NCBI RefSeq assembly: GCF_028748185.1
Contig: NZ_CP118164.1
Span: 3,621,814-3,685,813 of the forward strand
Direction: 5' to 3'
DNA length: 64,000 nucleotides
Source: Bremerella sp. P1
GTDB lineage: Bacteria; Planctomycetota; Planctomycetia; Pirellulales; Pirellulaceae
In this document: piece after piece, positions 1 through 64,000 of the stretch
How positions within the stretch are numbered: the first letter of the stretch is position 1
Layout of the letters: each line of letters begins with the position of its first letter
Position numbers and translations under genes: made by a program
The notes under the pieces: model-generated
Seen by the model: only the letters and a program-made list of their open reading frames with translations
Told to the model about the DNA's origin: nothing
Database searches by the model: none

Positions 1-224
1 TGGCTCTCGATCGTGTTCAGCGCCGCATTCAGAGCCCTTAATCTCGCTGCTGGTCCGCACAATCGGACCAACCCTTATCCTCCGGTTGCGAGCTAGCAGC
101 TTGTCCTGTTTTGCCTGATGGCGAAGATAGTCGTAAGGACATGCCCGGTATACTATGAGATTCCCACTAGGCAGCGCGAGTCGCTGGGCAGCCCGTTAAA
201 TCTACATAAACCAAGCGAAAGCCC
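1..224. other. upstream region of ftsH, no gene resolved
   Basis: This stretch holds only short open frames running in from the left edge (stops near 41, 96 and 119). One could be the end of an upstream gene cut by the window, but I cannot recognise any of the tails. No clear terminator is visible. The ftsH promoter should lie here, but no strong -35/-10 pair stands out. Confidence 0.3.
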
Positions 225-2288
225 ATGGATAACAACGACGATTCTCCCAAACGGCGGGGCGATAAAGGTAATTCTGGCAATCTCTGGTACATCTTGGTGG
301 CAGGGGCACTCGTGTTCCTGCTTGCTATGTACTTGTTGCAGTCGGGTTCCGAAGAGCTTGCCCAGCCTGACCTGGAGAAACTGATCGCTTCGATCGACGA
401 TAAGCCCGCCGAAGGCGTCGAGCCTGGCGTAACCGTCAAGCGAAAGGATAGCGACGGCAAAGTTTCCAGTATCCGCTACTCAAATTTGCGAAATGTCGAA
501 ATCGGTCCCAGCTCGGTCACGGCCGTTGTGGATCGATACAACAACGACAGTAAGGATCCAAGCACCGCGAAGACCGACGGGCAGAAGATTGTGACCTACC
601 TGGTCCGCAGCGAAAACGCGGCCGGCAAGATCCAAACGATGCTCGATGAAGTGGGTTTCACCGACTACAAGGCGACCGGCCCCCCGAACTTCTTTGAAAT
701 CTATGGCGGTCCGCTGCTGATGATTGGGCTGGGGATTGCGTTCTGCTACTTCATGATTCGCCGTATCGGCGGGACTGGCAGTGCGATCGCCTTCGGTCGA
801 AGCCGCGGCAAGCTGCACATGCAGGACGATTTGAACATCAGCTTCGACGACGTTGCCGGCATCGAAGAAGCCGTGGACGAAGTGAAGGAAATCGTCGACT
901 TCCTCCGCTCGCCCGAAAAGTACCAGGAACTGGGTGGACGCATTCCCAAGGGGGTGCTGCTGGTCGGCCCTCCAGGAACGGGTAAGACGCTGCTGGCCAA
1001 GGCCATCGCCGGCGAAGCAGGCGTCTCGTTCTTCAGCATGAGCGGAAGCGACTTCGTTGAAATGTTCGTCGGTGTCGGTGCGGCCCGTGTGCGTGACTTG
1101 TTCCAACAAGCCGCAGCGAAGAGCCCTTGTATCATCTTCATCGACGAGTTGGATGCCCTGGGTAAGGCCCGCGGCGGCGGCATTGTCGGTGGGCATGACG
1201 AACGCGAACAAACGCTCAATGCCCTGCTGGTCGAGATGGACGGCTTTGAAGCGAATGCCGGGATCATCATCATCGCGGCAACCAACCGTCCCGAAATGTT
1301 AGACCCTGCCCTGCTCCGCCCTGGTCGATTCGATCGCCAGGTGCTGGTCGACCGACCCGACGCAGGCGGACGCGAAGACATCCTCCGCGTCCACGTACGC
1401 AGCGTGAAGCTCGACGATACGGTCAACCTGAAGAGTGTTGCCGCGATCACCACCGGTTTCTCCGGTGCTGACTTGGCCAATCTGGTCAACGAAGCGGCCC
1501 TGCTTGCCGCTCGTAAGGGCAAAGCGGCTGTGGGTATGGAAGAATTCGATGAAGGGGTCGAACGTGTTACCGCTGGTCTCGAGAAGAAGCAGCGTGTGAT
1601 GCACGAAGACGAAAAACTGCGTGTGGCCTATCACGAAAGTGGCCATGCTCTGGTCGCGTACTGTCTTCCCAATACCGACCCGGTGCACAAGGTCTCGATC
1701 ATTCCTCGCGGTTTGGCGGCCCTGGGTTACACGATGCAGCGACCAACCGAAGATCGCTTTCTGATGACGCAAAGTGAACTGGAAAGCCGCATTCAGGTGC
1801 TGCTTGCCGGAACGCTGGCCGAAGAAATGGTCTACGAAGAGATCTCGACGGGTGCCCAAAACGACCTGGAGCGGGCGACCGAAATCGCTCGGAGCATGGT
1901 CACCGACTACGGTATGAGCGGCTTAGGCCGGGTGAACTTCCGTGCCAGCGGACGTTCGGCCTTCATTCCGGAGCAGTCGGAAGAACGAGCCCGGTCGCAC
2001 AGCGAAGAAACCTATCGCGAGATCGACCTCGAAATCAAACGCATCATCGACCAGTTGCTCAAACGCACCAAGGAGATGATGGAAGATCGTCGAGCAGCAT
2101 TAGTTGCTTTGACCGAACGTCTGATGGAACTGGAAGTCGTCGATGCCGAGGAACTGAAACGCGTCATCGAAGAAACCTCCGGCGGTCCTCGCATTGTGCC
2201 AGGCACCGAAGTGAAGCGGCACGGAACGCCTAAGGAGATTAACTCGGACGACATCCCGCCTGCCGGTGCGGCGGATCAAGGAAGCTAG
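225..2288 (+). CDS. ftsH: ATP-dependent zinc metalloprotease FtsH
   Basis: Membrane-anchored AAA+ protease that extracts and degrades membrane and short-lived cytosolic proteins. The 687-aa product has the family layout: a short N-terminal tail, TM helix about 21-39, a periplasmic domain, TM helix about 160-178, AAA+ module with Walker A GPPGTGKT (248-255) and Walker B IIFIDELD (303-310), then the M41 peptidase with zinc site HESGH (470-474) and the downstream acidic ligand in NDLERAT (about D547). Length is slightly above the usual 610-650 because of a longer periplasmic part. The start ATGGATAAC follows an AAGCGAAAGCCC leader with only a weak ribosome site. A perfect hairpin terminator follows, so the gene is probably monocistronic. 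Confidence 0.97.
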
Positions 2289-2319
2289 TCGAACCAGCTT
2301 CACCACGATTAATCACGAA

Positions 2320-2358
2320 AAACAAAGAGCCAAGGGAATAGCCCTTGGCTCTTTGTTT
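2320..2358 (+). terminator. intrinsic terminator of ftsH
   Basis: A perfect 17-bp inverted repeat (AAACAAAGAGCCAAGGG / CCCTTGGCTCTTTGTTT) with a 5-nt loop starts 31 nt after the ftsH stop. A-rich and T-rich ends make it potentially bidirectional. Confidence 0.9.
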
Positions 2359-2425
2359 AGGTATGGTCGAAGCCAACGTTCGGACGCTCGAGGAGCTCAT
2401 TCCCTCACCTAGAGATTCAGCGAGG

Positions 2426-2938
2426 ATGATTATGTGGAGAGTTATCGGAGCGGTTGGGTCGATCTTTTTGGGTGTTGCAATCAGCATTTGGCAACTGAAT
2501 CCTGGACCAACTCCACCTTACGATACGTGGTCGATCTCGGACGAAGAAGCGCTGGACGTTGCGGAGGCAATACTGCGTTATCAGATCGAGAACGAGGTTT
2601 CAGGACGTAAGGCCAAAAAGGCACAGTGGCTGTTTATGGTCTTTGGTGATACGCCCTCGGACGAGTTTGTCGCCCGGTTCCAAGATTTTCCACAAGTCAT
2701 TAAATCGTTCGGCGAAGTCGATCCGGATGGTGATATCGTTCTCTTCATGATCAAGTCGGCCAGACGATTTGACGACACGACGATTCTGGCTATCGGCAAA
2801 GTCTACGGCGGGGATGACTCGCAGGATAAACCATTGATTGGCTTAGCTGGCGATGAAGATCTAACCGGTTACCGCGTCGAGCAGAATGATGGAGTCTGGA
2901 AAGTTGCTGCGGCGATAACAGCTAACACTCATCCGTGA
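2426..2938 (+). CDS. hypothetical protein with one N-terminal membrane segment
   Basis: Not recognised. The 170-aa product begins with a hydrophobic stretch (residues about 4-22, VIGAVGSIFLGVAISIW) that is a membrane anchor or uncleaved signal, followed by a soluble domain that is acidic and rich in aromatic residues. Longer in-frame starts exist up to 2345, but they lie inside the ftsH terminator stem, so I chose the ATG at 2426; the ATG at 2432 is equally possible. It has no operon partner: ftsH ends in a terminator and the next gene is convergent, overlapping by 17 nt. Confidence 0.6.
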   Translation: MIMWRVIGAVGSIFLGVAISIWQLNPGPTPPYDTWSISDEEALDVAEAILRYQIENEVSGRKAKKAQWLFMVFGDTPSDEFVARFQDFPQVIKSFGEVDPDGDIVLFMIKSARRFDDTTILAIGKVYGGDDSQDKPLIGLAGDEDLTGYRVEQNDGVWKVAAAITANTHP

Positions 2939-3173
2939 CAACATAGAAACCCCATACCGAGGCAGAGAACTCACCCGCGGCGAACTTTATTGTTCTGTCA
3001 TCGTGGTGAATCTCGTAGATTTCAAGCTGATAGGTTTGACCGTATAACGGATCAATTACTTCAACTTGGTCCTGGGCAACACGTAACCATTTGTGCTGCC
3101 AGATGCGAACGCCCTCGATTTCTAGCGGGGAGTCTTCCGGGCCCGCACAGAGAAATTTCCAACGGTCGGGCAT
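2922..3173 (-). CDS. small hypothetical protein, 83 aa
   Basis: Not recognised as a named family. The product is soluble, rich in beta-type residues and W/Y (SVWGFYVVTDEC at the C-terminus). Its ATG overlaps the stop of the response regulator gene upstream (TAATG junction), which suggests translational coupling in a two-gene unit. It converges with the gene ending at 2938. Confidence 0.6.
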   Translation of the reverse strand: MPDRWKFLCAGPEDSPLEIEGVRIWQHKWLRVAQDQVEVIDPLYGQTYQLEIYEIHHDDRTIKFAAGEFSASVWGFYVVTDEC

Positions 3174-3574
3174 TATCGCCCTGCTTCATACCATGAGTAA
3201 TGGCTGGCCATCGCTTCTTTCACTACGCCGGTCACAATCTGAATACTGACAGGCTTCTCCAGCAGTGAGAAGACTTCCACGCTCTCGGCCTGATTGGCGA
3301 TGGCTTGGTCGAGTCCGCCGGTCAAAAGAATGTAGGGAATGTTGATTCCCAGGCTGCGACAGGCCGAAATCGACTCCAAACCGGTTCGCTCGGGCATGTG
3401 GAAATCGAATAGTGCGACGTGAACTGTAGTTCCCTGAGCTACGTGGATTGCCTCGTCGCCGTTGGCTGCCAGGATGGGTTCAAACCCGCGACGAGCAAAC
3501 ACCTCCGCCATCGTCTCGCGGAAGGCGCGATCGTCGTCGGTGATCAACATTGTGGGATGTTCAGAATTTCGCAT
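3173..3574 (-). CDS. single-domain response regulator (receiver only)
   Basis: A 133-aa protein made of one CheY-like receiver domain. It shows the acidic pocket TDDD near residue 13, the phosphoacceptor Asp in ALFDFHMPE (about residue 57), the Thr of LLTGG and the Lys of LLEKPV. There is no output domain, so it probably acts by protein contact in a phosphorelay. No histidine kinase lies nearby, so its partner is an orphan elsewhere. It is coupled by overlap to the 83-aa gene downstream. Confidence 0.9.
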   Translation of the reverse strand: MRNSEHPTMLITDDDRAFRETMAEVFARRGFEPILAANGDEAIHVAQGTTVHVALFDFHMPERTGLESISACRSLGINIPYILLTGGLDQAIANQAESVEVFSLLEKPVSIQIVTGVVKEAMASHYSWYEAGR

Positions 3575-4035
3575 GGCACTGAGTCGCTACGCACGCGTAA
3601 CGTGTTGGCAGGACAAAAGCTTCGACGCTTTAACATGCAAATGTAGTTCCCATTTTTGGCTAGAAAGCCCACCAGGTGCAATACCGATCGATCGGATGCG
3701 GAAAATACGACAGAAAACGGTATCTTCCGGCCATTTTCACATTCGGCTAAGGGCAACTTTACCGACAGCTGCTGCCAATCTGACAGGAACATGTGGAAAA
3801 CCTGCCCACTTTATCAGCAATGTTGATACTACCCTCGATTTTCGGTCTCTTAATGAAGGGGTACTTATAACTAAGTCGTGATTCCGCTATAACTTGTGAC
3901 ATGCGAGCGGCCCCTTTCGATGGATGGTCGGAGTAGCGGCCGAAGGGCGCTGATTGCGTCAAAAAGCGATCTGAAGACAACACTTGTAAGCGATATTTCG
4001 CCCTACCAGCGAAATGTCGATTTCGGAAAGGGTCT
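3575..4035. other. divergent intergenic region before sdhC
   Basis: 461 nt between the divergently read response regulator and sdhC genes. Only short, low-quality open frames cross it. It should contain both promoters. I see no riboswitch-like or strongly repeated structure. Confidence 0.5.
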
Positions 4036-4887
4036 GTGGTGAGCTCGGCACCTAGTTTTTTACAACGCAACGAGTTCCTGTTGCGTCGCCTGCATTCTTT
4101 AACCGGCCTGATCCCCATCGGTGCCTACATGGTGGTGCACCTCTCGGTGAACGCCAGCGTGTTCGGCTCGCCGCGGTTGTTTCAGCGGTTAGTGTTTCAT
4201 ATCCATTCGCTGGGGCCACTGTTGCCGCTGGTCGAATGGTCGCTGATCTTTCTGCCGATCATCTTTCACGCCGTGTACGGCTTGATCATCACGAAAGATG
4301 GCAACCCGAACACGCAAAGCTACCCCTATAACAGCAACTTCCGCTACACGATGCAGCGGGCAACAGGGCTGATTGCGTTCCTGTTTATTGCCTGGCACGT
4401 GTTTCACATGCACGGTTGGATTCATGCCAGCTTCTGGGTGAATAACATTGCTCATCCGCTGTTCGGTGCTCAGTTCTCGCCGTACAACGCGGCCAGTAGC
4501 GGTGCCGAAGCGATGCAGGCCTCGATCATCGTGCCGATTCTCTACGCGATCGGCGTGCTGGCGGCCACGTTCCACTTCACCAACGGTCTGTTCACCTTTG
4601 GGATTACCTGGGGTTTCTGGATCAGTGCCAAGGCCCAGGAGAAGGCCAAGATTGTGGCCAACGTGCTGTTCGTTGTTCTGGCCGTCGTTGGCATGACTTC
4701 GATCATCGGGCTTTACTCGATGAGTTCAGAGAAGATCGCCGAAGTGCGTAAGGAAGAAGACAAAGCCTACGAGCTGCTGGTCGAAACAGGCGACATTGTG
4801 CCGAACGATCATAAGCACTCCAAAGAGTCGAAGTACTACCACGCGGAAGAATCGGACGACGCCGCCCAGGCCGAGTCGAAGCGTTAA
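4036..4887 (+). CDS. sdhC: succinate dehydrogenase cytochrome b558 subunit
   Basis: Membrane anchor of complex II, passing electrons from the Fe-S subunit to quinone through b-type haem. The 283-aa protein has five predicted membrane helices and conserved His residues in the pattern of the single-subunit (type B) cytochrome b558 family: early RRLHSLTG, MVVHLSVN, and WHVFHMHG mid-protein. It opens the sdhC-sdhA-sdhB order typical of menaquinone-linked enzymes. Start is GTG at 4036 or the immediately following GTG at 4039. The C-terminal tail is hydrophilic and rich in Glu/Lys. Confidence 0.93.
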   Translation: MVSSAPSFLQRNEFLLRRLHSLTGLIPIGAYMVVHLSVNASVFGSPRLFQRLVFHIHSLGPLLPLVEWSLIFLPIIFHAVYGLIITKDGNPNTQSYPYNSNFRYTMQRATGLIAFLFIAWHVFHMHGWIHASFWVNNIAHPLFGAQFSPYNAASSGAEAMQASIIVPILYAIGVLAATFHFTNGLFTFGITWGFWISAKAQEKAKIVANVLFVVLAVVGMTSIIGLYSMSSEKIAEVRKEEDKAYELLVETGDIVPNDHKHSKESKYYHAEESDDAAQAESKR

Positions 4888-4967
4888 AGCCACGCGACTC
4901 CTTTCGGTTAACCCCTGAAAGGAGAGACGCCGCCAATTGAAAACCCAAGAGCCAAAGGTGGACGGGA

Positions 4968-6956
4968 ATGGCAGAGAAGCGAGTTCTAGTTGTCGGTGGT
5001 GGTTTGGCCGGTCTGGCTGCCACCATGAAGCTGGCCGAGTTGGGCATCAAAGTCGATTTGATGAGCCTCACGCCGGTCAAACGCTCGCACAGTGTGTGTG
5101 CTCAGGGTGGCATTAATAGTGTCAACGACGCCACTCGCCAACTGGGTGACGACGAATATAAGCACTTCGACGACACCGTCTACGGTGGCGACTTTCTGAA
5201 TCACCAGCCTCCGGTCTACGAAATGGCCATGTGGGCTCCGAAGGTCATCGACCTAATGGATCGCCTGGGCGTTCCATTCAATCGAACGACGGAAGGTTTC
5301 ATCGACCGTCGTCGTTTCGGCGGTACGCTCTACAAGCGAACGGCTTTCGCCGGTGCTACCACCGGACAGCAGCTGCTCTACGCCCTGGACGAACAAGTTC
5401 GCCGCTGGGAAGTCGAAGGCCTGGTCAAGAAGTACGAGATGTGGGACTTCCTTGGCCCAATCCAGAACGAAGACGGAACGTGCGTCGGTGCGGTTGCTCA
5501 AGACCTATACAGCATGGAAATCCGCTCGTTCAAGGCCGACGCCGTTGTCGTCGCGACCGGCGGGTGCGGTTTGATCTATGGCCGCAGCACGATGAGCATG
5601 ACCTGTAACGGTTCGGCCGCCAGTCGCTGCGTGCAGGCCGGTGCCAAGTACGGTAACGGTGAGTGCATCCAGGTGCATCCGACGGCCATCCCCGGTGCGG
5701 ATAAGCTTCGCCTGATGAGCGAGTCGGCTCGTGGTGAAGGGGGACGTGTTTGGGTTCCCAAGACCCCTCATGATTCTCGCGCTCCGAAAGACATTCCCGA
5801 ATCGGAACGTTACTACTTCCTGGAAGAACGTTATCCGGAATACGGCAACCTGGTTCCTCGCGACATCGCCACGCGTGAAATCTTCGATGTCTGTGTGAAC
5901 GGCGGACTCAGCGTTGAGACCGATCGACAGTGCGTTTACCTTGACCTGACGCACATCGAAGCGAGCGAACTCAATCGTAAGCTGGGCGGTATTCTCGATA
6001 TCTACCGCAAGTTCCAAGGTGTCGACCCGTGTTACACGCCGATGCGGATTTTCCCGGCGGTTCACTACAGCATGGGTGGCCTGTGGACTAACTACGAGAA
6101 GAAAGAAAGCGGCGGTTTGGTTGCCGGTTCGCCGATCAACCAGCAGACGAATATCCCGAACTTGTACGCCATCGGCGAAGTCGATTACCACTACCACGGT
6201 GCAAACCGGTTGGGGGCGAACTCGCTGTTGTCGTGTATCTTCTCGGGGTTGTTCATCGCACCGGGTCTGGAGACCTTGCTGAGCAGCATGTCCCCAGGCA
6301 CCTCGGCTGCCGATCAGCCAGCTTCGCTTTACGAGGCGGCCGTCAAGGAACACCAGGAACGTCACGACAACTTGCTCAAGCAGAAGGGGGACGAAAACCC
6401 TTACCTGATCCATCAGGAGCTGGGCAATATGATGACCAACATTGCGACGGTCGTGCGAAAGAACGCGCAGCTCGAAGAAGGCATCGGCAAGCTGGCCGAC
6501 CTAAAGGAGCGAGCTTGGAAGTGTGCTTTGAGCGATACGGGCAACTGGTCAAACCAGAACGTGCTGTTCACCAAGGCCCTGCAAGACATGTTCCCGATCG
6601 CCGAGGCGATCCTCAAGGGTGCGTTGCAGCGTGACGAATGCCGCGGTGCTCACTACAAGCCCGAGTTTGAACTACCAGGCCTCACCGCTACCGATCCCGT
6701 CGAACATCGTCGTCAGGCCGAAGAGTGGTGCGACAAGTTTGAAGCAAACGTCGATAAGTTCCTCAAGAGCACCATCGCGACCTACGATGGAAAAGACGTC
6801 AATATCAGCTACGAAGAAGTCGATACAAGCATCGAGCCACCACGGCCTCGCCTGTACGGCCTCGTTGGAGCCGAACAGATCAGTGAAGTTTGGAAGGAAC
6901 GGAAAGCGAAGAAGAAAGCCGCAGCCCAAGGCGATCCCGCCGCTGCGACTGGTTAG
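4968..6956 (+). CDS. sdhA: succinate dehydrogenase flavoprotein subunit
   Basis: Catalytic subunit oxidising succinate to fumarate with covalently bound FAD. The 662-aa product begins with the Rossmann motif VLVVGGGLAGLAA, followed by the His-FAD segment SHSVCAQGGIN (about residues 44-54). The substrate and active-site region HYSMGGLWTNY and the NRLGANSLL motif are present. Its length and C-terminal extension (KAKKKAAAQ tail) fit the type B family. It lies 80 nt after sdhC, with a ribosome site AGGTGGACGGG before the ATG. Confidence 0.96.
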   Translation: MAEKRVLVVGGGLAGLAATMKLAELGIKVDLMSLTPVKRSHSVCAQGGINSVNDATRQLGDDEYKHFDDTVYGGDFLNHQPPVYEMAMWAPKVIDLMDRLGVPFNRTTEGFIDRRRFGGTLYKRTAFAGATTGQQLLYALDEQVRRWEVEGLVKKYEMWDFLGPIQNEDGTCVGAVAQDLYSMEIRSFKADAVVVATGGCGLIYGRSTMSMTCNGSAASRCVQAGAKYGNGECIQVHPTAIPGADKLRLMSESARGEGGRVWVPKTPHDSRAPKDIPESERYYFLEERYPEYGNLVPRDIATREIFDVCVNGGLSVETDRQCVYLDLTHIEASELNRKLGGILDIYRKFQGVDPCYTPMRIFPAVHYSMGGLWTNYEKKESGGLVAGSPINQQTNIPNLYAIGEVDYHYHGANRLGANSLLSCIFSGLFIAPGLETLLSSMSPGTSAADQPASLYEAAVKEHQERHDNLLKQKGDENPYLIHQELGNMMTNIATVVRKNAQLEEGIGKLADLKERAWKCALSDTGNWSNQNVLFTKALQDMFPIAEAILKGALQRDECRGAHYKPEFELPGLTATDPVEHRRQAEEWCDKFEANVDKFLKSTIATYDGKDVNISYEEVDTSIEPPRPRLYGLVGAEQISEVWKERKAKKKAAAQGDPAAATG

Positions 6957-7039
6957 TTTCCGCCTTCGAATGTGTCAGAGATGGCTTGGCTTAGGCCAAG
7001 CGTACAGCACAGAAAACTGGAACCTGAAAAGCTAAGAAT

Positions 7040-7897
7040 ATGATTGCCCATTCGCAAAATACGCCAAAAACGTTCTTCGTGAAAATCCTTCGCCAGGATG
7101 GTCCGGGGAAACCAAGCTATTGGCAACGGTTCGAGCTCGACTACGAATCCGAACTGAACGTGATCAGCGTGCTGCAGAAGATCGCCGCCAAGGCGAAGAC
7201 TTCCAACGGCGAGAAGACCACGCCTGTTTGCTGGGATTGTGGCTGCCTGGAAGAAGTTTGCGGTGCCTGCACGATGGTGATCAACGGCAAGGTTCGTCAG
7301 TCCTGCTCGTGCCTGGTCGACAAGCTGCTGGAAGACGGCAACGAGATCGAACTTCGTCCGATGACCAAGTTCCCGGTCGTGCGGGACCTGTTCGTTGATC
7401 GTAGCCGCATGTTCAACGCCCTGAAGAAGGTCAAAGGTTGGATCCCGGCCGACGGTTACTACGACCTGGGGCCAGGTCCGAAGCAGTCGCGCGGGAACCA
7501 GGAAATGGCCTACCCGCTGAGCGAATGCATGACGTGCGGCTGCTGCGTGGAAGCATGCCCGCAGTACTCGAAGATCGAATTGATGCCGCATTCCGGCGAA
7601 TCAGATGCCGACTTCGAGAAGCGTAAGCTCGATGCCTACAGCCATGGCTTTGTCGGCCCCGCGGCGATCAGCCAGGTGGTGCTGTTCAACTTGCACCCCA
7701 CCGGCAAGATGATGGCTGGAGAACGCCTCGACGCACTGACCGACGAAGGTGGTATTCAGGTTTGCGGTAACGCCCAGAACTGTGTGGCCGTCTGCCCAAA
7801 GAAGATTCCGCTGACGATGAGCATCGGCAAGATCGGGCGTGATACGACCTTCAACACGCTTCGCAAATGGTTCGATCGCCCCGCGAGCAAGCACTAA
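7040..7897 (+). CDS. sdhB: succinate dehydrogenase iron-sulfur subunit
   Basis: Electron-transfer subunit of complex II. The 285-aa product carries the plant-type [2Fe-2S] ligands around residues 69-89 (CLEEVCGACTM...RQSC), then CMTCGCCVEACP for the [4Fe-4S] cluster and CGNAQNCVAVCPKKIP for the second four-iron/[3Fe-4S] region. Third gene of the sdhCAB unit, 83 nt after sdhA. A GC-rich inverted repeat follows the stop. Confidence 0.96.
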   Translation: MIAHSQNTPKTFFVKILRQDGPGKPSYWQRFELDYESELNVISVLQKIAAKAKTSNGEKTTPVCWDCGCLEEVCGACTMVINGKVRQSCSCLVDKLLEDGNEIELRPMTKFPVVRDLFVDRSRMFNALKKVKGWIPADGYYDLGPGPKQSRGNQEMAYPLSECMTCGCCVEACPQYSKIELMPHSGESDADFEKRKLDAYSHGFVGPAAISQVVLFNLHPTGKMMAGERLDALTDEGGIQVCGNAQNCVAVCPKKIPLTMSIGKIGRDTTFNTLRKWFDRPASKH

Positions 7898-7909
7898 GCC
7901 ACTCCGGTT

Positions 7910-7946
7910 CCCTCGCCCCTTAGGGGAGAGGGCTAGGGTGAGGGGC
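7910..7946. repeat. GC-rich intergenic inverted repeat downstream of sdhB
   Basis: CCCTCGCCCCTTAGGGGAGA followed by GGGCTAGGGTGAGGGGC forms a nested inverted repeat. It resembles the dispersed CCCTC/GAGGG palindromic elements common between bacterial genes. It may act as terminator or mRNA stabiliser for sdhCAB; there is no U-tract. Confidence 0.6.
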
Positions 7947-7970
7947 GACGAAGGTACACGGCTGCCGCGC

Positions 7971-8774
7971 ATGACAGATGCTTCCAGTTCTTTAAGATTC
8001 GACGGCAAGGTGGCCCTGATTACCGGGGCCAGCGATCGCGGTATCGGCGGAGCGATTGTCGAGCGTCTCTCGAAAGAAGGAGCCTCGATTGTCGTTGCCA
8101 ATCGCCACGAGCCCAAACGCGTTCTCAAGCGGCTCGAGCGACAAGGCACCCCGTTTCTCTATCAAAACTGCGATGTCACCAGCGACGAGCAGATTGCGGC
8201 ACTGAAGACCGCGGCCGAGGAAAAGTTCGGCAAGATCGATTACCTGATCAATAACGCCGGCATCGAGCTTTGCCAGAACCTGGAAGACTACGCTGAAGGT
8301 CAGTGGCAACAACTGTTGGATATCAACCTGACCGGTGCGATTCGCATGACCCGGGCATTTCTGCCGCTGCTGCCATCGCCCGGCGGTGTCATCCTCAATG
8401 TGGCCTCAGCCCTGGGGCTGGGTGGGTGCGTTGGCTTCTCGGTTTACAGTGCCAGTAAAGCAGGCCTCAACGGCTTCACGCAGTCGTTGGCCTGGGAACT
8501 GGGGCCGAAGAAGATCCGCGTCGTCGCCGTCGCTCCTGGTATCGTCACCACGCCGATGGCCATGCGTTTCGCCGAAGAATGCGAAACCCGCGAGGAAGTC
8601 GAACAGCTACGCCAGGATATCGAAGCCTGTCATCCGTTGGGCGTTGGCGTGCCGCACGACGTAGCCAACGCCGTCGCGTTTCTCGTCTCGGAAGAAGCCA
8701 GCTGGATCACCGGCGTCACGCTGCCGCTGGGCTGGGCACCGCACTATGACTTGCCGATGCATCGGTATGTTTAG
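7971..8774 (+). CDS. SDR family NAD(P)-dependent oxidoreductase
   Basis: Classical short-chain dehydrogenase/reductase of 267 aa; the substrate cannot be told from sequence. It shows the cofactor motif TGASDRGIGG near the N-terminus, NNAG, the active-site Ser in NVASALG, and the YSASK catalytic Tyr/Lys pair. The C-terminal LPLGWAPHYDLPMHRYV lacks the usual DGG end. I use the ATG at 7971: the longer frame back to 7839 runs into sdhB and through the GC-rich inverted repeat. It overlaps the convergent gene by 4 nt. Confidence 0.88.
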   Translation: MTDASSSLRFDGKVALITGASDRGIGGAIVERLSKEGASIVVANRHEPKRVLKRLERQGTPFLYQNCDVTSDEQIAALKTAAEEKFGKIDYLINNAGIELCQNLEDYAEGQWQQLLDINLTGAIRMTRAFLPLLPSPGGVILNVASALGLGGCVGFSVYSASKAGLNGFTQSLAWELGPKKIRVVAVAPGIVTTPMAMRFAEECETREEVEQLRQDIEACHPLGVGVPHDVANAVAFLVSEEASWITGVTLPLGWAPHYDLPMHRYV

Positions 8775-9259
8775 GTCGCGGGATACATTTGCTGTTCGAC
8801 TTTGCGATCGATCTGCTCCTGAAGTTCTTCGATCGTCATTTTCTTGCCCTTGATGGCATCGGCCTGCTTGCCGGTGAACCTGTACATCGAGCTTTCTTCT
8901 GTCGACTTGATTATTCCAAAGTAATAGATCTCGGTTCGGGTGATCGTTTTTGGGCCTTGGATGTCGACCGTCTTATTTCCGTATGTTGGAAAACGAATGT
9001 ATACTCCGGTGCCATCGGGAAGGGAAACACGGATACTAGTATCGGGACCTCTCGTGCTTGGCAAATGGACGGTACCATTTGCGTCGGTCACGGCATGACC
9101 GTATTGAGAATTGAAGAACCCAACCGGAGCGTTCGCGACAGGTTTGCCAAAGACTTTTACGGTAAGTGACGGTGGCGAAATCCAATCCAGCGACGCAAGA
9201 TAGATCACGACAAGAATCAGCCCGAAGACAGCCGGAATGATGAAGTCGTTCTTGGTCAT
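8771..9259 (-). CDS. hypothetical membrane-anchored protein
   Basis: Not recognised. The 162-aa product has one N-terminal helix (about residues 6-24, FIIPAVFGLILVVIYLASL), then a beta-rich domain. The stretch TVKVFGKPVANAPVGFFNSQ with DANGTVHLPST resembles a carboxypeptidase-regulatory/transthyretin-like fold, followed by a charged C-terminal helix. It probably sits at the membrane with the bulk outside the cytoplasm. It lies 48 nt downstream of the hydrolase gene on the same strand, so it may be co-transcribed. Confidence 0.6.
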   Translation of the reverse strand: MTKNDFIIPAVFGLILVVIYLASLDWISPPSLTVKVFGKPVANAPVGFFNSQYGHAVTDANGTVHLPSTRGPDTSIRVSLPDGTGVYIRFPTYGNKTVDIQGPKTITRTEIYYFGIIKSTEESSMYRFTGKQADAIKGKKMTIEELQEQIDRKVEQQMYPAT

Positions 9260-9307
9260 AGTGGCGTTGGGTGAGCGGTCGATGGTTGGAGACTAGCTCC
9301 AATGCTA

Positions 9308-10090
9308 CTAGACCGAACCCAAGAAATCCAACGTGATTGCGGCGGCTTCGTCCGTCTTTTCGTAGGGGACCATGTGCCCGCACTCTTCCAGGACGGCCAG
9401 CTTGGCATTGGGCAAATGCTCTGTGTAGTACTCGCCGTGGGCCAATGGGATCAGCTTGTCATGACGGCCCCAGATGACTTGTACCGGGCCGTCCAGCCGA
9501 TGCAGGTGCCCTGCCAGTTTGGGATCGTGCAGATAAGGGTTCCAGCCAACACGAGCCGTCGCTTCACGTGCTCGCAGCCACATGAGGATCCGCGGGTCGT
9601 TGGTATCGGCTGGGAAGTAGTCGATCGCTTCCTGGCTGGCGGGATCGAAGAAGAGCAACTCGCGGAGCTTGTCGAAGCTGTCGATGAACAGCTCTTCCAT
9701 CGGGGACCCATCCACGTGCAAACCGGCTGCGGCGATCATCACCAGCGGGCCGATCAGGTTGGGGCGAATCAGTTTCACTTCGGCCGCGGTCCAGGCACCC
9801 AGAGAGTAGCTGACGACCGGAACGTTCTCCAGGTTTAGCTCGCCCAGCAGGTCGACATAGTGCCAGGCCAGGTCGTGGATGTCTTCGATCTGGTCCAGGC
9901 CTTCGCTGAGCGCGAAGCCAGGATGAGCCGGTAGGTAGACGGTGTACTTCTCGGCCAGCTTGTGATGAAACGCGATCGGTTCGGTCTCGCCGCCAGCTGA
10001 GTGCAGGTAAAGCAGCGGAGGACCTTCGCCCAGGATGGTGAGCTGCGTTTTCTTACCGGCGATGTTGAGCGTCTTGTTTTCAGTTTTCAT
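9308..10090 (-). CDS. alpha/beta hydrolase
   Basis: 260-aa alpha/beta-hydrolase-fold protein. Visible are the oxyanion region LLYLHSAGG, the nucleophile elbow VSYSLGAW (Ser replaces the usual first Gly of GxSxG), the acid in WGRHDKLIP and the His in ECGHMVPYE. The substrate is unknown. It is 56 nt downstream of the luciferase-like oxidoreductase gene on the same strand. The linkage suggests a joint small-molecule catabolic role, which is inference only. Confidence 0.85.
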   Translation of the reverse strand: MKTENKTLNIAGKKTQLTILGEGPPLLYLHSAGGETEPIAFHHKLAEKYTVYLPAHPGFALSEGLDQIEDIHDLAWHYVDLLGELNLENVPVVSYSLGAWTAAEVKLIRPNLIGPLVMIAAAGLHVDGSPMEELFIDSFDKLRELLFFDPASQEAIDYFPADTNDPRILMWLRAREATARVGWNPYLHDPKLAGHLHRLDGPVQVIWGRHDKLIPLAHGEYYTEHLPNAKLAVLEECGHMVPYEKTDEAAAITLDFLGSV

Positions 10091-10146
10091 GCGGAAGGAG
10101 CGTTCTGTTTTCAGTGTTCAGTTTTCAGCAAGAAGACTTGCGGCGC
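10091..10146. repeat. short direct repeats (TTTTCAGTGTTCAG type)
   Basis: The gap contains GTTTTCAGTGTTCAGTTTTCAG, i.e. closely spaced copies of TTTTCAG/GTTCAG. It may be a small mobile-repeat remnant; no function is visible. Confidence 0.4.
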
Positions 10147-11301
10147 TTAACTCGTCAGAGCGGCATTCATCTCTTCGCGAAGGCCGGGCATGACCTTTTC
10201 GGCGAACAGCTTCATGTTCTTGCAGGTCATGTCGTGCGGTAGCGTACCGAGTTGGAACAAGCCCAGCAGGTTGCCCACGCCCAGCTTCTTGATGCGTTCG
10301 GATAGCTTCTGACGCACGGTGTCGGGGCTGCCGACAATGGCGTACCCGCCTGCTTCGATGTCTTCGCGGGTTTCGCAGGTGCTCATGAACTGCTGCAGGC
10401 CCTTCTGGATGCCAGCGATCGAGCGAGCCGACGTGTAGCCAGGCGGGAAGACCACCAAGCCCTTGAGCAGCTTCTTCACGAAGTACCAGAGATGCGGTTC
10501 GTACTCGGCCCAGGCTTGTTCATCCGTTTCCGCACAGTAGATCGGCAGCAGCCAGCCAAGCTGTTCCGGATCGGTTGTGTAGTCGCACTTCTCGCATTCG
10601 TCGCGGAACATGTCGAAGTTGCGTTGGAAGAAGTCCATGTGAAAGTACGGAATGCCCATGTAGGCGAAGCGGCGCTGAGCGACGAACTGAATCGTTTCGC
10701 GGCTACCAGCTCCGGGGATCCAGATTGGCGGATGCGGCTGCTGGATCGGACGCGGCCATGGATTGACGTACTTCAGCTTCCAATGCTTGCCGTAGTGCTC
10801 GAACGGACCTGGCTCGGTCCAGGCACGAATGATTAAGTCGAACGCTTCCCGGTACATCTCGCGGGCAAACGTCGGGTTCTTCGAGAAGCTGTAGTATTCA
10901 GGACCACCACCGACAACCAGACCGGCAATCAATCGACCGCCGCTGATGCAGTCGATCATCGAGAACTCTTCGGCGCAGCGGGTGGGCGGATCGTAGAAGG
11001 GAATCGCGTTGCCCACCACGGCGATGCGGCAGTTCTTGGTCTGACGGGCCAGGATCGAGGCCATCAGGTTCGGGCTGGGCATCGTGCCGTAAGCATTCTG
11101 GTGATGCTCGTTGACGCACACCCCGTCGAAGCCCAGCTGGTCGGCGAGCACCAACTGATCGAGATAGTTGTTGTACAGTTCGCCGCCATGCTCTGGGTCG
11201 AACATTTCGTTAGGGAGCCAGGTCCAGGCCGTGTCGTACTTCTCGGCAAAGTCGTCCGGCAACCGGTCCCAGGGCATCAAGTGGAAGGCGAAGAATTTCA
11301 T
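10147..11301 (-). CDS. LLM-class (luciferase-like) flavin-dependent oxidoreductase
   Basis: 384-aa TIM-barrel protein of the bacterial luciferase-like monooxygenase family, which uses reduced FMN or F420. Diagnostic segments are FDGVCVNEHHQNAYG, FYDPPTRCAEEFSMIDCISGGRLIAGLVVGGGPEY and WIPGAGSRETIQFVA. The C-terminal part contains the usual GSPDTVRQKL segment. The substrate is unassigned. It heads a possible two- or three-gene unit with the alpha/beta hydrolase. Confidence 0.9.
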   Translation of the reverse strand: MKFFAFHLMPWDRLPDDFAEKYDTAWTWLPNEMFDPEHGGELYNNYLDQLVLADQLGFDGVCVNEHHQNAYGTMPSPNLMASILARQTKNCRIAVVGNAIPFYDPPTRCAEEFSMIDCISGGRLIAGLVVGGGPEYYSFSKNPTFAREMYREAFDLIIRAWTEPGPFEHYGKHWKLKYVNPWPRPIQQPHPPIWIPGAGSRETIQFVAQRRFAYMGIPYFHMDFFQRNFDMFRDECEKCDYTTDPEQLGWLLPIYCAETDEQAWAEYEPHLWYFVKKLLKGLVVFPPGYTSARSIAGIQKGLQQFMSTCETREDIEAGGYAIVGSPDTVRQKLSERIKKLGVGNLLGLFQLGTLPHDMTCKNMKLFAEKVMPGLREEMNAALTS

Positions 11302-11462
11302 GGGTGATTCTCTTTGGAAGATCCGGTTCCCTCTCGACCGCAGGCGATGGAGAGGGGATCAGATGCAAAGGCGTTTGAGTTGCCCCAATTTGTTTCTATT
11401 AAAGTCGCCAAAATGCGCATCTGTGACAACCCGAGAAGTTGGTTTCTCTTGCCTACAGGCGC

Positions 11463-11503
11463 AAAAAAACACCCCGGAGAGGTGCAAAGACCTGACCGGG
11501 GTG
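11463..11503 (-). terminator. intrinsic terminator of fusA
   Basis: On the minus strand the stem CACCCCGG...CCGGGGTG is followed by seven T residues. It lies just after the fusA stop (11533) and separates it from the oxidoreductase gene. Confidence 0.9.
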
Positions 11504-11532
11504 CTTGGTATGTTAAACGGCGTAAGTCGTGC

Positions 11533-13626
11533 TTACTTCGCCATTTCCAAATCTTTCTTACGTTCGGCAATCACTTCTTCCTGAATGTGGGAAGGAGTTG
11601 GCTTGTAGCTGCCCAGTTCCATGCTGAACGTACCCTGACCTTGGGTCATGCTACGAAGTTCCGTCGCGTAACCGAACATGGCGGCCAAAGGAATTTCAGC
11701 CCGGATGACGGTGGTGTCACCGTTCATGTCGGTCTGGTTGACCATCCCACGGCGGACAATGATGTCGCCGGTAACAGGACCTTGGAACGCTTCTGGAATT
11801 TCGACTTCCACGTTCATGACAGGTTCAAGCAAGGTCGGTTTCATCTTCATGAAGTTCTCGCGGAAGCAACCCTTGGCAGCCGTCTTAAACGCCATTTCCG
11901 AGGAGTCCACATCGTGGTACGAACCATCCGAAAGGACGATCTTCATACCCACAACCGGGAACTCGCCGACAGGGCCTTTGGCCATGCAGTCTTCAAAGCC
12001 AGCCTTAACCGCTGGGATGTATTCCTTAGGAATACGACCCTGGCTGATCTTGTCTTCGAAGATGAAGTTTTCGGCGTCTTCGCTATCCTGCGGAATCGGT
12101 TCCATGCTGCCCACGATGTGAGCGAACTGACCGGAACCACCCGTCTGCTTCTTATGCTTGTAGTTGTACTCGACGGGTTGCGTTGGGCTTTCGCGGTACG
12201 AAACCTTCGGTGGGCCGGTTTCAACTTCCACCTTGTATTCGCGCTTGATTCGCTCAACGTAAACGTCCAAGTGCAACTCACCCATACCGGCGATGATCGT
12301 TTCGTTCGTCTCGGCATCGGTGAACACGTGGAAGGTTGGGTCTTCCTTACGGAAACGCTGCAGGGCCTTGCTCAGCTTGTCGCTGTCGTCTCGGCTCTTC
12401 GGGGCGATCGAGATCTTGATGACCGGGATCGGCACGAAGATGTTTTCCAGCGAACAGTATTCGCGTTCTTTCGCGTACGTATCACCGGAAGCACAATCTA
12501 TACCGGTCACGGCGATAATATCACCGGCACCTGCGGAATCGATTTCTTCACGCTTGTTCGAGTGCATTCGCACGATACGAGCGAAACGTTCGGTCTTGCC
12601 GGTACGCTGATTGACGTACGGTTGACCCTTTTCGATCGTACCTTGGTAGATACGCATGAACGTCAGCTGACCGTAGGGGTCTTCGACGATTTTGAACGCC
12701 ATGCCGACGAAATCCTTCTTAGGATCGCAAGCCAGCGGAATCTTCTCGTCCGATTCGACGAACGTGTTGGCCGAGTACTTCACTTCCAGTGGCGACGGCA
12801 GGTAACGCACGATCGCGTCCAACAGCGTTTGCACGCCCTTGTTCTTGAAAGCGGTACCCATGAAGACTGGGGTGATCTGCAGGCCAACAACCGCGTCGTG
12901 CGTGGTCTTGTAGACCAGGTCGTTAGGCACTTCTTCTTCGGACAGCAGCAGTTCCATGATCTCGTCGCTGTAGTTCGACAGTGCTTCGAGCATGTCGTGA
13001 CGAGCCTGCTTGGCCGTTTCTTCCAGGTCGGCTGGAATGGCTTCCTTACGGACCGTTTCGCCCTTTTCACCATCGTAGTAGATGGCTTCCATTTCGATCA
13101 GGTCGACAACGCCCTTGAAGTTGTCTTCCTTGCCGATCGGAAGTTGGTAAGCAATGGCGTCAACACCCAGCTTGTCGCGCATCTGCTGGATAACGCTGTC
13201 TGGGTTGGCACCGGTACGGTCCATCTTGTTGATGAAGGCCAGACGCGGAACCTTATAACGCTTCATCTGGCGGTCAACGGTGAGCGACTGGGCCTGAACA
13301 CCACCGACCGAGCAGAGAACGAGAATCGCACCGTCGAGCACGCGGAGCGAACGTTCCACTTCCACGGTAAAGTCAACGTGGCCCGGAGTATCGATCAGGT
13401 TGATCGGGTGACCATTCCAGGCAACGCTCGTGGCGGCCGAGGTAATGGTAATACCACGTTCTTTTTCCAGTTCCATATGGTCCATGGTCGCGCCATCGCC
13501 ACCACCGCGGACTTCTTCGATCTTGTGGATACGACCACTATAGAACAGGATGCGCTCGCTCAGCGTCGTTTTACCGGAGTCGATGTGAGCCGAAATACCG
13601 ATGTTTCGTAGTTTCTTCAGGTCCAT
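11533..13626 (-). CDS. fusA: translation elongation factor G
   Basis: GTPase driving ribosomal translocation and, with RRF, ribosome recycling. The 697-aa product has G1 AHIDSGKT (13-20), switch II DTPGHVDFT, G4 NKMD, then domains II-V ending in MELGSYKPTPSHIQEEVI. The G1 Ser in place of the usual His/Ala (D-S-G-K-T) is a variant known from some planctomycete and mitochondrial-type EF-Gs. It stands alone, not in the str operon, with its own terminator. Confidence 0.96.
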   Translation of the reverse strand: MDLKKLRNIGISAHIDSGKTTLSERILFYSGRIHKIEEVRGGGDGATMDHMELEKERGITITSAATSVAWNGHPINLIDTPGHVDFTVEVERSLRVLDGAILVLCSVGGVQAQSLTVDRQMKRYKVPRLAFINKMDRTGANPDSVIQQMRDKLGVDAIAYQLPIGKEDNFKGVVDLIEMEAIYYDGEKGETVRKEAIPADLEETAKQARHDMLEALSNYSDEIMELLLSEEEVPNDLVYKTTHDAVVGLQITPVFMGTAFKNKGVQTLLDAIVRYLPSPLEVKYSANTFVESDEKIPLACDPKKDFVGMAFKIVEDPYGQLTFMRIYQGTIEKGQPYVNQRTGKTERFARIVRMHSNKREEIDSAGAGDIIAVTGIDCASGDTYAKEREYCSLENIFVPIPVIKISIAPKSRDDSDKLSKALQRFRKEDPTFHVFTDAETNETIIAGMGELHLDVYVERIKREYKVEVETGPPKVSYRESPTQPVEYNYKHKKQTGGSGQFAHIVGSMEPIPQDSEDAENFIFEDKISQGRIPKEYIPAVKAGFEDCMAKGPVGEFPVVGMKIVLSDGSYHDVDSSEMAFKTAAKGCFRENFMKMKPTLLEPVMNVEVEIPEAFQGPVTGDIIVRRGMVNQTDMNGDTTVIRAEIPLAAMFGYATELRSMTQGQGTFSMELGSYKPTPSHIQEEVIAERKKDLEMAK

Positions 13627-14265
13627 AATGTCACGATTGATTTAAAAAACAGGTGTAAGGGTGCGAAAGGAATCGGGGCGTCTCGGTGGGTTGGAAAGAG
13701 ATGACCCGAAACCATTAATCGGAAACAGAATCCGGTAATACCGCTACTGACTCGTCTCGGACATCGGGCCCAGTCTGCCCTAAAAGGGCTCGCGGAGCCT
13801 GTGTATAGTGATCCAGCATCTTACTGGTTTTGGCTTTTCCCGCTAGGTCACTTAGGAGAAACCAGCGCACATGTCCAGAGGGGAACGTCAGCTTAAGCGG
13901 CAGCTGAAATTCCTGGTCCCACAACGATGGGACGACGCGACGGAAGAATGGGAAGATGGATGGTCTTCATAAATGTGCGGGAACAAATTCCCTGTAAAGG
14001 CTTAACTGGCCAATAGTTATCACCGGCAAGCGACCCTCAAAAGGCTCTCGGCGTCCCTTATCGGGAATCACAAAGTGTTAAGGGATGGCAAAGCGCCCTA
14101 GCCGCTTGACTCCCTATTTGTATACCAAGGCCCTCAAATGGGGAAGGCGAAAATTTCACCGTTTTTTATCAATGCGGTGAACCCTGGAATGCCGGATGTA
14201 CCGCTTTTCTTCGGATCGGTGGTGTGATGGTCACCGGATCATCCAGCAAACAGTAGAGACCTTGC
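13627..14265. other. intergenic region between fusA and a TPR gene
   Basis: 639 nt. It contains a plausible 33-codon gene on the plus strand (annotated separately); the rest shows no convincing frame. The fusA promoter must lie in the part nearest 13627. Confidence 0.45.
13871..13972 (+). CDS. possible small protein, 33 aa
   Basis: ATG to TAA frame of 33 codons starting MSRGERQLKRQLKFLVPQ and ending in an acidic, Trp-rich tail (EEWEDGWSS). It is preceded by TTAGGAGAAACCAGCGCAC, a usable ribosome site. The basic-then-acidic composition with three Trp is not what a random frame usually gives, but there is no family evidence. Confidence 0.35.
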   Translation: MSRGERQLKRQLKFLVPQRWDDATEEWEDGWSS

Positions 14266-15324
14266 TTACCGCTTCGGTTCGCGATAAGCCTGGCGTTTTT
14301 CGTACAGGGCCAGCCGATGTTGTAGGAATGGCTTCTCCGAGGTCGGTGCCTTCTTGATCGCTTCGCCGACTCGTGCTTTGGCGACATCGAACTGCCCGGT
14401 CGCGGCTTCCGCGGCGGCCAGTGTATCGAAGTAGCGGAAGTCGAGGCCGTCCGACTGGGTAACGGCTGCCTTGGCGAACCGCAGGGCCAGTTCCGGGTTG
14501 CGGTACGTATCGTCAGGGCAGGTTGCCAGAATCCAAGCCAGGCCTTGCTGGGCTCGGGGGAGATCCTTTTCGACGGAGAGCGCCTTCTTGTAATCGAGAA
14601 CAGCCTCTTTGAAGTAACCCAGGTCGCTGTAGGCGTCGGCTCGGTTCGACAAAACCAGCGCGTTCTCGGGGGCAAGTTTGACGGCCTGGTTGTAGGCCAT
14701 CATCGCGGCCTCGTAGTTTTCCAGACGATAGAAACAGTGAGCCTGACCGGTCATCGCGCCGACGTCTTTCGGGTTCAGCTTCAGCACCGTTTGATACTGC
14801 TTCAAAGCCGGAGCAAAGTGACTGGCTTCGTACAACAGTTCCGCTTTGTTGTAGATGGCCGTTTCAAACTTGGGGTTCAGCTGAATGGCCAAGTCCAAGT
14901 CGGCCAGCGCCTGCTCGATTTGTCCGAGCAAAGCATACGACAGCGCTCGGTTGTGAATCGCTTGCCAATGCTTGGGATTCTTCTTGATGGCCAGCGAGAA
15001 GTCTTTCAGCGCGGCTGCTTCCAGCTTCTGGATATTCTCGGGGTCGTCGGTCATGAGGGACGTTTCGGCGTAGATCTCGCCCCGTTTATTGCGTGCCCAG
15101 GCCTCGAGCTTGGTAAAGTACTCGACCTGTTCTTCGCCTAGTTCCAGCTCGCTGGCTTCTTCGCAGATATCGATCAGACGGGTCAGTTCGTCCTGGTTTT
15201 CAGCCGTATCGCTTAGCTTCGCTGCTTCGGTGATCATGGCCTTGATGTCTTGGCCGTGAACCATCGAAACACAAGCGAACAGAACAAACCATGTCCAACC
15301 GGATTGCCAAAGCATCTTCCGCAT
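14266..15324 (-). CDS. TPR-repeat protein with signal peptide
   Basis: 352-aa exported protein. A signal peptide (MRKMLWQSGWTWFVLFACVS, cleavage probably after VHG) is followed by about seven tetratricopeptide repeats. Repeat signatures such as WQAIHNRALSYALLGQIEQA and ALVLSNRADAYSDLGYFKEA are clear. It is likely a periplasmic protein-protein scaffold. I use the ATG at 15324; a longer frame adds an 11-residue leader lacking signal character. Confidence 0.85.
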   Translation of the reverse strand: MRKMLWQSGWTWFVLFACVSMVHGQDIKAMITEAAKLSDTAENQDELTRLIDICEEASELELGEEQVEYFTKLEAWARNKRGEIYAETSLMTDDPENIQKLEAAALKDFSLAIKKNPKHWQAIHNRALSYALLGQIEQALADLDLAIQLNPKFETAIYNKAELLYEASHFAPALKQYQTVLKLNPKDVGAMTGQAHCFYRLENYEAAMMAYNQAVKLAPENALVLSNRADAYSDLGYFKEAVLDYKKALSVEKDLPRAQQGLAWILATCPDDTYRNPELALRFAKAAVTQSDGLDFRYFDTLAAAEAATGQFDVAKARVGEAIKKAPTSEKPFLQHRLALYEKRQAYREPKR

Positions 15325-15451
15325 GACAGCTAATCTCGCCACAAAAAACCGAGCCACTGGCTCTTCTACCTAAGGGGTACCGGCGGCGACTTTAGCGAGT
15401 TCACCGAAAGAGGGATAGAGCGATTCGGTGAGGTGATAGCATGCCTGCTGT

Positions 15452-15907
15452 TTAGCGCTGACGATCTTCTTCCTCAAGCAGCTGGATCTCGGCTGCCAGT
15501 CGCCGCGCTTTGCCTTGCAGGAACTCGCCGGCGGGAATCTGGCCCGACTGGGTGTAGGCGTACAGCTTCTTCTCTTGTTCTTTCAGAAGTTTCACGCGGG
15601 CCTTGTGCAGTTCGAGTCGTTCTTCGTCCGACTCGGCCAGGTCGAGTTTGGCGTCCATAAGGTTCGACTCTGCATCGTAGACTTCCACGATGGCAACCTG
15701 TCCGGCGACATATTTGGCGTACACCACTTTGTAGTAGTCATTTAACGCATCGCGCTTCTCGATCATCAGTTCGCGGATCTTGTCGGCATTGGGCGACTTC
15801 TCCGCCGCGGGCGAATCCGCCGCAGGGGGCGTTTCGTCCTGGGCGACTGCTAGCGACCAGGTACTGCCAACAACAAGCATGAAGAGAACAGGGGTGAACC
15901 ATCGCAT
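15452..15907 (-). CDS. secreted coiled-coil protein
   Basis: Not recognised. The 151-aa product has a signal peptide (MRWFTPVLFMLVVGSTWSLA, cleavage near AVA), a short Pro/Ala-rich linker, and a long charged helix (about residues 45-150) with heptad-like spacing. The helical part recalls the hairpins of TolC-type outer membrane factors (YYKVVYAKYVAGQVAIVEVY), but it is far too short to be one. It ends 127 nt before the TPR gene's start and could be in the same unit. Confidence 0.7.
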   Translation of the reverse strand: MRWFTPVLFMLVVGSTWSLAVAQDETPPAADSPAAEKSPNADKIRELMIEKRDALNDYYKVVYAKYVAGQVAIVEVYDAESNLMDAKLDLAESDEERLELHKARVKLLKEQEKKLYAYTQSGQIPAGEFLQGKARRLAAEIQLLEEEDRQR

Positions 15908-16029
15908 GGCATTCGATCCTTCGACAAGCGGAACAAAAAATAGCCTCAGCAAAGCGCGGAGGCCATTGTAACGGTCAACGTTGGAATCTGTCACGATGAA
16001 CTCGTGCAGCCAGTTGATCGCTTCGCGAT

Positions 16030-17052
16030 CTAGGGAAACGGTCGCCAGCGGTCGTACGGCCAGTAGATTTCAGTTGCGATGCCAATGATGTATTCCTGGG
16101 GCACGGCATAAGGGCTTAAGCCCGTTTTGGCAGGGCTACGCCACAAGCGTGAATCTTTGGCGTTGGTGGTGAAGTCACCCAGGACGAAGTATTCGTCATC
16201 TTCAAGCTTGGCCGGTTCATCAACGGTGCCCCACAGGAAATAGCCGATGGGCAAACCCTCCATGTGATCGGCATAGCGAATGCCTTCCAGTTCCGGCGGC
16301 AGGGTAAGTGGTTTGCCATCGGCATAGACAGAACCATTTTCAATGTGGATCGTTTCACCCGGCATACCAACCAGACGCATGATGTATTTCACTTGCGGAT
16401 TCTCCGGATAGCGGAAGACCAGCAGGTCCCAGCGTTTCGGAGTAGAGCGTTTGGAGACGAGGATTCTATCCCCACTGTAGAATTCATCCGTCGGTGGACA
16501 GCCCTGGGTGATATGAAAGTTATCGCAGATCATATCGACGTCTTCGAAGAATTCGTCCGAGATGTAATCTCTCGGAGCCGAACCATACCGGGTTGCTCCG
16601 CACTCGGGGCATTCCGCACGAATGTGTCTACCCAACAGCGTCGGGCTCATAGCCGAGGACGGGATCTTGTAAGCCTCGAATACATAGGGCGTGAGGATCA
16701 AGTTAATTACTAACAGCATGCCGACCATTGGCGCGAAAGTGGGAAGTGACACGAGCACGGCGTTTTTAGGGGGTAGCTGAAAGAGGCCAGCGACCAGGAC
16801 GATCGTGCTTATGACGTAGGCGACAGCGATCAGCCCCCAACTTGCTACCCACGGCAAACCTGCCGCAGTCATCATCCGAATCAGGATGCCGTTTATGACC
16901 TGGAAACCTACGATGATTACCAAGCCCGCCAGGGTGATTTTCCACCAGGAGAACGTCGTTGCTTTGATCCACTTGAGTCCCAGTGCGAGAGCAATAATCC
17001 AGAGGATTAGCGTTAGTGTCTTCAGGATTCCAAAGAAAAGCAGACCGAGCAT
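16030..17052 (-). CDS. S26 signal-peptidase-like protein, catalytic residues replaced
   Basis: 340-aa membrane protein with several N-terminal helices and a C-terminal S26 (signal peptidase I) fold. The active-site block reads AYKIPSSAMSPTLLGRHI, where the position of the nucleophile Ser before Met is Ala. The box that normally carries the general-base Lys (YIKRxxGLPG) reads KYIMRLVGMPGE, with Met for Lys. Both substitutions are clear in the DNA. A CPECG motif with a downstream Cys/His suggests an inserted zinc ribbon. It is probably a non-catalytic paralogue. The start at 17052 is preferred; 17097 is possible but falls 18 nt after the fumC terminator. Confidence 0.75.
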   Translation of the reverse strand: MLGLLFFGILKTLTLILWIIALALGLKWIKATTFSWWKITLAGLVIIVGFQVINGILIRMMTAAGLPWVASWGLIAVAYVISTIVLVAGLFQLPPKNAVLVSLPTFAPMVGMLLVINLILTPYVFEAYKIPSSAMSPTLLGRHIRAECPECGATRYGSAPRDYISDEFFEDVDMICDNFHITQGCPPTDEFYSGDRILVSKRSTPKRWDLLVFRYPENPQVKYIMRLVGMPGETIHIENGSVYADGKPLTLPPELEGIRYADHMEGLPIGYFLWGTVDEPAKLEDDEYFVLGDFTTNAKDSRLWRSPAKTGLSPYAVPQEYIIGIATEIYWPYDRWRPFP

Positions 17053-17114
17053 GAAGTTCCGTTCTTCGATGAGGGGTGTTAACGGGGCGAGGGCCATTGC
17101 TTCATCAAGAAATG

Positions 17115-17149
17115 AAAAAGCCCTCGTATCACGGTGGCGATACGAGGGC
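17115..17149 (-). terminator. intrinsic terminator of fumC
   Basis: Minus-strand stem GCCCTCGTATC/GATACGAGGGC with an 8-nt loop and five T residues, 35 nt after the fumC stop. It separates fumC from the signal-peptidase-like gene. Confidence 0.92.
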
Positions 17150-17183
17150 AATTCTAATCGGGCGTGAGCCTGTCTGCACGCGC

Positions 17184-18608
17184 TTACTCGTGCGGGTAGG
17201 TCATCTTCCAAGGGTCGAGCGCATCCTTCAGGGCTTCGGGTTCGATTTCGCCCTGCTCTTCGGCCAGTTCGCGAATCGTCTTGCCGCTGGCGAACGCATC
17301 CTTGGCCATCTTGGCCGCTTTGTCGTAGCCGATCAGCGGGTTCAAACTGGTGCACATCGACAGGCTTTGTTCGACCGCCGCGTTGCACTTGTCTTCGTTC
17401 GCTTCCATGCCTTCGACACAGAACTCGACGAATGCGTCGCATGAGTTGGCCAGCAAATGAATGCTCTCCAGGACCGTGTGTCCCATGACCGGCATCATGA
17501 TGTTGAGTTGGAAGTTACCGCCTGCGGCACCGGAAAGAGCCATGCAACTGTCGTTACCGATTACCTTGGCGGCAACCTGCATCATGGCTTCACTCATCAC
17601 GGGATTCACCTTGCCTGGCATGATACTGCTACCAGGTTGCCGCGAAGGAAGAGCCACTTCATAGAAACCACAACGAGGACCGCTACCCAGCCAACGAATG
17701 TTATTGGCGAAGTTGAACAACGTCGTCGCGATCGTCTTCAGCTCGCTATGGCACTGGACCAGGCCGTCGCGATTGGCAGCAGCTTCGAAGTGATCGATGG
17801 CTTCGATGAATGGAATGTCCAAGCCTTCGGCAAGTGCGGCACAGACCTTTTCCGAGAACTGAGGGTGAGTGTTGATGCCGGTGCCCACGGCGGTGCCACC
17901 GACGGGAAGTTCGAGCACCGATTCCAGGGCGATCTTGGCCCGCTTGATCGAGAGTTCGATCTGACGAGCGAAGCCACCAAACTCTTGACCGAGGCGAAGC
18001 GGGGTCGCGTCCATCAAGTGGGTTCGGCCGATCTTGATGATCTTGTCCCAGGCTTCCGCTTTCTTCTTGAGCGAAGCGTGCAGCTTTTCGAGTGCCGGAA
18101 TCAAGCTCGACTTGATCTGCATCGCGGCGGCCACATGGATCGCGGTTGGGAAAGTATCGTTGGTGCTTTGCCCCATGTTGACGTGATCGTTGGGGTGAAT
18201 CGGCTTGGCCACGGCCAGGCGATCACCACCGATGATTTCGATGGCCCGATTGCTGATCACTTCGTTCACGTTCATATTGCTGGACGTGCCGCTACCGGTT
18301 TGGAAGACGTCGATCGGGAACTCGCCGTCGAGCTTGCCTTCACGTACTTCGGTGCACGCATCCAACAGGGCTTTGACCTGGTCATCATTGAGCGGGTTCT
18401 TGCCGGTTCCGGTTAGCTTGCCGAGATCACGATTGGCAATCGCACATGCATACTTCACCCAGCCCATCGCGTGGATCAGCGCCGGGGGCAATGTCCAGCC
18501 GCTGATCGGAAAGTTCTCGACAGCTCGTTGTGTTTGAGCGCTGTAATAGGCATTGGCGGGAACCTGAACTTCCCCCATCGAGTCTTTTTCGGTGCGAAAC
18601 TGCGACAT
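17184..18608 (-). CDS. fumC: class II fumarate hydratase
   Basis: Reversible hydration of fumarate to malate in the TCA cycle; iron-independent tetramer. The 474-aa product has the lyase-superfamily signature GSSIMPGKVNP, the N-terminal TEKDSMGEVQVPANAYYSAQT, the substrate segment SGTSSNMNVNEV and GRTHLMDATPLRLGQEF. The ATG at 18608 matches the usual FumC N-terminus (MSQFRTEKDSMG); the frame extends 10 codons further. Separated by a terminator from the downstream gene. Confidence 0.95.
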   Translation of the reverse strand: MSQFRTEKDSMGEVQVPANAYYSAQTQRAVENFPISGWTLPPALIHAMGWVKYACAIANRDLGKLTGTGKNPLNDDQVKALLDACTEVREGKLDGEFPIDVFQTGSGTSSNMNVNEVISNRAIEIIGGDRLAVAKPIHPNDHVNMGQSTNDTFPTAIHVAAAMQIKSSLIPALEKLHASLKKKAEAWDKIIKIGRTHLMDATPLRLGQEFGGFARQIELSIKRAKIALESVLELPVGGTAVGTGINTHPQFSEKVCAALAEGLDIPFIEAIDHFEAAANRDGLVQCHSELKTIATTLFNFANNIRWLGSGPRCGFYEVALPSRQPGSSIMPGKVNPVMSEAMMQVAAKVIGNDSCMALSGAAGGNFQLNIMMPVMGHTVLESIHLLANSCDAFVEFCVEGMEANEDKCNAAVEQSLSMCTSLNPLIGYDKAAKMAKDAFASGKTIRELAEEQGEIEPEALKDALDPWKMTYPHE

Positions 18609-18708
18609 TGGTTGTGCCTCATCCGGTGATTTTTGCAATCAGATAGTACCAACCGCGTATTTTATGACGGTTCGCTGTGAGGCGAAAGAAGAGGCCCGGC
18701 CGCAATGA

Positions 18709-19341
18709 CTAGTCGTCGAAGATGCCTTCCCCGAATTTTCGGGGGCGAGACGAACTGGACTGGCTCGGTTTGTCCGCTGGTGGCGAATGAGGTCCCTTCA
18801 GCTGGGAAGCACCTTCGCTGCGCTCGATCGAATCCGAAGTTTCCTGAGGAGGCGCTTCCCGTTTCGCGGGCGGAGAAGTGGACGATGGCTGGTCGTCATC
18901 ATCATGGTCGTAATCTTCGCCCGCATCGCTGAAGTAGTCGTCGTATTTCGAGCGGTAGCCGGGACGCTTGGCCTCTTCGATTTCGTTGAGGTACTCATCG
19001 ATGACGCGCGTTTGAATTTGCTCGCGGCACTCGGAATTGATCGGATGCGCAATGTCGGCGTAAAGCTTGGCCCGTTGATCCGAGCCGCGCTCGATCTGCG
19101 GTAGCTTCAACTTCGTACCACATTGGTTGCAATAGGCCGCGCGCAAGTGATTCTTGCAGCCACAGCCAGGGCAATGCCCGGTCAGCTTGCGACTGGGCAT
19201 GGCGACGAATGGACCGTTGGCACCTTCGATGATTTTCAAATCGCGAATCACGAAGGCATCGTCGAAGGTGATGGAGCAGAATCCACGCAACCGATCGCTG
19301 GAATCTTCCATCAGCTTGATGCGGACTTCGGTGATCTTCAC
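18709..19341 (-). CDS. spoVG: SpoVG-family protein with C-terminal zinc-ribbon extension
   Basis: Residues 1-55 match the SpoVG nucleic-acid-binding fold (MKITEVRIKLM..., RGFCSITFDDAFVIRDLKII, PFVAMPSRK). A four-Cys zinc ribbon (CPGCGCKNHLRAAYCNQCG, about 57-75) is inserted, followed by another SpoVG-like segment (HPINSECREQI, about 98-108). The long C-terminal tail is acidic, Ser/Pro-rich and probably disordered. At 210 aa it is twice the Firmicute length. It is immediately upstream of nothing on its strand but follows ispE by 31 nt, an order often seen in planctomycetes (general knowledge). Confidence 0.85.
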   Translation of the reverse strand: MKITEVRIKLMEDSSDRLRGFCSITFDDAFVIRDLKIIEGANGPFVAMPSRKLTGHCPGCGCKNHLRAAYCNQCGTKLKLPQIERGSDQRAKLYADIAHPINSECREQIQTRVIDEYLNEIEEAKRPGYRSKYDDYFSDAGEDYDHDDDDQPSSTSPPAKREAPPQETSDSIERSEGASQLKGPHSPPADKPSQSSSSRPRKFGEGIFDD

Positions 19342-19372
19342 GGTTGCATACTCCCGGACGTTAAATGCGGCG

Positions 19373-20329
19373 TCAGTTTCGCAGCGACTGGAGCCCGCAC
19401 GTCGTGACTGGAAAAACCATGCCGACGTTCTGGGCTTTCAGCCTGGCGGCAACGCGCCTGGCGTGAGTGTGGCTACGACAAATGGTGAAGTAGCCGGATC
19501 CACTCCCTGACATCTGATGGGCGACCACGTCTAATTGTTCGCAAATGTTAGCGAGCTGGTCGATTCGGGTCGAAATTTCTCGGGCAGGTTCTGTCAGGCG
19601 GTTGGTGAGGTGACGCGGCATCGACATGCGCTGATGTGACTTCAGGCTGGCAAGAAGTTCACTGGATGAGTCAGGCACTTCTGGCAGCCGACAGCGCCGA
19701 TAGGCCTCAGCGGTTGAAACTCCCCCGGCAGGCCGGATCAACACCAGATCGAGCCGTCGCCCCGAGAAGGTTTCGATGTTTTCCCCGCGTCCTGTGGCAA
19801 TTGCCTGGCCGCTTCCTAGTTGCCCGGCATGAAAGAAAAATGGGATATCGCTTCCCAGTTGGGCAGCCAACTCGCTCAACCGCTGGATGGAAAGGTTCAA
19901 ATTCCAGGCTTGGCTCGCAGCAAACAAGGCGGCCGCAGCGTCGCTGGACGCTCCTCCAAAACCAGAAGCGGACGGAATTCGCTTTTGCAAAACGATTCGC
20001 GCTCCGTGCGGGACATTTTCTTCCGACTGAAGCAATTTCACGGCCCGATAAACCAAGTTGCTGTACTGAGGTGGAAGATCGCCAAGTAGTTGACTGCTGT
20101 CGCCTAACTTCGTGGCTTGCGCAAGTTGCCCTGAGTCCCACGCACATTCGAGAATGATTTCACGCTGCTTCGTGGGGGTGACTTCCAGTCGATCGAACAG
20201 CGAGACGGCCACCATGACGGTTTCCAGTTCGTGGAAGCCATCGGGGCGCTTACCTAGTAGTTCCAGGAAGAGATTAATCTTCGCCGGAGCAAGTACGGAT
20301 ACCTTGGAAGCCAATCGCTGAAACAACAT
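19373..20329 (-). CDS. ispE: 4-diphosphocytidyl-2-C-methyl-D-erythritol kinase
   Basis: GHMP kinase of the MEP isoprenoid pathway, phosphorylating CDP-ME at the 2-hydroxyl. The 318-aa product has the N-terminal APAKINLFLELLGKRPDGFHELETVM block (catalytic Lys region), the ATP-binding glycine loop SASGFGGASSDAAAAL and the C-terminal MSGSGSGYFTICRS motif. The start at 20329 gives an N-terminus of normal length; the frame is open 27 codons further. Probable operon with spoVG. Confidence 0.93.
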   Translation of the reverse strand: MLFQRLASKVSVLAPAKINLFLELLGKRPDGFHELETVMVAVSLFDRLEVTPTKQREIILECAWDSGQLAQATKLGDSSQLLGDLPPQYSNLVYRAVKLLQSEENVPHGARIVLQKRIPSASGFGGASSDAAAALFAASQAWNLNLSIQRLSELAAQLGSDIPFFFHAGQLGSGQAIATGRGENIETFSGRRLDLVLIRPAGGVSTAEAYRRCRLPEVPDSSSELLASLKSHQRMSMPRHLTNRLTEPAREISTRIDQLANICEQLDVVAHQMSGSGSGYFTICRSHTHARRVAARLKAQNVGMVFPVTTCGLQSLRN

Positions 20330-20636
20330 CCGTGCTACCTTGCCGATGCATTCGGAGACTCTGGGGGAATCATCTCGGCGTCGTACTGGTACGCGTGCCA
20401 GAAAAGCCAAGAGTCACGCGAAGCAATTTCTCTGTTTCGATCAATGCGCACACTTCGACCAACCTAGGTGAGTGTTAACGCAATTTATCCCCCCCTCACT
20501 GCTCGGTCAAGGTAATTCGCTAGCGTTTCACGATGAGTTCGAAATGCGATAGATTTCGCTACTTTCGGGGTGTTGTTGATAACACCACAGACGCCGCCAG
20601 AAGTGGCAAATTGCTTGCCAATTCCCTGCGACATGG

Positions 20637-22313
20637 CTACTGGCTCAATTCTTTCAGCAGTTGTTGAGCTTCTTCATTGTCGGGGTCGCGCTTGATCGCC
20701 AGTTGTAGAAGAGCGATCGATTGCCGCGGATTCTGCTGCTGTATCAGCTTGGCCATCAGGAGGTAGGCCTCGGCGTCCTCGGGATTCATTTTGATCGACA
20801 GGTCAAGCAGGTCGAGGGCCATCTTCAGGTCCCCGGTTTCCATCGCCTTGGCGGCACCTTTACGGAACGTTTCGGAGTAGCTCTTTTTGAACTCGTACTC
20901 TGGGTGAAGTTCGATGGTCTTCTCGAGATAGGGAATGGCCTCGGCCCACTGGCCGCGCATGATGTAGGCATGAGCGATACCATGATAGGCCCGAGGATTC
21001 TTGGGGTTCTTCGCCAACACGTCGCGCCACATTGATTCATCGCTGCGATAGACTTCGTTCCTGGCGATCGACACGCCACCGTAAACTACAGTCAGCACGA
21101 CCAGCAGCACGATCATTGCTTGCGACACCGACAAATGCGACGAGTCGGTCGAATGGTCGGGCGTGGCTCGTCGGAGCCCTTCGAAGATTCCAAAGACGAT
21201 TAGCGCCAGTACGGCTGCCAGCGGAAGATACATCCGATGCTCGAAGACGATGTCTTGGATCGGCAGGATGCTGGAGGTCGGGGCGAGAATTAAAAAGAAG
21301 CATGCGCCGACAAAGCTCCACCGAGGAGCACGGAAGATACACCAGATCGTCAGGCCTAACGCGGCTACCACGAGGACGCCTGGCCAGATGGCATCGGCCA
21401 GGGAATAGGTTGCCCGCCAACCGTGGTCTAGCGACTGTCCCATCGGCAAGAAGGTTAGCTGAACATAGAAGGGAATCGCATGGGCTTGGCTGTAGAGATA
21501 TTCTTTGGGGCCAACGAGCGAGCGTACAGGCTCGTCCCCGGTGAAGTCCACTTCATGCACAACCACCGTGCCATGTTCGTTGTGATTCTCGATAGGTATC
21601 AGGGCTACCTGAGCGAGAATCAGCCAAGACGCAGATAAACCCAAGTAAACTGGCCAGCGATTGCGAAACAGCTCGCCCCACGACTCGGCCAGAAAGGCGC
21701 GGTCGTACCAGAGAACCACCAAGGGAATGACCACGGCCACTTCTTTGCAGAGAGCGGAAGCCACGCAGGCCAGCACACTACCGACATACCAGAGCACATG
21801 ATTCTTCGAGGTGAAGCCCCGGACGAAGCAAAACAGGGATAGCACGAAGAACATCCCCATCAACGATTCGTATCGCTGAACGATGTAGGTGACCGACTGG
21901 GTTTGCAGTGGATGGATTGCCCATAGCAGCGCGACGGATGCAGCCAGCAGCACGGCGTGCTCACGATAACGCTGGGCTATCTTGGGTAATTGCAGGGTTC
22001 GGTAGATAAACCCAAACAGCAGCAGGCTGGCCGTAATGTGGATTGCGATATTTACCGCATGGTAGCCAACGAGAGTTCCCCCGTCGGCCACGTAGTTCAG
22101 TCGCCAGGTCAGGTTGACGAGCGATCGGGTGCGTGTAGGAAAGTATTCCCAGCGAAGTGTCTGATAAGTTTCGTTGGTCTGTATTCTGGCCGCGCCATCA
22201 AACTGGAACGGATATGTGAAAGTCCGATGGTAGACAACCAAAACAAGCACTGGGATCGCCACGATGGCAATCCATTTCAGGCGGTTGGATGAAGGGGTAA
22301 TCGCTTCTGACAT
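20637..22313 (-). CDS. multi-pass membrane protein with C-terminal TPR repeats
   Basis: 558-aa protein with about ten membrane helices across residues 12-410, then three or so TPR units (AYHGIAHAYIMRGQWAEAIPYL, EDAEAYLLMAKLIQQQ). The layout resembles the TMTC/O-mannosyltransferase-like family of glycosyltransferases. The first loop has YHRTFTYPFQFDGAAR, where that family usually has a catalytic Asp-Asp; here it reads FDG, so activity is uncertain. A decayed paralogue of its N-terminus lies directly upstream. Confidence 0.75.
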   Translation of the reverse strand: MSEAITPSSNRLKWIAIVAIPVLVLVVYHRTFTYPFQFDGAARIQTNETYQTLRWEYFPTRTRSLVNLTWRLNYVADGGTLVGYHAVNIAIHITASLLLFGFIYRTLQLPKIAQRYREHAVLLAASVALLWAIHPLQTQSVTYIVQRYESLMGMFFVLSLFCFVRGFTSKNHVLWYVGSVLACVASALCKEVAVVIPLVVLWYDRAFLAESWGELFRNRWPVYLGLSASWLILAQVALIPIENHNEHGTVVVHEVDFTGDEPVRSLVGPKEYLYSQAHAIPFYVQLTFLPMGQSLDHGWRATYSLADAIWPGVLVVAALGLTIWCIFRAPRWSFVGACFFLILAPTSSILPIQDIVFEHRMYLPLAAVLALIVFGIFEGLRRATPDHSTDSSHLSVSQAMIVLLVVLTVVYGGVSIARNEVYRSDESMWRDVLAKNPKNPRAYHGIAHAYIMRGQWAEAIPYLEKTIELHPEYEFKKSYSETFRKGAAKAMETGDLKMALDLLDLSIKMNPEDAEAYLLMAKLIQQQNPRQSIALLQLAIKRDPDNEEAQQLLKELSQ

Positions 22314-22320
22314 CAGTGTT

Positions 22321-22464
22321 TCAAGTCGGTTGGTCGACAATCGGTTGTTGTACGACCAAGCGGAAGTCTAAGGTCCGGTGATAGCAGATTGCCGATGCCG
22401 CCACGATTGCTACCGCAAACAGCGGCAACGTTCGGTGAGAACTTCGATCGGAGACCTCAGGCAT
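22321..22464 (-). pseudogene. N-terminal remnant of a paralogue of the membrane TPR protein
   Basis: A 47-codon frame reads ...LFAVAIVAASAICYHRTLDFRLVVQQ before a stop. It aligns with the start of the adjacent gene (WIAIVAIPVLVLVVYHRTFTYPFQFD). The shared YHRT motif follows a membrane helix in both, then the frame degenerates. This looks like the leftover of a tandem duplication; the similarity is short, so confidence is modest. Confidence 0.4.
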
Positions 22465-22675
22465 AAAAGGCAGAAAACGTCGGGAAAGACATAAAGGTTG
22501 GTGCGAAACATCCCATTCTATGGGAGGCCTACCGCCTATCCGAGGAAGAGCCCCGGCTTGCGTGGGTCTTTTCTTCAAACCTTAACGTCCCAAAGTTCTC
22601 CAGATTGCCCTGCCCTTGTTCGCCAAGGTTCTCTAGAATCCTGTCTTTCAACACGAAAGAAGATGGACTCGTGAG

Positions 22676-23641
22676 ATGGCACCCTTGAAAATCGACGCAA
22701 TTCGACACTTCCTCTGCGGAATCGCCATGGGGGCTGCGGACGCGGTGCCAGGGATTTCTGGGGGGACAGTTGCCCTAGTGCTGGGTATCTACCGCCGCTT
22801 GGTCGATGCGGTCAGTGCCGTCAGCGCCGACGCCGTTCGGCTGCTTTTGAAGCGTCAGTGGAAAGCGTTGGCCGAGCGATTCGATTTCTGGTTTCTGGTG
22901 GTCCTGCTGGGTGGGATTGTTTGCGGTCTGCTCACGTTTGTGGTCGTGTTGCATGAACTGATCGGAGAAGCCGATCATCCGGCCTCGACGCGGCCCTTTG
23001 TGTACGCCGTGTTCTTTGGCGCCATCGTCGCTTCAGGCTTTCTCGTGGCGAAGATGGTCCGACCAGCCAGCACCGGGCACGGGATCCTTTGTCTTCTCTC
23101 GGCCGTCGCCGGAGGTGTTTTTGCCTGGTGGTTGACCGGACTGCCGGCCCTGGAAGCATTCGACGCGGCGCCCAATCCGATCGTTTCATTTCTGTTGGGG
23201 GCGATCGCTATCTGTGCGATGATCTTGCCAGGCATCAGCGGCTCGTACTTGCTGTTGGTATTTGGTGCTTACCATTACTTCAGTGGCGTTCCCAAGGCCT
23301 TGGCCAAGGGCGAGATCGTGCTGGGAGACTTGTTCGCCTTTGCCTGCTTCGCGTTGGGGTGCCTGGTTGGGCTGCTGTCGTTCAGCAAACTACTCAAGTG
23401 GCTGTTGCATCAACACGAAGCCGTCACGCTCTCGATCATGGGTGGCTTTATGATCGGAGCACTACGCAAGCTGTGGCCTTGGCAAGGAGACGAAATCGAA
23501 ACCCCATTCGCCAACGAAGCAGCGATTTGCTTCGCCCTGATGGTTGTTGCGGCGATCGTTGTCCTGGTGATCGACTTCCTCGCTCGCCCTGATGTGGAAG
23601 AACAAATCGACGGCGATCATTCCAGCCAACGGGCATCATGA
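22676..23641 (+). CDS. DUF368 membrane protein (PopT-type polyprenyl-phosphate transporter)
   Basis: 321-aa integral membrane protein with about nine helices. It has the two DUF368 half-repeats: DAVPGISGGTVALVLGIYRRLVDAV near the N-terminus and MILPGISGSYLLLVFGAYHYF near residue 185. Family members have been linked to recycling undecaprenyl phosphate across the membrane (established family knowledge; not testable here). The start ATGGCACCC follows GAAGATGGACTCGTGAG. It overlaps the convergent MBL-fold gene by 25 nt. Confidence 0.9.
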   Translation: MAPLKIDAIRHFLCGIAMGAADAVPGISGGTVALVLGIYRRLVDAVSAVSADAVRLLLKRQWKALAERFDFWFLVVLLGGIVCGLLTFVVVLHELIGEADHPASTRPFVYAVFFGAIVASGFLVAKMVRPASTGHGILCLLSAVAGGVFAWWLTGLPALEAFDAAPNPIVSFLLGAIAICAMILPGISGSYLLLVFGAYHYFSGVPKALAKGEIVLGDLFAFACFALGCLVGLLSFSKLLKWLLHQHEAVTLSIMGGFMIGALRKLWPWQGDEIETPFANEAAICFALMVVAAIVVLVIDFLARPDVEEQIDGDHSSQRAS

Positions 23642-24543
23642 CCGCGGCTCTTGAGTTCTTCCACAAAGCTCTTCGGGCCATGCGTGCAAAAGACCGTCTT
23701 CGGCCCAACCTCTTCCACGGCACGGATCAACTGATCGAAGTCGGCATGGTCCGAAAGTGGAATCCAATGGTCCTTCGGTGCATTGCGCCTTCGTCGTGGA
23801 TCAAAAGCCCAGCCGGTGACATGGAATTTCTCGACATGAACCGCCCCTGGTAGTACGCCTGGCGTGAGTGGTTTCGGAGGGACGATCACCGCGCAGCCAG
23901 GGACCGGACGCCCTGTGTAGGGTCGGTAGTCTCCCAGTTCGCAGCCGGCCTCTTCATAGACCTGGCTGATCGCGTAGATGTCGGGATGCTGCAGGACGGG
24001 GATCCCATGAGAGGTCAAGATCTTGGTCACCTCTTGCGACTTGCCCAGCACGTAGGCCGAGATGACCGGCGTCGCTCCCCGGTGGAATGCCTCGCGGACT
24101 TTCTCCAGCAGCATCTCGATCACCGTATCGCGAGCCGGCAGGCGATAATTCGGATGGCCGAACGTGCACTCCATAATCAGGTACTCGGCCGACCGAAGTT
24201 GGGCCTCTTCCGCTGTCGCCGATGGCCCCAGGCGGAAGTCACCTGTGTAGAGGACCGTTCCCTTTTCGTGCTCGGCATAGAGCATCGCCGAGCCGAAGAT
24301 GTGCCCTGCCGGTAGGGCCGTCATCCGCAGGCCGGCCACTTCGACCGCTTCGCCCAGCGGCATGGTCTTGGTCGTCACATTCCCCAGCCGATGACGAACC
24401 AGCCTGGCCGTCGGTTCGGTGCACAGCGCTAGGGCATGATGGGCGGAATGGTCCATGTGCGCATGTGAAATGAACCCAATTGCCTGCCGGCGTGTCACAT
24501 CCAGTCCGATGCGAGACGGAAGGAGGAAGAGTCCCCGGTCCAT
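23617..24543 (-). CDS. MBL-fold metallohydrolase, beta-CASP exonuclease-like
   Basis: 308-aa metallo-beta-lactamase-fold protein. Metal ligands are visible as SHAHMDHSAH (HxHxDH, about residues 27-33), the GHIFGSAM and YTGDFRLG motifs, LIMECTFGHPNYRLP, and C-terminal PLSDHADFDQL and FCTHGP. This combination fits the mRNA 3'-processing/DNA-exonuclease branch (ligase-associated exonuclease-like). No ligase gene is adjacent. I chose the ATG at 24543 (MDRGLFLLPSRIGLDV) since the longer frame has no family character. Confidence 0.85.
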   Translation of the reverse strand: MDRGLFLLPSRIGLDVTRRQAIGFISHAHMDHSAHHALALCTEPTARLVRHRLGNVTTKTMPLGEAVEVAGLRMTALPAGHIFGSAMLYAEHEKGTVLYTGDFRLGPSATAEEAQLRSAEYLIMECTFGHPNYRLPARDTVIEMLLEKVREAFHRGATPVISAYVLGKSQEVTKILTSHGIPVLQHPDIYAISQVYEEAGCELGDYRPYTGRPVPGCAVIVPPKPLTPGVLPGAVHVEKFHVTGWAFDPRRRRNAPKDHWIPLSDHADFDQLIRAVEEVGPKTVFCTHGPKSFVEELKSRGHDARWLE

Positions 24544-24802
24544 TGCGAAAAGTCCGGAAATATGCCCCGGCCGTGCTGGCAAGGGGGCAAAATCGGACGA
24601 AAGCAACTGCTGTTTGGTACTTTCCGACGTGTTGGTCGCTTTTCTTCCGGACAAGGACAACCTAAAATTAACAAGTGAGATGGGCGTTTGATTTGAACGA
24701 CCCACTCTTTGTACTCAATTCTTCAAGCCTCTGGGGTCAACTGCCGATAGGTAGAGGACGAAATCTCAGAAATGAGAACGAGAGATTGAAGAGACTTACA
24801 CC

Positions 24803-25159
24803 GGGGGCGAACTGGTATCGACCGGATAGTCTGAAGTGTAAGTTGCGTGTCGTGGTTGGTCAGCAGGCCACGTAAAAAGCAGACCAAACAATAATTGCAA
24901 ACGATAACTTTGCACTGGCTGCCTAATTAGTTGTAGCCCCAACTGAGGGTCTTTGTCGGAGAGACCTGAAAGTTGGATGCCAATTCCGACTCGCCGAAGG
25001 TCACGTGGAGCACGCCTGAGGTTAAAAACCGTTCTCCTCTAGCTTCCCGGGAATCCTGTCGATTGGAGTCCCAGGTTGCGAAATTTAAATAATCGAATAC
25101 ACACGTAGACGCTTGCATGGAAATATCGCGGCACGCGGGTTCAATTCCCGCCGCCTCCA
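24803..25159 (+). ncRNA. ssrA: transfer-messenger RNA (tmRNA)
   Basis: Ribosome-rescue RNA. The 5' end GGGGGCGAACTGGTATCGACCGG is the conserved tmRNA start. The last bases CGCCTCC plus discriminator A pair with GGGGGCG to form the acceptor stem with one G-U. The T-arm is CGGGTTCAATTCCCG. The tag frame is at 24897-24926: GCA AAC GAT AAC TTT GCA CTG GCT GCC TAA, giving ANDNFALAA after the charged Ala. CCA is not encoded. The 3' end is the island integration site. Confidence 0.96.
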
Positions 25160-25163
25160 CTTT
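25147..25163. repeat. left attachment repeat (attL) at ssrA 3' end
   Basis: CCCGCCGCCTCCACTTT recurs exactly at 61355-61371 in the same orientation. The left copy completes the tmRNA, as expected for integration into an RNA gene 3' end. Confidence 0.9.
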
Positions 25164-25198
25164 AAGCCGTCTTACGATCTTCGTAAGACGGCTTTTTT
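25164..25198 (+). terminator. tmRNA terminator supplied by the island
   Basis: Perfect 14-bp stem AAGCCGTCTTACGA/TCGTAAGACGGCTT, 3-nt loop, then a T6 run, starting one base after the left attachment repeat. It is unrelated in sequence to the hairpin that follows the right repeat. Confidence 0.9.
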
Positions 25199-25249
25199 CA
25201 TGCGCTTACGTCAAATCCCCTGCAAAACAAGGACTTCGGAAAACGCTCT

Positions 25250-25295
25250 GTGTCAGGTAGCGTGTCAGGTTAGCCGCCAAAAGTGTCAGGTTAGC
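25250..25295. repeat. three direct repeats GTGTCAGGT(T)AGC beside attL
   Basis: Copies at 25250-25261 (GTGTCAGGTAGC), 25262-25274 and 25283-25295 (both GTGTCAGGTTAGC). Their position between the attachment site and the integrase gene fits arm-type recombinase sites or an operator cluster. Confidence 0.7.
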
Positions 25296-25312
25296 CTCTC
25301 CGCAACTGTAGG

Positions 25313-25325
25313 TAGGCACCTGCTA
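25313..25325 (+). repeat. 13-bp element, copy 1 (TAGGCACCTGCTA)
   Basis: Exact consensus; ends 47 nt before the start codon of the first recombinase-like gene. Confidence 0.9.
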
Positions 25326-25372
25326 AGTGCCCCAGTTTGGTCAACCCATTTTCACCAGATTGGAGGTACAAG

Positions 25373-27109
25373 ATGCCAGCACGCAGACGAGAACTCAAAC
25401 CTGACACGAAGGGCCGCTATCGCCCCTACCTCGGCTTCCGGTTGGACGCCGATGGCAACCGTAAGGAATGCCGGTTTAACCTCGGAACGGACAAGAAGGA
25501 GGCCGAGCGACGGATGGAGCGCCTTTACGATCTTCATGACGAGAGCGAAGCCGCCGCAGGCGAGCCAACTTGGACTGGATTCGCACTCTACGCCGCCAAG
25601 CTAATCGCAAAGGGAACTTTCACGATTCCCTATCCATTCCTGATGCGACTGGCAGAAGAGGACAGTCCGACCGCACAGTACGCTCAGTTGTTGCACGTTG
25701 AGCAAAATCGCTACCCGTCCTTGCACATCATTCCCGCTGAGCCGGAACTTTACAGGCACGGTGTCAAGGTGAACGACAACGCTGTGAGTGAAGAACTCAA
25801 GGAACTTGAGGAGTCGGCTCGCTTTCTTGGAGTCATCACCTCACGTCAGGTCATGCCCGACCAACTTGTCACTGGCACACTGCACGAAGCTCTCGATGTC
25901 TTCGGTTATGAAGTCGTACACAAGAATAACGTGCGAGCCGGGTCTGAAGGTGAGTTGACTCAGTACGGGCGGCTCCGCATGGAAAGGATTGGCCGCTTCA
26001 AGGAGCGTCACCCTGACATTTCCCTCTCTGCTCTGCACCTCGACAGTTGCACTGATCTCGTGCGTTACTGGGCGAACCGGCCACCGACCAAGAATCGGAG
26101 GACGGGAAAAATTGATGGAAAGCCCATCGCACGAAAGACTGCTGAACACCACATCAAAGAACTATTCAGCTTTCTCAACTGGCTCGACGCCACAAGTAGA
26201 TTCTCATGGATCAAACCTCGTGGCCTCGACCAAATCAGCCGGAAGATCGCAGAACTTGATGTCGAGAAAGCGAACAAATTGAAGGCGGTGCAGAAGGACA
26301 CCTACACCGTAGAGGAACTCGCTGTACTGAATCGTCACGCCACTCCACTCGAACGACTGCTGCTCTATGTGGCACTCAACTGTGGGATGGGGGCAGCAGA
26401 ACTCGGACGGCTTCGTTCAGGGGACTTTCTTCTCGATCATGAGCATGAACATGCCAGTCGGTTGGGGTTTACTTCCACGGAGAGGGACAGTTTCATTCGG
26501 TTCCTTCGCCCCAAGACAGGTGTATTTGGTGAGTGGCTGTTATGGCCCGAGACGATTGTGATGGTTCGCTGGGGATTCACCCGTTCACGCCAATCCGGAA
26601 GTGAACTGCTGTTTGTCTCCGAGAAGGGCGACCCGTGGTACAAGGAACGAGCAAAACGAAATCCACAGGCGAAGTTCACGAACGTCTTCACCGCCCTGAT
26701 TCGACGAATCCAGAAGAGCGAACCGACCTTTCGCAAACTGGCATTTGGAACCCTTCGTGACACGTTGCCGAACATGCTTCGCCTGAGCCATTCCAGCGAA
26801 ATGGCGAGCATCTGCTTGGCCCACGGCTCGACGTTCAAGGGTGACGAGTTGATCGACTGCTACACCAACAAGCCTTTCGGTCGCTTTCACGAATTGATGC
26901 GTGAAGCCAGAGGCATGGTGGAAGTTGTCTTTGATGCCGTCGATGGCGACCCAACCAAGGCTCCGACCCAACAGTACATTCCTCTGAAAGTTCGTGAACA
27001 AATGCGAGCAATGCTGAAAGCGGGACGCCCGAGTGGAGAGATTGCCGAAACCTGCTGTGTTTCCAGAGCTACGGTCTGCCGTGAAAGACAACGAATCGAC
27101 TCCAACTGA
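25373..27109 (+). CDS. tyrosine-recombinase-like protein, atypical catalytic site
   Basis: 578-aa protein next to attL, where an integrase is expected. The C-terminal half has the recombinase fold: box I reads LNCGMGAAELGRL with Gly at the usual Arg (about residue 340), then RPKTG, GTLRDTLPNM (second Arg kept, preceding His replaced by Gly), CLAHGS and the final Tyr in DCYTNK. The very C-terminus is a helix-turn-helix-like tail (IAETCCVSRATVCRERQRI). It shares the WLLWPET block with the recombinase at 27714, so the two are paralogues. The ATG at 25373 has a strong GGAGG site; the longer frame lacks one. Confidence 0.75.
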   Translation: MPARRRELKPDTKGRYRPYLGFRLDADGNRKECRFNLGTDKKEAERRMERLYDLHDESEAAAGEPTWTGFALYAAKLIAKGTFTIPYPFLMRLAEEDSPTAQYAQLLHVEQNRYPSLHIIPAEPELYRHGVKVNDNAVSEELKELEESARFLGVITSRQVMPDQLVTGTLHEALDVFGYEVVHKNNVRAGSEGELTQYGRLRMERIGRFKERHPDISLSALHLDSCTDLVRYWANRPPTKNRRTGKIDGKPIARKTAEHHIKELFSFLNWLDATSRFSWIKPRGLDQISRKIAELDVEKANKLKAVQKDTYTVEELAVLNRHATPLERLLLYVALNCGMGAAELGRLRSGDFLLDHEHEHASRLGFTSTERDSFIRFLRPKTGVFGEWLLWPETIVMVRWGFTRSRQSGSELLFVSEKGDPWYKERAKRNPQAKFTNVFTALIRRIQKSEPTFRKLAFGTLRDTLPNMLRLSHSSEMASICLAHGSTFKGDELIDCYTNKPFGRFHELMREARGMVEVVFDAVDGDPTKAPTQQYIPLKVREQMRAMLKAGRPSGEIAETCCVSRATVCRERQRIDSN

Positions 27110-27189
27110 GACCAAAAGCTCGGAGTTATTCGGGCGATCAATATGGGAAATCCCACATTGATCGCCCCGTCTCTGAATCTGGAACCAAG

Positions 27190-27202
27190 CAGGCACCTGC
27201 TA
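27190..27202 (+). repeat. 13-bp element, copy 2 (CAGGCACCTGCTA)
   Basis: One mismatch at base 1. No gene follows; first of four spaced copies with 60-76 nt period. Confidence 0.85.
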
Positions 27203-27261
27203 TTCACGCAGGTCAGCGTTTCAGCAACGTGCTTCATACGAGCCAGTCCCCTGAGAGAAGG

Positions 27262-27274
27262 TAGGCACCTGCTA
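27262..27274 (+). repeat. 13-bp element, copy 3 (TAGGCACCTGCTA)
   Basis: Exact consensus, 72 nt after copy 2. Confidence 0.9.
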
Positions 27275-27321
27275 GTCTGACGCCCCATCTTCCCAGCCGA
27301 GAAAGAGAGCGTGACACCCGG

Positions 27322-27334
27322 TAGGCACCTGCTA
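27322..27334 (+). repeat. 13-bp element, copy 4 (TAGGCACCTGCTA)
   Basis: Exact consensus, 60 nt after copy 3. Confidence 0.9.
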
Positions 27335-27397
27335 CTCGGGTGAGCCAGCGTCCCAGCGATCATGTCCTCTCCACAAAGCAGAAGGCAGGACGGCGAG

Positions 27398-27410
27398 CAG
27401 GCACCTGCTA
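27398..27410 (+). repeat. 13-bp element, copy 5 (CAGGCACCTGCTA)
   Basis: 76 nt after copy 4. It is 50 nt before the ATG of the minimal ATG GCA TAG frame and forms a perfect inverted pair with copy 6. Confidence 0.9.
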
Positions 27411-27460
27411 CTCAGGCCCAACTGAAACACAATCACGAAGAAGAAAGGAGGTGCGTTTTA

Positions 27461-27469
27461 TGGCATAGA
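27461..27469 (+). promoter_or_regulatory. minimal start-stop frame ATG GCA TAG with strong ribosome site
   Basis: AAAGGAGGTGCGTTTT precedes ATG GCA TAG. It lies at the distance from a 13-bp element where other island genes have their start codon, suggesting a deliberate leader peptide (Met-Ala) or a decayed gene start. Confidence 0.5.
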
Positions 27470-27491
27470 AGCAGGAGAACCGAAGAGTGTG

Positions 27492-27504
27492 TAGCAGGTG
27501 CCTG
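27492..27504 (-). repeat. 13-bp element, copy 6, inverted (TAGCAGGTGCCTG on plus strand)
   Basis: Exact reverse complement of copy 5, 81 nt away, so the leader RNA could fold the two together. Confidence 0.9.
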
Positions 27505-27596
27505 ACCGTCAAATCGGGCAAATCGGGACGTATCGCCCGGTTGCACGGGCACTTGCTCGACAAGCGTGCTGCCGAGAGGCAGTCCAATTTTTGTAA

Positions 27597-27626
27597 CCCC
27601 GACGTTGAACACGTCGGGGTTTTTTC
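27597..27626 (+). terminator. intrinsic terminator inside the leader of the second recombinase gene
   Basis: CCCCGACGT/ACGTCGGGG stem, 5-nt loop, T7 run. It lies 88 nt upstream of the start codon at 27714, so it would block read-through into that gene unless relieved. Confidence 0.9.
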
Positions 27627-27713
27627 ATGCCCTGACCCATTTGCCGAAGGCTATCAGACAAGTATTCACCTGCGTCTGAAAGCTCTCAGCGCATCTACAA
27701 CAAGGAGACCGAC

Positions 27714-28724
27714 ATGACCAATATCATCGAATCTTCAACCCTACATTCCGCACTCGACATCTACGCCGAACAAATTGGCAGGCAGGCCGGATTCCTGACC
27801 GCCGCAACAATCGCCGGTCGGAGGACGGTTGTGCGCCTGCTCAAGCAGTTCCACGACAACATTCCACTCGCTCAGATCGATCTCGCTGCGTGCGTGGACA
27901 TGATTGATCTGTGGAAGTCCCGCCCCGTGAATCAGAAGACCGGCCAGCGCTATGCTGCTTCAACAGCAGCGAAAGTCCTCTCTGAACTCATTCGGTTCTT
28001 TTACTGGCTCGACATGTCCGATCAATTTCAATGGACAGCCCCAACTCACTTTGGACAAGTCTCACGACGAGTGTGTCGGTTGCCGAGCGACCGTCGCCCC
28101 GTGCATCGAGAAAAGTTCACCGACGAGCATTTCGCCATTCTGTATCGCCATGCCGCCCGAATGCAGCGGCTCATGCTGTGCCTTGCGATGAACTGCGGTC
28201 TGAGAGCAGTCGAGATGGGGCAACTGAACCGTAGCAACATCATCATGGACGGTGACAACGACTTAATGATTGACCTACAGCCGGGAGAAGGCATCCTCAG
28301 ATTCGTGCGTCCGAGAACTGGGGCGTGCTGCGAATGGCTCTTGTGGCCGGAAACTGTAGAGGCGGCGAAGCTGGCCATCGCCCGTGCCGACGAACTCGGA
28401 AGGGACCTGCTGTTCGTTTCAGACAAAGGGACGCCAATGGGGATAGGAGCCTCAAGAAACCCTGTGTCTGGATTCGCCCGTCACTGGGATCGGCTTCTGA
28501 AGACCGTCGAGAACCAAGGAGTTCCGAAATTGCCTCTGGGTACACTTCGCACCCAGATGGCCGAGCGTATTCGACGAGAGTATGGCGATGAAGTCGCCCG
28601 ACAATTTCTCGGGCACTCTCGAACTACCGATACCCTCACGGATTACGCTCTACGACCAGCCCGAGAAGCCCTGCGAGAGTTGAGAACCTCGCTGGCTTCA
28701 GTGTTCGAGCCGCACTCGACGTAG
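27714..28724 (+). CDS. tyrosine recombinase
   Basis: 336-aa phage-integrase-family protein. An N-terminal SAM-like core-binding domain (residues 1-110) precedes the catalytic domain with box I Arg in MNCGLRAVEMGQL (R164), RPRTG, GTLRTQMAERI (Arg, with the usual His as Gly), FLGHSRTTDT and the Tyr nucleophile in LTDYALRP. Except for that His it is complete, unlike its paralogue at 25373. Ribosome site AAGGAGACCGAC. Likely the active recombinase of the pair. Confidence 0.88.
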   Translation: MTNIIESSTLHSALDIYAEQIGRQAGFLTAATIAGRRTVVRLLKQFHDNIPLAQIDLAACVDMIDLWKSRPVNQKTGQRYAASTAAKVLSELIRFFYWLDMSDQFQWTAPTHFGQVSRRVCRLPSDRRPVHREKFTDEHFAILYRHAARMQRLMLCLAMNCGLRAVEMGQLNRSNIIMDGDNDLMIDLQPGEGILRFVRPRTGACCEWLLWPETVEAAKLAIARADELGRDLLFVSDKGTPMGIGASRNPVSGFARHWDRLLKTVENQGVPKLPLGTLRTQMAERIRREYGDEVARQFLGHSRTTDTLTDYALRPAREALRELRTSLASVFEPHST

Positions 28725-28743
28725 AAGGCAAGGCTGATGCCTC

Positions 28744-28756
28744 TAGGCACCTGCTA
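28744..28756 (+). repeat. 13-bp element, copy 7 (TAGGCACCTGCTA)
   Basis: Exact consensus, 19 nt after the recombinase stop. It is followed by a strong GAAAGGAGGTGA site but no long frame; a terminator comes next. Confidence 0.9.
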
Positions 28757-28870
28757 GTCCGCCAGATCGAAACCAGTCCTAGCAACAACGAAAGGAGGTG
28801 ACTTCGTAGATCAGTGACACGGTGAGCAGGCTGACCGGACCAGAACCAGCAGCCTGTATGACGACTCGTG

Positions 28871-28900
28871 AACCCCGGCGTGCATTCGTGCGACGGGGTT
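28871..28900 (+). terminator. intrinsic terminator-like hairpin in leader of the ParB-methyltransferase gene
   Basis: AACCCCG...CGGGGTT outer stem with imperfect inner pairing, then TTTTCTT. It lies 100 nt before the start codon at 29000 and parallels the leader terminator at 27597. Confidence 0.75.
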
Positions 28901-28999
28901 TTCTTATGCCCTTTTCGGAACGCCCGGAACTGCTTCAACCAAGCAAGGCTGGTGCCTTGCGGCTGTTCCGGGTACATTTTCAACCAAGGAGACCAATCC

Positions 29000-30358
29000 A
29001 TGAACACGACATCCATCACCATCAACGACATCCAGATCGGCGAGCGTCACCGCAAAGAAATCGGTGACATCGGCGGCCTAGCCCATTCCATTTCCGACGA
29101 TGGGCTACTCCAACCCATCGGTGTTACCCCAGACAACCGGCTTGTCTTCGGCTACCGCCGACTCCTCGCTTGCCGAGACCACTTGGCGTGGACCGAGATT
29201 CCCGCCGTCGTCATCGACACCGAAAATCTGACGCATGGTGAGTGGATCGAGAATACGATCCGCAAAGACCTGACTCTCTCGGAGATGGTCGCAATCACCG
29301 ACGCCCTTCGAGATTTCACCCGTGGTGGAGATCGTCGTTCCGATCAATACCGTAAAAACGGTAGTGGTGTCACCAAGAAGGAAGCCTGCGAGATCGCTGG
29401 TTGGAAGACTGACAAGTACGATGATGCAAAGAAGGTCGTGGAGAACGCCATCGACGAACTGGTGCGTGCAATGGACGAAGGAAAGGTGTCACCCCACGCC
29501 GCCGCCAAGTTGGTGGATGAGCCTGAAGACATTCAGCGTGAGGCTGTTGAAAGGCTCGGATCAGCAACGACTGCTGCTGAGCGCCGAGGCATTCTAAAAA
29601 CCCTGCGTCGTCTTAAGAACCAGAAGAAGCTTGCGGAACGACGAAAGGCCGAGCTTGAAGCTCCATTGGCTTCGGAATCCGTGAAGATTCTCCATACCCC
29701 ATTTCAGCAGTTGAAGGAAGTCGCCAACCTTAAACCGGGTTCCGTGCAGTGTGTCCTCACTGACATCCCCTACGATGGTGAGTTCGTCAGTCAGATTGGG
29801 GATTTGGCTCGACTGGCTGCCGAAGTGCTTGTTGAGGGAGGCATCTTCATCTGCTTTGTTGGTCAGCACAAGTTGAACGACAAGATGAGAGCGTTCGACG
29901 ATCATCTGACCTACCAGTGGATGGGAACCTCAAGATGGGTTGGACGCTGCAACCAGATGCACGCAGTGAAGGTTGTAAGCAACTATACGCCCTTCGTTAT
30001 CTACACCAAAGGTCAGCGGAAACCTGACGAGTGGACAAAATGGGTAGACACGCTCGATCTCGACCGTCAGGAGAAGGAATACCATCCGTGGCAACGACCG
30101 CTGGCTGAAGTCGAAAGCCTGCTCCTCAGTTTTACGAGGCCCGGCGATCTTGTTGTCGACCCATGTGGTGGCGGATTCACCACGGCTGTCGCCTGTCAAA
30201 GACTCGGCAGACGGTGCATATCCTGCGACATCGAGAAGGCATACGTCGTCCAAGGCTTGGAGCGACTCGCCAAAGCACAAGCGTCGGAAGAGAGCGAGTC
30301 TCCCGAGGGAACTGTTGCAATTGACTTCGATCTGATTGGCGAAGAGCAGGCCGCATAA
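29000..30358 (+). CDS. ParB-like nuclease domain fused to DNA methyltransferase
   Basis: 452-aa two-domain protein. Residues 1-90 form a ParB/sulfiredoxin-like domain (IQIGERHRKEIGDIGGLAHSI, DDGLLQPIGV, LVFGYRRLLACRDHLAW), followed by a helical linker (to about 210). The C-terminal domain is an N4/N6-type methyltransferase with catalytic motif TDIPYDGE (DIPY in place of DPPY) and SAM motif VVDPCGGGFTTAVACQRLGRR. Such fusions are typical of phage and island genes that modify their own DNA. The ATG has the AAGGAGACC ribosome site shared with the recombinase gene. Confidence 0.85.
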   Translation: MNTTSITINDIQIGERHRKEIGDIGGLAHSISDDGLLQPIGVTPDNRLVFGYRRLLACRDHLAWTEIPAVVIDTENLTHGEWIENTIRKDLTLSEMVAITDALRDFTRGGDRRSDQYRKNGSGVTKKEACEIAGWKTDKYDDAKKVVENAIDELVRAMDEGKVSPHAAAKLVDEPEDIQREAVERLGSATTAAERRGILKTLRRLKNQKKLAERRKAELEAPLASESVKILHTPFQQLKEVANLKPGSVQCVLTDIPYDGEFVSQIGDLARLAAEVLVEGGIFICFVGQHKLNDKMRAFDDHLTYQWMGTSRWVGRCNQMHAVKVVSNYTPFVIYTKGQRKPDEWTKWVDTLDLDRQEKEYHPWQRPLAEVESLLLSFTRPGDLVVDPCGGGFTTAVACQRLGRRCISCDIEKAYVVQGLERLAKAQASEESESPEGTVAIDFDLIGEEQAA

Positions 30359-30388
30359 ATACCACGTCTCATCTCTATCGGCCTTTAG

Positions 30389-30424
30389 AAACGGGCTGCG
30401 TTCCTCTCGGACCGCAGCCCGTTT
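30389..30424 (+). terminator. bidirectional terminator between methyltransferase genes
   Basis: Perfect 12-bp stem AAACGGGCTGCG/CGCAGCCCGTTT with a 12-nt loop, 31 nt after the ParB-methyltransferase stop. Confidence 0.85.
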
Positions 30425-30542
30425 TGCTTTGACATCTAACCAATCCGGTTAGCGAATCCAACATTTGTACTGCGACTGCGCTCAAGGTGCGCACTGAGCG
30501 TGGTCGCTAACCAAACCCGTGCGCACTCTGGAGGATCAACAC

Positions 30543-31337
30543 ATGGACAACCACTTCAAACTCAACACAGTCGAGCTTGGTGACTGCAAGGAAGTCATTC
30601 ATCGGCTTCGTGACAAGTCCGTCAACTTGGCACTGTGTTCACCACCTTACCCAGATAAACGGGGCGACAAGTACCCGACCGTTTCGGAAGCTGACTTTCC
30701 AACATGGACAGCACGATGGATGGACTCGCTTGTCGGCAAGTTGGCTGACGACGGTAGCGTCCTCATGGTAATTGACAAACATGTCAAGAATGGTGTGATG
30801 TCTGACTTTCTGCTCATCACACAGCTTGTGTTAAGGCAACTTGGGTGGACTCAGCACATGACACACATCTGGTTCAAACACGATGGACTCCCACTCGGGC
30901 ACAGATGGTGGCCTCACCACTGCTACGAAGAAATTCTGTGGTTCAGCCGCACTACTCACCCCTTCTGTGATCCATGGGCTGCTGGCTCGCCATCGACGAA
31001 TCTTGCCGTGAGAAACTACGATCAGTCCGATTGGACCAACGGCAAGACGGGTAAGAAGGAAGGGACTGCCCGGATGCGTGATGTGCTTGTCGTACCTGTT
31101 GGTGGAAATGCCAAAGGCGTGGATCATCCGGCCAAGTACCCGCAAACGCTTTGCGAGTCGCTCATCAAGACGTTCTGTCCCGAGGATGGCACAGTCTTGG
31201 ACTGTTTCGCTGGATCGGGGACGACGCTATTAGCGGCACGGGCTACCGGACGGAACTTCTACGGTATCGATGTAATGAAGAAATACGTCAACCTCGCTCG
31301 GCGGCGACTGTCTGAGGGTGGTCCACAAGCTGCCTAA
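30543..31337 (+). CDS. site-specific DNA methyltransferase
   Basis: 264-aa stand-alone beta-class-like N4/N6 methyltransferase. It has the catalytic motif ALCSPPYPDKRG (SPPY type, often N4-cytosine) near residue 32 and the SAM motif VLDCFAGSGTTLLAARATGR near the C-terminus; this order (catalytic before SAM) is the beta class. No restriction partner is adjacent. It is a probable orphan modification enzyme protecting the island. Ribosome site CTGGAGGATCAACAC. The leader holds two further small hairpins (CTAACC/GGTTAG). Confidence 0.88.
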   Translation: MDNHFKLNTVELGDCKEVIHRLRDKSVNLALCSPPYPDKRGDKYPTVSEADFPTWTARWMDSLVGKLADDGSVLMVIDKHVKNGVMSDFLLITQLVLRQLGWTQHMTHIWFKHDGLPLGHRWWPHHCYEEILWFSRTTHPFCDPWAAGSPSTNLAVRNYDQSDWTNGKTGKKEGTARMRDVLVVPVGGNAKGVDHPAKYPQTLCESLIKTFCPEDGTVLDCFAGSGTTLLAARATGRNFYGIDVMKKYVNLARRRLSEGGPQAA

Positions 31338-31576
31338 TAACTGTCCGATGTTTGTTCGTTATTAGTCCAACTCTCGTAAAAGGAGATGAGAAACGTGGTT
31401 ACTAACGCCCTCTGGGTGTGCGAAGTCGATTTCGTGAGAAGAGCCGGGATTTCCCGGCTCTTCTCATTTCGGCGCAGGAAGGATGGCGGTCAGAGTCTGT
31501 GTGGCTGAGCAGGTTCCCACTCTCATCGGTAAGACGATGGATGACCGGGTGGAGCAACTCGTGAGAACCTGAAACG
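31338..31576. other. intergenic junction between backbone and defence cargo
   Basis: It begins with the hairpin CTAATAAC/GTTATTAG overlapping the methyltransferase stop, then a leader-like TCCAACTCTCGTAAAAGGAGATGAGAAAC followed by GTG and a 38-codon frame interrupted by a terminator hairpin. It looks like a backbone leader whose gene has been lost. Confidence 0.45.
31436..31465. terminator. strong bidirectional hairpin terminator
   Basis: Perfect 14-bp stem GAGAAGAGCCGGGA/TCCCGGCTCTTCTC with a 2-nt loop. It ends the methyltransferase unit on one side and the minus-strand cargo on the other. Confidence 0.8.
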
Positions 31577-32062
31577 TTATTCGTCATCTGGCAAGTTGAT
31601 CTTCTTGCATTCCCGTTCGAGCTTTTCTTCAAGTTGCTCTAACAGAGCTTGAAGCGGCTGCACGTTCATTTCCGAGAGATCACGGCCTTGATTCGACTCA
31701 ACCTCTCAAATTGCACGCTTGGCTATTCTTTTGAAGGTGAAATACTCGCTGATCGAGGTGAGAGCCTCTAGCGTCTTTTCATAGGAATACACCTCGACAG
31801 CCCTCTGGTGATATCCTCCGAATTCCCTTCCTTCTGCTTGTGCGTCTACGATCTGTTGGAAATTGGATTGCTCATGCCGAATCACCTTCAATGCCCCTTC
31901 AAAGTCCTTCTTGCGTCTTTTCAAGTAAGTGACTCGGTGCGTGTTTCGATAAAGAAGAACAACCCCGGTCAAGCCGCAGGTGGCGGCCCCAAAACACCAG
32001 ATCGGCGAAGGCACTGGTGTTTTTAGGAAGCTAAGCACCAACACCACCAGACGAAAAGCCAA
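31577..32062 (-). pseudogene. small membrane protein gene with in-frame TGA (118 + 42 codons)
   Basis: Frame from 32062 encodes 118 aa: a hydrophobic segment (WCFGAATCGLTGVVLLY, about 22-38) then a charged helical part ending RIAKRAI and a TGA at 31706-31708. The same frame continues without a stop for 42 more residues rich in a coiled-coil pattern (LQALLEQLEEKLERECKK) to TAA at 31577. The continuation looks like the real C-terminus, so the TGA is probably a recent nonsense change, or the tail is a separate ORF from the ATG at about 31670. It resembles DUF4760-type small membrane proteins, tentatively. Confidence 0.5.
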
Positions 32063-32131
32063 AGGAGAGAGGGGGCCACAAGTATGTGCATGATCTTAGT
32101 GTTTCTTCGTTTCGCTTTTGCTGTCTGATTT

Positions 32132-34084
32132 TTAGACTCGCTTGACTGTTATCGACTCGTCAAAGTCGTCAATTGTGGTCACTTCCCAGTCAAAGTCCCC
32201 GCACGAAAAAACCGTCCCCTCTCCAACTTCAAAGCTTGTGTCGTCAAACTGAAGTACGCACGTTATTCCATCCACAACGTCTCCGTTTGGCAATTCGTAC
32301 TCTCGCTCTTCAAACTGGCTCATGCCAACAATGCCGAACTCCTCGTTCGGAAGTGATGATGCGGAAATCGTCTTTGGATAGGCCCAAAACACTTGATAGT
32401 TCGGGCCTTGCGAATCCGGTCTTGCTGTAGGCTTTCGAACTTGAATGGCCATCGGGACAGGAATGTCTACGCCAATGACAATGGCTTCACCGGGTCCGAG
32501 TGTTGGCAAGAAGGCGGCGGCAGAACGATCAATTTCCCCAGCAGCACGTTCGACAACTTCACGGTCCCGATCATTGATGAGTCGGTGGACAACCAGAGTT
32601 CCCATTTGGCTCAAAACATCCTGCGGTATGTCTCGTGGTCGCTGAGTCGCAATGCAGATGGACAAACCGTATTTCCTTCCCTCCTTCGCAACAAGACCGA
32701 AGGCATCCAATTCGACCCTGAGAAAGTCATCGCCAATTGTTCTATTCAAGAATTGATGAGCTTCATCAAGGAACACCACGAGCGGTTGCTCCCTGAAGTT
32801 GCCGTCTCTCGCTTTGTCCAATAGCACCCTCCCAATGCCATTCGCAACAACCTCCCTTGCGTTGTTTCCGAACGGCACATTCTGGAGCGAAATTCGAAGT
32901 AGGCGTGCGGACTCGTCTTCGAGGAACTCGTCAATAGAGTCTGCCACTGTTGCCATGCCTTCTGTGCGAAAGACACAGGCGTAGTCCGACGACGACGTAA
33001 TGCTTTCAATCCTCATCATCAGTGGCAGGCAGTATCCTTCATCTTGCTGATTGCTGTCGCCAAATCGGTAATCGCTGTTTCTCGCATAAGGCCAGATACA
33101 TTCTTCCCGAATCTGCCTCGCCAATACATTGACTGCAAATGGCGAACGAGGCGACTCAACGTATTCTGCATACTCGGCGAATGCAGACTCGATTGGCTCT
33201 CGTTCAGCATTGCGCTTAATGAGATTGCCATTGTCGTCTGCCATCTCATCGCAACAATGTACCAACCTCAAGCTTCGAATCGCTTCTCGTAGTTTTGGGC
33301 CTTGCGATTGACTGTTTGGTCGAAACAATGCAAACAGATCGCTTTCGACCATATCTGAGTGGGGAAAAGCAACTCTCTCTGCCGTGTCAGGCAGGGATGG
33401 GCCTTCACCGATGGTGACATGGCGAACGCACTCGCTATCCAGCCTCCAGAACTCTCCAGTTGCATCCAGCAGGATCAATTTCGACTTGTGCTGAGTTGCC
33501 TCTTCAAGCAGGCGAGCCACGGTCCAACTTTTTCCGCCTCCAGTTGTCCCCAATACAGCGCAATGGCGTCCGAAGACCTGCTCCGGTGTCACACCGAGTG
33601 TGACTGCATGGTCATCGGTGAGACATGCGAATGACAGATGCAGAACATGGGGTTTGTCTTTTGAACTGGCCGAATCGGCCAGCAACCAACGAACCAATTC
33701 GGGATGTGCCGAGTAAATCCTCCCGCCGAGCCTTGGATAGCGTCCAATTCCCGGAGTCGCTTTCATTTCCGAGAGATCAATGGTTGCCAATAGCTGAATT
33801 GCGCCGACGGGGTGTACCTCATCCTGAGAGCCAAGAGACGGCTCCACCGTCAATCTCTCTCGTTCGGGCAGGCGAACGTCGAGGACTCGACCGAATACCG
33901 CTAACTCGTCGCACTCGACGACAACGAATTCTCCAACTTCACCGCCTCCAACTCGCAAACCGTGGTGCAACCGGCTGCCGTTCTCACCTGCCCTTGGCAG
34001 ATTGGCACGCACCGAGTTCGGCCCCACTTGCGTTACCGTTCCGATACAACGTTGGGACTCAAATGGATGTGGTAGTTCGCTCAT
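32132..34084 (-). CDS. herA: HerA-like ATPase (partner of SIR2 protein)
   Basis: 650-aa FtsK-HerA superfamily ATPase. It has an N-terminal HAS-barrel-like domain (CIGTVTQVGPNSVRANLP, about 13-80), Walker A LGTTGGGKS (178-186), an ILLDATGEFW segment typical of HerA, Walker B VVFLDEAHQF (436-445) and sensor ATQRPRDIPQD. Its ATG directly abuts the stop of the SIR2 gene with no gap. Known SIR2-HerA pairs assemble into large complexes that deplete NAD+ on phage infection. No NurA nuclease is present, which argues for the defence role over DNA repair. Confidence 0.88.
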   Translation of the reverse strand: MSELPHPFESQRCIGTVTQVGPNSVRANLPRAGENGSRLHHGLRVGGGEVGEFVVVECDELAVFGRVLDVRLPERERLTVEPSLGSQDEVHPVGAIQLLATIDLSEMKATPGIGRYPRLGGRIYSAHPELVRWLLADSASSKDKPHVLHLSFACLTDDHAVTLGVTPEQVFGRHCAVLGTTGGGKSWTVARLLEEATQHKSKLILLDATGEFWRLDSECVRHVTIGEGPSLPDTAERVAFPHSDMVESDLFALFRPNSQSQGPKLREAIRSLRLVHCCDEMADDNGNLIKRNAEREPIESAFAEYAEYVESPRSPFAVNVLARQIREECIWPYARNSDYRFGDSNQQDEGYCLPLMMRIESITSSSDYACVFRTEGMATVADSIDEFLEDESARLLRISLQNVPFGNNAREVVANGIGRVLLDKARDGNFREQPLVVFLDEAHQFLNRTIGDDFLRVELDAFGLVAKEGRKYGLSICIATQRPRDIPQDVLSQMGTLVVHRLINDRDREVVERAAGEIDRSAAAFLPTLGPGEAIVIGVDIPVPMAIQVRKPTARPDSQGPNYQVFWAYPKTISASSLPNEEFGIVGMSQFEEREYELPNGDVVDGITCVLQFDDTSFEVGEGTVFSCGDFDWEVTTIDDFDESITVKRV

Positions 34085-35236
34085 CTAAGCATCTCCCCTC
34101 ATCCGCCGTCGATGACGTTCCTCTTCGGTCTCCGAGATAAGGTCAGGGATCAATGGCACGAATTGCTCAAACTTCCCAGCAACCAGAGAAATACGAGAGT
34201 CCCCGGCCTCGATCAGTTCTTGCATCAAATCAATCGCCTCACCACCGTCACTCTCCAGCGAAGGTGAAACAACTATAGTGCGAAGGCCGACATTACTGCG
34301 AATTGCGGACAGGATTGGCTGCGTAAGATGTTTGTCGTTGAAGCCAAATCCGACAACAAGCAGGGACGTTTCAGTTTGACGGAGAGCCGACTGAAATCGG
34401 GAGATCAGATCAAGAAAGGGTGACTCGTAAGACAGTTCAAACTTGCTGTGCCGAGGATAGATCAGCACTGGCTTTTCGGTGGACTGCGACTTCACGATAC
34501 GCCCTGCGACGTTCTCCCAGTCTATGCTTCCATGGACTTTGTACAGGTGGAAAACATTCGGAATGTAATCCGGCGATGACCCGTCTTCGTCTCGGCGCAC
34601 AAGGTCGTAGGCAAAATAGCTGCTGTCGAACTCTTGAGGGAGGGTGTGCGAGAACCCATCGACTCCAATGAAATGAATCCTGCTGGCAGCGGTTTCAAAT
34701 GCAAGGTCATAGTTTGTCGTGAATAACTTCGTTCTGGGATGCCTTGTCGGTCGGCGAGCAATTCTCCGCAGAAACGCCTCATGAACATCGAGTGAAAGGT
34801 CATCCGTTACAAAGTTACACAACTCACTGATGACTGTTTCAGCTTTGCGAATGAAAGCAGCAACATTCTTATGGGGCTGAAATTCCTGAGACAGCAGACA
34901 CTTTGACAGAAGCAACTCGATGTCTTGCTTGTATGCCTCGTTGTCTTCAACAGGCTGGCCGACACGTTCGCAAACCCATTCCAGCTTTTCGGTTGAAACC
35001 TCTTGCTCGATCCCATCCCATAAATGCCACATCGTGGGAGCAGGCTGATCCCCGCCTTCATCTTTGATACAGAGTGAAGTTCCAAGTCCAGTGAGAACAA
35101 TAAGATTCTGGCTGCGGAGAAATTCCGTGAGCGTCTGTCGAAGCTGCTCTTCGCATCCCGGTGTTGGTTCATCTTCGTCGTCAGACGGAAAGACATCAGC
35201 CCACTTGCCATTTGTGTATGCCCCAATTGCTCGCAT
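34085..35236 (-). CDS. SIR2-family NADase-like defence protein
   Basis: 383-aa SIR2_2 protein. It shows the nucleotide-binding motif VLTGLGTSL (about 47-55), the catalytic Asn/Asp in FTTNYDLAF (172-180) and the catalytic His in YKVHGSIDWE (H235), with a late GFGFNDKHL segment. In antiphage systems this domain cleaves NAD+ rather than deacetylating. It sits between the DUF45 peptidase gene (18 nt gap) and HerA (no gap). The N-terminal DDEDEPTPGCEE stretch is acidic. Confidence 0.88.
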   Translation of the reverse strand: MRAIGAYTNGKWADVFPSDDEDEPTPGCEEQLRQTLTEFLRSQNLIVLTGLGTSLCIKDEGGDQPAPTMWHLWDGIEQEVSTEKLEWVCERVGQPVEDNEAYKQDIELLLSKCLLSQEFQPHKNVAAFIRKAETVISELCNFVTDDLSLDVHEAFLRRIARRPTRHPRTKLFTTNYDLAFETAASRIHFIGVDGFSHTLPQEFDSSYFAYDLVRRDEDGSSPDYIPNVFHLYKVHGSIDWENVAGRIVKSQSTEKPVLIYPRHSKFELSYESPFLDLISRFQSALRQTETSLLVVGFGFNDKHLTQPILSAIRSNVGLRTIVVSPSLESDGGEAIDLMQELIEAGDSRISLVAGKFEQFVPLIPDLISETEEERHRRRMRGDA

Positions 35237-35254
35237 TGTGCTTCCTTGTTCTTG

Positions 35255-35988
35255 TTACGCCCCCACAACACACACATTTAGCCGATTTCTACGCTGCTCC
35301 CAATCGGGCATCAGCGTCTTCAGCAAGCGGTAGAACCGTGGGCCGTGGTTGTGTTCTTGAAGGTGGCAGAGTTCGTGGACGATCACATACTCAATGCACT
35401 GCTTGGGGGCGATGATTAGGTCTGGGTTGAGCAGGATGCGACCTTCCTTGGTACAACTGCCCCAGCGATTCTTCATTCGTTGAATCCTGAAGCTCCCCGC
35501 TTCGATCCCGTGACGACTCGCTTTCGCAGCCATTTCGTCGAAAAGCTCTTGAAAGATGATTTTCGCACGCTGGCGAAACCAACCGACCACCAGTGACTTG
35601 ATGCGGCCTTTCTGGTTCGGATCAGTCAGATAGACGTTGATTTGGCCTCGGGCCATTTTGACGGCATCTTCGTCGCTTTTGTGAACACGCAAGCGATACT
35701 GCCGCCCCAAATAACGGTGTGATTCACCGCTGATGTATCGACGGGGAGGAATGGCCGGAAGGTAAGTCTCGAAGAAACGCTGCTGCTGGATGATCCACGA
35801 CGCTCGTTTCTGCATCTTCCCTTCAACGGCAGAGTCCGAGGCATCCTTGGGGGCCGTTACCACGACAGACAGGTCGGGATGCACGTCAATGGCCAACGTC
35901 TTTCGAGTCGAATACGAAAGTTCGTAGTCGATGCGTTTGCGACCGAACTGAGTCGTCATTCGTCGAGTGGCGTGGCCATTGCGGTTGG

Positions 35989-35992
<4 letters not shown>
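35255..35992 (-). CDS. DUF45/YgjP-type zinc metallopeptidase
   Basis: 245-aa member of the M48-like YgjP/SprT-type group. It has zinc motif VIVHELCHLQEHNHGPRF (HELCH at 206-210, further ligand His about 217) and the conserved RMKNRWGSC upstream. Members are frequently encoded immediately after hsdR in type I restriction loci. Its start overlaps the hsdR stop by 4 nt, so it is translationally coupled. Role in restriction is not established; turnover of the R subunit is one possibility (inference). Confidence 0.85.
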
Positions 35993-39258
<3,266 letters not shown>

Positions 39259-39261
39259 TCG

Positions 39262-40492
39262 TCACCCTTTCACCATCTCGGCGTCCACGTTGACACGGAC
39301 TTTGCCGGTGAGAAGTTGCTGCATCAGTCCTTTCTTTTGCTGTTTCAATGAGTCAAGGCGTCTTCCAAGTGCTGCGTTTTCTCTTTCGAATGAGTCAAAC
39401 ACATCAGCAATTCGCTTTTGTTCCACCAACGTCGGTGGCATCTCGATCTTTTCATTGAGAAACCACGGTAGATTGAAGGTCATCTTTTCGATGGTCACAC
39501 CGTAAGCTGATAGTAGCAGCAGCCGATAGAACGAAAGTGTCTGCGAGACGTAGTTCAAGAAAGGCATGTGCAGCTTGTCGGGGTCTTTCGCAACGAAAGT
39601 CGAGTACGAGCCTGAAACGTGCTTTCCATGACACTCTGGCGGAGTGACAGTGATCGCTCCATGCACCGCCTGCATTCGAGCAATCACGAAATCACCAGTT
39701 TCAGTCTTCATCATTACTTTCGTCTTGATGTCATGACCAAGCTTGGTTTCCCGGTCGAACATGCCCCCCGAACGCCTGCGTATGCTCAACAGGTGGTACT
39801 CGGCGTTGTCGTCCCATTCCACCATCCGCTTCACTTCTTTGAGAAGATCGCCAAGCCGTACCTGCTTCCACGGCTTACCTTCAAACTCAGCAAACCGCAC
39901 TTTGCCGGTGAGAAGCTGCTGCATGAGGGCTTGTTTGCGTTTCTGCTTGACGAGGATCAGCTTCTCGGTCAATTCAATTGCCCGATCCCACGTCGAAAGA
40001 ATGGCGGCAATCTTCTGCTGTTCTGGAAGGGGAGGAACTGGAATTCGAGCCTTGACGAAATCTTTGAGATTAAGATTGTTTCGCCCATCGCCCGTTGAAA
40101 CTGCCAGTGAATAGCTGATAAACGGATGGCTATTAAAGTACCAACAGAGATATTCAGGTAGAAGAATGGCCGGGTCAACTCTCGTGTTTAGCGTTGCGAA
40201 TCCGAGGCATCCGTCGAGTTCTTGATCGACGATGGCAGACACACCCACATCACCAGTATGAACCGTGACAATATCCCCGGCTTGGAGTTTTCGTGTCGGA
40301 TACTGGTCGGCAAAGTCGTCTCGAAGAAATATCAGGTCCGGCTTATTGATGCGGTTCTCTGAAATGTTCGAGTTGCGAATTAGAGGAGTACCGCTTTCCG
40401 AGTAGTTGGTTGTCATCGTTGTAACCAAGCCAATCGAAACCTTGGCGGCTTTCCCCAAGACCATTTCTCTCCAGTCGGCTGGAAGTGTATGC

Positions 40493-40500
<8 letters not shown>
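39262..40500 (-). CDS. hsdS: type I restriction system specificity subunit S
   Basis: 412-aa DNA-recognition subunit with two target-recognition domains. Each is followed by a conserved coiled-coil spacer: PLPEQQKIAAILSTWDRAIELTEK in the middle and PTLVEQKRIADVFDSFE at the end. Both halves finish with near-identical KGLMQQLLTGKVR / QALMQQLLTGKVRF units, the duplication typical of HsdS. The recognition sequence cannot be predicted. It overlaps hsdM by 8 nt and is 3 nt from hsdR. Confidence 0.94.
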
Positions 40501-42019
<1,519 letters not shown>

Positions 42020-42120
42020 CGATCTTCCTGTTCAGTGACGCAGCCGATTGCTTGACCATTTAGTACCACTACTCTACAGTAAAGCTTTCGGTTCGGCAAT
42101 CGACTGGCGAGGCAACTGCG

Positions 42121-42438
42121 ATGCGGTTCGGCGAACGAGTCCGTGAACTCAGAAAGAAACGGGGACTCACTCAGCAAAAACTGGCTGAGCGTCTCGATGT
42201 CAGCCTTTCGTACATCTCGAAAGTCGAGAACGAACGACTTAACGTCGGCGACTACCCGAGTGAGAAGTTCGTGAATCGATTGGCCGAGGCACTTGATGCG
42301 GACGAAGATGAACTGTTGCTGTTAACTGACCGAGTACCGGAGGCCATTCGGCGAAGGATTCAGGAACAGCCGGATGTATTTCGCAGACTAGCTGCGATGA
42401 GTGATGCCGAACTGAAGTCTCTCATCAACGGTGGCTAG
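42121..42438 (+). CDS. XRE-family transcriptional regulator
   Basis: 105-aa protein with an N-terminal helix-turn-helix of the Cro/C1 type (FGERVRELRKKRGLTQQKLAERLDVSLSYISKVEN, residues 3-37) and a helical C-terminal dimerisation tail. It is divergent from hsdM and 66 nt upstream of the reverse transcriptase gene. It could control both the restriction operon and the downstream genes, like controller proteins of other restriction systems (inference). Confidence 0.88.
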   Translation: MRFGERVRELRKKRGLTQQKLAERLDVSLSYISKVENERLNVGDYPSEKFVNRLAEALDADEDELLLLTDRVPEAIRRRIQEQPDVFRRLAAMSDAELKSLINGG

Positions 42439-42504
42439 GCAAGCACGGAAGATAAGAACCTAACGGAGTAGCACAGATGGCGTGATAGGCAACTGGGGCA
42501 ACGC

Positions 42505-45500
42505 ATGGCTAAGAGCAGAGACTACTCCGACATTCAGCCACACATCCAGTTCTTGGCCGATCATGCGGTTCTTGTTCAAGCTTGGAAAAAAACGCACGCC
42601 TATATCCGCTCACACAACTGGTACGCCGACTCACTTGAACTGGATGTTTCCGCAATTCGATTGCGAGAACTGATCGAAGAGTGGTCGTCGGAACTCAATC
42701 CCCAGACCATCGACGAGTTTGCTCCCGAACCAATGCGGTTGGTGACTGCGCCGAAGGCTGCGCCGTGGAGTACCAGTGATGGCTGGAATCCAGAAAACTC
42801 TGATGATCTTCGGTTGCGGCCACTAGCGCACATCGCCATTCAGGATCAGACGTATGCAATGGCAGTCCTGATTTGCCTCGCCGATCTCGTGGAGACTGAG
42901 CAAGGAGACCCCCGCCTACCCCTAAATGTAGAAAACCAGAAGAGTGTCGTGAGTTATGGCCATCGGCTCGTAGCTCGATGGGATGACGACTCCGCACACT
43001 TTCAATGGGGCAATGCAAAGCTCTATCGGCAATACTTCGAGGACTACCAGCAGTTCGTGCGTCGTCCAGAGCGCATTCGCCAAGAGCTATTCGAAGACTC
43101 GGACAAATGGGCCATTGTCCAAATTGACTTGTCACGATTCTATGACCTGATTCCTCGTGACGGTCTCCTAGGAAAACTCAAAGCCCTATGTGACCTAGCA
43201 AGACCTTCACACCAAATTGCACACAAACGATTCTTTGAGACCGTCACGCAACTCTTCGACTGGAGTTGGCATGATAACGATGCAGGTCGTGCGAAAGAAA
43301 TCTGCGGCAACGATGAGGGGGTAGGGCTTCCTCAAGGGTTGGCGGCCAGCGGCTTTTTCGCCAACGCTTACCTCTTGGATTTCGATTCATACATGGTGAG
43401 TCTGTTTGGCAAGCGATTGAAGAAACGCAATTGGCGAGTAATGGACTATTGCCGTTACGTCGATGACATGCGTTTTGTGGTTCGTTTCGATGACGAAACT
43501 CCCGAGGCTTTTCGAGACGAATTCGAAGCGATGATCGAGCGTCAACTGAAGAGACATGCGCCGGGACTGCTGCTCAACAAAAAGAAGACGCAGATCATGT
43601 ACGGTGACTCGCACTCGTCCAACGTGCCGGTCGCCGAAGCAATGCAATCAGTGAATACGAATGTTTCAGGGCCGTTGGATGTCGAGACCGCCAGACACGC
43701 ATTGGAAATGCTGGACGGACTGCTCGCTGTATCTAACAGCCGCAAGAACCAGCCAGCCCCTGAAGGTACTGGCCATGATGAATTGCTCAAACGGGTGTTA
43801 GCTGTGGAGCCAGATGTCAGGAATGACACTCTGGAAAGATTTGTTGCTCACAGGTGGCGCAGAGTCTACCGGACGCTAAGGGTTATGGCTGAAGATGAAA
43901 ACGTCACCGACTGTACAATGAATGTTGGTAGAAAAGTTCTCGATCAACGAGCAAGAACCTTCTCCGTCGAGCTACTTCGAAAATGGATTCTCGATCCCTC
44001 GAACGTTCGCATTCTCAGAGTTTCGCTTGATCTCTTTCCGGTTCCAGACCATTTGGAAATCGTCACCAGTCTATTGCAATCTCATTTGGACAAAGATGAC
44101 GACAGAGACAAGTGCCGCCTCACAGCGCAATACGTCGCTTCCGAGATACTCCGGGCCGGTGCGACTGAGACGGGCTTTGTTCGTGACGACGACGAACTGC
44201 CAAGCGGAACTGACATTGGTGAGTATAGGGAGATGCTTACAAAGTTCGCACGAGGAATTCTTGACAATGCAGATGATTCGCCGTGGTACTTGCGTCAGCA
44301 AGCGCTGCTGTTCCTCGCAGTCATGCAGAAACCCGTCAAAGATTCTCATGAAACGACTAAAGAGAATCGCCACTACGGTTATCTCCACGATTTGCTAGGG
44401 GGCGGGTGGCCGAAAGTCACGGCCAAGCGAAGTGTTTCGGCTGACATTGCCGTGCCTTTGTGCCTTGTTGCTCATCGGATCAGCGGCGGCGCAAAATCGA
44501 TTTCAACAGCATTGGCCAAATGGATTGAGCGCACTCCAAATAGTCGAGTTCAGAGTCAGTTGCGCTACATCGTTGAATTCGATGATCTCTACGCCGCAGC
44601 ATTGTCTAAACTTCCAACCAACGAACGAACGTTCTGGAGAAACCTCGCTTCAGCCACAGGTTATTCCGTAATCTCATCTCGAACTGCATGGACTGCTTTA
44701 GAGAAGGACGAGACGGTTCACCGTCTCGTTGACATCATCACGAGCGATGTTAACCCTTTCCAGCAGGAGACGGCGGCGATTCGACTTCTTAGTGAACTGT
44801 CAATGAAATGGGGAGCGGCCAAGGATCGCAAGAATGCTGGCGAGGGAACACTTACACCTGCCCGTGTGCTGGTTATATGCACATCATGGCAGCGTCTTGC
44901 TGATCCCGGTGACAATCTTGCCGACGTAAAATTTGAAGTGCAGATTTCTCCTGAGCCGGAATTAGTTGATGAGCGGTTTGCGGTTCCCTCGTGGTGCCGT
45001 TCCCCAGACCGCTGGAAGTACGAAGTTGGGCAAGTTCTCCGGGCAGCGGTCATCGGAAAGACCGATTACACGCAACCATTTCTCTATCGGCCCGTGGTGC
45101 CGGGAGTCACCAAGTATCGAGGAGTATCCACTGGTTGGTTCAAGCGAAAGCATGGCCTCTTTAATGATCGTCAAGGGCTTGGGCATCGGCTGATGCCGGT
45201 ATCGCCATGGCTTGCCGAACTACTTGGCAGATTGCTGGAGTGGCCCGGAAGCAGGCAGCGACGTGAATTGGTAAAGCTCCCATCCAACTACAGTCCAGCC
45301 GGACTGAGGCGTGCAGTGACAGATCGGCTGAGTGTCTTGGATGGCCTTTACTGCCGATTGAGCGGCCTCCCACTTTATCCATTTCCGGTGCCGAGTGTCA
45401 CGGAGAACGGCAAGGCAGGGCATTTGAAAGTTGCGCTCGTTCAGACTGCCCTTCCAACCATGAAACAACTTGAATCCGCTACCGATCCTACCCTAAGTGA

Positions 45501-46272
45501 TCCAGCGACACGGCGGAAACACCGCAGGCATCTGTCAGCAATGTTGCGATTGTTCATGAAGATGACGGAGGTTCGGGAAGGCTACAAAAATGAACGGGAG
45601 CCAATTGACATCGTTCTTCTCCCAGAGCTTTCAGTCCACCCTGAAGACATCTTCCTTCTTGAGCGATTCGCTGATTCACTCAAGTGCATGGTATTTTGCG
45701 GCCTTGTCTTCCACCCAAAGCCTGAGAACGAAGATGAGTTGATTAACTCTGGACTGTGGATTCTTCCAATCAAAACAAGCGATGGACGGTCAATTCGCTT
45801 CCTTGAACAAGGGAAGTACCACATGACCGCTAATGAGAAGAAAGTGGGGATCGCTCCATTTAGGCCATGTCAATGGCTGGTCGAGTACCGTAGCACCACC
45901 TCGAATCCTTTTCGACTTAGCTCAGCAATCTGCTACGACGCAACCGACCTGCGCCTCGCTGCCGATCTCAAGGAACACACGGATGCCTTTATCGTGTCCG
46001 CCTTGAACAAGGACATCGGAACGTTTGACGCCATGGTGACGGCTCTGCACTACCACATGTATCAACATGTGCTTCTCGTGAACTCAGCGGAATTCGGAGG
46101 CAGTACGGCGCAGGCTCCCTACAAAGACCATTTCCGAAAGGTAATTATGCACCACCATGGTGCAGATCAAGCAACCGTCAGCGTCTTTACAATCGACTTG
46201 AAACGGTTTCGATCTGGCTCCATTAAGGCCAAACCCGAGATCAAGTACCCGCCTGCTGGCTTAGGTCGATAA
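42505..46272 (+). CDS. reverse transcriptase-nitrilase fusion (DRT1/UG1-like defence protein)
   Basis: 1255-aa protein. The reverse transcriptase occupies about residues 60-400: motif A VQIDLSRFYD (D208), motif B GLPQGLAASGFFAN (274-287), motif C CRYVDDMRF (YVDD at 318-321). A long, mostly helical, uncharacterised middle (400-970) follows. The C-terminal domain (about 973-1250) is nitrilase-like with the Glu in LLPELSVHPED (about 1041), a Lys in EQGKYHM (about 1101) and the Cys in SSAICYDATD (about 1141), so the Glu-Lys-Cys triad seems intact. This matches unknown-group 1 RTs (DRT type 1), an antiphage family. There is no adjacent retron ncRNA signature. Confidence 0.9.
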   Translation: MAKSRDYSDIQPHIQFLADHAVLVQAWKKTHAYIRSHNWYADSLELDVSAIRLRELIEEWSSELNPQTIDEFAPEPMRLVTAPKAAPWSTSDGWNPENSDDLRLRPLAHIAIQDQTYAMAVLICLADLVETEQGDPRLPLNVENQKSVVSYGHRLVARWDDDSAHFQWGNAKLYRQYFEDYQQFVRRPERIRQELFEDSDKWAIVQIDLSRFYDLIPRDGLLGKLKALCDLARPSHQIAHKRFFETVTQLFDWSWHDNDAGRAKEICGNDEGVGLPQGLAASGFFANAYLLDFDSYMVSLFGKRLKKRNWRVMDYCRYVDDMRFVVRFDDETPEAFRDEFEAMIERQLKRHAPGLLLNKKKTQIMYGDSHSSNVPVAEAMQSVNTNVSGPLDVETARHALEMLDGLLAVSNSRKNQPAPEGTGHDELLKRVLAVEPDVRNDTLERFVAHRWRRVYRTLRVMAEDENVTDCTMNVGRKVLDQRARTFSVELLRKWILDPSNVRILRVSLDLFPVPDHLEIVTSLLQSHLDKDDDRDKCRLTAQYVASEILRAGATETGFVRDDDELPSGTDIGEYREMLTKFARGILDNADDSPWYLRQQALLFLAVMQKPVKDSHETTKENRHYGYLHDLLGGGWPKVTAKRSVSADIAVPLCLVAHRISGGAKSISTALAKWIERTPNSRVQSQLRYIVEFDDLYAAALSKLPTNERTFWRNLASATGYSVISSRTAWTALEKDETVHRLVDIITSDVNPFQQETAAIRLLSELSMKWGAAKDRKNAGEGTLTPARVLVICTSWQRLADPGDNLADVKFEVQISPEPELVDERFAVPSWCRSPDRWKYEVGQVLRAAVIGKTDYTQPFLYRPVVPGVTKYRGVSTGWFKRKHGLFNDRQGLGHRLMPVSPWLAELLGRLLEWPGSRQRRELVKLPSNYSPAGLRRAVTDRLSVLDGLYCRLSGLPLYPFPVPSVTENGKAGHLKVALVQTALPTMKQLESATDPTLSDPATRRKHRRHLSAMLRLFMKMTEVREGYKNEREPIDIVLLPELSVHPEDIFLLERFADSLKCMVFCGLVFHPKPENEDELINSGLWILPIKTSDGRSIRFLEQGKYHMTANEKKVGIAPFRPCQWLVEYRSTTSNPFRLSSAICYDATDLRLAADLKEHTDAFIVSALNKDIGTFDAMVTALHYHMYQHVLLVNSAEFGGSTAQAPYKDHFRKVIMHHHGADQATVSVFTIDLKRFRSGSIKAKPEIKYPPAGLGR

Positions 46273-46287
46273 AGGTAAGAAGATGCT

Positions 46288-46761
46288 ATGAAGATTCTTT
46301 TTCTCCACGGCTGGACCAGCATACCGGGCGGTCGAAAGCCGACCTACCTGAAAAACGCTGGCCACGAAGTCCTCAATCCTGCGCTCGATGATGACGGCTT
46401 TGATCTCGCCGTCCGCACAGCGCAATCCGAGTACGACCAACACAAACCGGATGTCGTTGTCGGCTCGTCCCGAGGTGGAGCGGTGGCCATCAACATCAAT
46501 TCGGGAAAAACCCCATTGGTCCTGCTTTGCCCAGCTTGGAGAAACTGGGGCACGGCCAAGAGTGTCAAGCCGAACACTACCATCCTCCACTCACGCCAAG
46601 ACGACGTGATCCCCTTTGCTGACTCTGAGGAACTCGTCGCCAACAGCGGCTTGCCACCTGAGACGCTTATCGAAGTGGGCAACGATCACCGTCTCGCCGA
46701 TGCTGAGCCACTGAATGCAATGCTGGAAGCGTGCTTGCGACTGACGGGAAAGTGCCGATGA
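46288..46761 (+). CDS. small alpha/beta hydrolase
   Basis: 157-aa minimal alpha/beta hydrolase. It has MKILFLHGWTS at the start (oxyanion loop), the nucleophile in VVVGSSRGGAVA (GxSxG), the acid in LHSRQDDVIPF and the His in GNDHRLAD. It resembles the RBBP9/YdeN-like short group. It starts 15 nt after the reverse transcriptase-nitrilase stop and overlaps the next gene in an ATGA junction, so it is probably in the same transcript. Confidence 0.85.
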   Translation: MKILFLHGWTSIPGGRKPTYLKNAGHEVLNPALDDDGFDLAVRTAQSEYDQHKPDVVVGSSRGGAVAININSGKTPLVLLCPAWRNWGTAKSVKPNTTILHSRQDDVIPFADSEELVANSGLPPETLIEVGNDHRLADAEPLNAMLEACLRLTGKCR

Positions 46762-47471
46762 CTGATGCCAGCGGCACGAACGATCCGCCACAAGGAGTAA
46801 ATCGCCGCCGTCTGGTGCTGCGACTAGCTTGCCTGCCTGTGTTCATCGCTCTGCTAATGTTCCTGCCTGCTGGCACATGGGCTTGGACAAAGGGGTGGCT
46901 TTTCGTCGCCGTTGTGTTGGGCATCGTTTCGGCAGTCTTTGTTGTTCTCCATCGGGTGAATCCAGAAGTCATTGTCGCCAGAAGCAGCTTTCACGAAGGA
47001 ACGAAGGGCTGGGACAAGATTCTGCTCAGCGTTTACTTTCCAGCGATGGCAGCCGTCCTTCTCGTGGCGGCATTGGATGATGGCCGATTCCACTGGTTCC
47101 CTGTTGAGTGGTGGGTATGCGGGGTAGGCTACGCTTTGCTGATTGTCGGAATTGGAATCGTCACTTGGGCCGAAGCAGTGAACAAGTTCTTTGAAGTGAC
47201 GGTGAGGATTCAAACGGATCGGGGGCATGAAGTGATCGATACTGGCCCCTATGCCATCATTCGTCATCCCGGCTACGTCGGCGGGATTCTCCATGCAATT
47301 GGTATCGCACTATCGTTGGGTTCTCTGTGGGCACTGATTCCTGCGGGTATCGCCTCCTTAGTGCTGATCGTGCGGACCCAGTGGGAGGACCAAACGTTGC
47401 AGGACGAATTGAACGGATACAAGGAGTACACTCAGAGAGTCCGGTACAAGCTAGTTCCGGGCCTTTGGTGA
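46758..47471 (+). CDS. isoprenylcysteine carboxyl-methyltransferase-like membrane protein
   Basis: 237-aa integral membrane methyltransferase-like protein with about five helices. The C-terminal signature DTGPYAIIRHPGYVGGILHAIG with a later Glu-rich helix (VRTQWEDQTLQDELNGYKEY) is that of the ICMT/PEMT (NnrU-like) family, which methylates lipids, prenyl-Cys or other hydrophobic substrates. Its ATG overlaps the hydrolase stop. No prenylated partner is visible, so the substrate is unknown. Confidence 0.82.
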   Translation: MTDASGTNDPPQGVNRRRLVLRLACLPVFIALLMFLPAGTWAWTKGWLFVAVVLGIVSAVFVVLHRVNPEVIVARSSFHEGTKGWDKILLSVYFPAMAAVLLVAALDDGRFHWFPVEWWVCGVGYALLIVGIGIVTWAEAVNKFFEVTVRIQTDRGHEVIDTGPYAIIRHPGYVGGILHAIGIALSLGSLWALIPAGIASLVLIVRTQWEDQTLQDELNGYKEYTQRVRYKLVPGLW

Positions 47472-47493
47472 CAAGAATGAGCGTTGTTGATCG

Positions 47494-47649
47494 ATGGCCC
47501 ACAAGAAACCCAGCCTGCCCGAGAAGACCTGCGTGACATGCGGAAGACCGTTCAAGTGGCGGAAGAAGTGGGCCAAGGTCTGGGACGACGTGAAGTATTG
47601 CAGCGAGTCGTGCCGGAAGAAGCGTGATAAGCAGGCGACGAAATCATGA
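47494..47649 (+). CDS. DUF2256 zinc-binding small protein
   Basis: 51-aa protein with two CxxC-type knuckles: KTCVTCGRPFKWRKKWAKVW then KYCSESCRKKR. This is the DUF2256 signature. It overlaps the following gene in an ATGA junction. Function unknown; in other bacteria it often occurs near photolyase/cryptochrome or oxidative-stress genes (general knowledge, not shown here). Confidence 0.85.
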   Translation: MAHKKPSLPEKTCVTCGRPFKWRKKWAKVWDDVKYCSESCRKKRDKQATKS

Positions 47650-47843
47650 AACTAATTGTCGCCATTTTCTGTTCACTGTTCCTGCTGGCCGTCGCCGCCT
47701 TCTGCTTGTTCGGATTCTTGGCGACATTCGAGCCGACTGACAAGACAACTCAGTTCATGGCGTTTCGGGTTGGGTACGCTTTGGTCGGCGTCGGCAGCTT
47801 GCTTGGAATTGCCGTCTTGATCTCTAAATCGCTGCGCAAGTAG
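47646..47843 (+). CDS. small two-helix membrane protein
   Basis: 65-aa product with two membrane helices (residues about 3-25 and 40-60) and a basic C-terminus (ISKSLRK). Coupled to the DUF2256 gene by overlap. Not recognised. Confidence 0.6.
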   Translation: MKLIVAIFCSLFLLAVAAFCLFGFLATFEPTDKTTQFMAFRVGYALVGVGSLLGIAVLISKSLRK

Positions 47844-47852
47844 CCAAGGCTT

Positions 47853-48368
47853 TCACTCGGTGTCGAGTGACTCAACAAGTCCCTTGAATACTTCCTTGGG
47901 ATAGCCGTATTTCCGACCATCAGGGCCGACAAGTGCTGACATCGGTGTTTCATTCAGGCGATACCCAATCTCGCTAGGGGCCATGTCGTCTTCCAGCATG
48001 CATTTGGCCGCATGGATGTGATCGTTCATTGATCCCGTCACCGAACGATTCAATGCCTTGGCGAAAGAGACCGTCTCGCTCGATGGGGCAATGAACTTCC
48101 GGTAGATGAACTGCTGCCCGTCGTCTGCCGTGAATTCCCGAATCGTGTCCAGCGCTCGGTCGATGAAGATGCCGTCGTTGGTGATTCCTGCTCCATACAT
48201 CACGCACGAATACAACGATGCTGTGTTCGTCAGGATGATGTACTGCGTTCGATCAGCGGTGAAAAGATGGCATGACCAGTCCGCATACGGGTTCTCATCC
48301 AGCGGCATCTCGGTCAGTTTGCCAGCCTTGATCTTCGTGTTGAGCTTTTGTGAAAGTCGCAGGATCAT
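47853..48368 (-). CDS. DUF6933-like protein
   Basis: 171-aa soluble protein beginning MILRLSQKLNTKIK with DRTQYIILTNTASLYSCVMYG, a pattern found in the DUF6933 group of unknown function. Start at 48368 forms an ATGA overlap with the TspO gene. The ORF is open far upstream, but that part is antisense to nothing meaningful and overlaps TspO. Convergent with the two-helix membrane gene, 9 nt apart. Confidence 0.7.
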   Translation of the reverse strand: MILRLSQKLNTKIKAGKLTEMPLDENPYADWSCHLFTADRTQYIILTNTASLYSCVMYGAGITNDGIFIDRALDTIREFTADDGQQFIYRKFIAPSSETVSFAKALNRSVTGSMNDHIHAAKCMLEDDMAPSEIGYRLNETPMSALVGPDGRKYGYPKEVFKGLVESLDTE

Positions 48369-48766
48369 CGGCCCCAATTCCAGAATGTGATGGACAATTG
48401 AAGCACCGTGGCAATCGACACCCAAGAAAAGTACGGCAGTTGTGCAACAGCGACCCACTTGTAGTGTCGCCAGATCGCCACCGCCATCCAGATGATCGTG
48501 ACCCAAACGATCACGATGTCGAGTGCCGCCAGCGGCAGGTTTCGCAGCCCAAACTGGATCGGTGTGAAAATCAGGTTGGCCACGAGGTTGATGCCAAATG
48601 GCAGGGCGACCATCCAAGGCACTTTCTTCCTGATGGCCTGCACGAACACGAAGCCGAAGGTGACGAGAATGATGGGGTAGATGATCTGCCACATCAGCCC
48701 GATGGTGGACGGCTCCGGTGTCCACGACGGCTTCTCAAGGCTGTTGTACCATTCCTTCCAAGTCAT
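48365..48766 (-). CDS. tspO: TspO/MBR family protein (N-terminally short)
   Basis: 133-aa membrane protein with WYNSLEKPSWTPEPSTIGLMWQIIYPII and GINLVANLIFTPIQFGLRNLPLAALDIVIVW, matching TspO helices 1b-4. Typical TspO has an extra N-terminal helix before WY; it is missing here, so the gene is short or starts elsewhere. TspO binds tetrapyrroles and acts in photo-oxidative or stress response. Its start overlaps the upstream gene by 4 nt. Confidence 0.82.
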   Translation of the reverse strand: MTWKEWYNSLEKPSWTPEPSTIGLMWQIIYPIILVTFGFVFVQAIRKKVPWMVALPFGINLVANLIFTPIQFGLRNLPLAALDIVIVWVTIIWMAVAIWRHYKWVAVAQLPYFSWVSIATVLQLSITFWNWGR

Positions 48767-49056
48767 CCCTCTGCCTCCTCCATGATTTGAAGCGTGTTGA
48801 TCGCAGTCACCCTGACGAGGCGGTCTTCCATGCCTGAGATTAACGCACGGACGGCTGGCATTGCACGTTTGGCGTCTGAATAGCGCTCTTGGAGAAGCAC
48901 GAGGACTGTCAACTTCAAGTCGATGTCCCGTTGCTGAAGCGCCCAGATCAGCCCGTCGATAACAACATCGCCGAAGTCCTTGAGGTTGGCGAAAGCTTCA
49001 TCCTCTTGGGCCATGAAGGACGGCGACACTCGCTTCATCTTCAAGGCGGCGGCCAC
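48763..49056 (-). CDS. HEAT-repeat-like small protein
   Basis: 97 aa (GTG start; an ATG at 49014 would give 83 aa). Helical, with VIDGLIWALQQRDIDLKLTVLVLLQERY and AVRALISGMEDRLVRVTAINTLQ reading like two HEAT repeats, so possibly a fragment of a larger HEAT protein. First gene of a coupled three-gene minus-strand set (this, TspO, DUF6933-like). Confidence 0.55.
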   Translation of the reverse strand: MAAALKMKRVSPSFMAQEDEAFANLKDFGDVVIDGLIWALQQRDIDLKLTVLVLLQERYSDAKRAMPAVRALISGMEDRLVRVTAINTLQIMEEAEG

Positions 49057-49127
49057 TGCGTCGAAGGCCGTGGACTACCTGCTGAGCCACGTCCGCCAGC
49101 TGGAAGAGCAACCAGCTTGCGACCAAG

Positions 49128-49140
49128 TAGGCACCTGCTA
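49128..49140 (+). repeat. 13-bp element, copy 8 (TAGGCACCTGCTA)
   Basis: Exact consensus; no gene start at the usual distance downstream. Confidence 0.9.
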
Positions 49141-49311
49141 GTCATTCAGTCGAGCAGGACGCTCGCCGGTGAACAACGCCGATCTGTGGTCTTCCCGCAC
49201 ATTTCAGCCTTGTGCTGTTTCGCTGGAGACCCAGCATCTCGCAAGTCATCGGCAGTCCTGCTCGGCCATTTCTTGGCCCCATTGACGGGCGAGGCTACTG
49301 CCATTCGCAAA

Positions 49312-49324
49312 CAGGCACCTGCTA
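49312..49324 (+). repeat. 13-bp element, copy 9 (CAGGCACCTGCTA)
   Basis: Ends 42 nt before the RuvB-like start codon. The leader contains ATCCAACTTTCGTACAGGAG. Confidence 0.9.
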
Positions 49325-49366
49325 GTACCGCATCACCAATCCAACTTTCGTACAGGAGATCAATTC

Positions 49367-50302
49367 ATGGCGAACCACAACGTCAACGACGTGAAGCCGA
49401 CTTCATTGTCGAGGATGATCGGCCAAAAAGGAGTCGTCGAGCAAGTTCGTGTCGCCCTCGATGCTTGCCAGATGGACGGGCAGAAGTACCCAAGCTCGAT
49501 GTTGGTTGGCCCCGCAGGTTGCGGCAAGACGCAGATGTGCCATGTCATTGCTGCTGAGATGGCGAGCGACGTTTACGAAGTCCTCGGCAGCACTCTTACG
49601 AATACGAGCGATCTCTTTGCTTTGCTCTTACAAGCAAAGGCCAAAGATATCGTTTACATCGACGAAGTCCATGCCGCCTCGAAGGACATTTTCGTGACGC
49701 TTCTATTGGCGCTCGATCAGCAGAAGATCGTTCTGTCAGGCAAGAATCGCTCGCCACAGAGTTTGCCGCTGGCCGACTTCACGCTTCTCATGTCCACGAC
49801 TGAAGAATATGCGGTCCCAAGGCCGCTTTCAGATCGCTGCATGTTGCTTCGGTTTGGGTACTACAACAACGAGGAACTCACGACGTTGCTCCTAAACCGT
49901 GTGCGTGGCCTCGGCTGGGACATCCACGAGGAAACTCTCCCTCAAATCGCTCAACGATCTCGTGGCACGCCACGGCTCGGGTTGCGACTGCTCCAGAGTT
50001 GTTTTCGTTGTTGCCGCAGCGAAGGCGAGACCACGATCACGAAGAGGCACCTACTGAGAGCATGTGAGCTTGAACAACTCGACGAACTCGGGCTTGGTCC
50101 GACCGAACAGCAGTATCTCGACATCGTTGCCGAGGGGCCGACTCGTCTCAACGTGATCGCCAGTAGGATCGGTCTGCCGACACGGACTGTGAGCGAAGTG
50201 ACCGAGAGTTTCCTAATTCGTGTCGGACTAATCGGCAAGGACGAGCAGGGGCGGCGTTGTCTGACCGAAGCAGGCCATCGCCACCTGTCTGAATCTCCTT
50301 GA
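49367..50302 (+). CDS. RuvB-like AAA+ ATPase
   Basis: 311-aa stand-alone relative of the Holliday-junction motor RuvB. N-terminal MIGQKGVVEQVRVALDAC corresponds to the RuvB DEFIGQ region. Walker A is VGPAGCGKTQMC, Walker B IVYIDEVHAA, sensor MSTTEEY, Arg finger RPLSDRC, and the C-terminal winged helix GLGPTEQQYLDIVAEG...GLIGKDEQGRRCLTEAGHRHL is RuvB-like. No RuvA or RuvC is nearby. It may act in island excision, replication or repair (inference). Confidence 0.85.
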   Translation: MANHNVNDVKPTSLSRMIGQKGVVEQVRVALDACQMDGQKYPSSMLVGPAGCGKTQMCHVIAAEMASDVYEVLGSTLTNTSDLFALLLQAKAKDIVYIDEVHAASKDIFVTLLLALDQQKIVLSGKNRSPQSLPLADFTLLMSTTEEYAVPRPLSDRCMLLRFGYYNNEELTTLLLNRVRGLGWDIHEETLPQIAQRSRGTPRLGLRLLQSCFRCCRSEGETTITKRHLLRACELEQLDELGLGPTEQQYLDIVAEGPTRLNVIASRIGLPTRTVSEVTESFLIRVGLIGKDEQGRRCLTEAGHRHLSESP

Positions 50303-50332
50303 GATGGTGTTTGATTGCCGTCTTATTTCGGC

Positions 50333-50345
50333 TAGGCACCTGCTA
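50333..50345 (+). repeat. 13-bp element, copy 10 (TAGGCACCTGCTA)
   Basis: Exact consensus; ends 45 nt before the AlpA-like start codon. The leader contains GTCCAAATCTTGGAG, a hairpin overlapping the ribosome site. Confidence 0.9.
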
Positions 50346-50390
50346 CTTGGGTGTCAGCAAGTCATTGTCCAAATCTTGGAGAAGTGTTGA

Positions 50391-50855
50391 ATGAACGAAG
50401 TTCAGAAAGCCGCCGTATCCGTCTCGGAGATGGCTCGAATCGTCGGGCTAAGCCGGGCACGTTTCTACCAATTGATGAGCGAGGGCGTGTTCCCCAAGCC
50501 GAAGTACGATGACTCGAACAGCCGTCCGTACTACGACGAAGACATGCAGGCTGAGTGCATCCAAGTGAAACGTCGGAACGTCGGTGTCAACGGAAAGGTG
50601 GTGATGTTCTACGGAAGTAGGCACCCGCTTTCAGGACAATCAAAACGGAGGCCGAGGCGAAAAACCACATCGAAACCGGCCAGCGAATACACAGACCTGA
50701 TCGATTCGTTGTCGTGCCTCGGCCTATCGGCGACCGCCCAACAGGTAGAAGCCGCCGTCGCTGAATGCTTCCCTGACGGAATCCAAAAGTTGGATTCGGG
50801 CGAGGTGGTTCGGGCGGTGTTCCTTCATCTGAAGCGCAAAGAATCCGAGCGATAA
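50391..50855 (+). CDS. AlpA/MerR-like DNA-binding protein
   Basis: 154-aa protein. The N-terminal domain has a winged-HTH excisionase pattern: VSVSEMARIVGLSRARFYQLMSEGVFPKPKYDDSNSRPYYDEDM (residues 9-52). A basic linker (SKRRPRRKTTSKP) joins a small helical C-terminal domain. AlpA/excisionase proteins regulate or direct integrases; the recombinase gene follows 56 nt downstream, which fits that role. Confidence 0.75.
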   Translation: MNEVQKAAVSVSEMARIVGLSRARFYQLMSEGVFPKPKYDDSNSRPYYDEDMQAECIQVKRRNVGVNGKVVMFYGSRHPLSGQSKRRPRRKTTSKPASEYTDLIDSLSCLGLSATAQQVEAAVAECFPDGIQKLDSGEVVRAVFLHLKRKESER

Positions 50856-50864
50856 CGTCCTCCG

Positions 50865-50880
50865 ATAATTGAGATTATCT
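50865..50880. promoter_or_regulatory. GATAAT-TGAG-ATTATC inverted repeat
   Basis: Perfect 6-bp arms around 4 nt, between the AlpA-like stop and the recombinase start. It could be an operator or recombination core site. Confidence 0.35.
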
Positions 50881-50911
50881 TCCCCAATCTTGTCTGAAAG
50901 GTGTCAACAAA

Positions 50912-51844
50912 GTGTCTGATTCTCGTACAGAAGGCGGCAAAAACCCGAGTGATAATGTTTTCGACAACATCCCTGTCGGCAAAGACGAGGCCCGTCTGTT
51001 CGGGGAGTACCTCGGCTCTTCCGATCTCTCGGCCAACTCCCAGCGAGCCATCGTCAACGACCTGCGAAAATTCGCACGGTGGTTTGTGAACGCCAACCGG
51101 GAAACACTGACGTTCGCCCGAGTTACCACCAGAGACATCACCGACTTCCGAGACTCGCTTCGTGACCAAGGGCAAGCTGTCGCCACAGTGAACCGTGCCC
51201 TCGTCAGTGTCCGTCGTTACTGCCGTTGGCTGTGCGAAGTTGGGCACCTGCAAATGAATCCAGCGAAGGGCGTCAAAGAACTCAGGATGCAGGAGCTTGC
51301 TCCCAAGGGACTTGACCGAGCGCAGGTCCGGCGATTGTTTCGAGAAGTTGAACTTCGGAACGACGTGCGAGCGAATGCCGTCTTCAGTTTCATCATCTAC
51401 ACCGGCTGCCGAGTCGGTGATCTCGTGGACCTGACACTCGATGATCTCTTGTTGTCCGAGCGATCCGGCACGGCGGTCTTCCGTTCTGGCAAGGGGAACA
51501 AACAACGCTCGGTTCCGGTTCCACTGGCCGCACGGAAAGCACTCTCGGCCTATTTGGAAACACGGCCACCCATTGAAGGTGATGAAGTGTTCGTCGGCGA
51601 GCGTGGACCGCTCAGCGACAAGGGAGTGCGATGCCTGTGTGACAAGTACAGCGTCATCTGCGGTTTCAAGATTCACCCGCATCTGCTTCGTCACACGATG
51701 GCGCACAAGTTCCTTGAAGACAATCCCGGCGATCTGGTCTCGCTCGCACAAATCCTCGGTCACGAGAACCTCAACACCACGAAGCGGTACGTCGCCCGAA
51801 CCGAGCAGGAGTTGGCCGACGCCGCTGAGCGGATGCAGTTCTGA
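50912..51844 (+). CDS. tyrosine recombinase, XerC/D-like
   Basis: 310-aa protein with the full catalytic set: Arg in IIYTGCRVGDLVDL, Lys in RSGKGNKQRS, HPHLLRHTMAHKF (His-x-x-Arg), ILGHENLNTT and Tyr in KRYVARTEQ. The N-terminal SAM-like core-binding domain is present. It is closer to XerC/XerD than to the two recombinases near attL, so the island has two recombinase types. GTG start. Confidence 0.93.
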   Translation: MSDSRTEGGKNPSDNVFDNIPVGKDEARLFGEYLGSSDLSANSQRAIVNDLRKFARWFVNANRETLTFARVTTRDITDFRDSLRDQGQAVATVNRALVSVRRYCRWLCEVGHLQMNPAKGVKELRMQELAPKGLDRAQVRRLFREVELRNDVRANAVFSFIIYTGCRVGDLVDLTLDDLLLSERSGTAVFRSGKGNKQRSVPVPLAARKALSAYLETRPPIEGDEVFVGERGPLSDKGVRCLCDKYSVICGFKIHPHLLRHTMAHKFLEDNPGDLVSLAQILGHENLNTTKRYVARTEQELADAAERMQF

Positions 51845-51846
51845 GC

Positions 51847-51859
51847 GAGGCACCTGCTA
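51847..51859 (+). repeat. 13-bp element, copy 11 (GAGGCACCTGCTA)
   Basis: One mismatch at base 1; begins 2 nt after the recombinase stop and ends 41 nt before the next start codon. Confidence 0.9.
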
Positions 51860-51900
51860 TCCGAGGGAACAATCACAACCCTTTCTCTCGGAGAACGCAC

Positions 51901-52206
51901 ATGACCAAGACCGCAATCGCCAACGGCCAAGTCGAGACCATACAGAAAGCCGCCGCTGATGCTAATGCCGTGCAAGATGCGTGCAACCTCGTGGCAGTGG
52001 TCGGCTGCTTCCACCGTCACCTGCTCGCTCTCCATCATGCCGATGTTTGCGGTGACGATCTCATCAACCATCCAGTTGTCATCGCCTTCGTGAGCAAGTT
52101 GAGCAGTTTGTGTCGGATGAACTTCGACCGTGAGATGGCCGCTTTCACCGCCATCGACAAGCTTCAGCGTGGAGAGGACGTCGAGTACGAAGTGATCCCG
52201 CTGTGA
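51901..52206 (+). CDS. island backbone hypothetical protein, 101 aa
   Basis: Not recognised. Helical, with two Cys and four His in CNLVAVVGCFHRHLLALHHAD (about 28-48), which could bind metal. Ribosome site CTCGGAGAACGCAC. Preceded by a 13-bp element like its neighbours, so it is part of the same regulated set. Confidence 0.6.
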   Translation: MTKTAIANGQVETIQKAAADANAVQDACNLVAVVGCFHRHLLALHHADVCGDDLINHPVVIAFVSKLSSLCRMNFDREMAAFTAIDKLQRGEDVEYEVIPL

Positions 52207-52240
52207 CCAAAAAGGCAATTCCCACTTTGATCGCCGACAG

Positions 52241-52253
52241 GAGGCACCTGCTA
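52241..52253 (+). repeat. 13-bp element, copy 12 (GAGGCACCTGCTA)
   Basis: Ends 46 nt before the start at 52300. The leader contains TCCAAATTTTGTACTGGAG. Confidence 0.9.
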
Positions 52254-52299
52254 CGTCGCCAGACAAACAACATTCCAAATTTTGTACTGGAGACCGGCG

Positions 52300-52716
52300 A
52301 TGTCGAAGACGATCACCGCAACCTGCACGCTGAACGGCCACGAACTCACCGACGTTCCCGTCGTCAATCCCGGCGACTGGTTCGGCAAGACGTGGCTGCT
52401 GGAAATCGGCGGCTCTTACACGCCGCTGTTCCTAATCGTCGAAGCGGACTCGGCCAGTGACGCCATCGACGAACTGGCCGACAGTGAGAAGTGGGGCCAC
52501 AACATCGTGGTCGATGACGCCGATCTGGGCGACTACGACCCCGAAACTTGCCACTACGGGCCGTCTGGCCAAGTTCTCGATCTTGACCACCTGGCCATCC
52601 ACGGGTGCGAGGGCTGCGACGTGCCATTCCCATGCCGATACCACGGCGAAGGTTTGCCACCCGAAGGCATCGATCCCACCGAGTTCTGCTGGGACGACTT
52701 CGACGCCGAGGAATAG
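52300..52716 (+). CDS. island backbone hypothetical protein, 138 aa, acidic
   Basis: Not recognised. Strongly acidic; N-terminal beta-rich part (TWLLEIGGSYTPLFLIVEAD), and a C-terminal cluster GCEGCDVPFPCRYHGEG that could bind zinc. The stop codon TAG is the first three bases of the next 13-bp element. The ATG at 52300 has a GGAGACC site. Confidence 0.65.
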   Translation: MSKTITATCTLNGHELTDVPVVNPGDWFGKTWLLEIGGSYTPLFLIVEADSASDAIDELADSEKWGHNIVVDDADLGDYDPETCHYGPSGQVLDLDHLAIHGCEGCDVPFPCRYHGEGLPPEGIDPTEFCWDDFDAEE

Positions 52717-52726
52717 GCACCTGCAA
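52714..52726 (+). repeat. 13-bp element, copy 13 (TAGGCACCTGCAA)
   Basis: One mismatch at base 12. It overlaps the preceding stop codon and ends 43 nt before the next start. Confidence 0.85.
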
Positions 52727-52769
52727 CTCGGGCAGACATCAATCATCCCCAAGACGCAGGAGACTAAAC

Positions 52770-53192
52770 ATGGGTTGGACCTATCCCTACGGCGTGGACC
52801 GCAAGCAGTTGATCGCCCAGCGAGTGGAAGGTTGGGAGCGAGACACCGGCGACATGCTGGTGAAAAGCACATGCCTGAAGCACTGCTACCGTGGTGGTGT
52901 GTTCTCTGGCGTGCTGTGGAGCGTCTGGGAACGCACCTTCACGAAGAACGGCGAGGAAGCGCAGCCGTCCGAGCGATGGATTCAATGTGACCTGCTCCGC
53001 TGCGACCGTGGTGATTGGGGCTACAAGGACATGGAGGAGTCGATGGGTCCGTTCTACTTCAGTTGTCCACTCGGATACCTCGAACTCGTTCCCATCGACC
53101 GCTACGGGGGTAATGCCGAGTGGCGAGAACAAGTGGTCGAGCATCACCGCCGACGTGCTGAGAAGCGGAAGTGCCGAGCCATCATCGTCTGA
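52770..53192 (+). CDS. island backbone protein, 140 aa (MGWTYPYG family)
   Basis: Begins MGWTYPYGVDRKQLIAQR. I recall this start from conserved proteins of unknown function on bacterial mobile elements (possibly DUF6927); this is memory, not a search. Rich in Trp, Tyr and Cys. Ribosome site GCAGGAGACTAAAC. Confidence 0.65.
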   Translation: MGWTYPYGVDRKQLIAQRVEGWERDTGDMLVKSTCLKHCYRGGVFSGVLWSVWERTFTKNGEEAQPSERWIQCDLLRCDRGDWGYKDMEESMGPFYFSCPLGYLELVPIDRYGGNAEWREQVVEHHRRRAEKRKCRAIIV

Positions 53193-53204
53193 TCGTGACA
53201 GTGC

Positions 53205-53217
53205 TAGGCACCTGCTA
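53205..53217 (+). repeat. 13-bp element, copy 14 (TAGGCACCTGCTA)
   Basis: Exact consensus; ends 41 nt before the start at 53259. The leader contains ATCCAACTCGAACAATCGGAG. Confidence 0.9.
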
Positions 53218-53258
53218 CTTCACCGTCAGCCAATCCAACTCGAACAATCGGAGATCAC

Positions 53259-53552
53259 ATGGTCGCAGAACGCAAACAGTTGTTCCCTCTTGGTCAGGTC
53301 GTCGCCACGCCGGACGCCATCGCCTCACTCGAAGAGGCAGGCGAGTCCGCCATGCCCTTCATCCTTCGTCATCAATCCGGTGACTGGGGCGAAGCACTTT
53401 GCGATGAGGACAAAGCACTGAACGACGAAGCTCTCAACGACGGGTCACGCATCCTCTCGGCGTACATCCTCAAGAACACCGGCCAGAAGGTCTGGATCAT
53501 CACCGAGGCAGACAGGTCGAGTACATGCGTGCTGCTCCCAACCTGCTACTAG
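53259..53552 (+). CDS. island backbone small protein, 97 aa
   Basis: Conserved-looking mobile-element protein of unknown function. It has LFPLGQVVATPDAIASLEEAG, RHQSGDWGE, ALNDGSRILSAY and ends KVWIITEADRSSTCVLLP. The RILSAY...VWIITEADRSSTC pattern recurs in plasmid and island proteins (recalled, unsearched). Last gene of the plus-strand series; a terminator follows. Confidence 0.75.
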   Translation: MVAERKQLFPLGQVVATPDAIASLEEAGESAMPFILRHQSGDWGEALCDEDKALNDEALNDGSRILSAYILKNTGQKVWIITEADRSSTCVLLPTCY

Positions 53553-53554
53553 GT

Positions 53555-53567
53555 CAGGCACCTGCTA
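53555..53567 (+). repeat. 13-bp element, copy 15 (CAGGCACCTGCTA)
   Basis: Begins 3 nt after the preceding stop; followed by TCCAAC but no gene, then a terminator. Confidence 0.9.
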
Positions 53568-53606
53568 ATCCAACATAGAAATCAATGATCGAGTTGTCTC
53601 CGTGCC

Positions 53607-53649
53607 GCCAGCCTCGTGGTTTTGTCTCCGACCCGAGGCTGGCCTTTTC
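53607..53649 (+). terminator. intrinsic terminator of the small-gene series
   Basis: Stem GCCAGCCTCG/CGAGGCTGGC, 17-nt loop, then CTTTTCTT. Confidence 0.88.
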
Positions 53650-54022
53650 TTCATCGGCGACAAGCCAAGTCGTGTTGAAGAACTAAAAACCAAACAATTC
53701 TCAACCATTTCTTCACATCGATGTCAGGCAGGCCGGGGTTGCAGATGACTTAACCCTGTTTCTTTTTTGTTGGTCCCCGCTCGTTTCGTTTTCCCCAATG
53801 GGCTGTGAATCAATATGGGAAAAGCGAGATTGAAAAATCACCGTCGCCTCGAAATCTGTTGGCGGCAGGGTCGTCCAAGTGTTGCTGTTGCAAAAGTTGT
53901 AATCGTGGCGTGAAAAGTCGGTGTGCTGGTGGCCTGTTCGTGGTTCAGAAGGAACGGGACTCCCCCCAAAAACCGCCGTCGATACGTTGAGCCATCGTGG
54001 GTGCGCAACGTGAACGTTGAGA

Positions 54023-55480
54023 TCACGCTGCCAACATGTCGAAGCACCCAACAAATCGTGTCACATAGTCGGGATGAAGCCGCTCTGGACGGATTGGGAT
54101 GACTTCCACGGGGCGAATCACGTCTTGGTCCGGTGTTCTAGTCAGTGATTCGGACCAACTGAGGAGTGATGGGGAAATGGGGTTTCCATAGAGGATGCTC
54201 CCCCCTCCTGTAAAGAAAGTCGCTTCTTCTGCTTCCAACTGCTTTTCACCAGCTTCGGCCAGTTTCACCATCAACTCAGCCGAAAAACGCCATTTGGCAG
54301 CCTTGCCTTTGACGAACGTGCCATCGTCGGCGTACCAACCGGGCCGGTAGCTTTCGTCTTCCCACTCAATCAGGCCCAGCGAAGACAGGTAGTTCCGAAT
54401 CACGGCGAAGCGTTTGTGGTCCCAGCCTCGCTCAACATCACCAGCTTCGTACAAAGCCTTCCACAATTCAGCCCACCGCTTCGTTGGCATGGCACCATTG
54501 GCAGGCATGTTGTTCGTCAACCATTCACCCAGCATCAGGGCAATGGCCATGTCCCCAACCGTGACCACCGACCGGCCACTCGTCTTCAACGGATGAGCGG
54601 AGATCAGACTTGATGCCACCACCTGAAAACGACCGTCTTTCTTCAGCCCAGCAAGGGTTTCAGCGTCAAAGTGTTTGCCAGAAACCGACCCAGACGACGG
54701 ATCGACCTGAATCAGTGAAGGCTTGGTCTCAGGTGTAGGCAGATGAAACAGGATGTCACCTGCTGCAATGCGAGTCGTGTTCTTTAATTCGTCGAACCGG
54801 GAGACGAGACCTCTTGGTACCTTGGCCAGCATCCCCGACTTGTAGCTCAGCACTTCAAACTTTCGCCATCCCCACTCCACCACTGGCATGGTTCCTTTGA
54901 TCTCCACAAACTCTACGTCAAAATCGGCAGCCAGATCATTGAGCCACGGAGTCAGTACTTGCAAAAGGGCTTTGTTCACATGCTCCGTGTCGTGGTCCTC
55001 TTTTTCGAGCAGAAAATAGCCGTGGCCTCCCCTGCCATTCGTCGATGGCTCGGAGTAGAGGTTGGGAAAGTAGTTGTCACGGAGGAATTGAAGATACTGA
55101 CGTGCGCCCTCGGGCGAGCCTTTCTTCTTGCAGTCCACGTCGATGTTTGTGAGTGTCAGTAGTTTCTTGGACTCGCCAGCCCCGGCGAAATACATCTGTC
55201 GTAGGGCGTGACAGTGGGGAGTGACATTGTTCCAGCCCCAGCGGAACGGAAGAAAGGATGGCTCTCCACGCTCCAGAACGGCGAAGTGCTTCAGCACACG
55301 TTCATTCTTGTTGCAATGCTTTGGGCGAGGCTCACCGGCGAAGTGTTCTCCAAGATCAATCTCGGACACATGCCGCTTGAACCACGCCAACGGTGAGGTA
55401 GTCCGCTCGTTCGTCGGCGTTGCATTTCTTTCAGCGATCCTTCGGCGGAACTCGTCCGCATGTTCTCTTTCAACAACCAT
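54023..55480 (-). CDS. putative primase/replication protein
   Basis: 485 aa (ATG at 55480; a TTG at 55495 is possible). No clear family. The N-terminal half contains LTNIDVDCKKKGSPEGARQYL (DxD) and SEPSTNGRGGHGYFLLEKED, spaced like the DxD and SxH motifs of archaeo-eukaryotic primases (AEP), with DFDVEFVEI further on as a possible third acidic motif. The C-terminal half is helical, with a possible winged helix. It would supply priming for an island with autonomous replication. This is a motif-based guess. Confidence 0.45.
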   Translation of the reverse strand: MVVEREHADEFRRRIAERNATPTNERTTSPLAWFKRHVSEIDLGEHFAGEPRPKHCNKNERVLKHFAVLERGEPSFLPFRWGWNNVTPHCHALRQMYFAGAGESKKLLTLTNIDVDCKKKGSPEGARQYLQFLRDNYFPNLYSEPSTNGRGGHGYFLLEKEDHDTEHVNKALLQVLTPWLNDLAADFDVEFVEIKGTMPVVEWGWRKFEVLSYKSGMLAKVPRGLVSRFDELKNTTRIAAGDILFHLPTPETKPSLIQVDPSSGSVSGKHFDAETLAGLKKDGRFQVVASSLISAHPLKTSGRSVVTVGDMAIALMLGEWLTNNMPANGAMPTKRWAELWKALYEAGDVERGWDHKRFAVIRNYLSSLGLIEWEDESYRPGWYADDGTFVKGKAAKWRFSAELMVKLAEAGEKQLEAEEATFFTGGGSILYGNPISPSLLSWSESLTRTPDQDVIRPVEVIPIRPERLHPDYVTRFVGCFDMLAA

Positions 55481-55970
55481 CGTATCGTTCAACAAATAAA
55501 GAACGCCTCAGCAGGTTTTCAGTTGGGAAACGGAAAAGCACCGGGCCGAGGCGTCCAGTTGTGTTGATAGATGTCTTCGGTGCTTTCTTGGCGTCCGTTC
55601 CCCGCACCTTTATGTAGTGTGGATGATCTCAAAAATTCAGGAATAGGTCAAAAATCTGTTCTGCCACCTTGATAGACAACTTTGAAGCTCAAAGTTGGGA
55701 GATCGCAACTGAAAAATGTCATACTTTTTGGCCCGAAAGGTCAAAACACAACGGGCCACTCGTAGATTTTAGCCATTCTTTAATTTATCGCAGAACACTC
55801 GAACTCGCTGATGAAAGTCATGGTACCGTGCGATCAACGTCACAGTTGGCCAATTGATCGAAGCAAAGTCTGATGCCCCAGCAATCTTCACCTACTGAAC
55901 TATGGGCTGGCTCTGTCTGAGAAACCGGTATTTCAGACGGCTGCATTTTTTCGATTACAAAAGTTGGAAC
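55481..55970. other. non-coding stretch left of the truncated gene copy
   Basis: 490 nt. It contains the long inverted repeat AAAGCACCG ... CGGTGCTTT (about 55536-55586); no protein frame is supported. Confidence 0.45.
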
Positions 55971-56130
55971 CTAAGACCAAGCACATTGTCTTGTGTCCGT
56001 CTCTTCTGCATCCAGAATCAGCATTGCCAAGGTCTCATCAGGACCAAAACCATTTGCGACATCCATCTTCAATGGTAGTTTTTCCGCACAGTACAGTCGT
56101 TGGACTCGGGCTATGAGGTCTGACTTGTTG
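55971..56130 (-). pseudogene. C-terminal remnant homologous to the gene at 60005-60403
   Basis: The minus-strand frame reads ...NGFGPDETLAMLILDAEET before a stop, matching HGLGPEESVAMMILDAEET at the end of the 132-aa gene at 60005. Upstream the frame shows a stop after about 55 codons and no start region. The two copies differ at about a third of bases by eye, so the duplication is not recent. It lies 40 nt downstream of the third GYF gene. Confidence 0.65.
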
Positions 56131-56169
56131 CCTTATTGTTGTAAGCACCCACTTCGTGCGTGGTCGGGG

Positions 56170-57405
56170 TCACTCGACGCAGGCCCCCCAAACAATCACA
56201 TTCCACGAACTGGGAGGGTAAGAGCCGGGAACGAGTTCGTTGGTCTTTATCATCGGAGTAAAGTGAAGTCCTGTTTTCAACACACCAAGAACATGAATAG
56301 TCTCCCCGTTGTATGACTGTACCCACACATGACCCCGATCACCCGGGGCGTCCCGGACCAAAGTTGGCTCCCCGAACCCGTCAACCCAATCTTGGTAGCT
56401 GCATCCAAAGTCAATGTCATAGTACTTCCGGGTCACACCATCGTCGATTCCGAAGTTTACCTTAGTGCCATGCTGTATTGTGCGTGGATCAGTGTATTGT
56501 TTTTTTATCGAACCACCCATTTGCTCAAATTGAGCCATGAATGTGTCTGCTTTGGGGAGTGGTAATCGCCGTGAAAAGGCTTCTATGGTTTCTTGTCCTC
56601 GTTCTCGCTTGTCCACAACCGAGCAGTTATCCAACATGATGATGTAGGCATCTTTGTCGGGAAAAGGATGTCGTCCGATGAACGTGCCAGATACTGTAAG
56701 CTGTGAATGGCTACTCGTTACATTTTTTAATGTATCCTCTTCCGTCTGGTCGAAGTGGCAAACTGCTGATACATCCTTGTACTCAGTGCTGAGTCCTATA
56801 GAAATCTTGCCCTTTATGCTCCCTCCATCCAAGTCTCTGGCCTTTCCTCTATTGGTCCAGAGTCCTGTGACGCTGATCTTCCGGCCCTGAAAATCTGATG
56901 AATCGATATTGGCGGGTAGGTTCTGGAAAAAATCTGCTGAGTTGGAAGAAATGCTGCTTTTTGAAGTGGCTTCGAAACCACTGCCAAAATGATCGTTGCG
57001 ATTTTCGTTTGCTTCAGCTACGACATCGGAATTGCTCTCGATTGTCGCAGAAGGTCCGTCGGACGGCGGTATACTCAAAAGTCCGATAAAAAGGACCATG
57101 ACTGTGGCAAACGCCACACCCACCAGCAACCGCCTCGGCGTGAATACTTGGACCCTCCCAGCAGTTTCTAGTTCGTCGATCTTCCGTTTAGACGGAAGCT
57201 TGGGGGGTGGCGAACTGGGACGTGATGCCACCTGATCCGAAGAAAATAAGTTCTTCACTTTCTCAGCAATTATGAAATCGCCATCGCCTCCCTTACGAAC
57301 GAGATCATCAGAATTGAGTTTTCCTGCCAGCGCAAGCTCCCGAAGCTGGTGGCCAGAGATAGGGCCGCTCAACCTGTTTTCACGACGAATGAACCATTGT
57401 GCCAT
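56170..57405 (-). CDS. GYF_2-domain membrane protein C
   Basis: 411-aa protein. The N-terminal GYF_2 domain is MAQWFIRRENRLSGPISGHQLRELALAGKLNSDDLVRKGGDGDF (1-45). One membrane helix (about residues 90-110) and a large C-terminal soluble domain follow, with no recognised family (contains GFGEPTLVRDAPGDRGHVWVQ). GYF_2 domains bind Pro-rich peptides or partner proteins. The start at 57405 lies 1 nt after the stop of protein B. Confidence 0.7.
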   Translation of the reverse strand: MAQWFIRRENRLSGPISGHQLRELALAGKLNSDDLVRKGGDGDFIIAEKVKNLFSSDQVASRPSSPPPKLPSKRKIDELETAGRVQVFTPRRLLVGVAFATVMVLFIGLLSIPPSDGPSATIESNSDVVAEANENRNDHFGSGFEATSKSSISSNSADFFQNLPANIDSSDFQGRKISVTGLWTNRGKARDLDGGSIKGKISIGLSTEYKDVSAVCHFDQTEEDTLKNVTSSHSQLTVSGTFIGRHPFPDKDAYIIMLDNCSVVDKRERGQETIEAFSRRLPLPKADTFMAQFEQMGGSIKKQYTDPRTIQHGTKVNFGIDDGVTRKYYDIDFGCSYQDWVDGFGEPTLVRDAPGDRGHVWVQSYNGETIHVLGVLKTGLHFTPMIKTNELVPGSYPPSSWNVIVWGACVE

Positions 57406-57406
57406 G

Positions 57407-58567
57407 TTACCTTGGCCTCCTATTGGCAAGTCTCGCCACCTGCTCTTCGGTCAAAGCCACATCATATACAGCTAATTCATCAATCACACCGGAAAATGCG
57501 TAGTAGGTGCTGCCAGTTGTGTATGTGCCCAATGTTATTGGACCATTTGTTGTGTCCAGTGTACGGGAGACATTTGCAACAACTTTCCCATCAAACCAGT
57601 ACAGTACAGTAGTGCCATCGAAGGTCAGGCAATGATGATGCCACTCACGATCTACTACGGCGTCAGTGGAGTGCTGGCCACCCCATCCGTACATACACCA
57701 TCTGCCCTTAACGTGGCAGATACCCCACGCTCTTTTGCCGAATTCATCCTTGCCACATGAGATGACATGTGAGTTTCTTGCTTCAGATTCACCGCCATTT
57801 TTGATCCATGCCGATAGTGTGCGTGGAGCCTTTCCCGCAGGAAGCTTACAAGGCACTTGAAGTAATCGCCTATCCTTGAACGCTGCTGCCCTTCCGTCGA
57901 TACCGTCCACAAGAACGATCCCTTTGGCGGCAAGTTGACTTCGTGGCACATAGTTATCATCGAACGTCAACGAGAATACCGTGTCGGGCGTTACCGATCC
58001 GCCAACATTTGTGGGAATCTCTGGGGAGTTCACATTGGCTGTTTCGCTCGTCTTACTCGGATTTTTTTCAGGCGAGTCTGGTTGCTGTGGTTTGGGAGTG
58101 GTTGCTGCTGCTGCTGCGTCAACCCTCTCGTCCATTGCTTGCAATTCTCGTCTGAGCAAAGCATCTTGACGATCCAATGATTCTCGGGTCTGTTGAACAA
58201 GGTCTTCTCCGGTAATCTTATCTCGGAGGTCTTGAATGGCACCCGAGACCCTTGCCCAAGCGGTTGGCTCATCTCGAAACTGAGCCACGATTCCGAAGCC
58301 AATTATCATTAGCACCAACGTCCACAGTGCTACCCCCCCCCAGCCTTTCATATTGAGCGAACGTGAGGTTTTAGGGGTATTGCCATCAGGTAAAGGTGGC
58401 GGTGGATTGCTTCCAATGACGCTGGCTGGAATGGACTCCAAGTCACCATCTCGCCACACAAGGTCATCAGGCTCTATAACCCCAGTTTCTACCAATTTCT
58501 CAAGCTGTGAAGCTGAGAAAGGTCCATAGCCCTTTCCGTCATCAGCTAAAAACCATTCGTTTGTCAT
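57407..58567 (-). CDS. GYF_2-domain membrane protein B with LamG-like domain
   Basis: 386-aa protein. GYF_2 domain at 1-45 (MTNEWFLADDGKGYGPFSASQLEKLVETG), Pro-rich spacer, membrane helix about 77-97 (GVALWTLVLMIIGFGIVAQF), coiled-coil linker, then a concanavalin/LamG-type domain (about 190-380: RTLSAWIKNGG, WHHHCLTFDGTTVLYWFDGKVV, GVIDELAVYDVALTEEQV). LamG domains bind carbohydrates or proteins outside the cell, so the domain is probably exposed across the membrane. Confidence 0.85.
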   Translation of the reverse strand: MTNEWFLADDGKGYGPFSASQLEKLVETGVIEPDDLVWRDGDLESIPASVIGSNPPPPLPDGNTPKTSRSLNMKGWGGVALWTLVLMIIGFGIVAQFRDEPTAWARVSGAIQDLRDKITGEDLVQQTRESLDRQDALLRRELQAMDERVDAAAAATTPKPQQPDSPEKNPSKTSETANVNSPEIPTNVGGSVTPDTVFSLTFDDNYVPRSQLAAKGIVLVDGIDGRAAAFKDRRLLQVPCKLPAGKAPRTLSAWIKNGGESEARNSHVISCGKDEFGKRAWGICHVKGRWCMYGWGGQHSTDAVVDREWHHHCLTFDGTTVLYWFDGKVVANVSRTLDTTNGPITLGTYTTGSTYYAFSGVIDELAVYDVALTEEQVARLANRRPR

Positions 58568-58584
58568 GAATCGGCTCTATCAAC

Positions 58585-59964
58585 TTATTGATCGATGATT
58601 CTGTGTTTGGCTCTGATATGTGTAAAGTTCAATTTTGACGACCACCAATGATACTCAGATTGCTTCACAAGACCGATTCCTTCGGCGTACCAATTAACCC
58701 ACTTTGCAACTACTGGCATTCTATCATCGCCTAAGATTTCTTTTTCAATCATGACACAGCGTCTTTCATTGTGGCGTACACAGCGTCGGTAATGGAAACG
58801 AGTTATCACCTCCTCACCAACCACATCGAGATTAATCCATTCCCACTGATCTCCGGGCAAGGCACCGATACGGATGATCGGGGAGGTGAAGCCTTCACCA
58901 TGATATTGGAGCATAGTTTTTGGCTCACCTTTACTAAGTTGAATATTGAACGTCACGTCTGATTCACCAATCTGCGTGCGTTCCTTGTAACCTGTGATCG
59001 ATGTCTGTTCCCATAATTGTGGTGTCAAGGAAGCTTTAAGCATATCAGGGTTAATGGAGCGGAAACGGAAAGTGCCAGCCTTGGCAAAATCTTCCGTGAG
59101 AGGGACTGCTGCTATATCTGGACTTTCTTCTACGTCCGCAAAGGGCAGGTTTTCATAGGCTGCATCGCCCAACTCTTCGAGTGTTCCGATTTCGCCAGAT
59201 TCCGCTGAAGCTGAGGAAGACTTTGTTTTTGTAGCGATTGTTGACCCCGAACGAATTGTCGCAATCAACTCCCGTCCAACATCACTCGAAACCATAGGGC
59301 TAACGGGCGAGACATAGGAGTTCATTTTCTCGTAAACATCTTTAGCTTCAGCTTCACGACCATCTTCGGCGAGAAAGTCGAATGTCCTTCCATAGACACT
59401 GGATCGTTTCTCTGTGGGAATCCAATCCGATAATTCCTGTACGATGGAAAGGTAGAATGGGCCTGCCTCACTTCTATCTCCCTGATCCCATAGCGACTCC
59501 GCTTGTGCGATCTTGACAGCAGCAGCTTCACGTTGGAAAACTGAGGTTACTATGCTCATGACAAGCAGGGCAGCAACGGCACCTCCACCAATGAGTAGAG
59601 TTTTCCTTGAAAGTCTCTCAGTGCCGACGAGCTTGAAAATGAGCAAAATGAAACCGACCGGAGGAAAGATCAGACAAAACAAACCAATGACGAAAAGGTT
59701 CTGCCACCACCTTTGACCCTCCTTAAGCGACACACCTGTTTTTCGTGCCTCAGGTGGTTGAGTCGGAGTTGAAACTTTTGTTTCACACAGATGAGGAAAC
59801 AGCCATTTTACGGTCCCTGCCCGACGCCAATCTTTCATGTCGGTATGCCAAACGAGATCGTCGGGGGAAAGCTGGCCAGTTGTGGCCAGTTCATTCAGTT
59901 GCGACGACGTGATTGGACCGTGCGTTTCGCCGTTTTGTGAATAGTGCCAAAGTTTCTCGCTCAT
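58585..59964 (-). CDS. GYF_2-domain membrane protein A
   Basis: 459-aa protein. GYF_2 domain at 1-55 (LWHYSQNGETHGPITSSQLNELATTGQ), then two or three membrane helices around 88-142 (FVIGLFCLIFPPVGFILLIF; LIGGGAVAALLVMSIVTSVF), a coiled region and a C-terminal domain with no recognised family. First of the three tandem GYF genes on this strand; 17 nt separate it from protein B. Codon use differs from the left-arm genes (lower GC), indicating transfer. Confidence 0.75.
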   Translation of the reverse strand: MSEKLWHYSQNGETHGPITSSQLNELATTGQLSPDDLVWHTDMKDWRRAGTVKWLFPHLCETKVSTPTQPPEARKTGVSLKEGQRWWQNLFVIGLFCLIFPPVGFILLIFKLVGTERLSRKTLLIGGGAVAALLVMSIVTSVFQREAAAVKIAQAESLWDQGDRSEAGPFYLSIVQELSDWIPTEKRSSVYGRTFDFLAEDGREAEAKDVYEKMNSYVSPVSPMVSSDVGRELIATIRSGSTIATKTKSSSASAESGEIGTLEELGDAAYENLPFADVEESPDIAAVPLTEDFAKAGTFRFRSINPDMLKASLTPQLWEQTSITGYKERTQIGESDVTFNIQLSKGEPKTMLQYHGEGFTSPIIRIGALPGDQWEWINLDVVGEEVITRFHYRRCVRHNERRCVMIEKEILGDDRMPVVAKWVNWYAEGIGLVKQSEYHWWSSKLNFTHIRAKHRIIDQ

Positions 59965-60004
59965 GGCTTGGCATTATCCCCTGACTTTTCACGAACTGCA
60001 ACAT

Positions 60005-60403
60005 TCACTCCCCCTTCGTCTCCTCTGCATCGAGAATCATCATCGCCACGGACTCTTCCGGCCCAAGACCATGATCGGGTGAGTTCACCACAACCCGCAC
60101 GGCCTTCTCCAGCCATTTGCGAAGGTCTTCGAGCTTCGGCTTTTCCCCGTGTAGTTCGATATACAGCGGAGCCACAAATCGATGGACCGGGCGATCTTGA
60201 AGACTCTCCATCATCGCATCGTGGTAAACCCAAGACGCCTCGGTGACGTTTGCGAAGATTCGGGCCTCGGATTCGTTGGCCGTCCAATCCGAGCCGTCCC
60301 AAAACACGGGATTCTTGTAGGCGTCTCCTTTGGCGACGATGAAGCGTGGGAACTTGTCACATCCTCGCTTGACGACGGTGATTGCTGGTATGTTCTCATT
60401 CAT
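60005..60403 (-). CDS. backbone hypothetical protein, 132 aa
   Basis: Not recognised. The C-terminus is GLGPEESVAMMILDAEETKGE, which recurs in truncated form at 55971. ATG at 60403 chosen since GGGAG sits 7 nt before it. It overlaps the upstream 82-aa gene by 8 nt and is followed by the GYF genes. Confidence 0.6.
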   Translation of the reverse strand: MNENIPAITVVKRGCDKFPRFIVAKGDAYKNPVFWDGSDWTANESEARIFANVTEASWVYHDAMMESLQDRPVHRFVAPLYIELHGEKPKLEDLRKWLEKAVRVVVNSPDHGLGPEESVAMMILDAEETKGE

Positions 60404-60644
60404 TGTCATCTCCCTCTGGATGCTCGGGCACAAACTTGCCTCCGTTCAAGACAGCAGAATTACGGATCACCAGCGGCACGTCGTACTTGAGTCGTCTCGG
60501 GTTGCGAATGGCCAGATTGACGATCCCTTGGCCTGTGACTCGCACTGTCATAAACAGAACAGGCACTTTCTTCGCCGTGGTTGGGCAGTCAATCACGCCG
60601 GTATCGAGCGACAGAACTTCACACTCGGCAACATCCAATTTCAT
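60396..60644 (-). CDS. backbone hypothetical protein, 82 aa
   Basis: Not recognised. Beta-rich: VLFMTVRVTGQGIVNLAIRN and PLVIRNSAVLNGG. ATG at 60644 with GAGAGGAGTTTCCAA before it. It has the 13-bp element 49 nt upstream, placing it in the backbone set on the minus strand. Confidence 0.6.
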   Translation of the reverse strand: MKLDVAECEVLSLDTGVIDCPTTAKKVPVLFMTVRVTGQGIVNLAIRNPRRLKYDVPLVIRNSAVLNGGKFVPEHPEGDDNE

Positions 60645-60693
60645 TTGGAAACTCCTCTCGGTTGCAGTTTTTGGGCACAAAGCGCTTCCTCAC

Positions 60694-60706
60694 TAGCAGG
60701 TGCCTA
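60694..60706 (-). repeat. 13-bp element, copy 16, minus orientation
   Basis: Plus-strand TAGCAGGTGCCTA; exact consensus on the minus strand, pointing at the 82-aa gene start. Confidence 0.9.
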
Positions 60707-60707
60707 C

Positions 60708-61175
60708 TTACCGAGGTGGACTGTTCCCACACCGATTACACGGAGCGAACTCACCTTCAATGGGAGCGTTACAGTTCCCGCACAGCCAATGGCCTTGGCC
60801 ACAGTTCCAACAATGGAAATCCAGATCGACCATCTCAGCGTGGCAGTATGGGCAGTACCATCGCTCTGCTGGTCCATCTTCTGGCGATGCAAGAATTTCA
60901 GCGTCCGAGCGGAAGGGCCACGGGCACGAATGGTCAAACCACGGGTCGAGTCCGTTGGCCGTGAACTCCCGATACTCTTCGGTGTGACCAAACAGGAGTC
61001 GATGCCCGAGCCACTGAGCGGTGTTGAATAATACGGCGACGATGAAGGCGATGGAGGCCAAGAATCCGAGGCTGATGGCCCCGGTCACGACGGCGGGAAT
61101 GCCGATGGGCAATGAGATTAAGAACCCCATGATCCAGAATCGGGCAATGACTTCGGCGGCGCTGCTGTTTCGCAT
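60708..61175 (-). CDS. membrane protein with C-terminal double zinc ribbon
   Basis: 155 aa: two membrane helices (about 15-35 and 38-60), then WYCPYCHAEMVDLDFHCWNCGQGHWLCGNCNAPIEGEFAPCNRCG with four CxxC knuckles, i.e. two treble-clef/zinc-ribbon units. First minus-strand gene inside attR, with a 13-bp element 37 nt upstream. Function unknown. Confidence 0.7.
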   Translation of the reverse strand: MRNSSAAEVIARFWIMGFLISLPIGIPAVVTGAISLGFLASIAFIVAVLFNTAQWLGHRLLFGHTEEYREFTANGLDPWFDHSCPWPFRSDAEILASPEDGPAERWYCPYCHAEMVDLDFHCWNCGQGHWLCGNCNAPIEGEFAPCNRCGNSPPR

Positions 61176-61354
61176 GATGGCTCCAAACTTTGTGGTTCAA
61201 AATTTGGAGAGGTAGCAGGTGCCTAGAGAGCGAAAATTCGCAAAACAAAGTGGCCAAATAGTCTGGTTGGTGGTGGCCAAACCAGTGGCCAATTAGAAAA
61301 AGGCCGTTTTGTAAAGCCCTTGTATTTCTGGGGTTGTGGCGACCAAACTGCCAG
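61176..61354. other. right-end island region with TGGCCA repeats
   Basis: Three GTGGCCAA/TGGCCAAA motifs (about 61249-61293) and a related GTGGCGACCAAAC next to attR; possible arm-type sites. No gene. Confidence 0.45.
61213..61225 (-). repeat. 13-bp element, copy 17, minus orientation
   Basis: Plus-strand TAGCAGGTGCCTA; exact on the minus strand. The leader behind it carries CTCCAAATTTTG and TTTGGAG, forming a hairpin next to the start codon. Confidence 0.9.
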
Positions 61355-61371
61355 CCCGCCGCCTCCACTTT
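61355..61371. repeat. right attachment repeat (attR)
   Basis: CCCGCCGCCTCCACTTT, identical to 25147-25163; no tmRNA body precedes it. Confidence 0.9.
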
Positions 61372-61373
61372 CA

Positions 61374-61412
61374 ACGCACCTTGTCGGTTTCGGCGGGGTG
61401 CGTTTTTCTTTT
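61374..61412 (+). terminator. original chromosomal tmRNA terminator, displaced
   Basis: Stem ACGCACC/GGTGCGT followed by TTTTCTTTT, beginning 3 nt after attR. It is where the ssrA terminator would lie before integration. Confidence 0.75.
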
Positions 61413-61814
61413 GGGTTACGTGAATGCCATAACGGGTGCGGTCGGCGAGTTCTTTTCGGTCGGCCTGAGATCAACATCATGACAAGGTGTCGCTCGCCCC
61501 GCTAATTGAACGAAACGGTCGATAAGCATGCTGACAACCACAGCGGGAGGTTTATTAAAGAAGCAAACCTCCTAGGGGATCAGACAACAAGCCGACAGGA
61601 TCGTCATACCGCACTCAGGTTCAACTCCCCTAAAGTTTCTGGAAATGACGGCGTTCGCAGACTGTGATCTTCGACGGAAGAATCCAGCGTCATTCATTCC
61701 ATCTGATCGTTTGACGACCCCAGCGCGAAGCGCGCCTGCATTCGGCGTATCGGCAGGCGATCAGACAGTGTTCTCCCTCTTTTTCCTCCAGCGAAGTACG
61801 GTATAAAGGTTGCC
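61413..61814. other. intergenic region before the antiporter
   Basis: Includes the hairpin GGAGGTTT/AAACCTCC (61546-61572), not followed by a T-run, and a GGTTCAACTCCCCT sequence resembling a tRNA T-arm without a tRNA body. No gene supported. Confidence 0.45.
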
Positions 61815-63305
61815 ATGAGCTTCTTCAATATCGCCGGCATCCTCGTGGCCCTCGCAGCGGCCTTCGCGTTCATCAACCACAAACTGCTCAAGCTGCCGAC
61901 GACGGTAGGCTTGATGCTGCTGGCCATGCTGCACGCGGTCGCCCTGCTACTGATTGATTGGATCGTACCGGAGGCGGGCGCGCTCACCGCGGCTGAGATG
62001 CTCGTCGGTTCGATCGACTTCGACCAGACGCTGATGGAGGGCATGCTCGGCTATTTGCTTTTTGCCGGGGCGTTGCATGTCGACCTAAACGACCTCAAGA
62101 AGCAGTCTGCGGCCATCGCTCTACTCGCGACCGTCGGCGTCCTTGCGACGACGTTCATCGTCGGGGGGCTCACCTATGTCATCACCGGCTGGCTTGGCAT
62201 CGAAGTCCGCTTCATCTACTGCCTGATCTTCGGGGCGATTGTCGCGCCAACCGACCCGATCGCGGTCTTGGGTATCGTCAAGAGCCTCGGCGCGCCCAAG
62301 CCGCTGGAGACCAAGATCGCGGGCGAGTCGCTGTTTAACGATGGCGTGGGCGTGGTGGTGTTTATTGCGCTGCTGGGGATCGCGGGGTTGGGCCAGCATG
62401 GGGAATCGCATGAAGACGTAGAGAAGAAGCATGAGTCCAACCACGTCGTTGAACAGAGCGAGGAAGATTTAGGGAAACGACCCGACGCGGATAGCGATCC
62501 ACCAGCCGTCACGCCTGAGGCAGCAAAGGATGCGGAACAACACGAAAGCGAACATTCGCTCGATGATCAAAAACACATTGAGAAGGCGGAGACGACAGCA
62601 ATGGATGTCGCCAAGCTCTTCGCGCTCGAAGCCGGCGGCGGGCTTGCACTGGGCTTCGTGCTGGGGATGATCGCGTTCTTCCTGTTGCGAAGCATTGATC
62701 ACTACGCGACGGAGATTTTGCTTTCGCTGGCCGTGGTGACCGGCGGGTATGCCTTGGCGATGGCGATGCACGTGTCCGGGCCATTGGCGATGGTGGTCGC
62801 TGGGCTGATCCTGGGTAACCATGGCCGAACGTTTGCGATGTCCGACAAGACGCGCGAGCACCTCGATACGTTCTGGGAATTGGTGGACGAACTGCTGAAC
62901 GCGGTTCTGTTTGTGCTGATCGGGCTGGAGGTCTTGGTGCTCTCGTTCACGGTGCCGTATCTGTTGGCCGGGGCCCTGGCGATCCCCGCGGCGCTGCTGG
63001 CGAGGTTCCTGTCAGTTGGCACGGTGATAACTGCCTTGAAGAAGATGACCGGCCGAGAATTCACGCCGCACGCGATCAAGGTCATGACTTGGGGCGGCCT
63101 GCGCGGCGGGATCAGTGTTGCACTCGCGTTATCGCTCAAGGAAGAGATCCACGCCATGCAATCGCAGTACGACAACGTCGGCGAACTCGTCCTGACGATG
63201 ACCTACGTTGTCGTCGCCTTCTCGATCCTCGTCGGCGGGCTGACCATGGGGCCGATGCTGCGCCAGTTGGGTCTCGCAGGGCAAGGCAAAGCAGACGCCC
63301 ACTAG
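61815..63305 (+). CDS. cation/proton antiporter (CPA1/NhaP-like)
   Basis: 496-aa membrane protein with about 12 helices exchanging Na+ or K+ for H+. Motifs: [36 protein letters not shown], and [19 protein letters not shown] (the paired Asn-Asp of the transport site), plus [17 protein letters not shown] His/Glu-rich cytosolic loop (about 205-260, [13 protein letters not shown]) is inserted between helices. GC is visibly higher than in the left arm, so it may itself be acquired. Confidence 0.93.
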
Positions 63306-63808
63306 CTACTGATGGCGATCTAGTCAAAGCTGAAGCAGGAGGTTGTGGCCACCTCCGTACGAGCACCACCAAATTGACAACAACCCAGCCCTCGCCACCG
63401 AAGCCTACTTCGACTATGCCGTTCGTGCACAATAAGGACGAGTCCTGGGTGAGATGACGAATAAGATAAACCTCGTTAGGGATCATGTCGTGGTTGGTTT
63501 CTAATTACCGTCGAGAGCTTTCCGATGGGCCCTATAAATGGTCCGATAAGGAGACGTTTCGGCAAGATTCTTTCGTCGCAAGGTGGCTTTCTACATGGAG
63601 TTGCGGTCACGTCATGGCCTCGCAGCGTTTTCGGCAGCGTTGAGTGGCCAGGAGAGCAAGCCGAGTTCGGCGAGTTGTTGGTCAATCCAGCTACGAAGGA
63701 CAATCCTAGGTGTGAGTAGGTCAAATCAGGTGAAGGGGCGACGGCATCGACGGTCGTAAGGTTGTATCTACAAAGACACCCGTCCCTTGTTGGTTCCGGG
63801 GCTGAAAT
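63306..63808. other. intergenic region, possibly with a decayed small gene
   Basis: A plus-strand frame at 63485-63643 (52 codons, starting MSWLVSNYRRELSDG) reads like real protein but stops early; a second frame continues to about 63719 (ending NPATKDNPRCE). This may be a frameshifted gene remnant. Nothing else is visible. Confidence 0.35.
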
Positions 63809-64000
63809 TTGGACAAGCAAAAACTTACGATCGCGCACCTATTTGTTTGGGTCACTTGCTGTACGGTAGCATTCGCCGTGTCTGGGTTGCTCTTTGCGCC
63901 GGACGACGCGGAAGGATGGACCCCTGTGACCGTTGGCGTAGAGATCAGCATCGGTCTGGCTGTGGGCACCTCGCTGGCAGGTCTCGTGTTTTTCGTATCG
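63809..64000 (+). CDS. membrane protein, partial (cut by window edge)
   Basis: 64 codons from a TTG start, open to the end. DKQKLTIAHLFVWVTCCTVAFAVSGLLF is a membrane helix with Cys-Cys, then an acidic loop and a second helix (VEISIGLAVGTSLAGLVFFV). It resembles planctomycete small membrane proteins whose first helix follows a basic start. TTG is the most plausible start as no ATG is near. Confidence 0.55.
   Translation, partial: MDKQKLTIAHLFVWVTCCTVAFAVSGLLFAPDDAEGWTPVTVGVEISIGLAVGTSLAGLVFFVS

What the first reader, a model, noticed from the sequence alone, without database searches (positions are those of the whole stretch)
56170..59964. Three tandem GYF_2 membrane proteins, one with a LamG domain
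Each has an N-terminal GYF_2 domain, then membrane helix/helices and a distinct C-terminal domain. Junctions are 17 nt and 1 nt, so they are co-expressed and probably form a membrane complex. I know of no described system with this three-part make-up; as cargo of a defence-rich island it could be a surface-exclusion or membrane-linked defence module.
Basis: inference. Interest (0 to 1): 0.6.

Follow-up and report, generated by a model that had tools for sequence, protein, structure and literature searches.

The report
Swappable membrane gene trio on defence island
Three neighbouring genes on a mobile DNA island make membrane proteins that share one small binding domain but carry different other domains; they look like one version of a set of surface-sensing genes seen on mobile DNA in related bacteria, and their job is untested.

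Summary
On the minus strand lie A (59964-58585), B (58567-57407) and C (57405-56170). Each has an N-terminal GYF_2 domain above Pfam's cut-off and one or two membrane helices; B ends in a LamG domain. Junctions are 17 and 1 nt. The trio is accessory: it lies near the right end of a ~36 kb island at the tmRNA gene (17-bp exact end repeats) that also carries SIR2-HerA, type I restriction and DRT1a genes. A sibling island in a same-genus genome has a HEAT-repeat gene in its place, and the trio's third-position GC (0.45-0.51) is below that of five other island genes (0.62-0.66). A's C-terminal domain was found in one other genome, C's in none searched. New here: two small genes beside the trio (60005-60403; Zn-ribbon membrane gene 60711-61175) recur in other genomes, 5 of 16 loci with GYF_2 genes nearby and 5 of 16 with kinase-LamG receptor genes. 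Polyproline tracts follow GYF_2 domains far more often than in controls, suggesting that GYF-polyproline contacts assemble these proteins. I read the trio as an envelope-sensing complex of a mobile, modular system. A defence role is plausible but untested; surface exclusion has no support.

The parts
58585..59964 (-). Gene A, 459 aa: GYF_2 (aa 6-53), two hydrophobic helices (aa 91-109, 124-142), helical region, C-terminal domain (about aa 241-457) shared with one other genome found (G019)
57407..58567 (-). Gene B, 386 aa: GYF_2 (aa 5-44), PPPPLP (aa 55-60), one membrane helix (aa 79-97), LamG/Laminin_G_3 (aa 247-378)
56170..57405 (-). Gene C, 411 aa, ATG start: GYF_2 (aa 4-53), PPPKLP (aa 66-71), one membrane helix (aa 97-115), OB-like region (about aa 159-275, inferred), C-terminal tail
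   Evidence: (low confidence)
57416..57421 (-). AGGAGG ribosome-binding site of C inside the 3' end of B
60005..60403 (-). 132-aa conserved partner gene (g60005); g60005-like ORFs lie beside the Zn-ribbon gene in 10 other genomes
60396..60644 (-). 82-aa gene, 85% identical in G119 and 66% in G121, between the two conserved partner genes
60711..61175 (-). 155-aa membrane protein with a C-terminal zinc ribbon (Pfam zinc-ribbon hits below cut-off), conserved partner gene
55998..56054 (-). Remnant of the 3' end of a second g60005 copy downstream of C (68% over 19 aa)
55701..60386 (.). Exchanged segment with the trio: nucleotide similarity to the sibling island of G119 stops at both sides; in G119 this place holds a HEAT-repeat gene and a 53%-identical g60005
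53908..55477 (.). Neighbouring exchanged segment: 490-aa ORF (54023-55495) here, a 638-aa ORF in G119; only short weak matches between the two proteins
24803..25160 (+). tmRNA gene (ssrA), integration site of the island
25147..25163 (+). 17-bp tmRNA 3'-end sequence, left end of the island
61355..61371 (+). Exact 17-bp copy of the tmRNA 3' end, right end of the island
25337..27109 (+). Integrase-like gene (no Pfam hit itself), homologous to the integrase-like gene at 27714; 90% identical in the G119 island
27714..28724 (+). Phage_integrase match below Pfam's cut-off (23.0 against 27.1)
50912..51844 (+). Tyrosine integrase, 93% identical in the G119 island
47853..48725 (-). DUF6933 gene; a relative lies in the GYF_2 neighbourhood of G043
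48766..49074 (-). Short HEAT-like ORF related to the HEAT-repeat genes seen beside the Zn-ribbon gene elsewhere
32132..46272 (.). Defence cargo: HerA and SIR2, YgjP-like, HsdR/S/M, Drt1a reverse transcriptase

Best explanation
A, B and C are co-translated subunits of an envelope-spanning sensing complex, carried as exchangeable cargo in a variable segment of an ssrA-integrated defence-island family. They are a local variant of a modular gene neighbourhood that recurs in this bacterial family, often with integrases: GYF_2-TM proteins, a LamG receptor, a g60005-like small protein, a Zn-ribbon membrane protein and often a HEAT-repeat protein. In G123, G640, G653, G681 and G086 the LamG sits on a Ser/Thr kinase; here it sits on a GYF_2-TM protein (B). 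Proposed working: the C-terminal domains face outside the cytoplasm, LamG binding a glycan or surface ligand. The cytoplasmic GYF_2 domains bind polyproline tracts (PPPPLP in B, PPPKLP in C) in the juxtamembrane linkers of their neighbours, tying the receptors together and passing the signal to the partner genes. Shown: architecture, operon spacing, island position, segment exchange, recurrence of the neighbourhood, enrichment of polyproline after GYF_2. Inferred: GYF-polyproline binding, complex formation, topology, ligand, and any protective role.
For: Domains and junctions. Island ends. Sibling island in G119, where nine backbone proteins are 83-95% identical and another gene sits in the trio's place; its defence segment holds type III RM and DrmD- and ThsA-like genes. 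Trio third-position GC 0.45-0.51 against 0.62-0.66 for five island genes. The Zn-ribbon gene was matched in 16 of 241 family genomes. A GYF_2 gene lies near it in 5 of 16 loci; excluding the two query sources (G000, G043) and G579 (no Zn ORF recovered), 3 of 13, with 0.12 expected and P = 2.5e-4. Kinase-LamG genes lie near it in 5 of 16 loci; of the 8 strong matches to the LamG of G123 (the query itself included) in 15 of these genomes plus G019, 5 are in those loci. PPP follows GYF_2 within 60 aa in 35 of 83 proteins, against 10 of 148 proline-rich windows (P = 3e-10) and 0 of 51 juxtamembrane segments of proteins without GYF_2; PPPLP 8 of 83 against 1 of 148.
Against: No binding, expression or phenotype data. 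A has no PPP tract (TPTQPPE only), so it would have to act through its GYF domain alone. PPG, the core I recall for eukaryotic GYF ligands, is not enriched (3 of 83, shuffle mean 7). The exact trio was found nowhere else. 11 of 16 Zn-gene loci have no GYF_2 gene, and HEAT-like ORFs are matched in more of them (8 of 16, some short or overlapping) than GYF_2 genes are. C's OB-like region matches neither the G653 nor the G043 protein by sequence; the A-domain link to the G653 277-aa protein is weak (E 0.003 for a single pair, hhalign probability 2%). The structure models are poor (pLDDT 34 and 41). Positive residues in A's inter-helix loop leave its topology ambiguous. The neighbourhood windows were 4.9-18 kb long and not uniform, and the G086 window was drawn knowing that a GYF_2 gene lay there (6.4 kb away). 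The polyproline counts were not corrected for shared ancestry.
Confidence: 0.48

Rival explanations
1. The trio is an anti-phage or anti-plasmid module in its own right: an envelope complex that senses an invader at the surface and acts through the membrane.
For: It sits in a variable segment of an island whose defence segment holds different defence genes in two relatives. GYF-pair proteins occur in described conflict systems (PMC7159879, passages). In G526 and G078, GYF_2-TM proteins sit beside MotA/ExbB, with trypsin, vWA or cyclase-like domains.
Against: PADLOC has no hit to any of the three. No effector domain (nuclease, pore, nucleotide synthase) was recognised in A-C. Co-location is not function.
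Confidence: 0.27
2. The trio is ordinary accessory envelope signalling or adhesion cargo (glycan sensing, surface attachment) that merely travels on the island, with no conflict role.
For: GYF_2 proteins are nearly universal in the order (96 of 98 genomes, 1-11 matches each), and most lie away from the Zn-ribbon loci. LamG and ECF/kinase pairs suggest environmental sensing. B's LamG has a weak hit to the fimbrial family TafC (27 bits against a cut-off of 410).
Against: The combination recurs with the same small partner genes and, in several loci, near integrase-like genes.
Confidence: 0.25
3. Surface or entry exclusion: the trio keeps out a second copy of the same element.
For: It is membrane-bound, carried by a mobile element and exchanged between relatives.
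Against: No relaxase, type IV secretion or pilus gene was recognised above cut-off in the island proteins scanned, apart from a TrwB-like hit that belongs to the HerA of the SIR2 pair.
Confidence: 0.05
4. The three genes are paralogous relics assembled by tandem duplication and decay, without joint function.
For: A remnant of a second g60005 3' end lies just downstream. C-terminal domains of A and C are near-orphan, and all three genes are AT-rich at third positions.
Against: All three frames are intact, closely spaced, with a ribosome site for C. Beyond the GYF_2 domain and the stretch up to the membrane they share no detected similarity, so simple duplication does not explain them.
Confidence: 0.08

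Closest known systems
GAP1-N2-type GTPase-centric conflict systems with GYF-pair proteins in planctomycetes (Kaur et al. 2020, PMC7159879, passages read)
   Same: GYF domains joined to membrane-rich or peptidase parts inside gene neighbourhoods proposed as conflict systems.
   Different: No GTPase, GAP1-N2 or FNIII-repeat hit among the island proteins scanned here; each trio protein has a single GYF_2 and carries LamG or orphan domains, not trypsin.
ECF sigma plus Ser/Thr kinase-TM-LamG receptors of the same bacterial family
   Same: A single-helix membrane protein with a LamG domain; in the first five, near a Zn-ribbon gene and in four of them near a g60005-like gene; in G019, near the only other A-type domain found.
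   Different: In B a GYF_2 domain stands where the kinase is, and no ECF gene was noticed beside the trio. B's LamG is not shown to be specially close to theirs.
GltJ of Myxococcus gliding machinery (NCBIfam NF033761)
   Same: A GYF-like stretch in a protein recalled to sit in the inner membrane.
   Different: Scores 14.2 (A) and 22.2 (B) bits against a cut-off of 450; only the GYF stretch is alike.
tmRNA-integrated genomic islands (Islander, PMC4383910, listing and start of abstract seen)
   Same: Tyrosine integrase, restored tmRNA 3' end, end repeat at the far side.
   Different: Several exchanged segments between the two relatives compared, one with defence genes and one with the trio.

Membership tests
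GYF_2 domain proteins (PF14237) | Score above Pfam gathering cut-off (25.8 bits) | tested here: met
   59.6, 40.5, 32.6 bits
GYF domains as polyproline binders | Binds proline-rich peptides | not testable with these tools
   Only indirect: PPP and PPPLP enriched after GYF_2; binding is known for eukaryotic GYF domains (recalled)
Laminin_G_3 / ConA-like (PF13385) | Score above cut-off (27.6) | tested here: met
   B 59.0 bits, aa 247-378
GAP1-N2 GTPase-centric system | GAP1-N2, GTPase and FNIII components in the neighbourhood | tested here: not met
   No such Pfam hit among the island proteins scanned; not every small ORF was scanned
Known anti-phage system (PADLOC-DB 2.0.0) | Profile match of A, B or C | tested here: not met
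   0 families each
Known anti-phage system (PADLOC-DB 2.0.0) | Protection against phage | not testable with these tools
   needs an assay
Kinase-TM-LamG receptor | N-terminal protein kinase domain | tested here: not met
   B has GYF_2 in that place and no kinase hit
GltJ gliding protein | Equivalog cut-off 450 bits | tested here: not met
   14.2 (A), 22.2 (B), none (C)
Entry or surface exclusion protein | Carried by a conjugative element | tested here: inconclusive
   No conjugation gene recognised in proteins scanned; not every ORF scanned
ssrA genomic island | tmRNA 3' end intact, copy of it at the far end, tyrosine integrase inside | tested here: met
   sibling in G119
OB-fold domain in C | Five-stranded OB fold | tested here: inconclusive
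   Strand order b-b-b-a-b-b in a low-confidence model; no profile or sequence hit

The most novel reading that the evidence does not exclude
A mobile-element receptor system, undescribed in the searches made here, in which GYF_2-polyproline contacts on the cytoplasmic side couple several receptors with different outer domains (LamG, OB-like, A-type). It exists in a kinase/ECF version and a kinase-free GYF version, with g60005-like, Zn-ribbon membrane and HEAT-repeat partners, and protects host or element at the envelope.
Probability: 0.22. Interest if true: 0.75.

Novelty: new variant of a known kind. Interest (0 to 1): 0.5.

Why it matters
GYF_2 domains are nearly universal in this bacterial order (96 of 98 genomes sampled), yet the five text searches made here with GYF terms (listings only, and for only 15 of 633 papers listed) showed no paper on how bacterial GYF_2 membrane proteins work; I recall work on GltJ of Myxococcus that the library did not return. 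The link between GYF_2 and a following polyproline tract gives a simple binding hypothesis testable with peptides. The recurring pair of small genes gives a handle for finding more versions of the neighbourhood and for asking whether it is a defence, signalling or element-maintenance system.

Tried and rejected
Rejected: core chromosomal trio; simple tandem duplication (the detected shared part is only the GYF_2 end); known PADLOC system; GltJ homology; Na/H exchanger next to tmRNA as the ancestral order (in the five relatives fetched, no tmRNA lies in the 8.3-9.8 kb fetched upstream of the exchanger).

Led nowhere: relatives of A's C-terminal domain in genome contigs and viral contigs; relatives of C in genome contigs; A in plasmids gave one GYF-only hit and C in phages none; AlphaFold2 without alignment gave pLDDT 34 and 41, so no fold search was run; OB-like regions of C, G653 and G043 do not find each other by phmmer, nor C the other two by BLASTP; the A-domain against the G653 277-aa protein is marginal. 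G019, the only other holder of the A-domain, gave no match and so was not in that sample. I did not trace the island backbone in all nine genus genomes; only G000 and G119 are shown to carry it. Rows dropped: second matches within one ORF were merged; in the Zn-locus test G000, G043 (query sources) and G579 (no Zn ORF recovered) were left out. The 83 segments came from loci fetched by then, many of them best GYF_2 matches; they include the trio, related proteins, and C-terminal tails of 1-15 residues. The control ORFs came from the longer loci (over 4.5 kb) fetched plus the window, not from exactly the same loci.

Full report
Observation. A is 59964-58585, B 58567-57407 and C 57405-56170, all on the minus strand. 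Pfam gives GYF_2 above cut-off in each and Laminin_G_3 in B. Hydropathy puts the membrane helices after the GYF_2 domain and a linker. The likely start of C is the ATG at 57405, preceded by AGGAGG inside B. The 17-nt and 1-nt junctions are right.

Island. The window holds a tmRNA gene at 24803-25160. Its last bases recur exactly, 17 bp, at 61355-61371. In five same-genus genomes contiguous similarity to the window stops at the tmRNA 3' end. Between the two repeats lie integrase-like genes (25337, 27714, 50912), two methylases, SIR2 and HerA, a YgjP-like gene, HsdR/S/M, a Drt1a reverse transcriptase, a RuvB-like ATPase, an AlpA-like regulator and a 490-aa ORF (54023-55495) with no Pfam hit, which looks primase-like to me (recalled, untested).

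Sibling island. Genome G119 (same genus) carries a related island at its tmRNA. Nine backbone proteins are 83-95% identical, among them the first integrase-like gene (90%), int50912 (93%), RuvB-like (86%), AlpA-like (83%) and the 144-aa gene (93%); the 222-aa gene at 48889, g60005 and the zinc-ribbon gene are less alike (48-56%). Its right end repeat is followed by the sequence that follows the tmRNA in G043 and G123. Three segments are exchanged between the two islands. (1) Window 31478-49127, the defence genes; apart from one 227-bp match, G119 has there a type III restriction pair and DrmD-like and ThsA-like genes. (2) Window 53908-55477, the 490-aa ORF; G119 has a 638-aa ORF with only short weak matches. 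(3) Window 55701-60386, with the trio; G119 has g60005 (53% identical) and a HEAT-repeat gene. The trio's third-position GC is 0.45-0.51 against 0.62-0.66 in five other island genes. A remnant of a second g60005 3' end lies just downstream of C. The trio is thus separate, swappable cargo.

Distribution. Full-length A found matches in 67 of 119 family genomes, nearly all to its GYF_2 end; its C-terminal domain was matched only in G019, at 52% identity. A profile of that domain matched 1 of 392 phylum genomes, the window's own (G019 cannot have been in that sample). The C-terminal part of C matched 1 of 294, also its own, and full-length C found matches in 46 of 119 family genomes, none of those listed reaching beyond residue 168 except its own. 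GYF_2 itself is in 96 of 98 genomes of the order. The exact trio is therefore rare, and the shared domain is common.

Tandem GYF_2 genes. In 17 genomes (the 16 Zn-gene genomes plus G019) 87 distinct GYF_2 ORFs form 10 pairs within 3 kb; 0.19 are expected. Three pairs are the trio; the others are in G043 (2), G123 (3), G653 and G019. The set was chosen, not random, and the G123 pairs and one G043 pair rest on short or below-cut-off matches. Outside this set, G526 has three GYF_2 genes within 4.4 kb around a MotA/ExbB gene, one with trypsin and one with vWA, and G078 a related set with a cyclase-like domain in place of trypsin. [quoted passage not shown] the whole text was not read); I did not find their GTPase part.

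Conserved partners. Upstream of A lie g60005 (132 aa), an 82-aa gene and a 155-aa membrane protein with a zinc ribbon. In same-genus G043 a relative of the zinc-ribbon protein (34% in the alignment) is followed by a GYF_2 protein 26% identical to A outside its C-terminal domain, a PF06439 ConA-like protein and a DUF6933 gene; the window's island also has DUF6933. A two-sequence profile of the zinc-ribbon protein matched 16 of 241 family genomes. I examined all 16 loci (G579 gave no zinc-ribbon ORF). A g60005-like ORF lies beside it in 11 of 16. GYF_2 genes lie nearby in 5 (G000, G043, G640, G653, G086) and kinase-LamG genes in 5 (G123, G640, G681, G653, G086); G640, G653 and G086 have both. 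HEAT-like ORFs are matched in 8 of 16 (G000, G119, G123, G681, G103, G652, G112, G115), two of them the profile's own sources and some short or overlapping other frames; the one of the window lies at 48766-49074, away from the trio. So HEAT genes are at least as frequent there as GYF_2 genes. Without G000, G043 and G579, GYF_2 is near 3 of 13, where 0.12 is expected (P = 2.5e-4). Eight strong matches to the LamG of G123, the query itself included, exist in 15 of these genomes plus G019, and 5 lie in these loci. The kinase-LamG genes of G019, G123, G640, G653 and G086 have an ECF-like gene beside them (Pfam tested only for G640), and a match to the ECF gene of G123 lies beside the one of G681. 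Homologues of the integrase-like gene 25337 are in the G123, G640, G045 and G112 loci. G653 shows the fullest parallel: kinase-LamG, ECF-like, GYF-zinc-ribbon, a 277-aa membrane protein weakly like A's domain (E 0.003 for one pair), GYF-coil-TM with an OB-like end (by eye), a PDZ protein, g60005-like and zinc-ribbon genes.

Polyproline. In 83 GYF_2 proteins from loci fetched, the 60 residues after the last GYF_2 contain PPP in 35; shuffles of the same segments average 14.7, maximum 22. PPPLP occurs in 8; shuffles average 0.29, maximum 3. ORFs without GYF_2 from the longer loci and the window have PPP in 10 of 148 proline-rich 60-mers and in 0 of 51 segments before a membrane helix. The Fisher P values are 3e-10 and 2e-9, and 0.0014 for PPPLP. 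Shared ancestry was not corrected for. B has PPPPLP and C PPPKLP between GYF_2 and membrane; A has only PP. PPG, the core I recall for eukaryotic GYF ligands, is not enriched (3 against a shuffle mean of 7).

Reading. The best-supported account is a membrane complex whose cytoplasmic GYF_2 domains bind neighbours' polyproline linkers and whose outer domains sense or bind surface ligands. It is one version of a mobile, modular system that elsewhere uses a kinase-LamG receptor. Gene content, exchange and association are shown; binding, topology, ligand and purpose are inferred. A protective role on a defence island is plausible, but nothing here tests it. No paper describing this neighbourhood appeared in the listings; the library lacks most subscription journals and bioRxiv preprints.

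Noticed in passing
window 25147-61371; L159 and L151 (G119): Related ssrA islands with a conserved backbone and at least three exchanged segments; the defence segment swaps SIR2-HerA/type I RM/DRT1a for type III RM/DrmD-like/ThsA-like genes.
   Followed up: partly
L112 986-10001; L115 2043-9738: Conserved cluster of a ~990-aa protein, double-GYF protein, MotA/ExbB channel, GYF-TM-trypsin (L112) or GYF-TM-cyclase-like (L115) protein, GYF-vWA (L112) and TM-coil proteins.
   Followed up: partly
L116 4290-6622 and 6852-9137 (G019): ECF-like, kinase-TM-LamG, double-GYF protein and the only other A-type domain found in one locus, with an integrase-like gene (by eye) at 56-1306.
   Followed up: partly
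L036, L038, L077, L079, L100: Proteins with a C-terminal GYF_2 that end in a bare polyproline tail (such as TPPPPPPPAS).
   Followed up: no
window 61372 to L106 about 10327: Relative to G043, the window genome has further DNA between the island's right end and the point where similarity to the G043 post-tmRNA region resumes; it includes the Na/H exchanger, which in G123 lies far from the tmRNA.
   Followed up: partly
L106 1732-2619 (just right of the window): Another GYF-like membrane protein about 6 kb beyond the island's right end, found by a home-made profile but not listed for PF14237.
   Followed up: no
window 35255-35992: YgjP-like metallopeptidase gene between the HsdR and SIR2 genes, overlapping or nearly touching both.
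   Followed up: no
window 47853-49074; L117 7841-8347: DUF6933 genes in both neighbourhoods, about 52% identical; in the window a short HEAT-like ORF (48766-49074) lies beside it.
   Followed up: no
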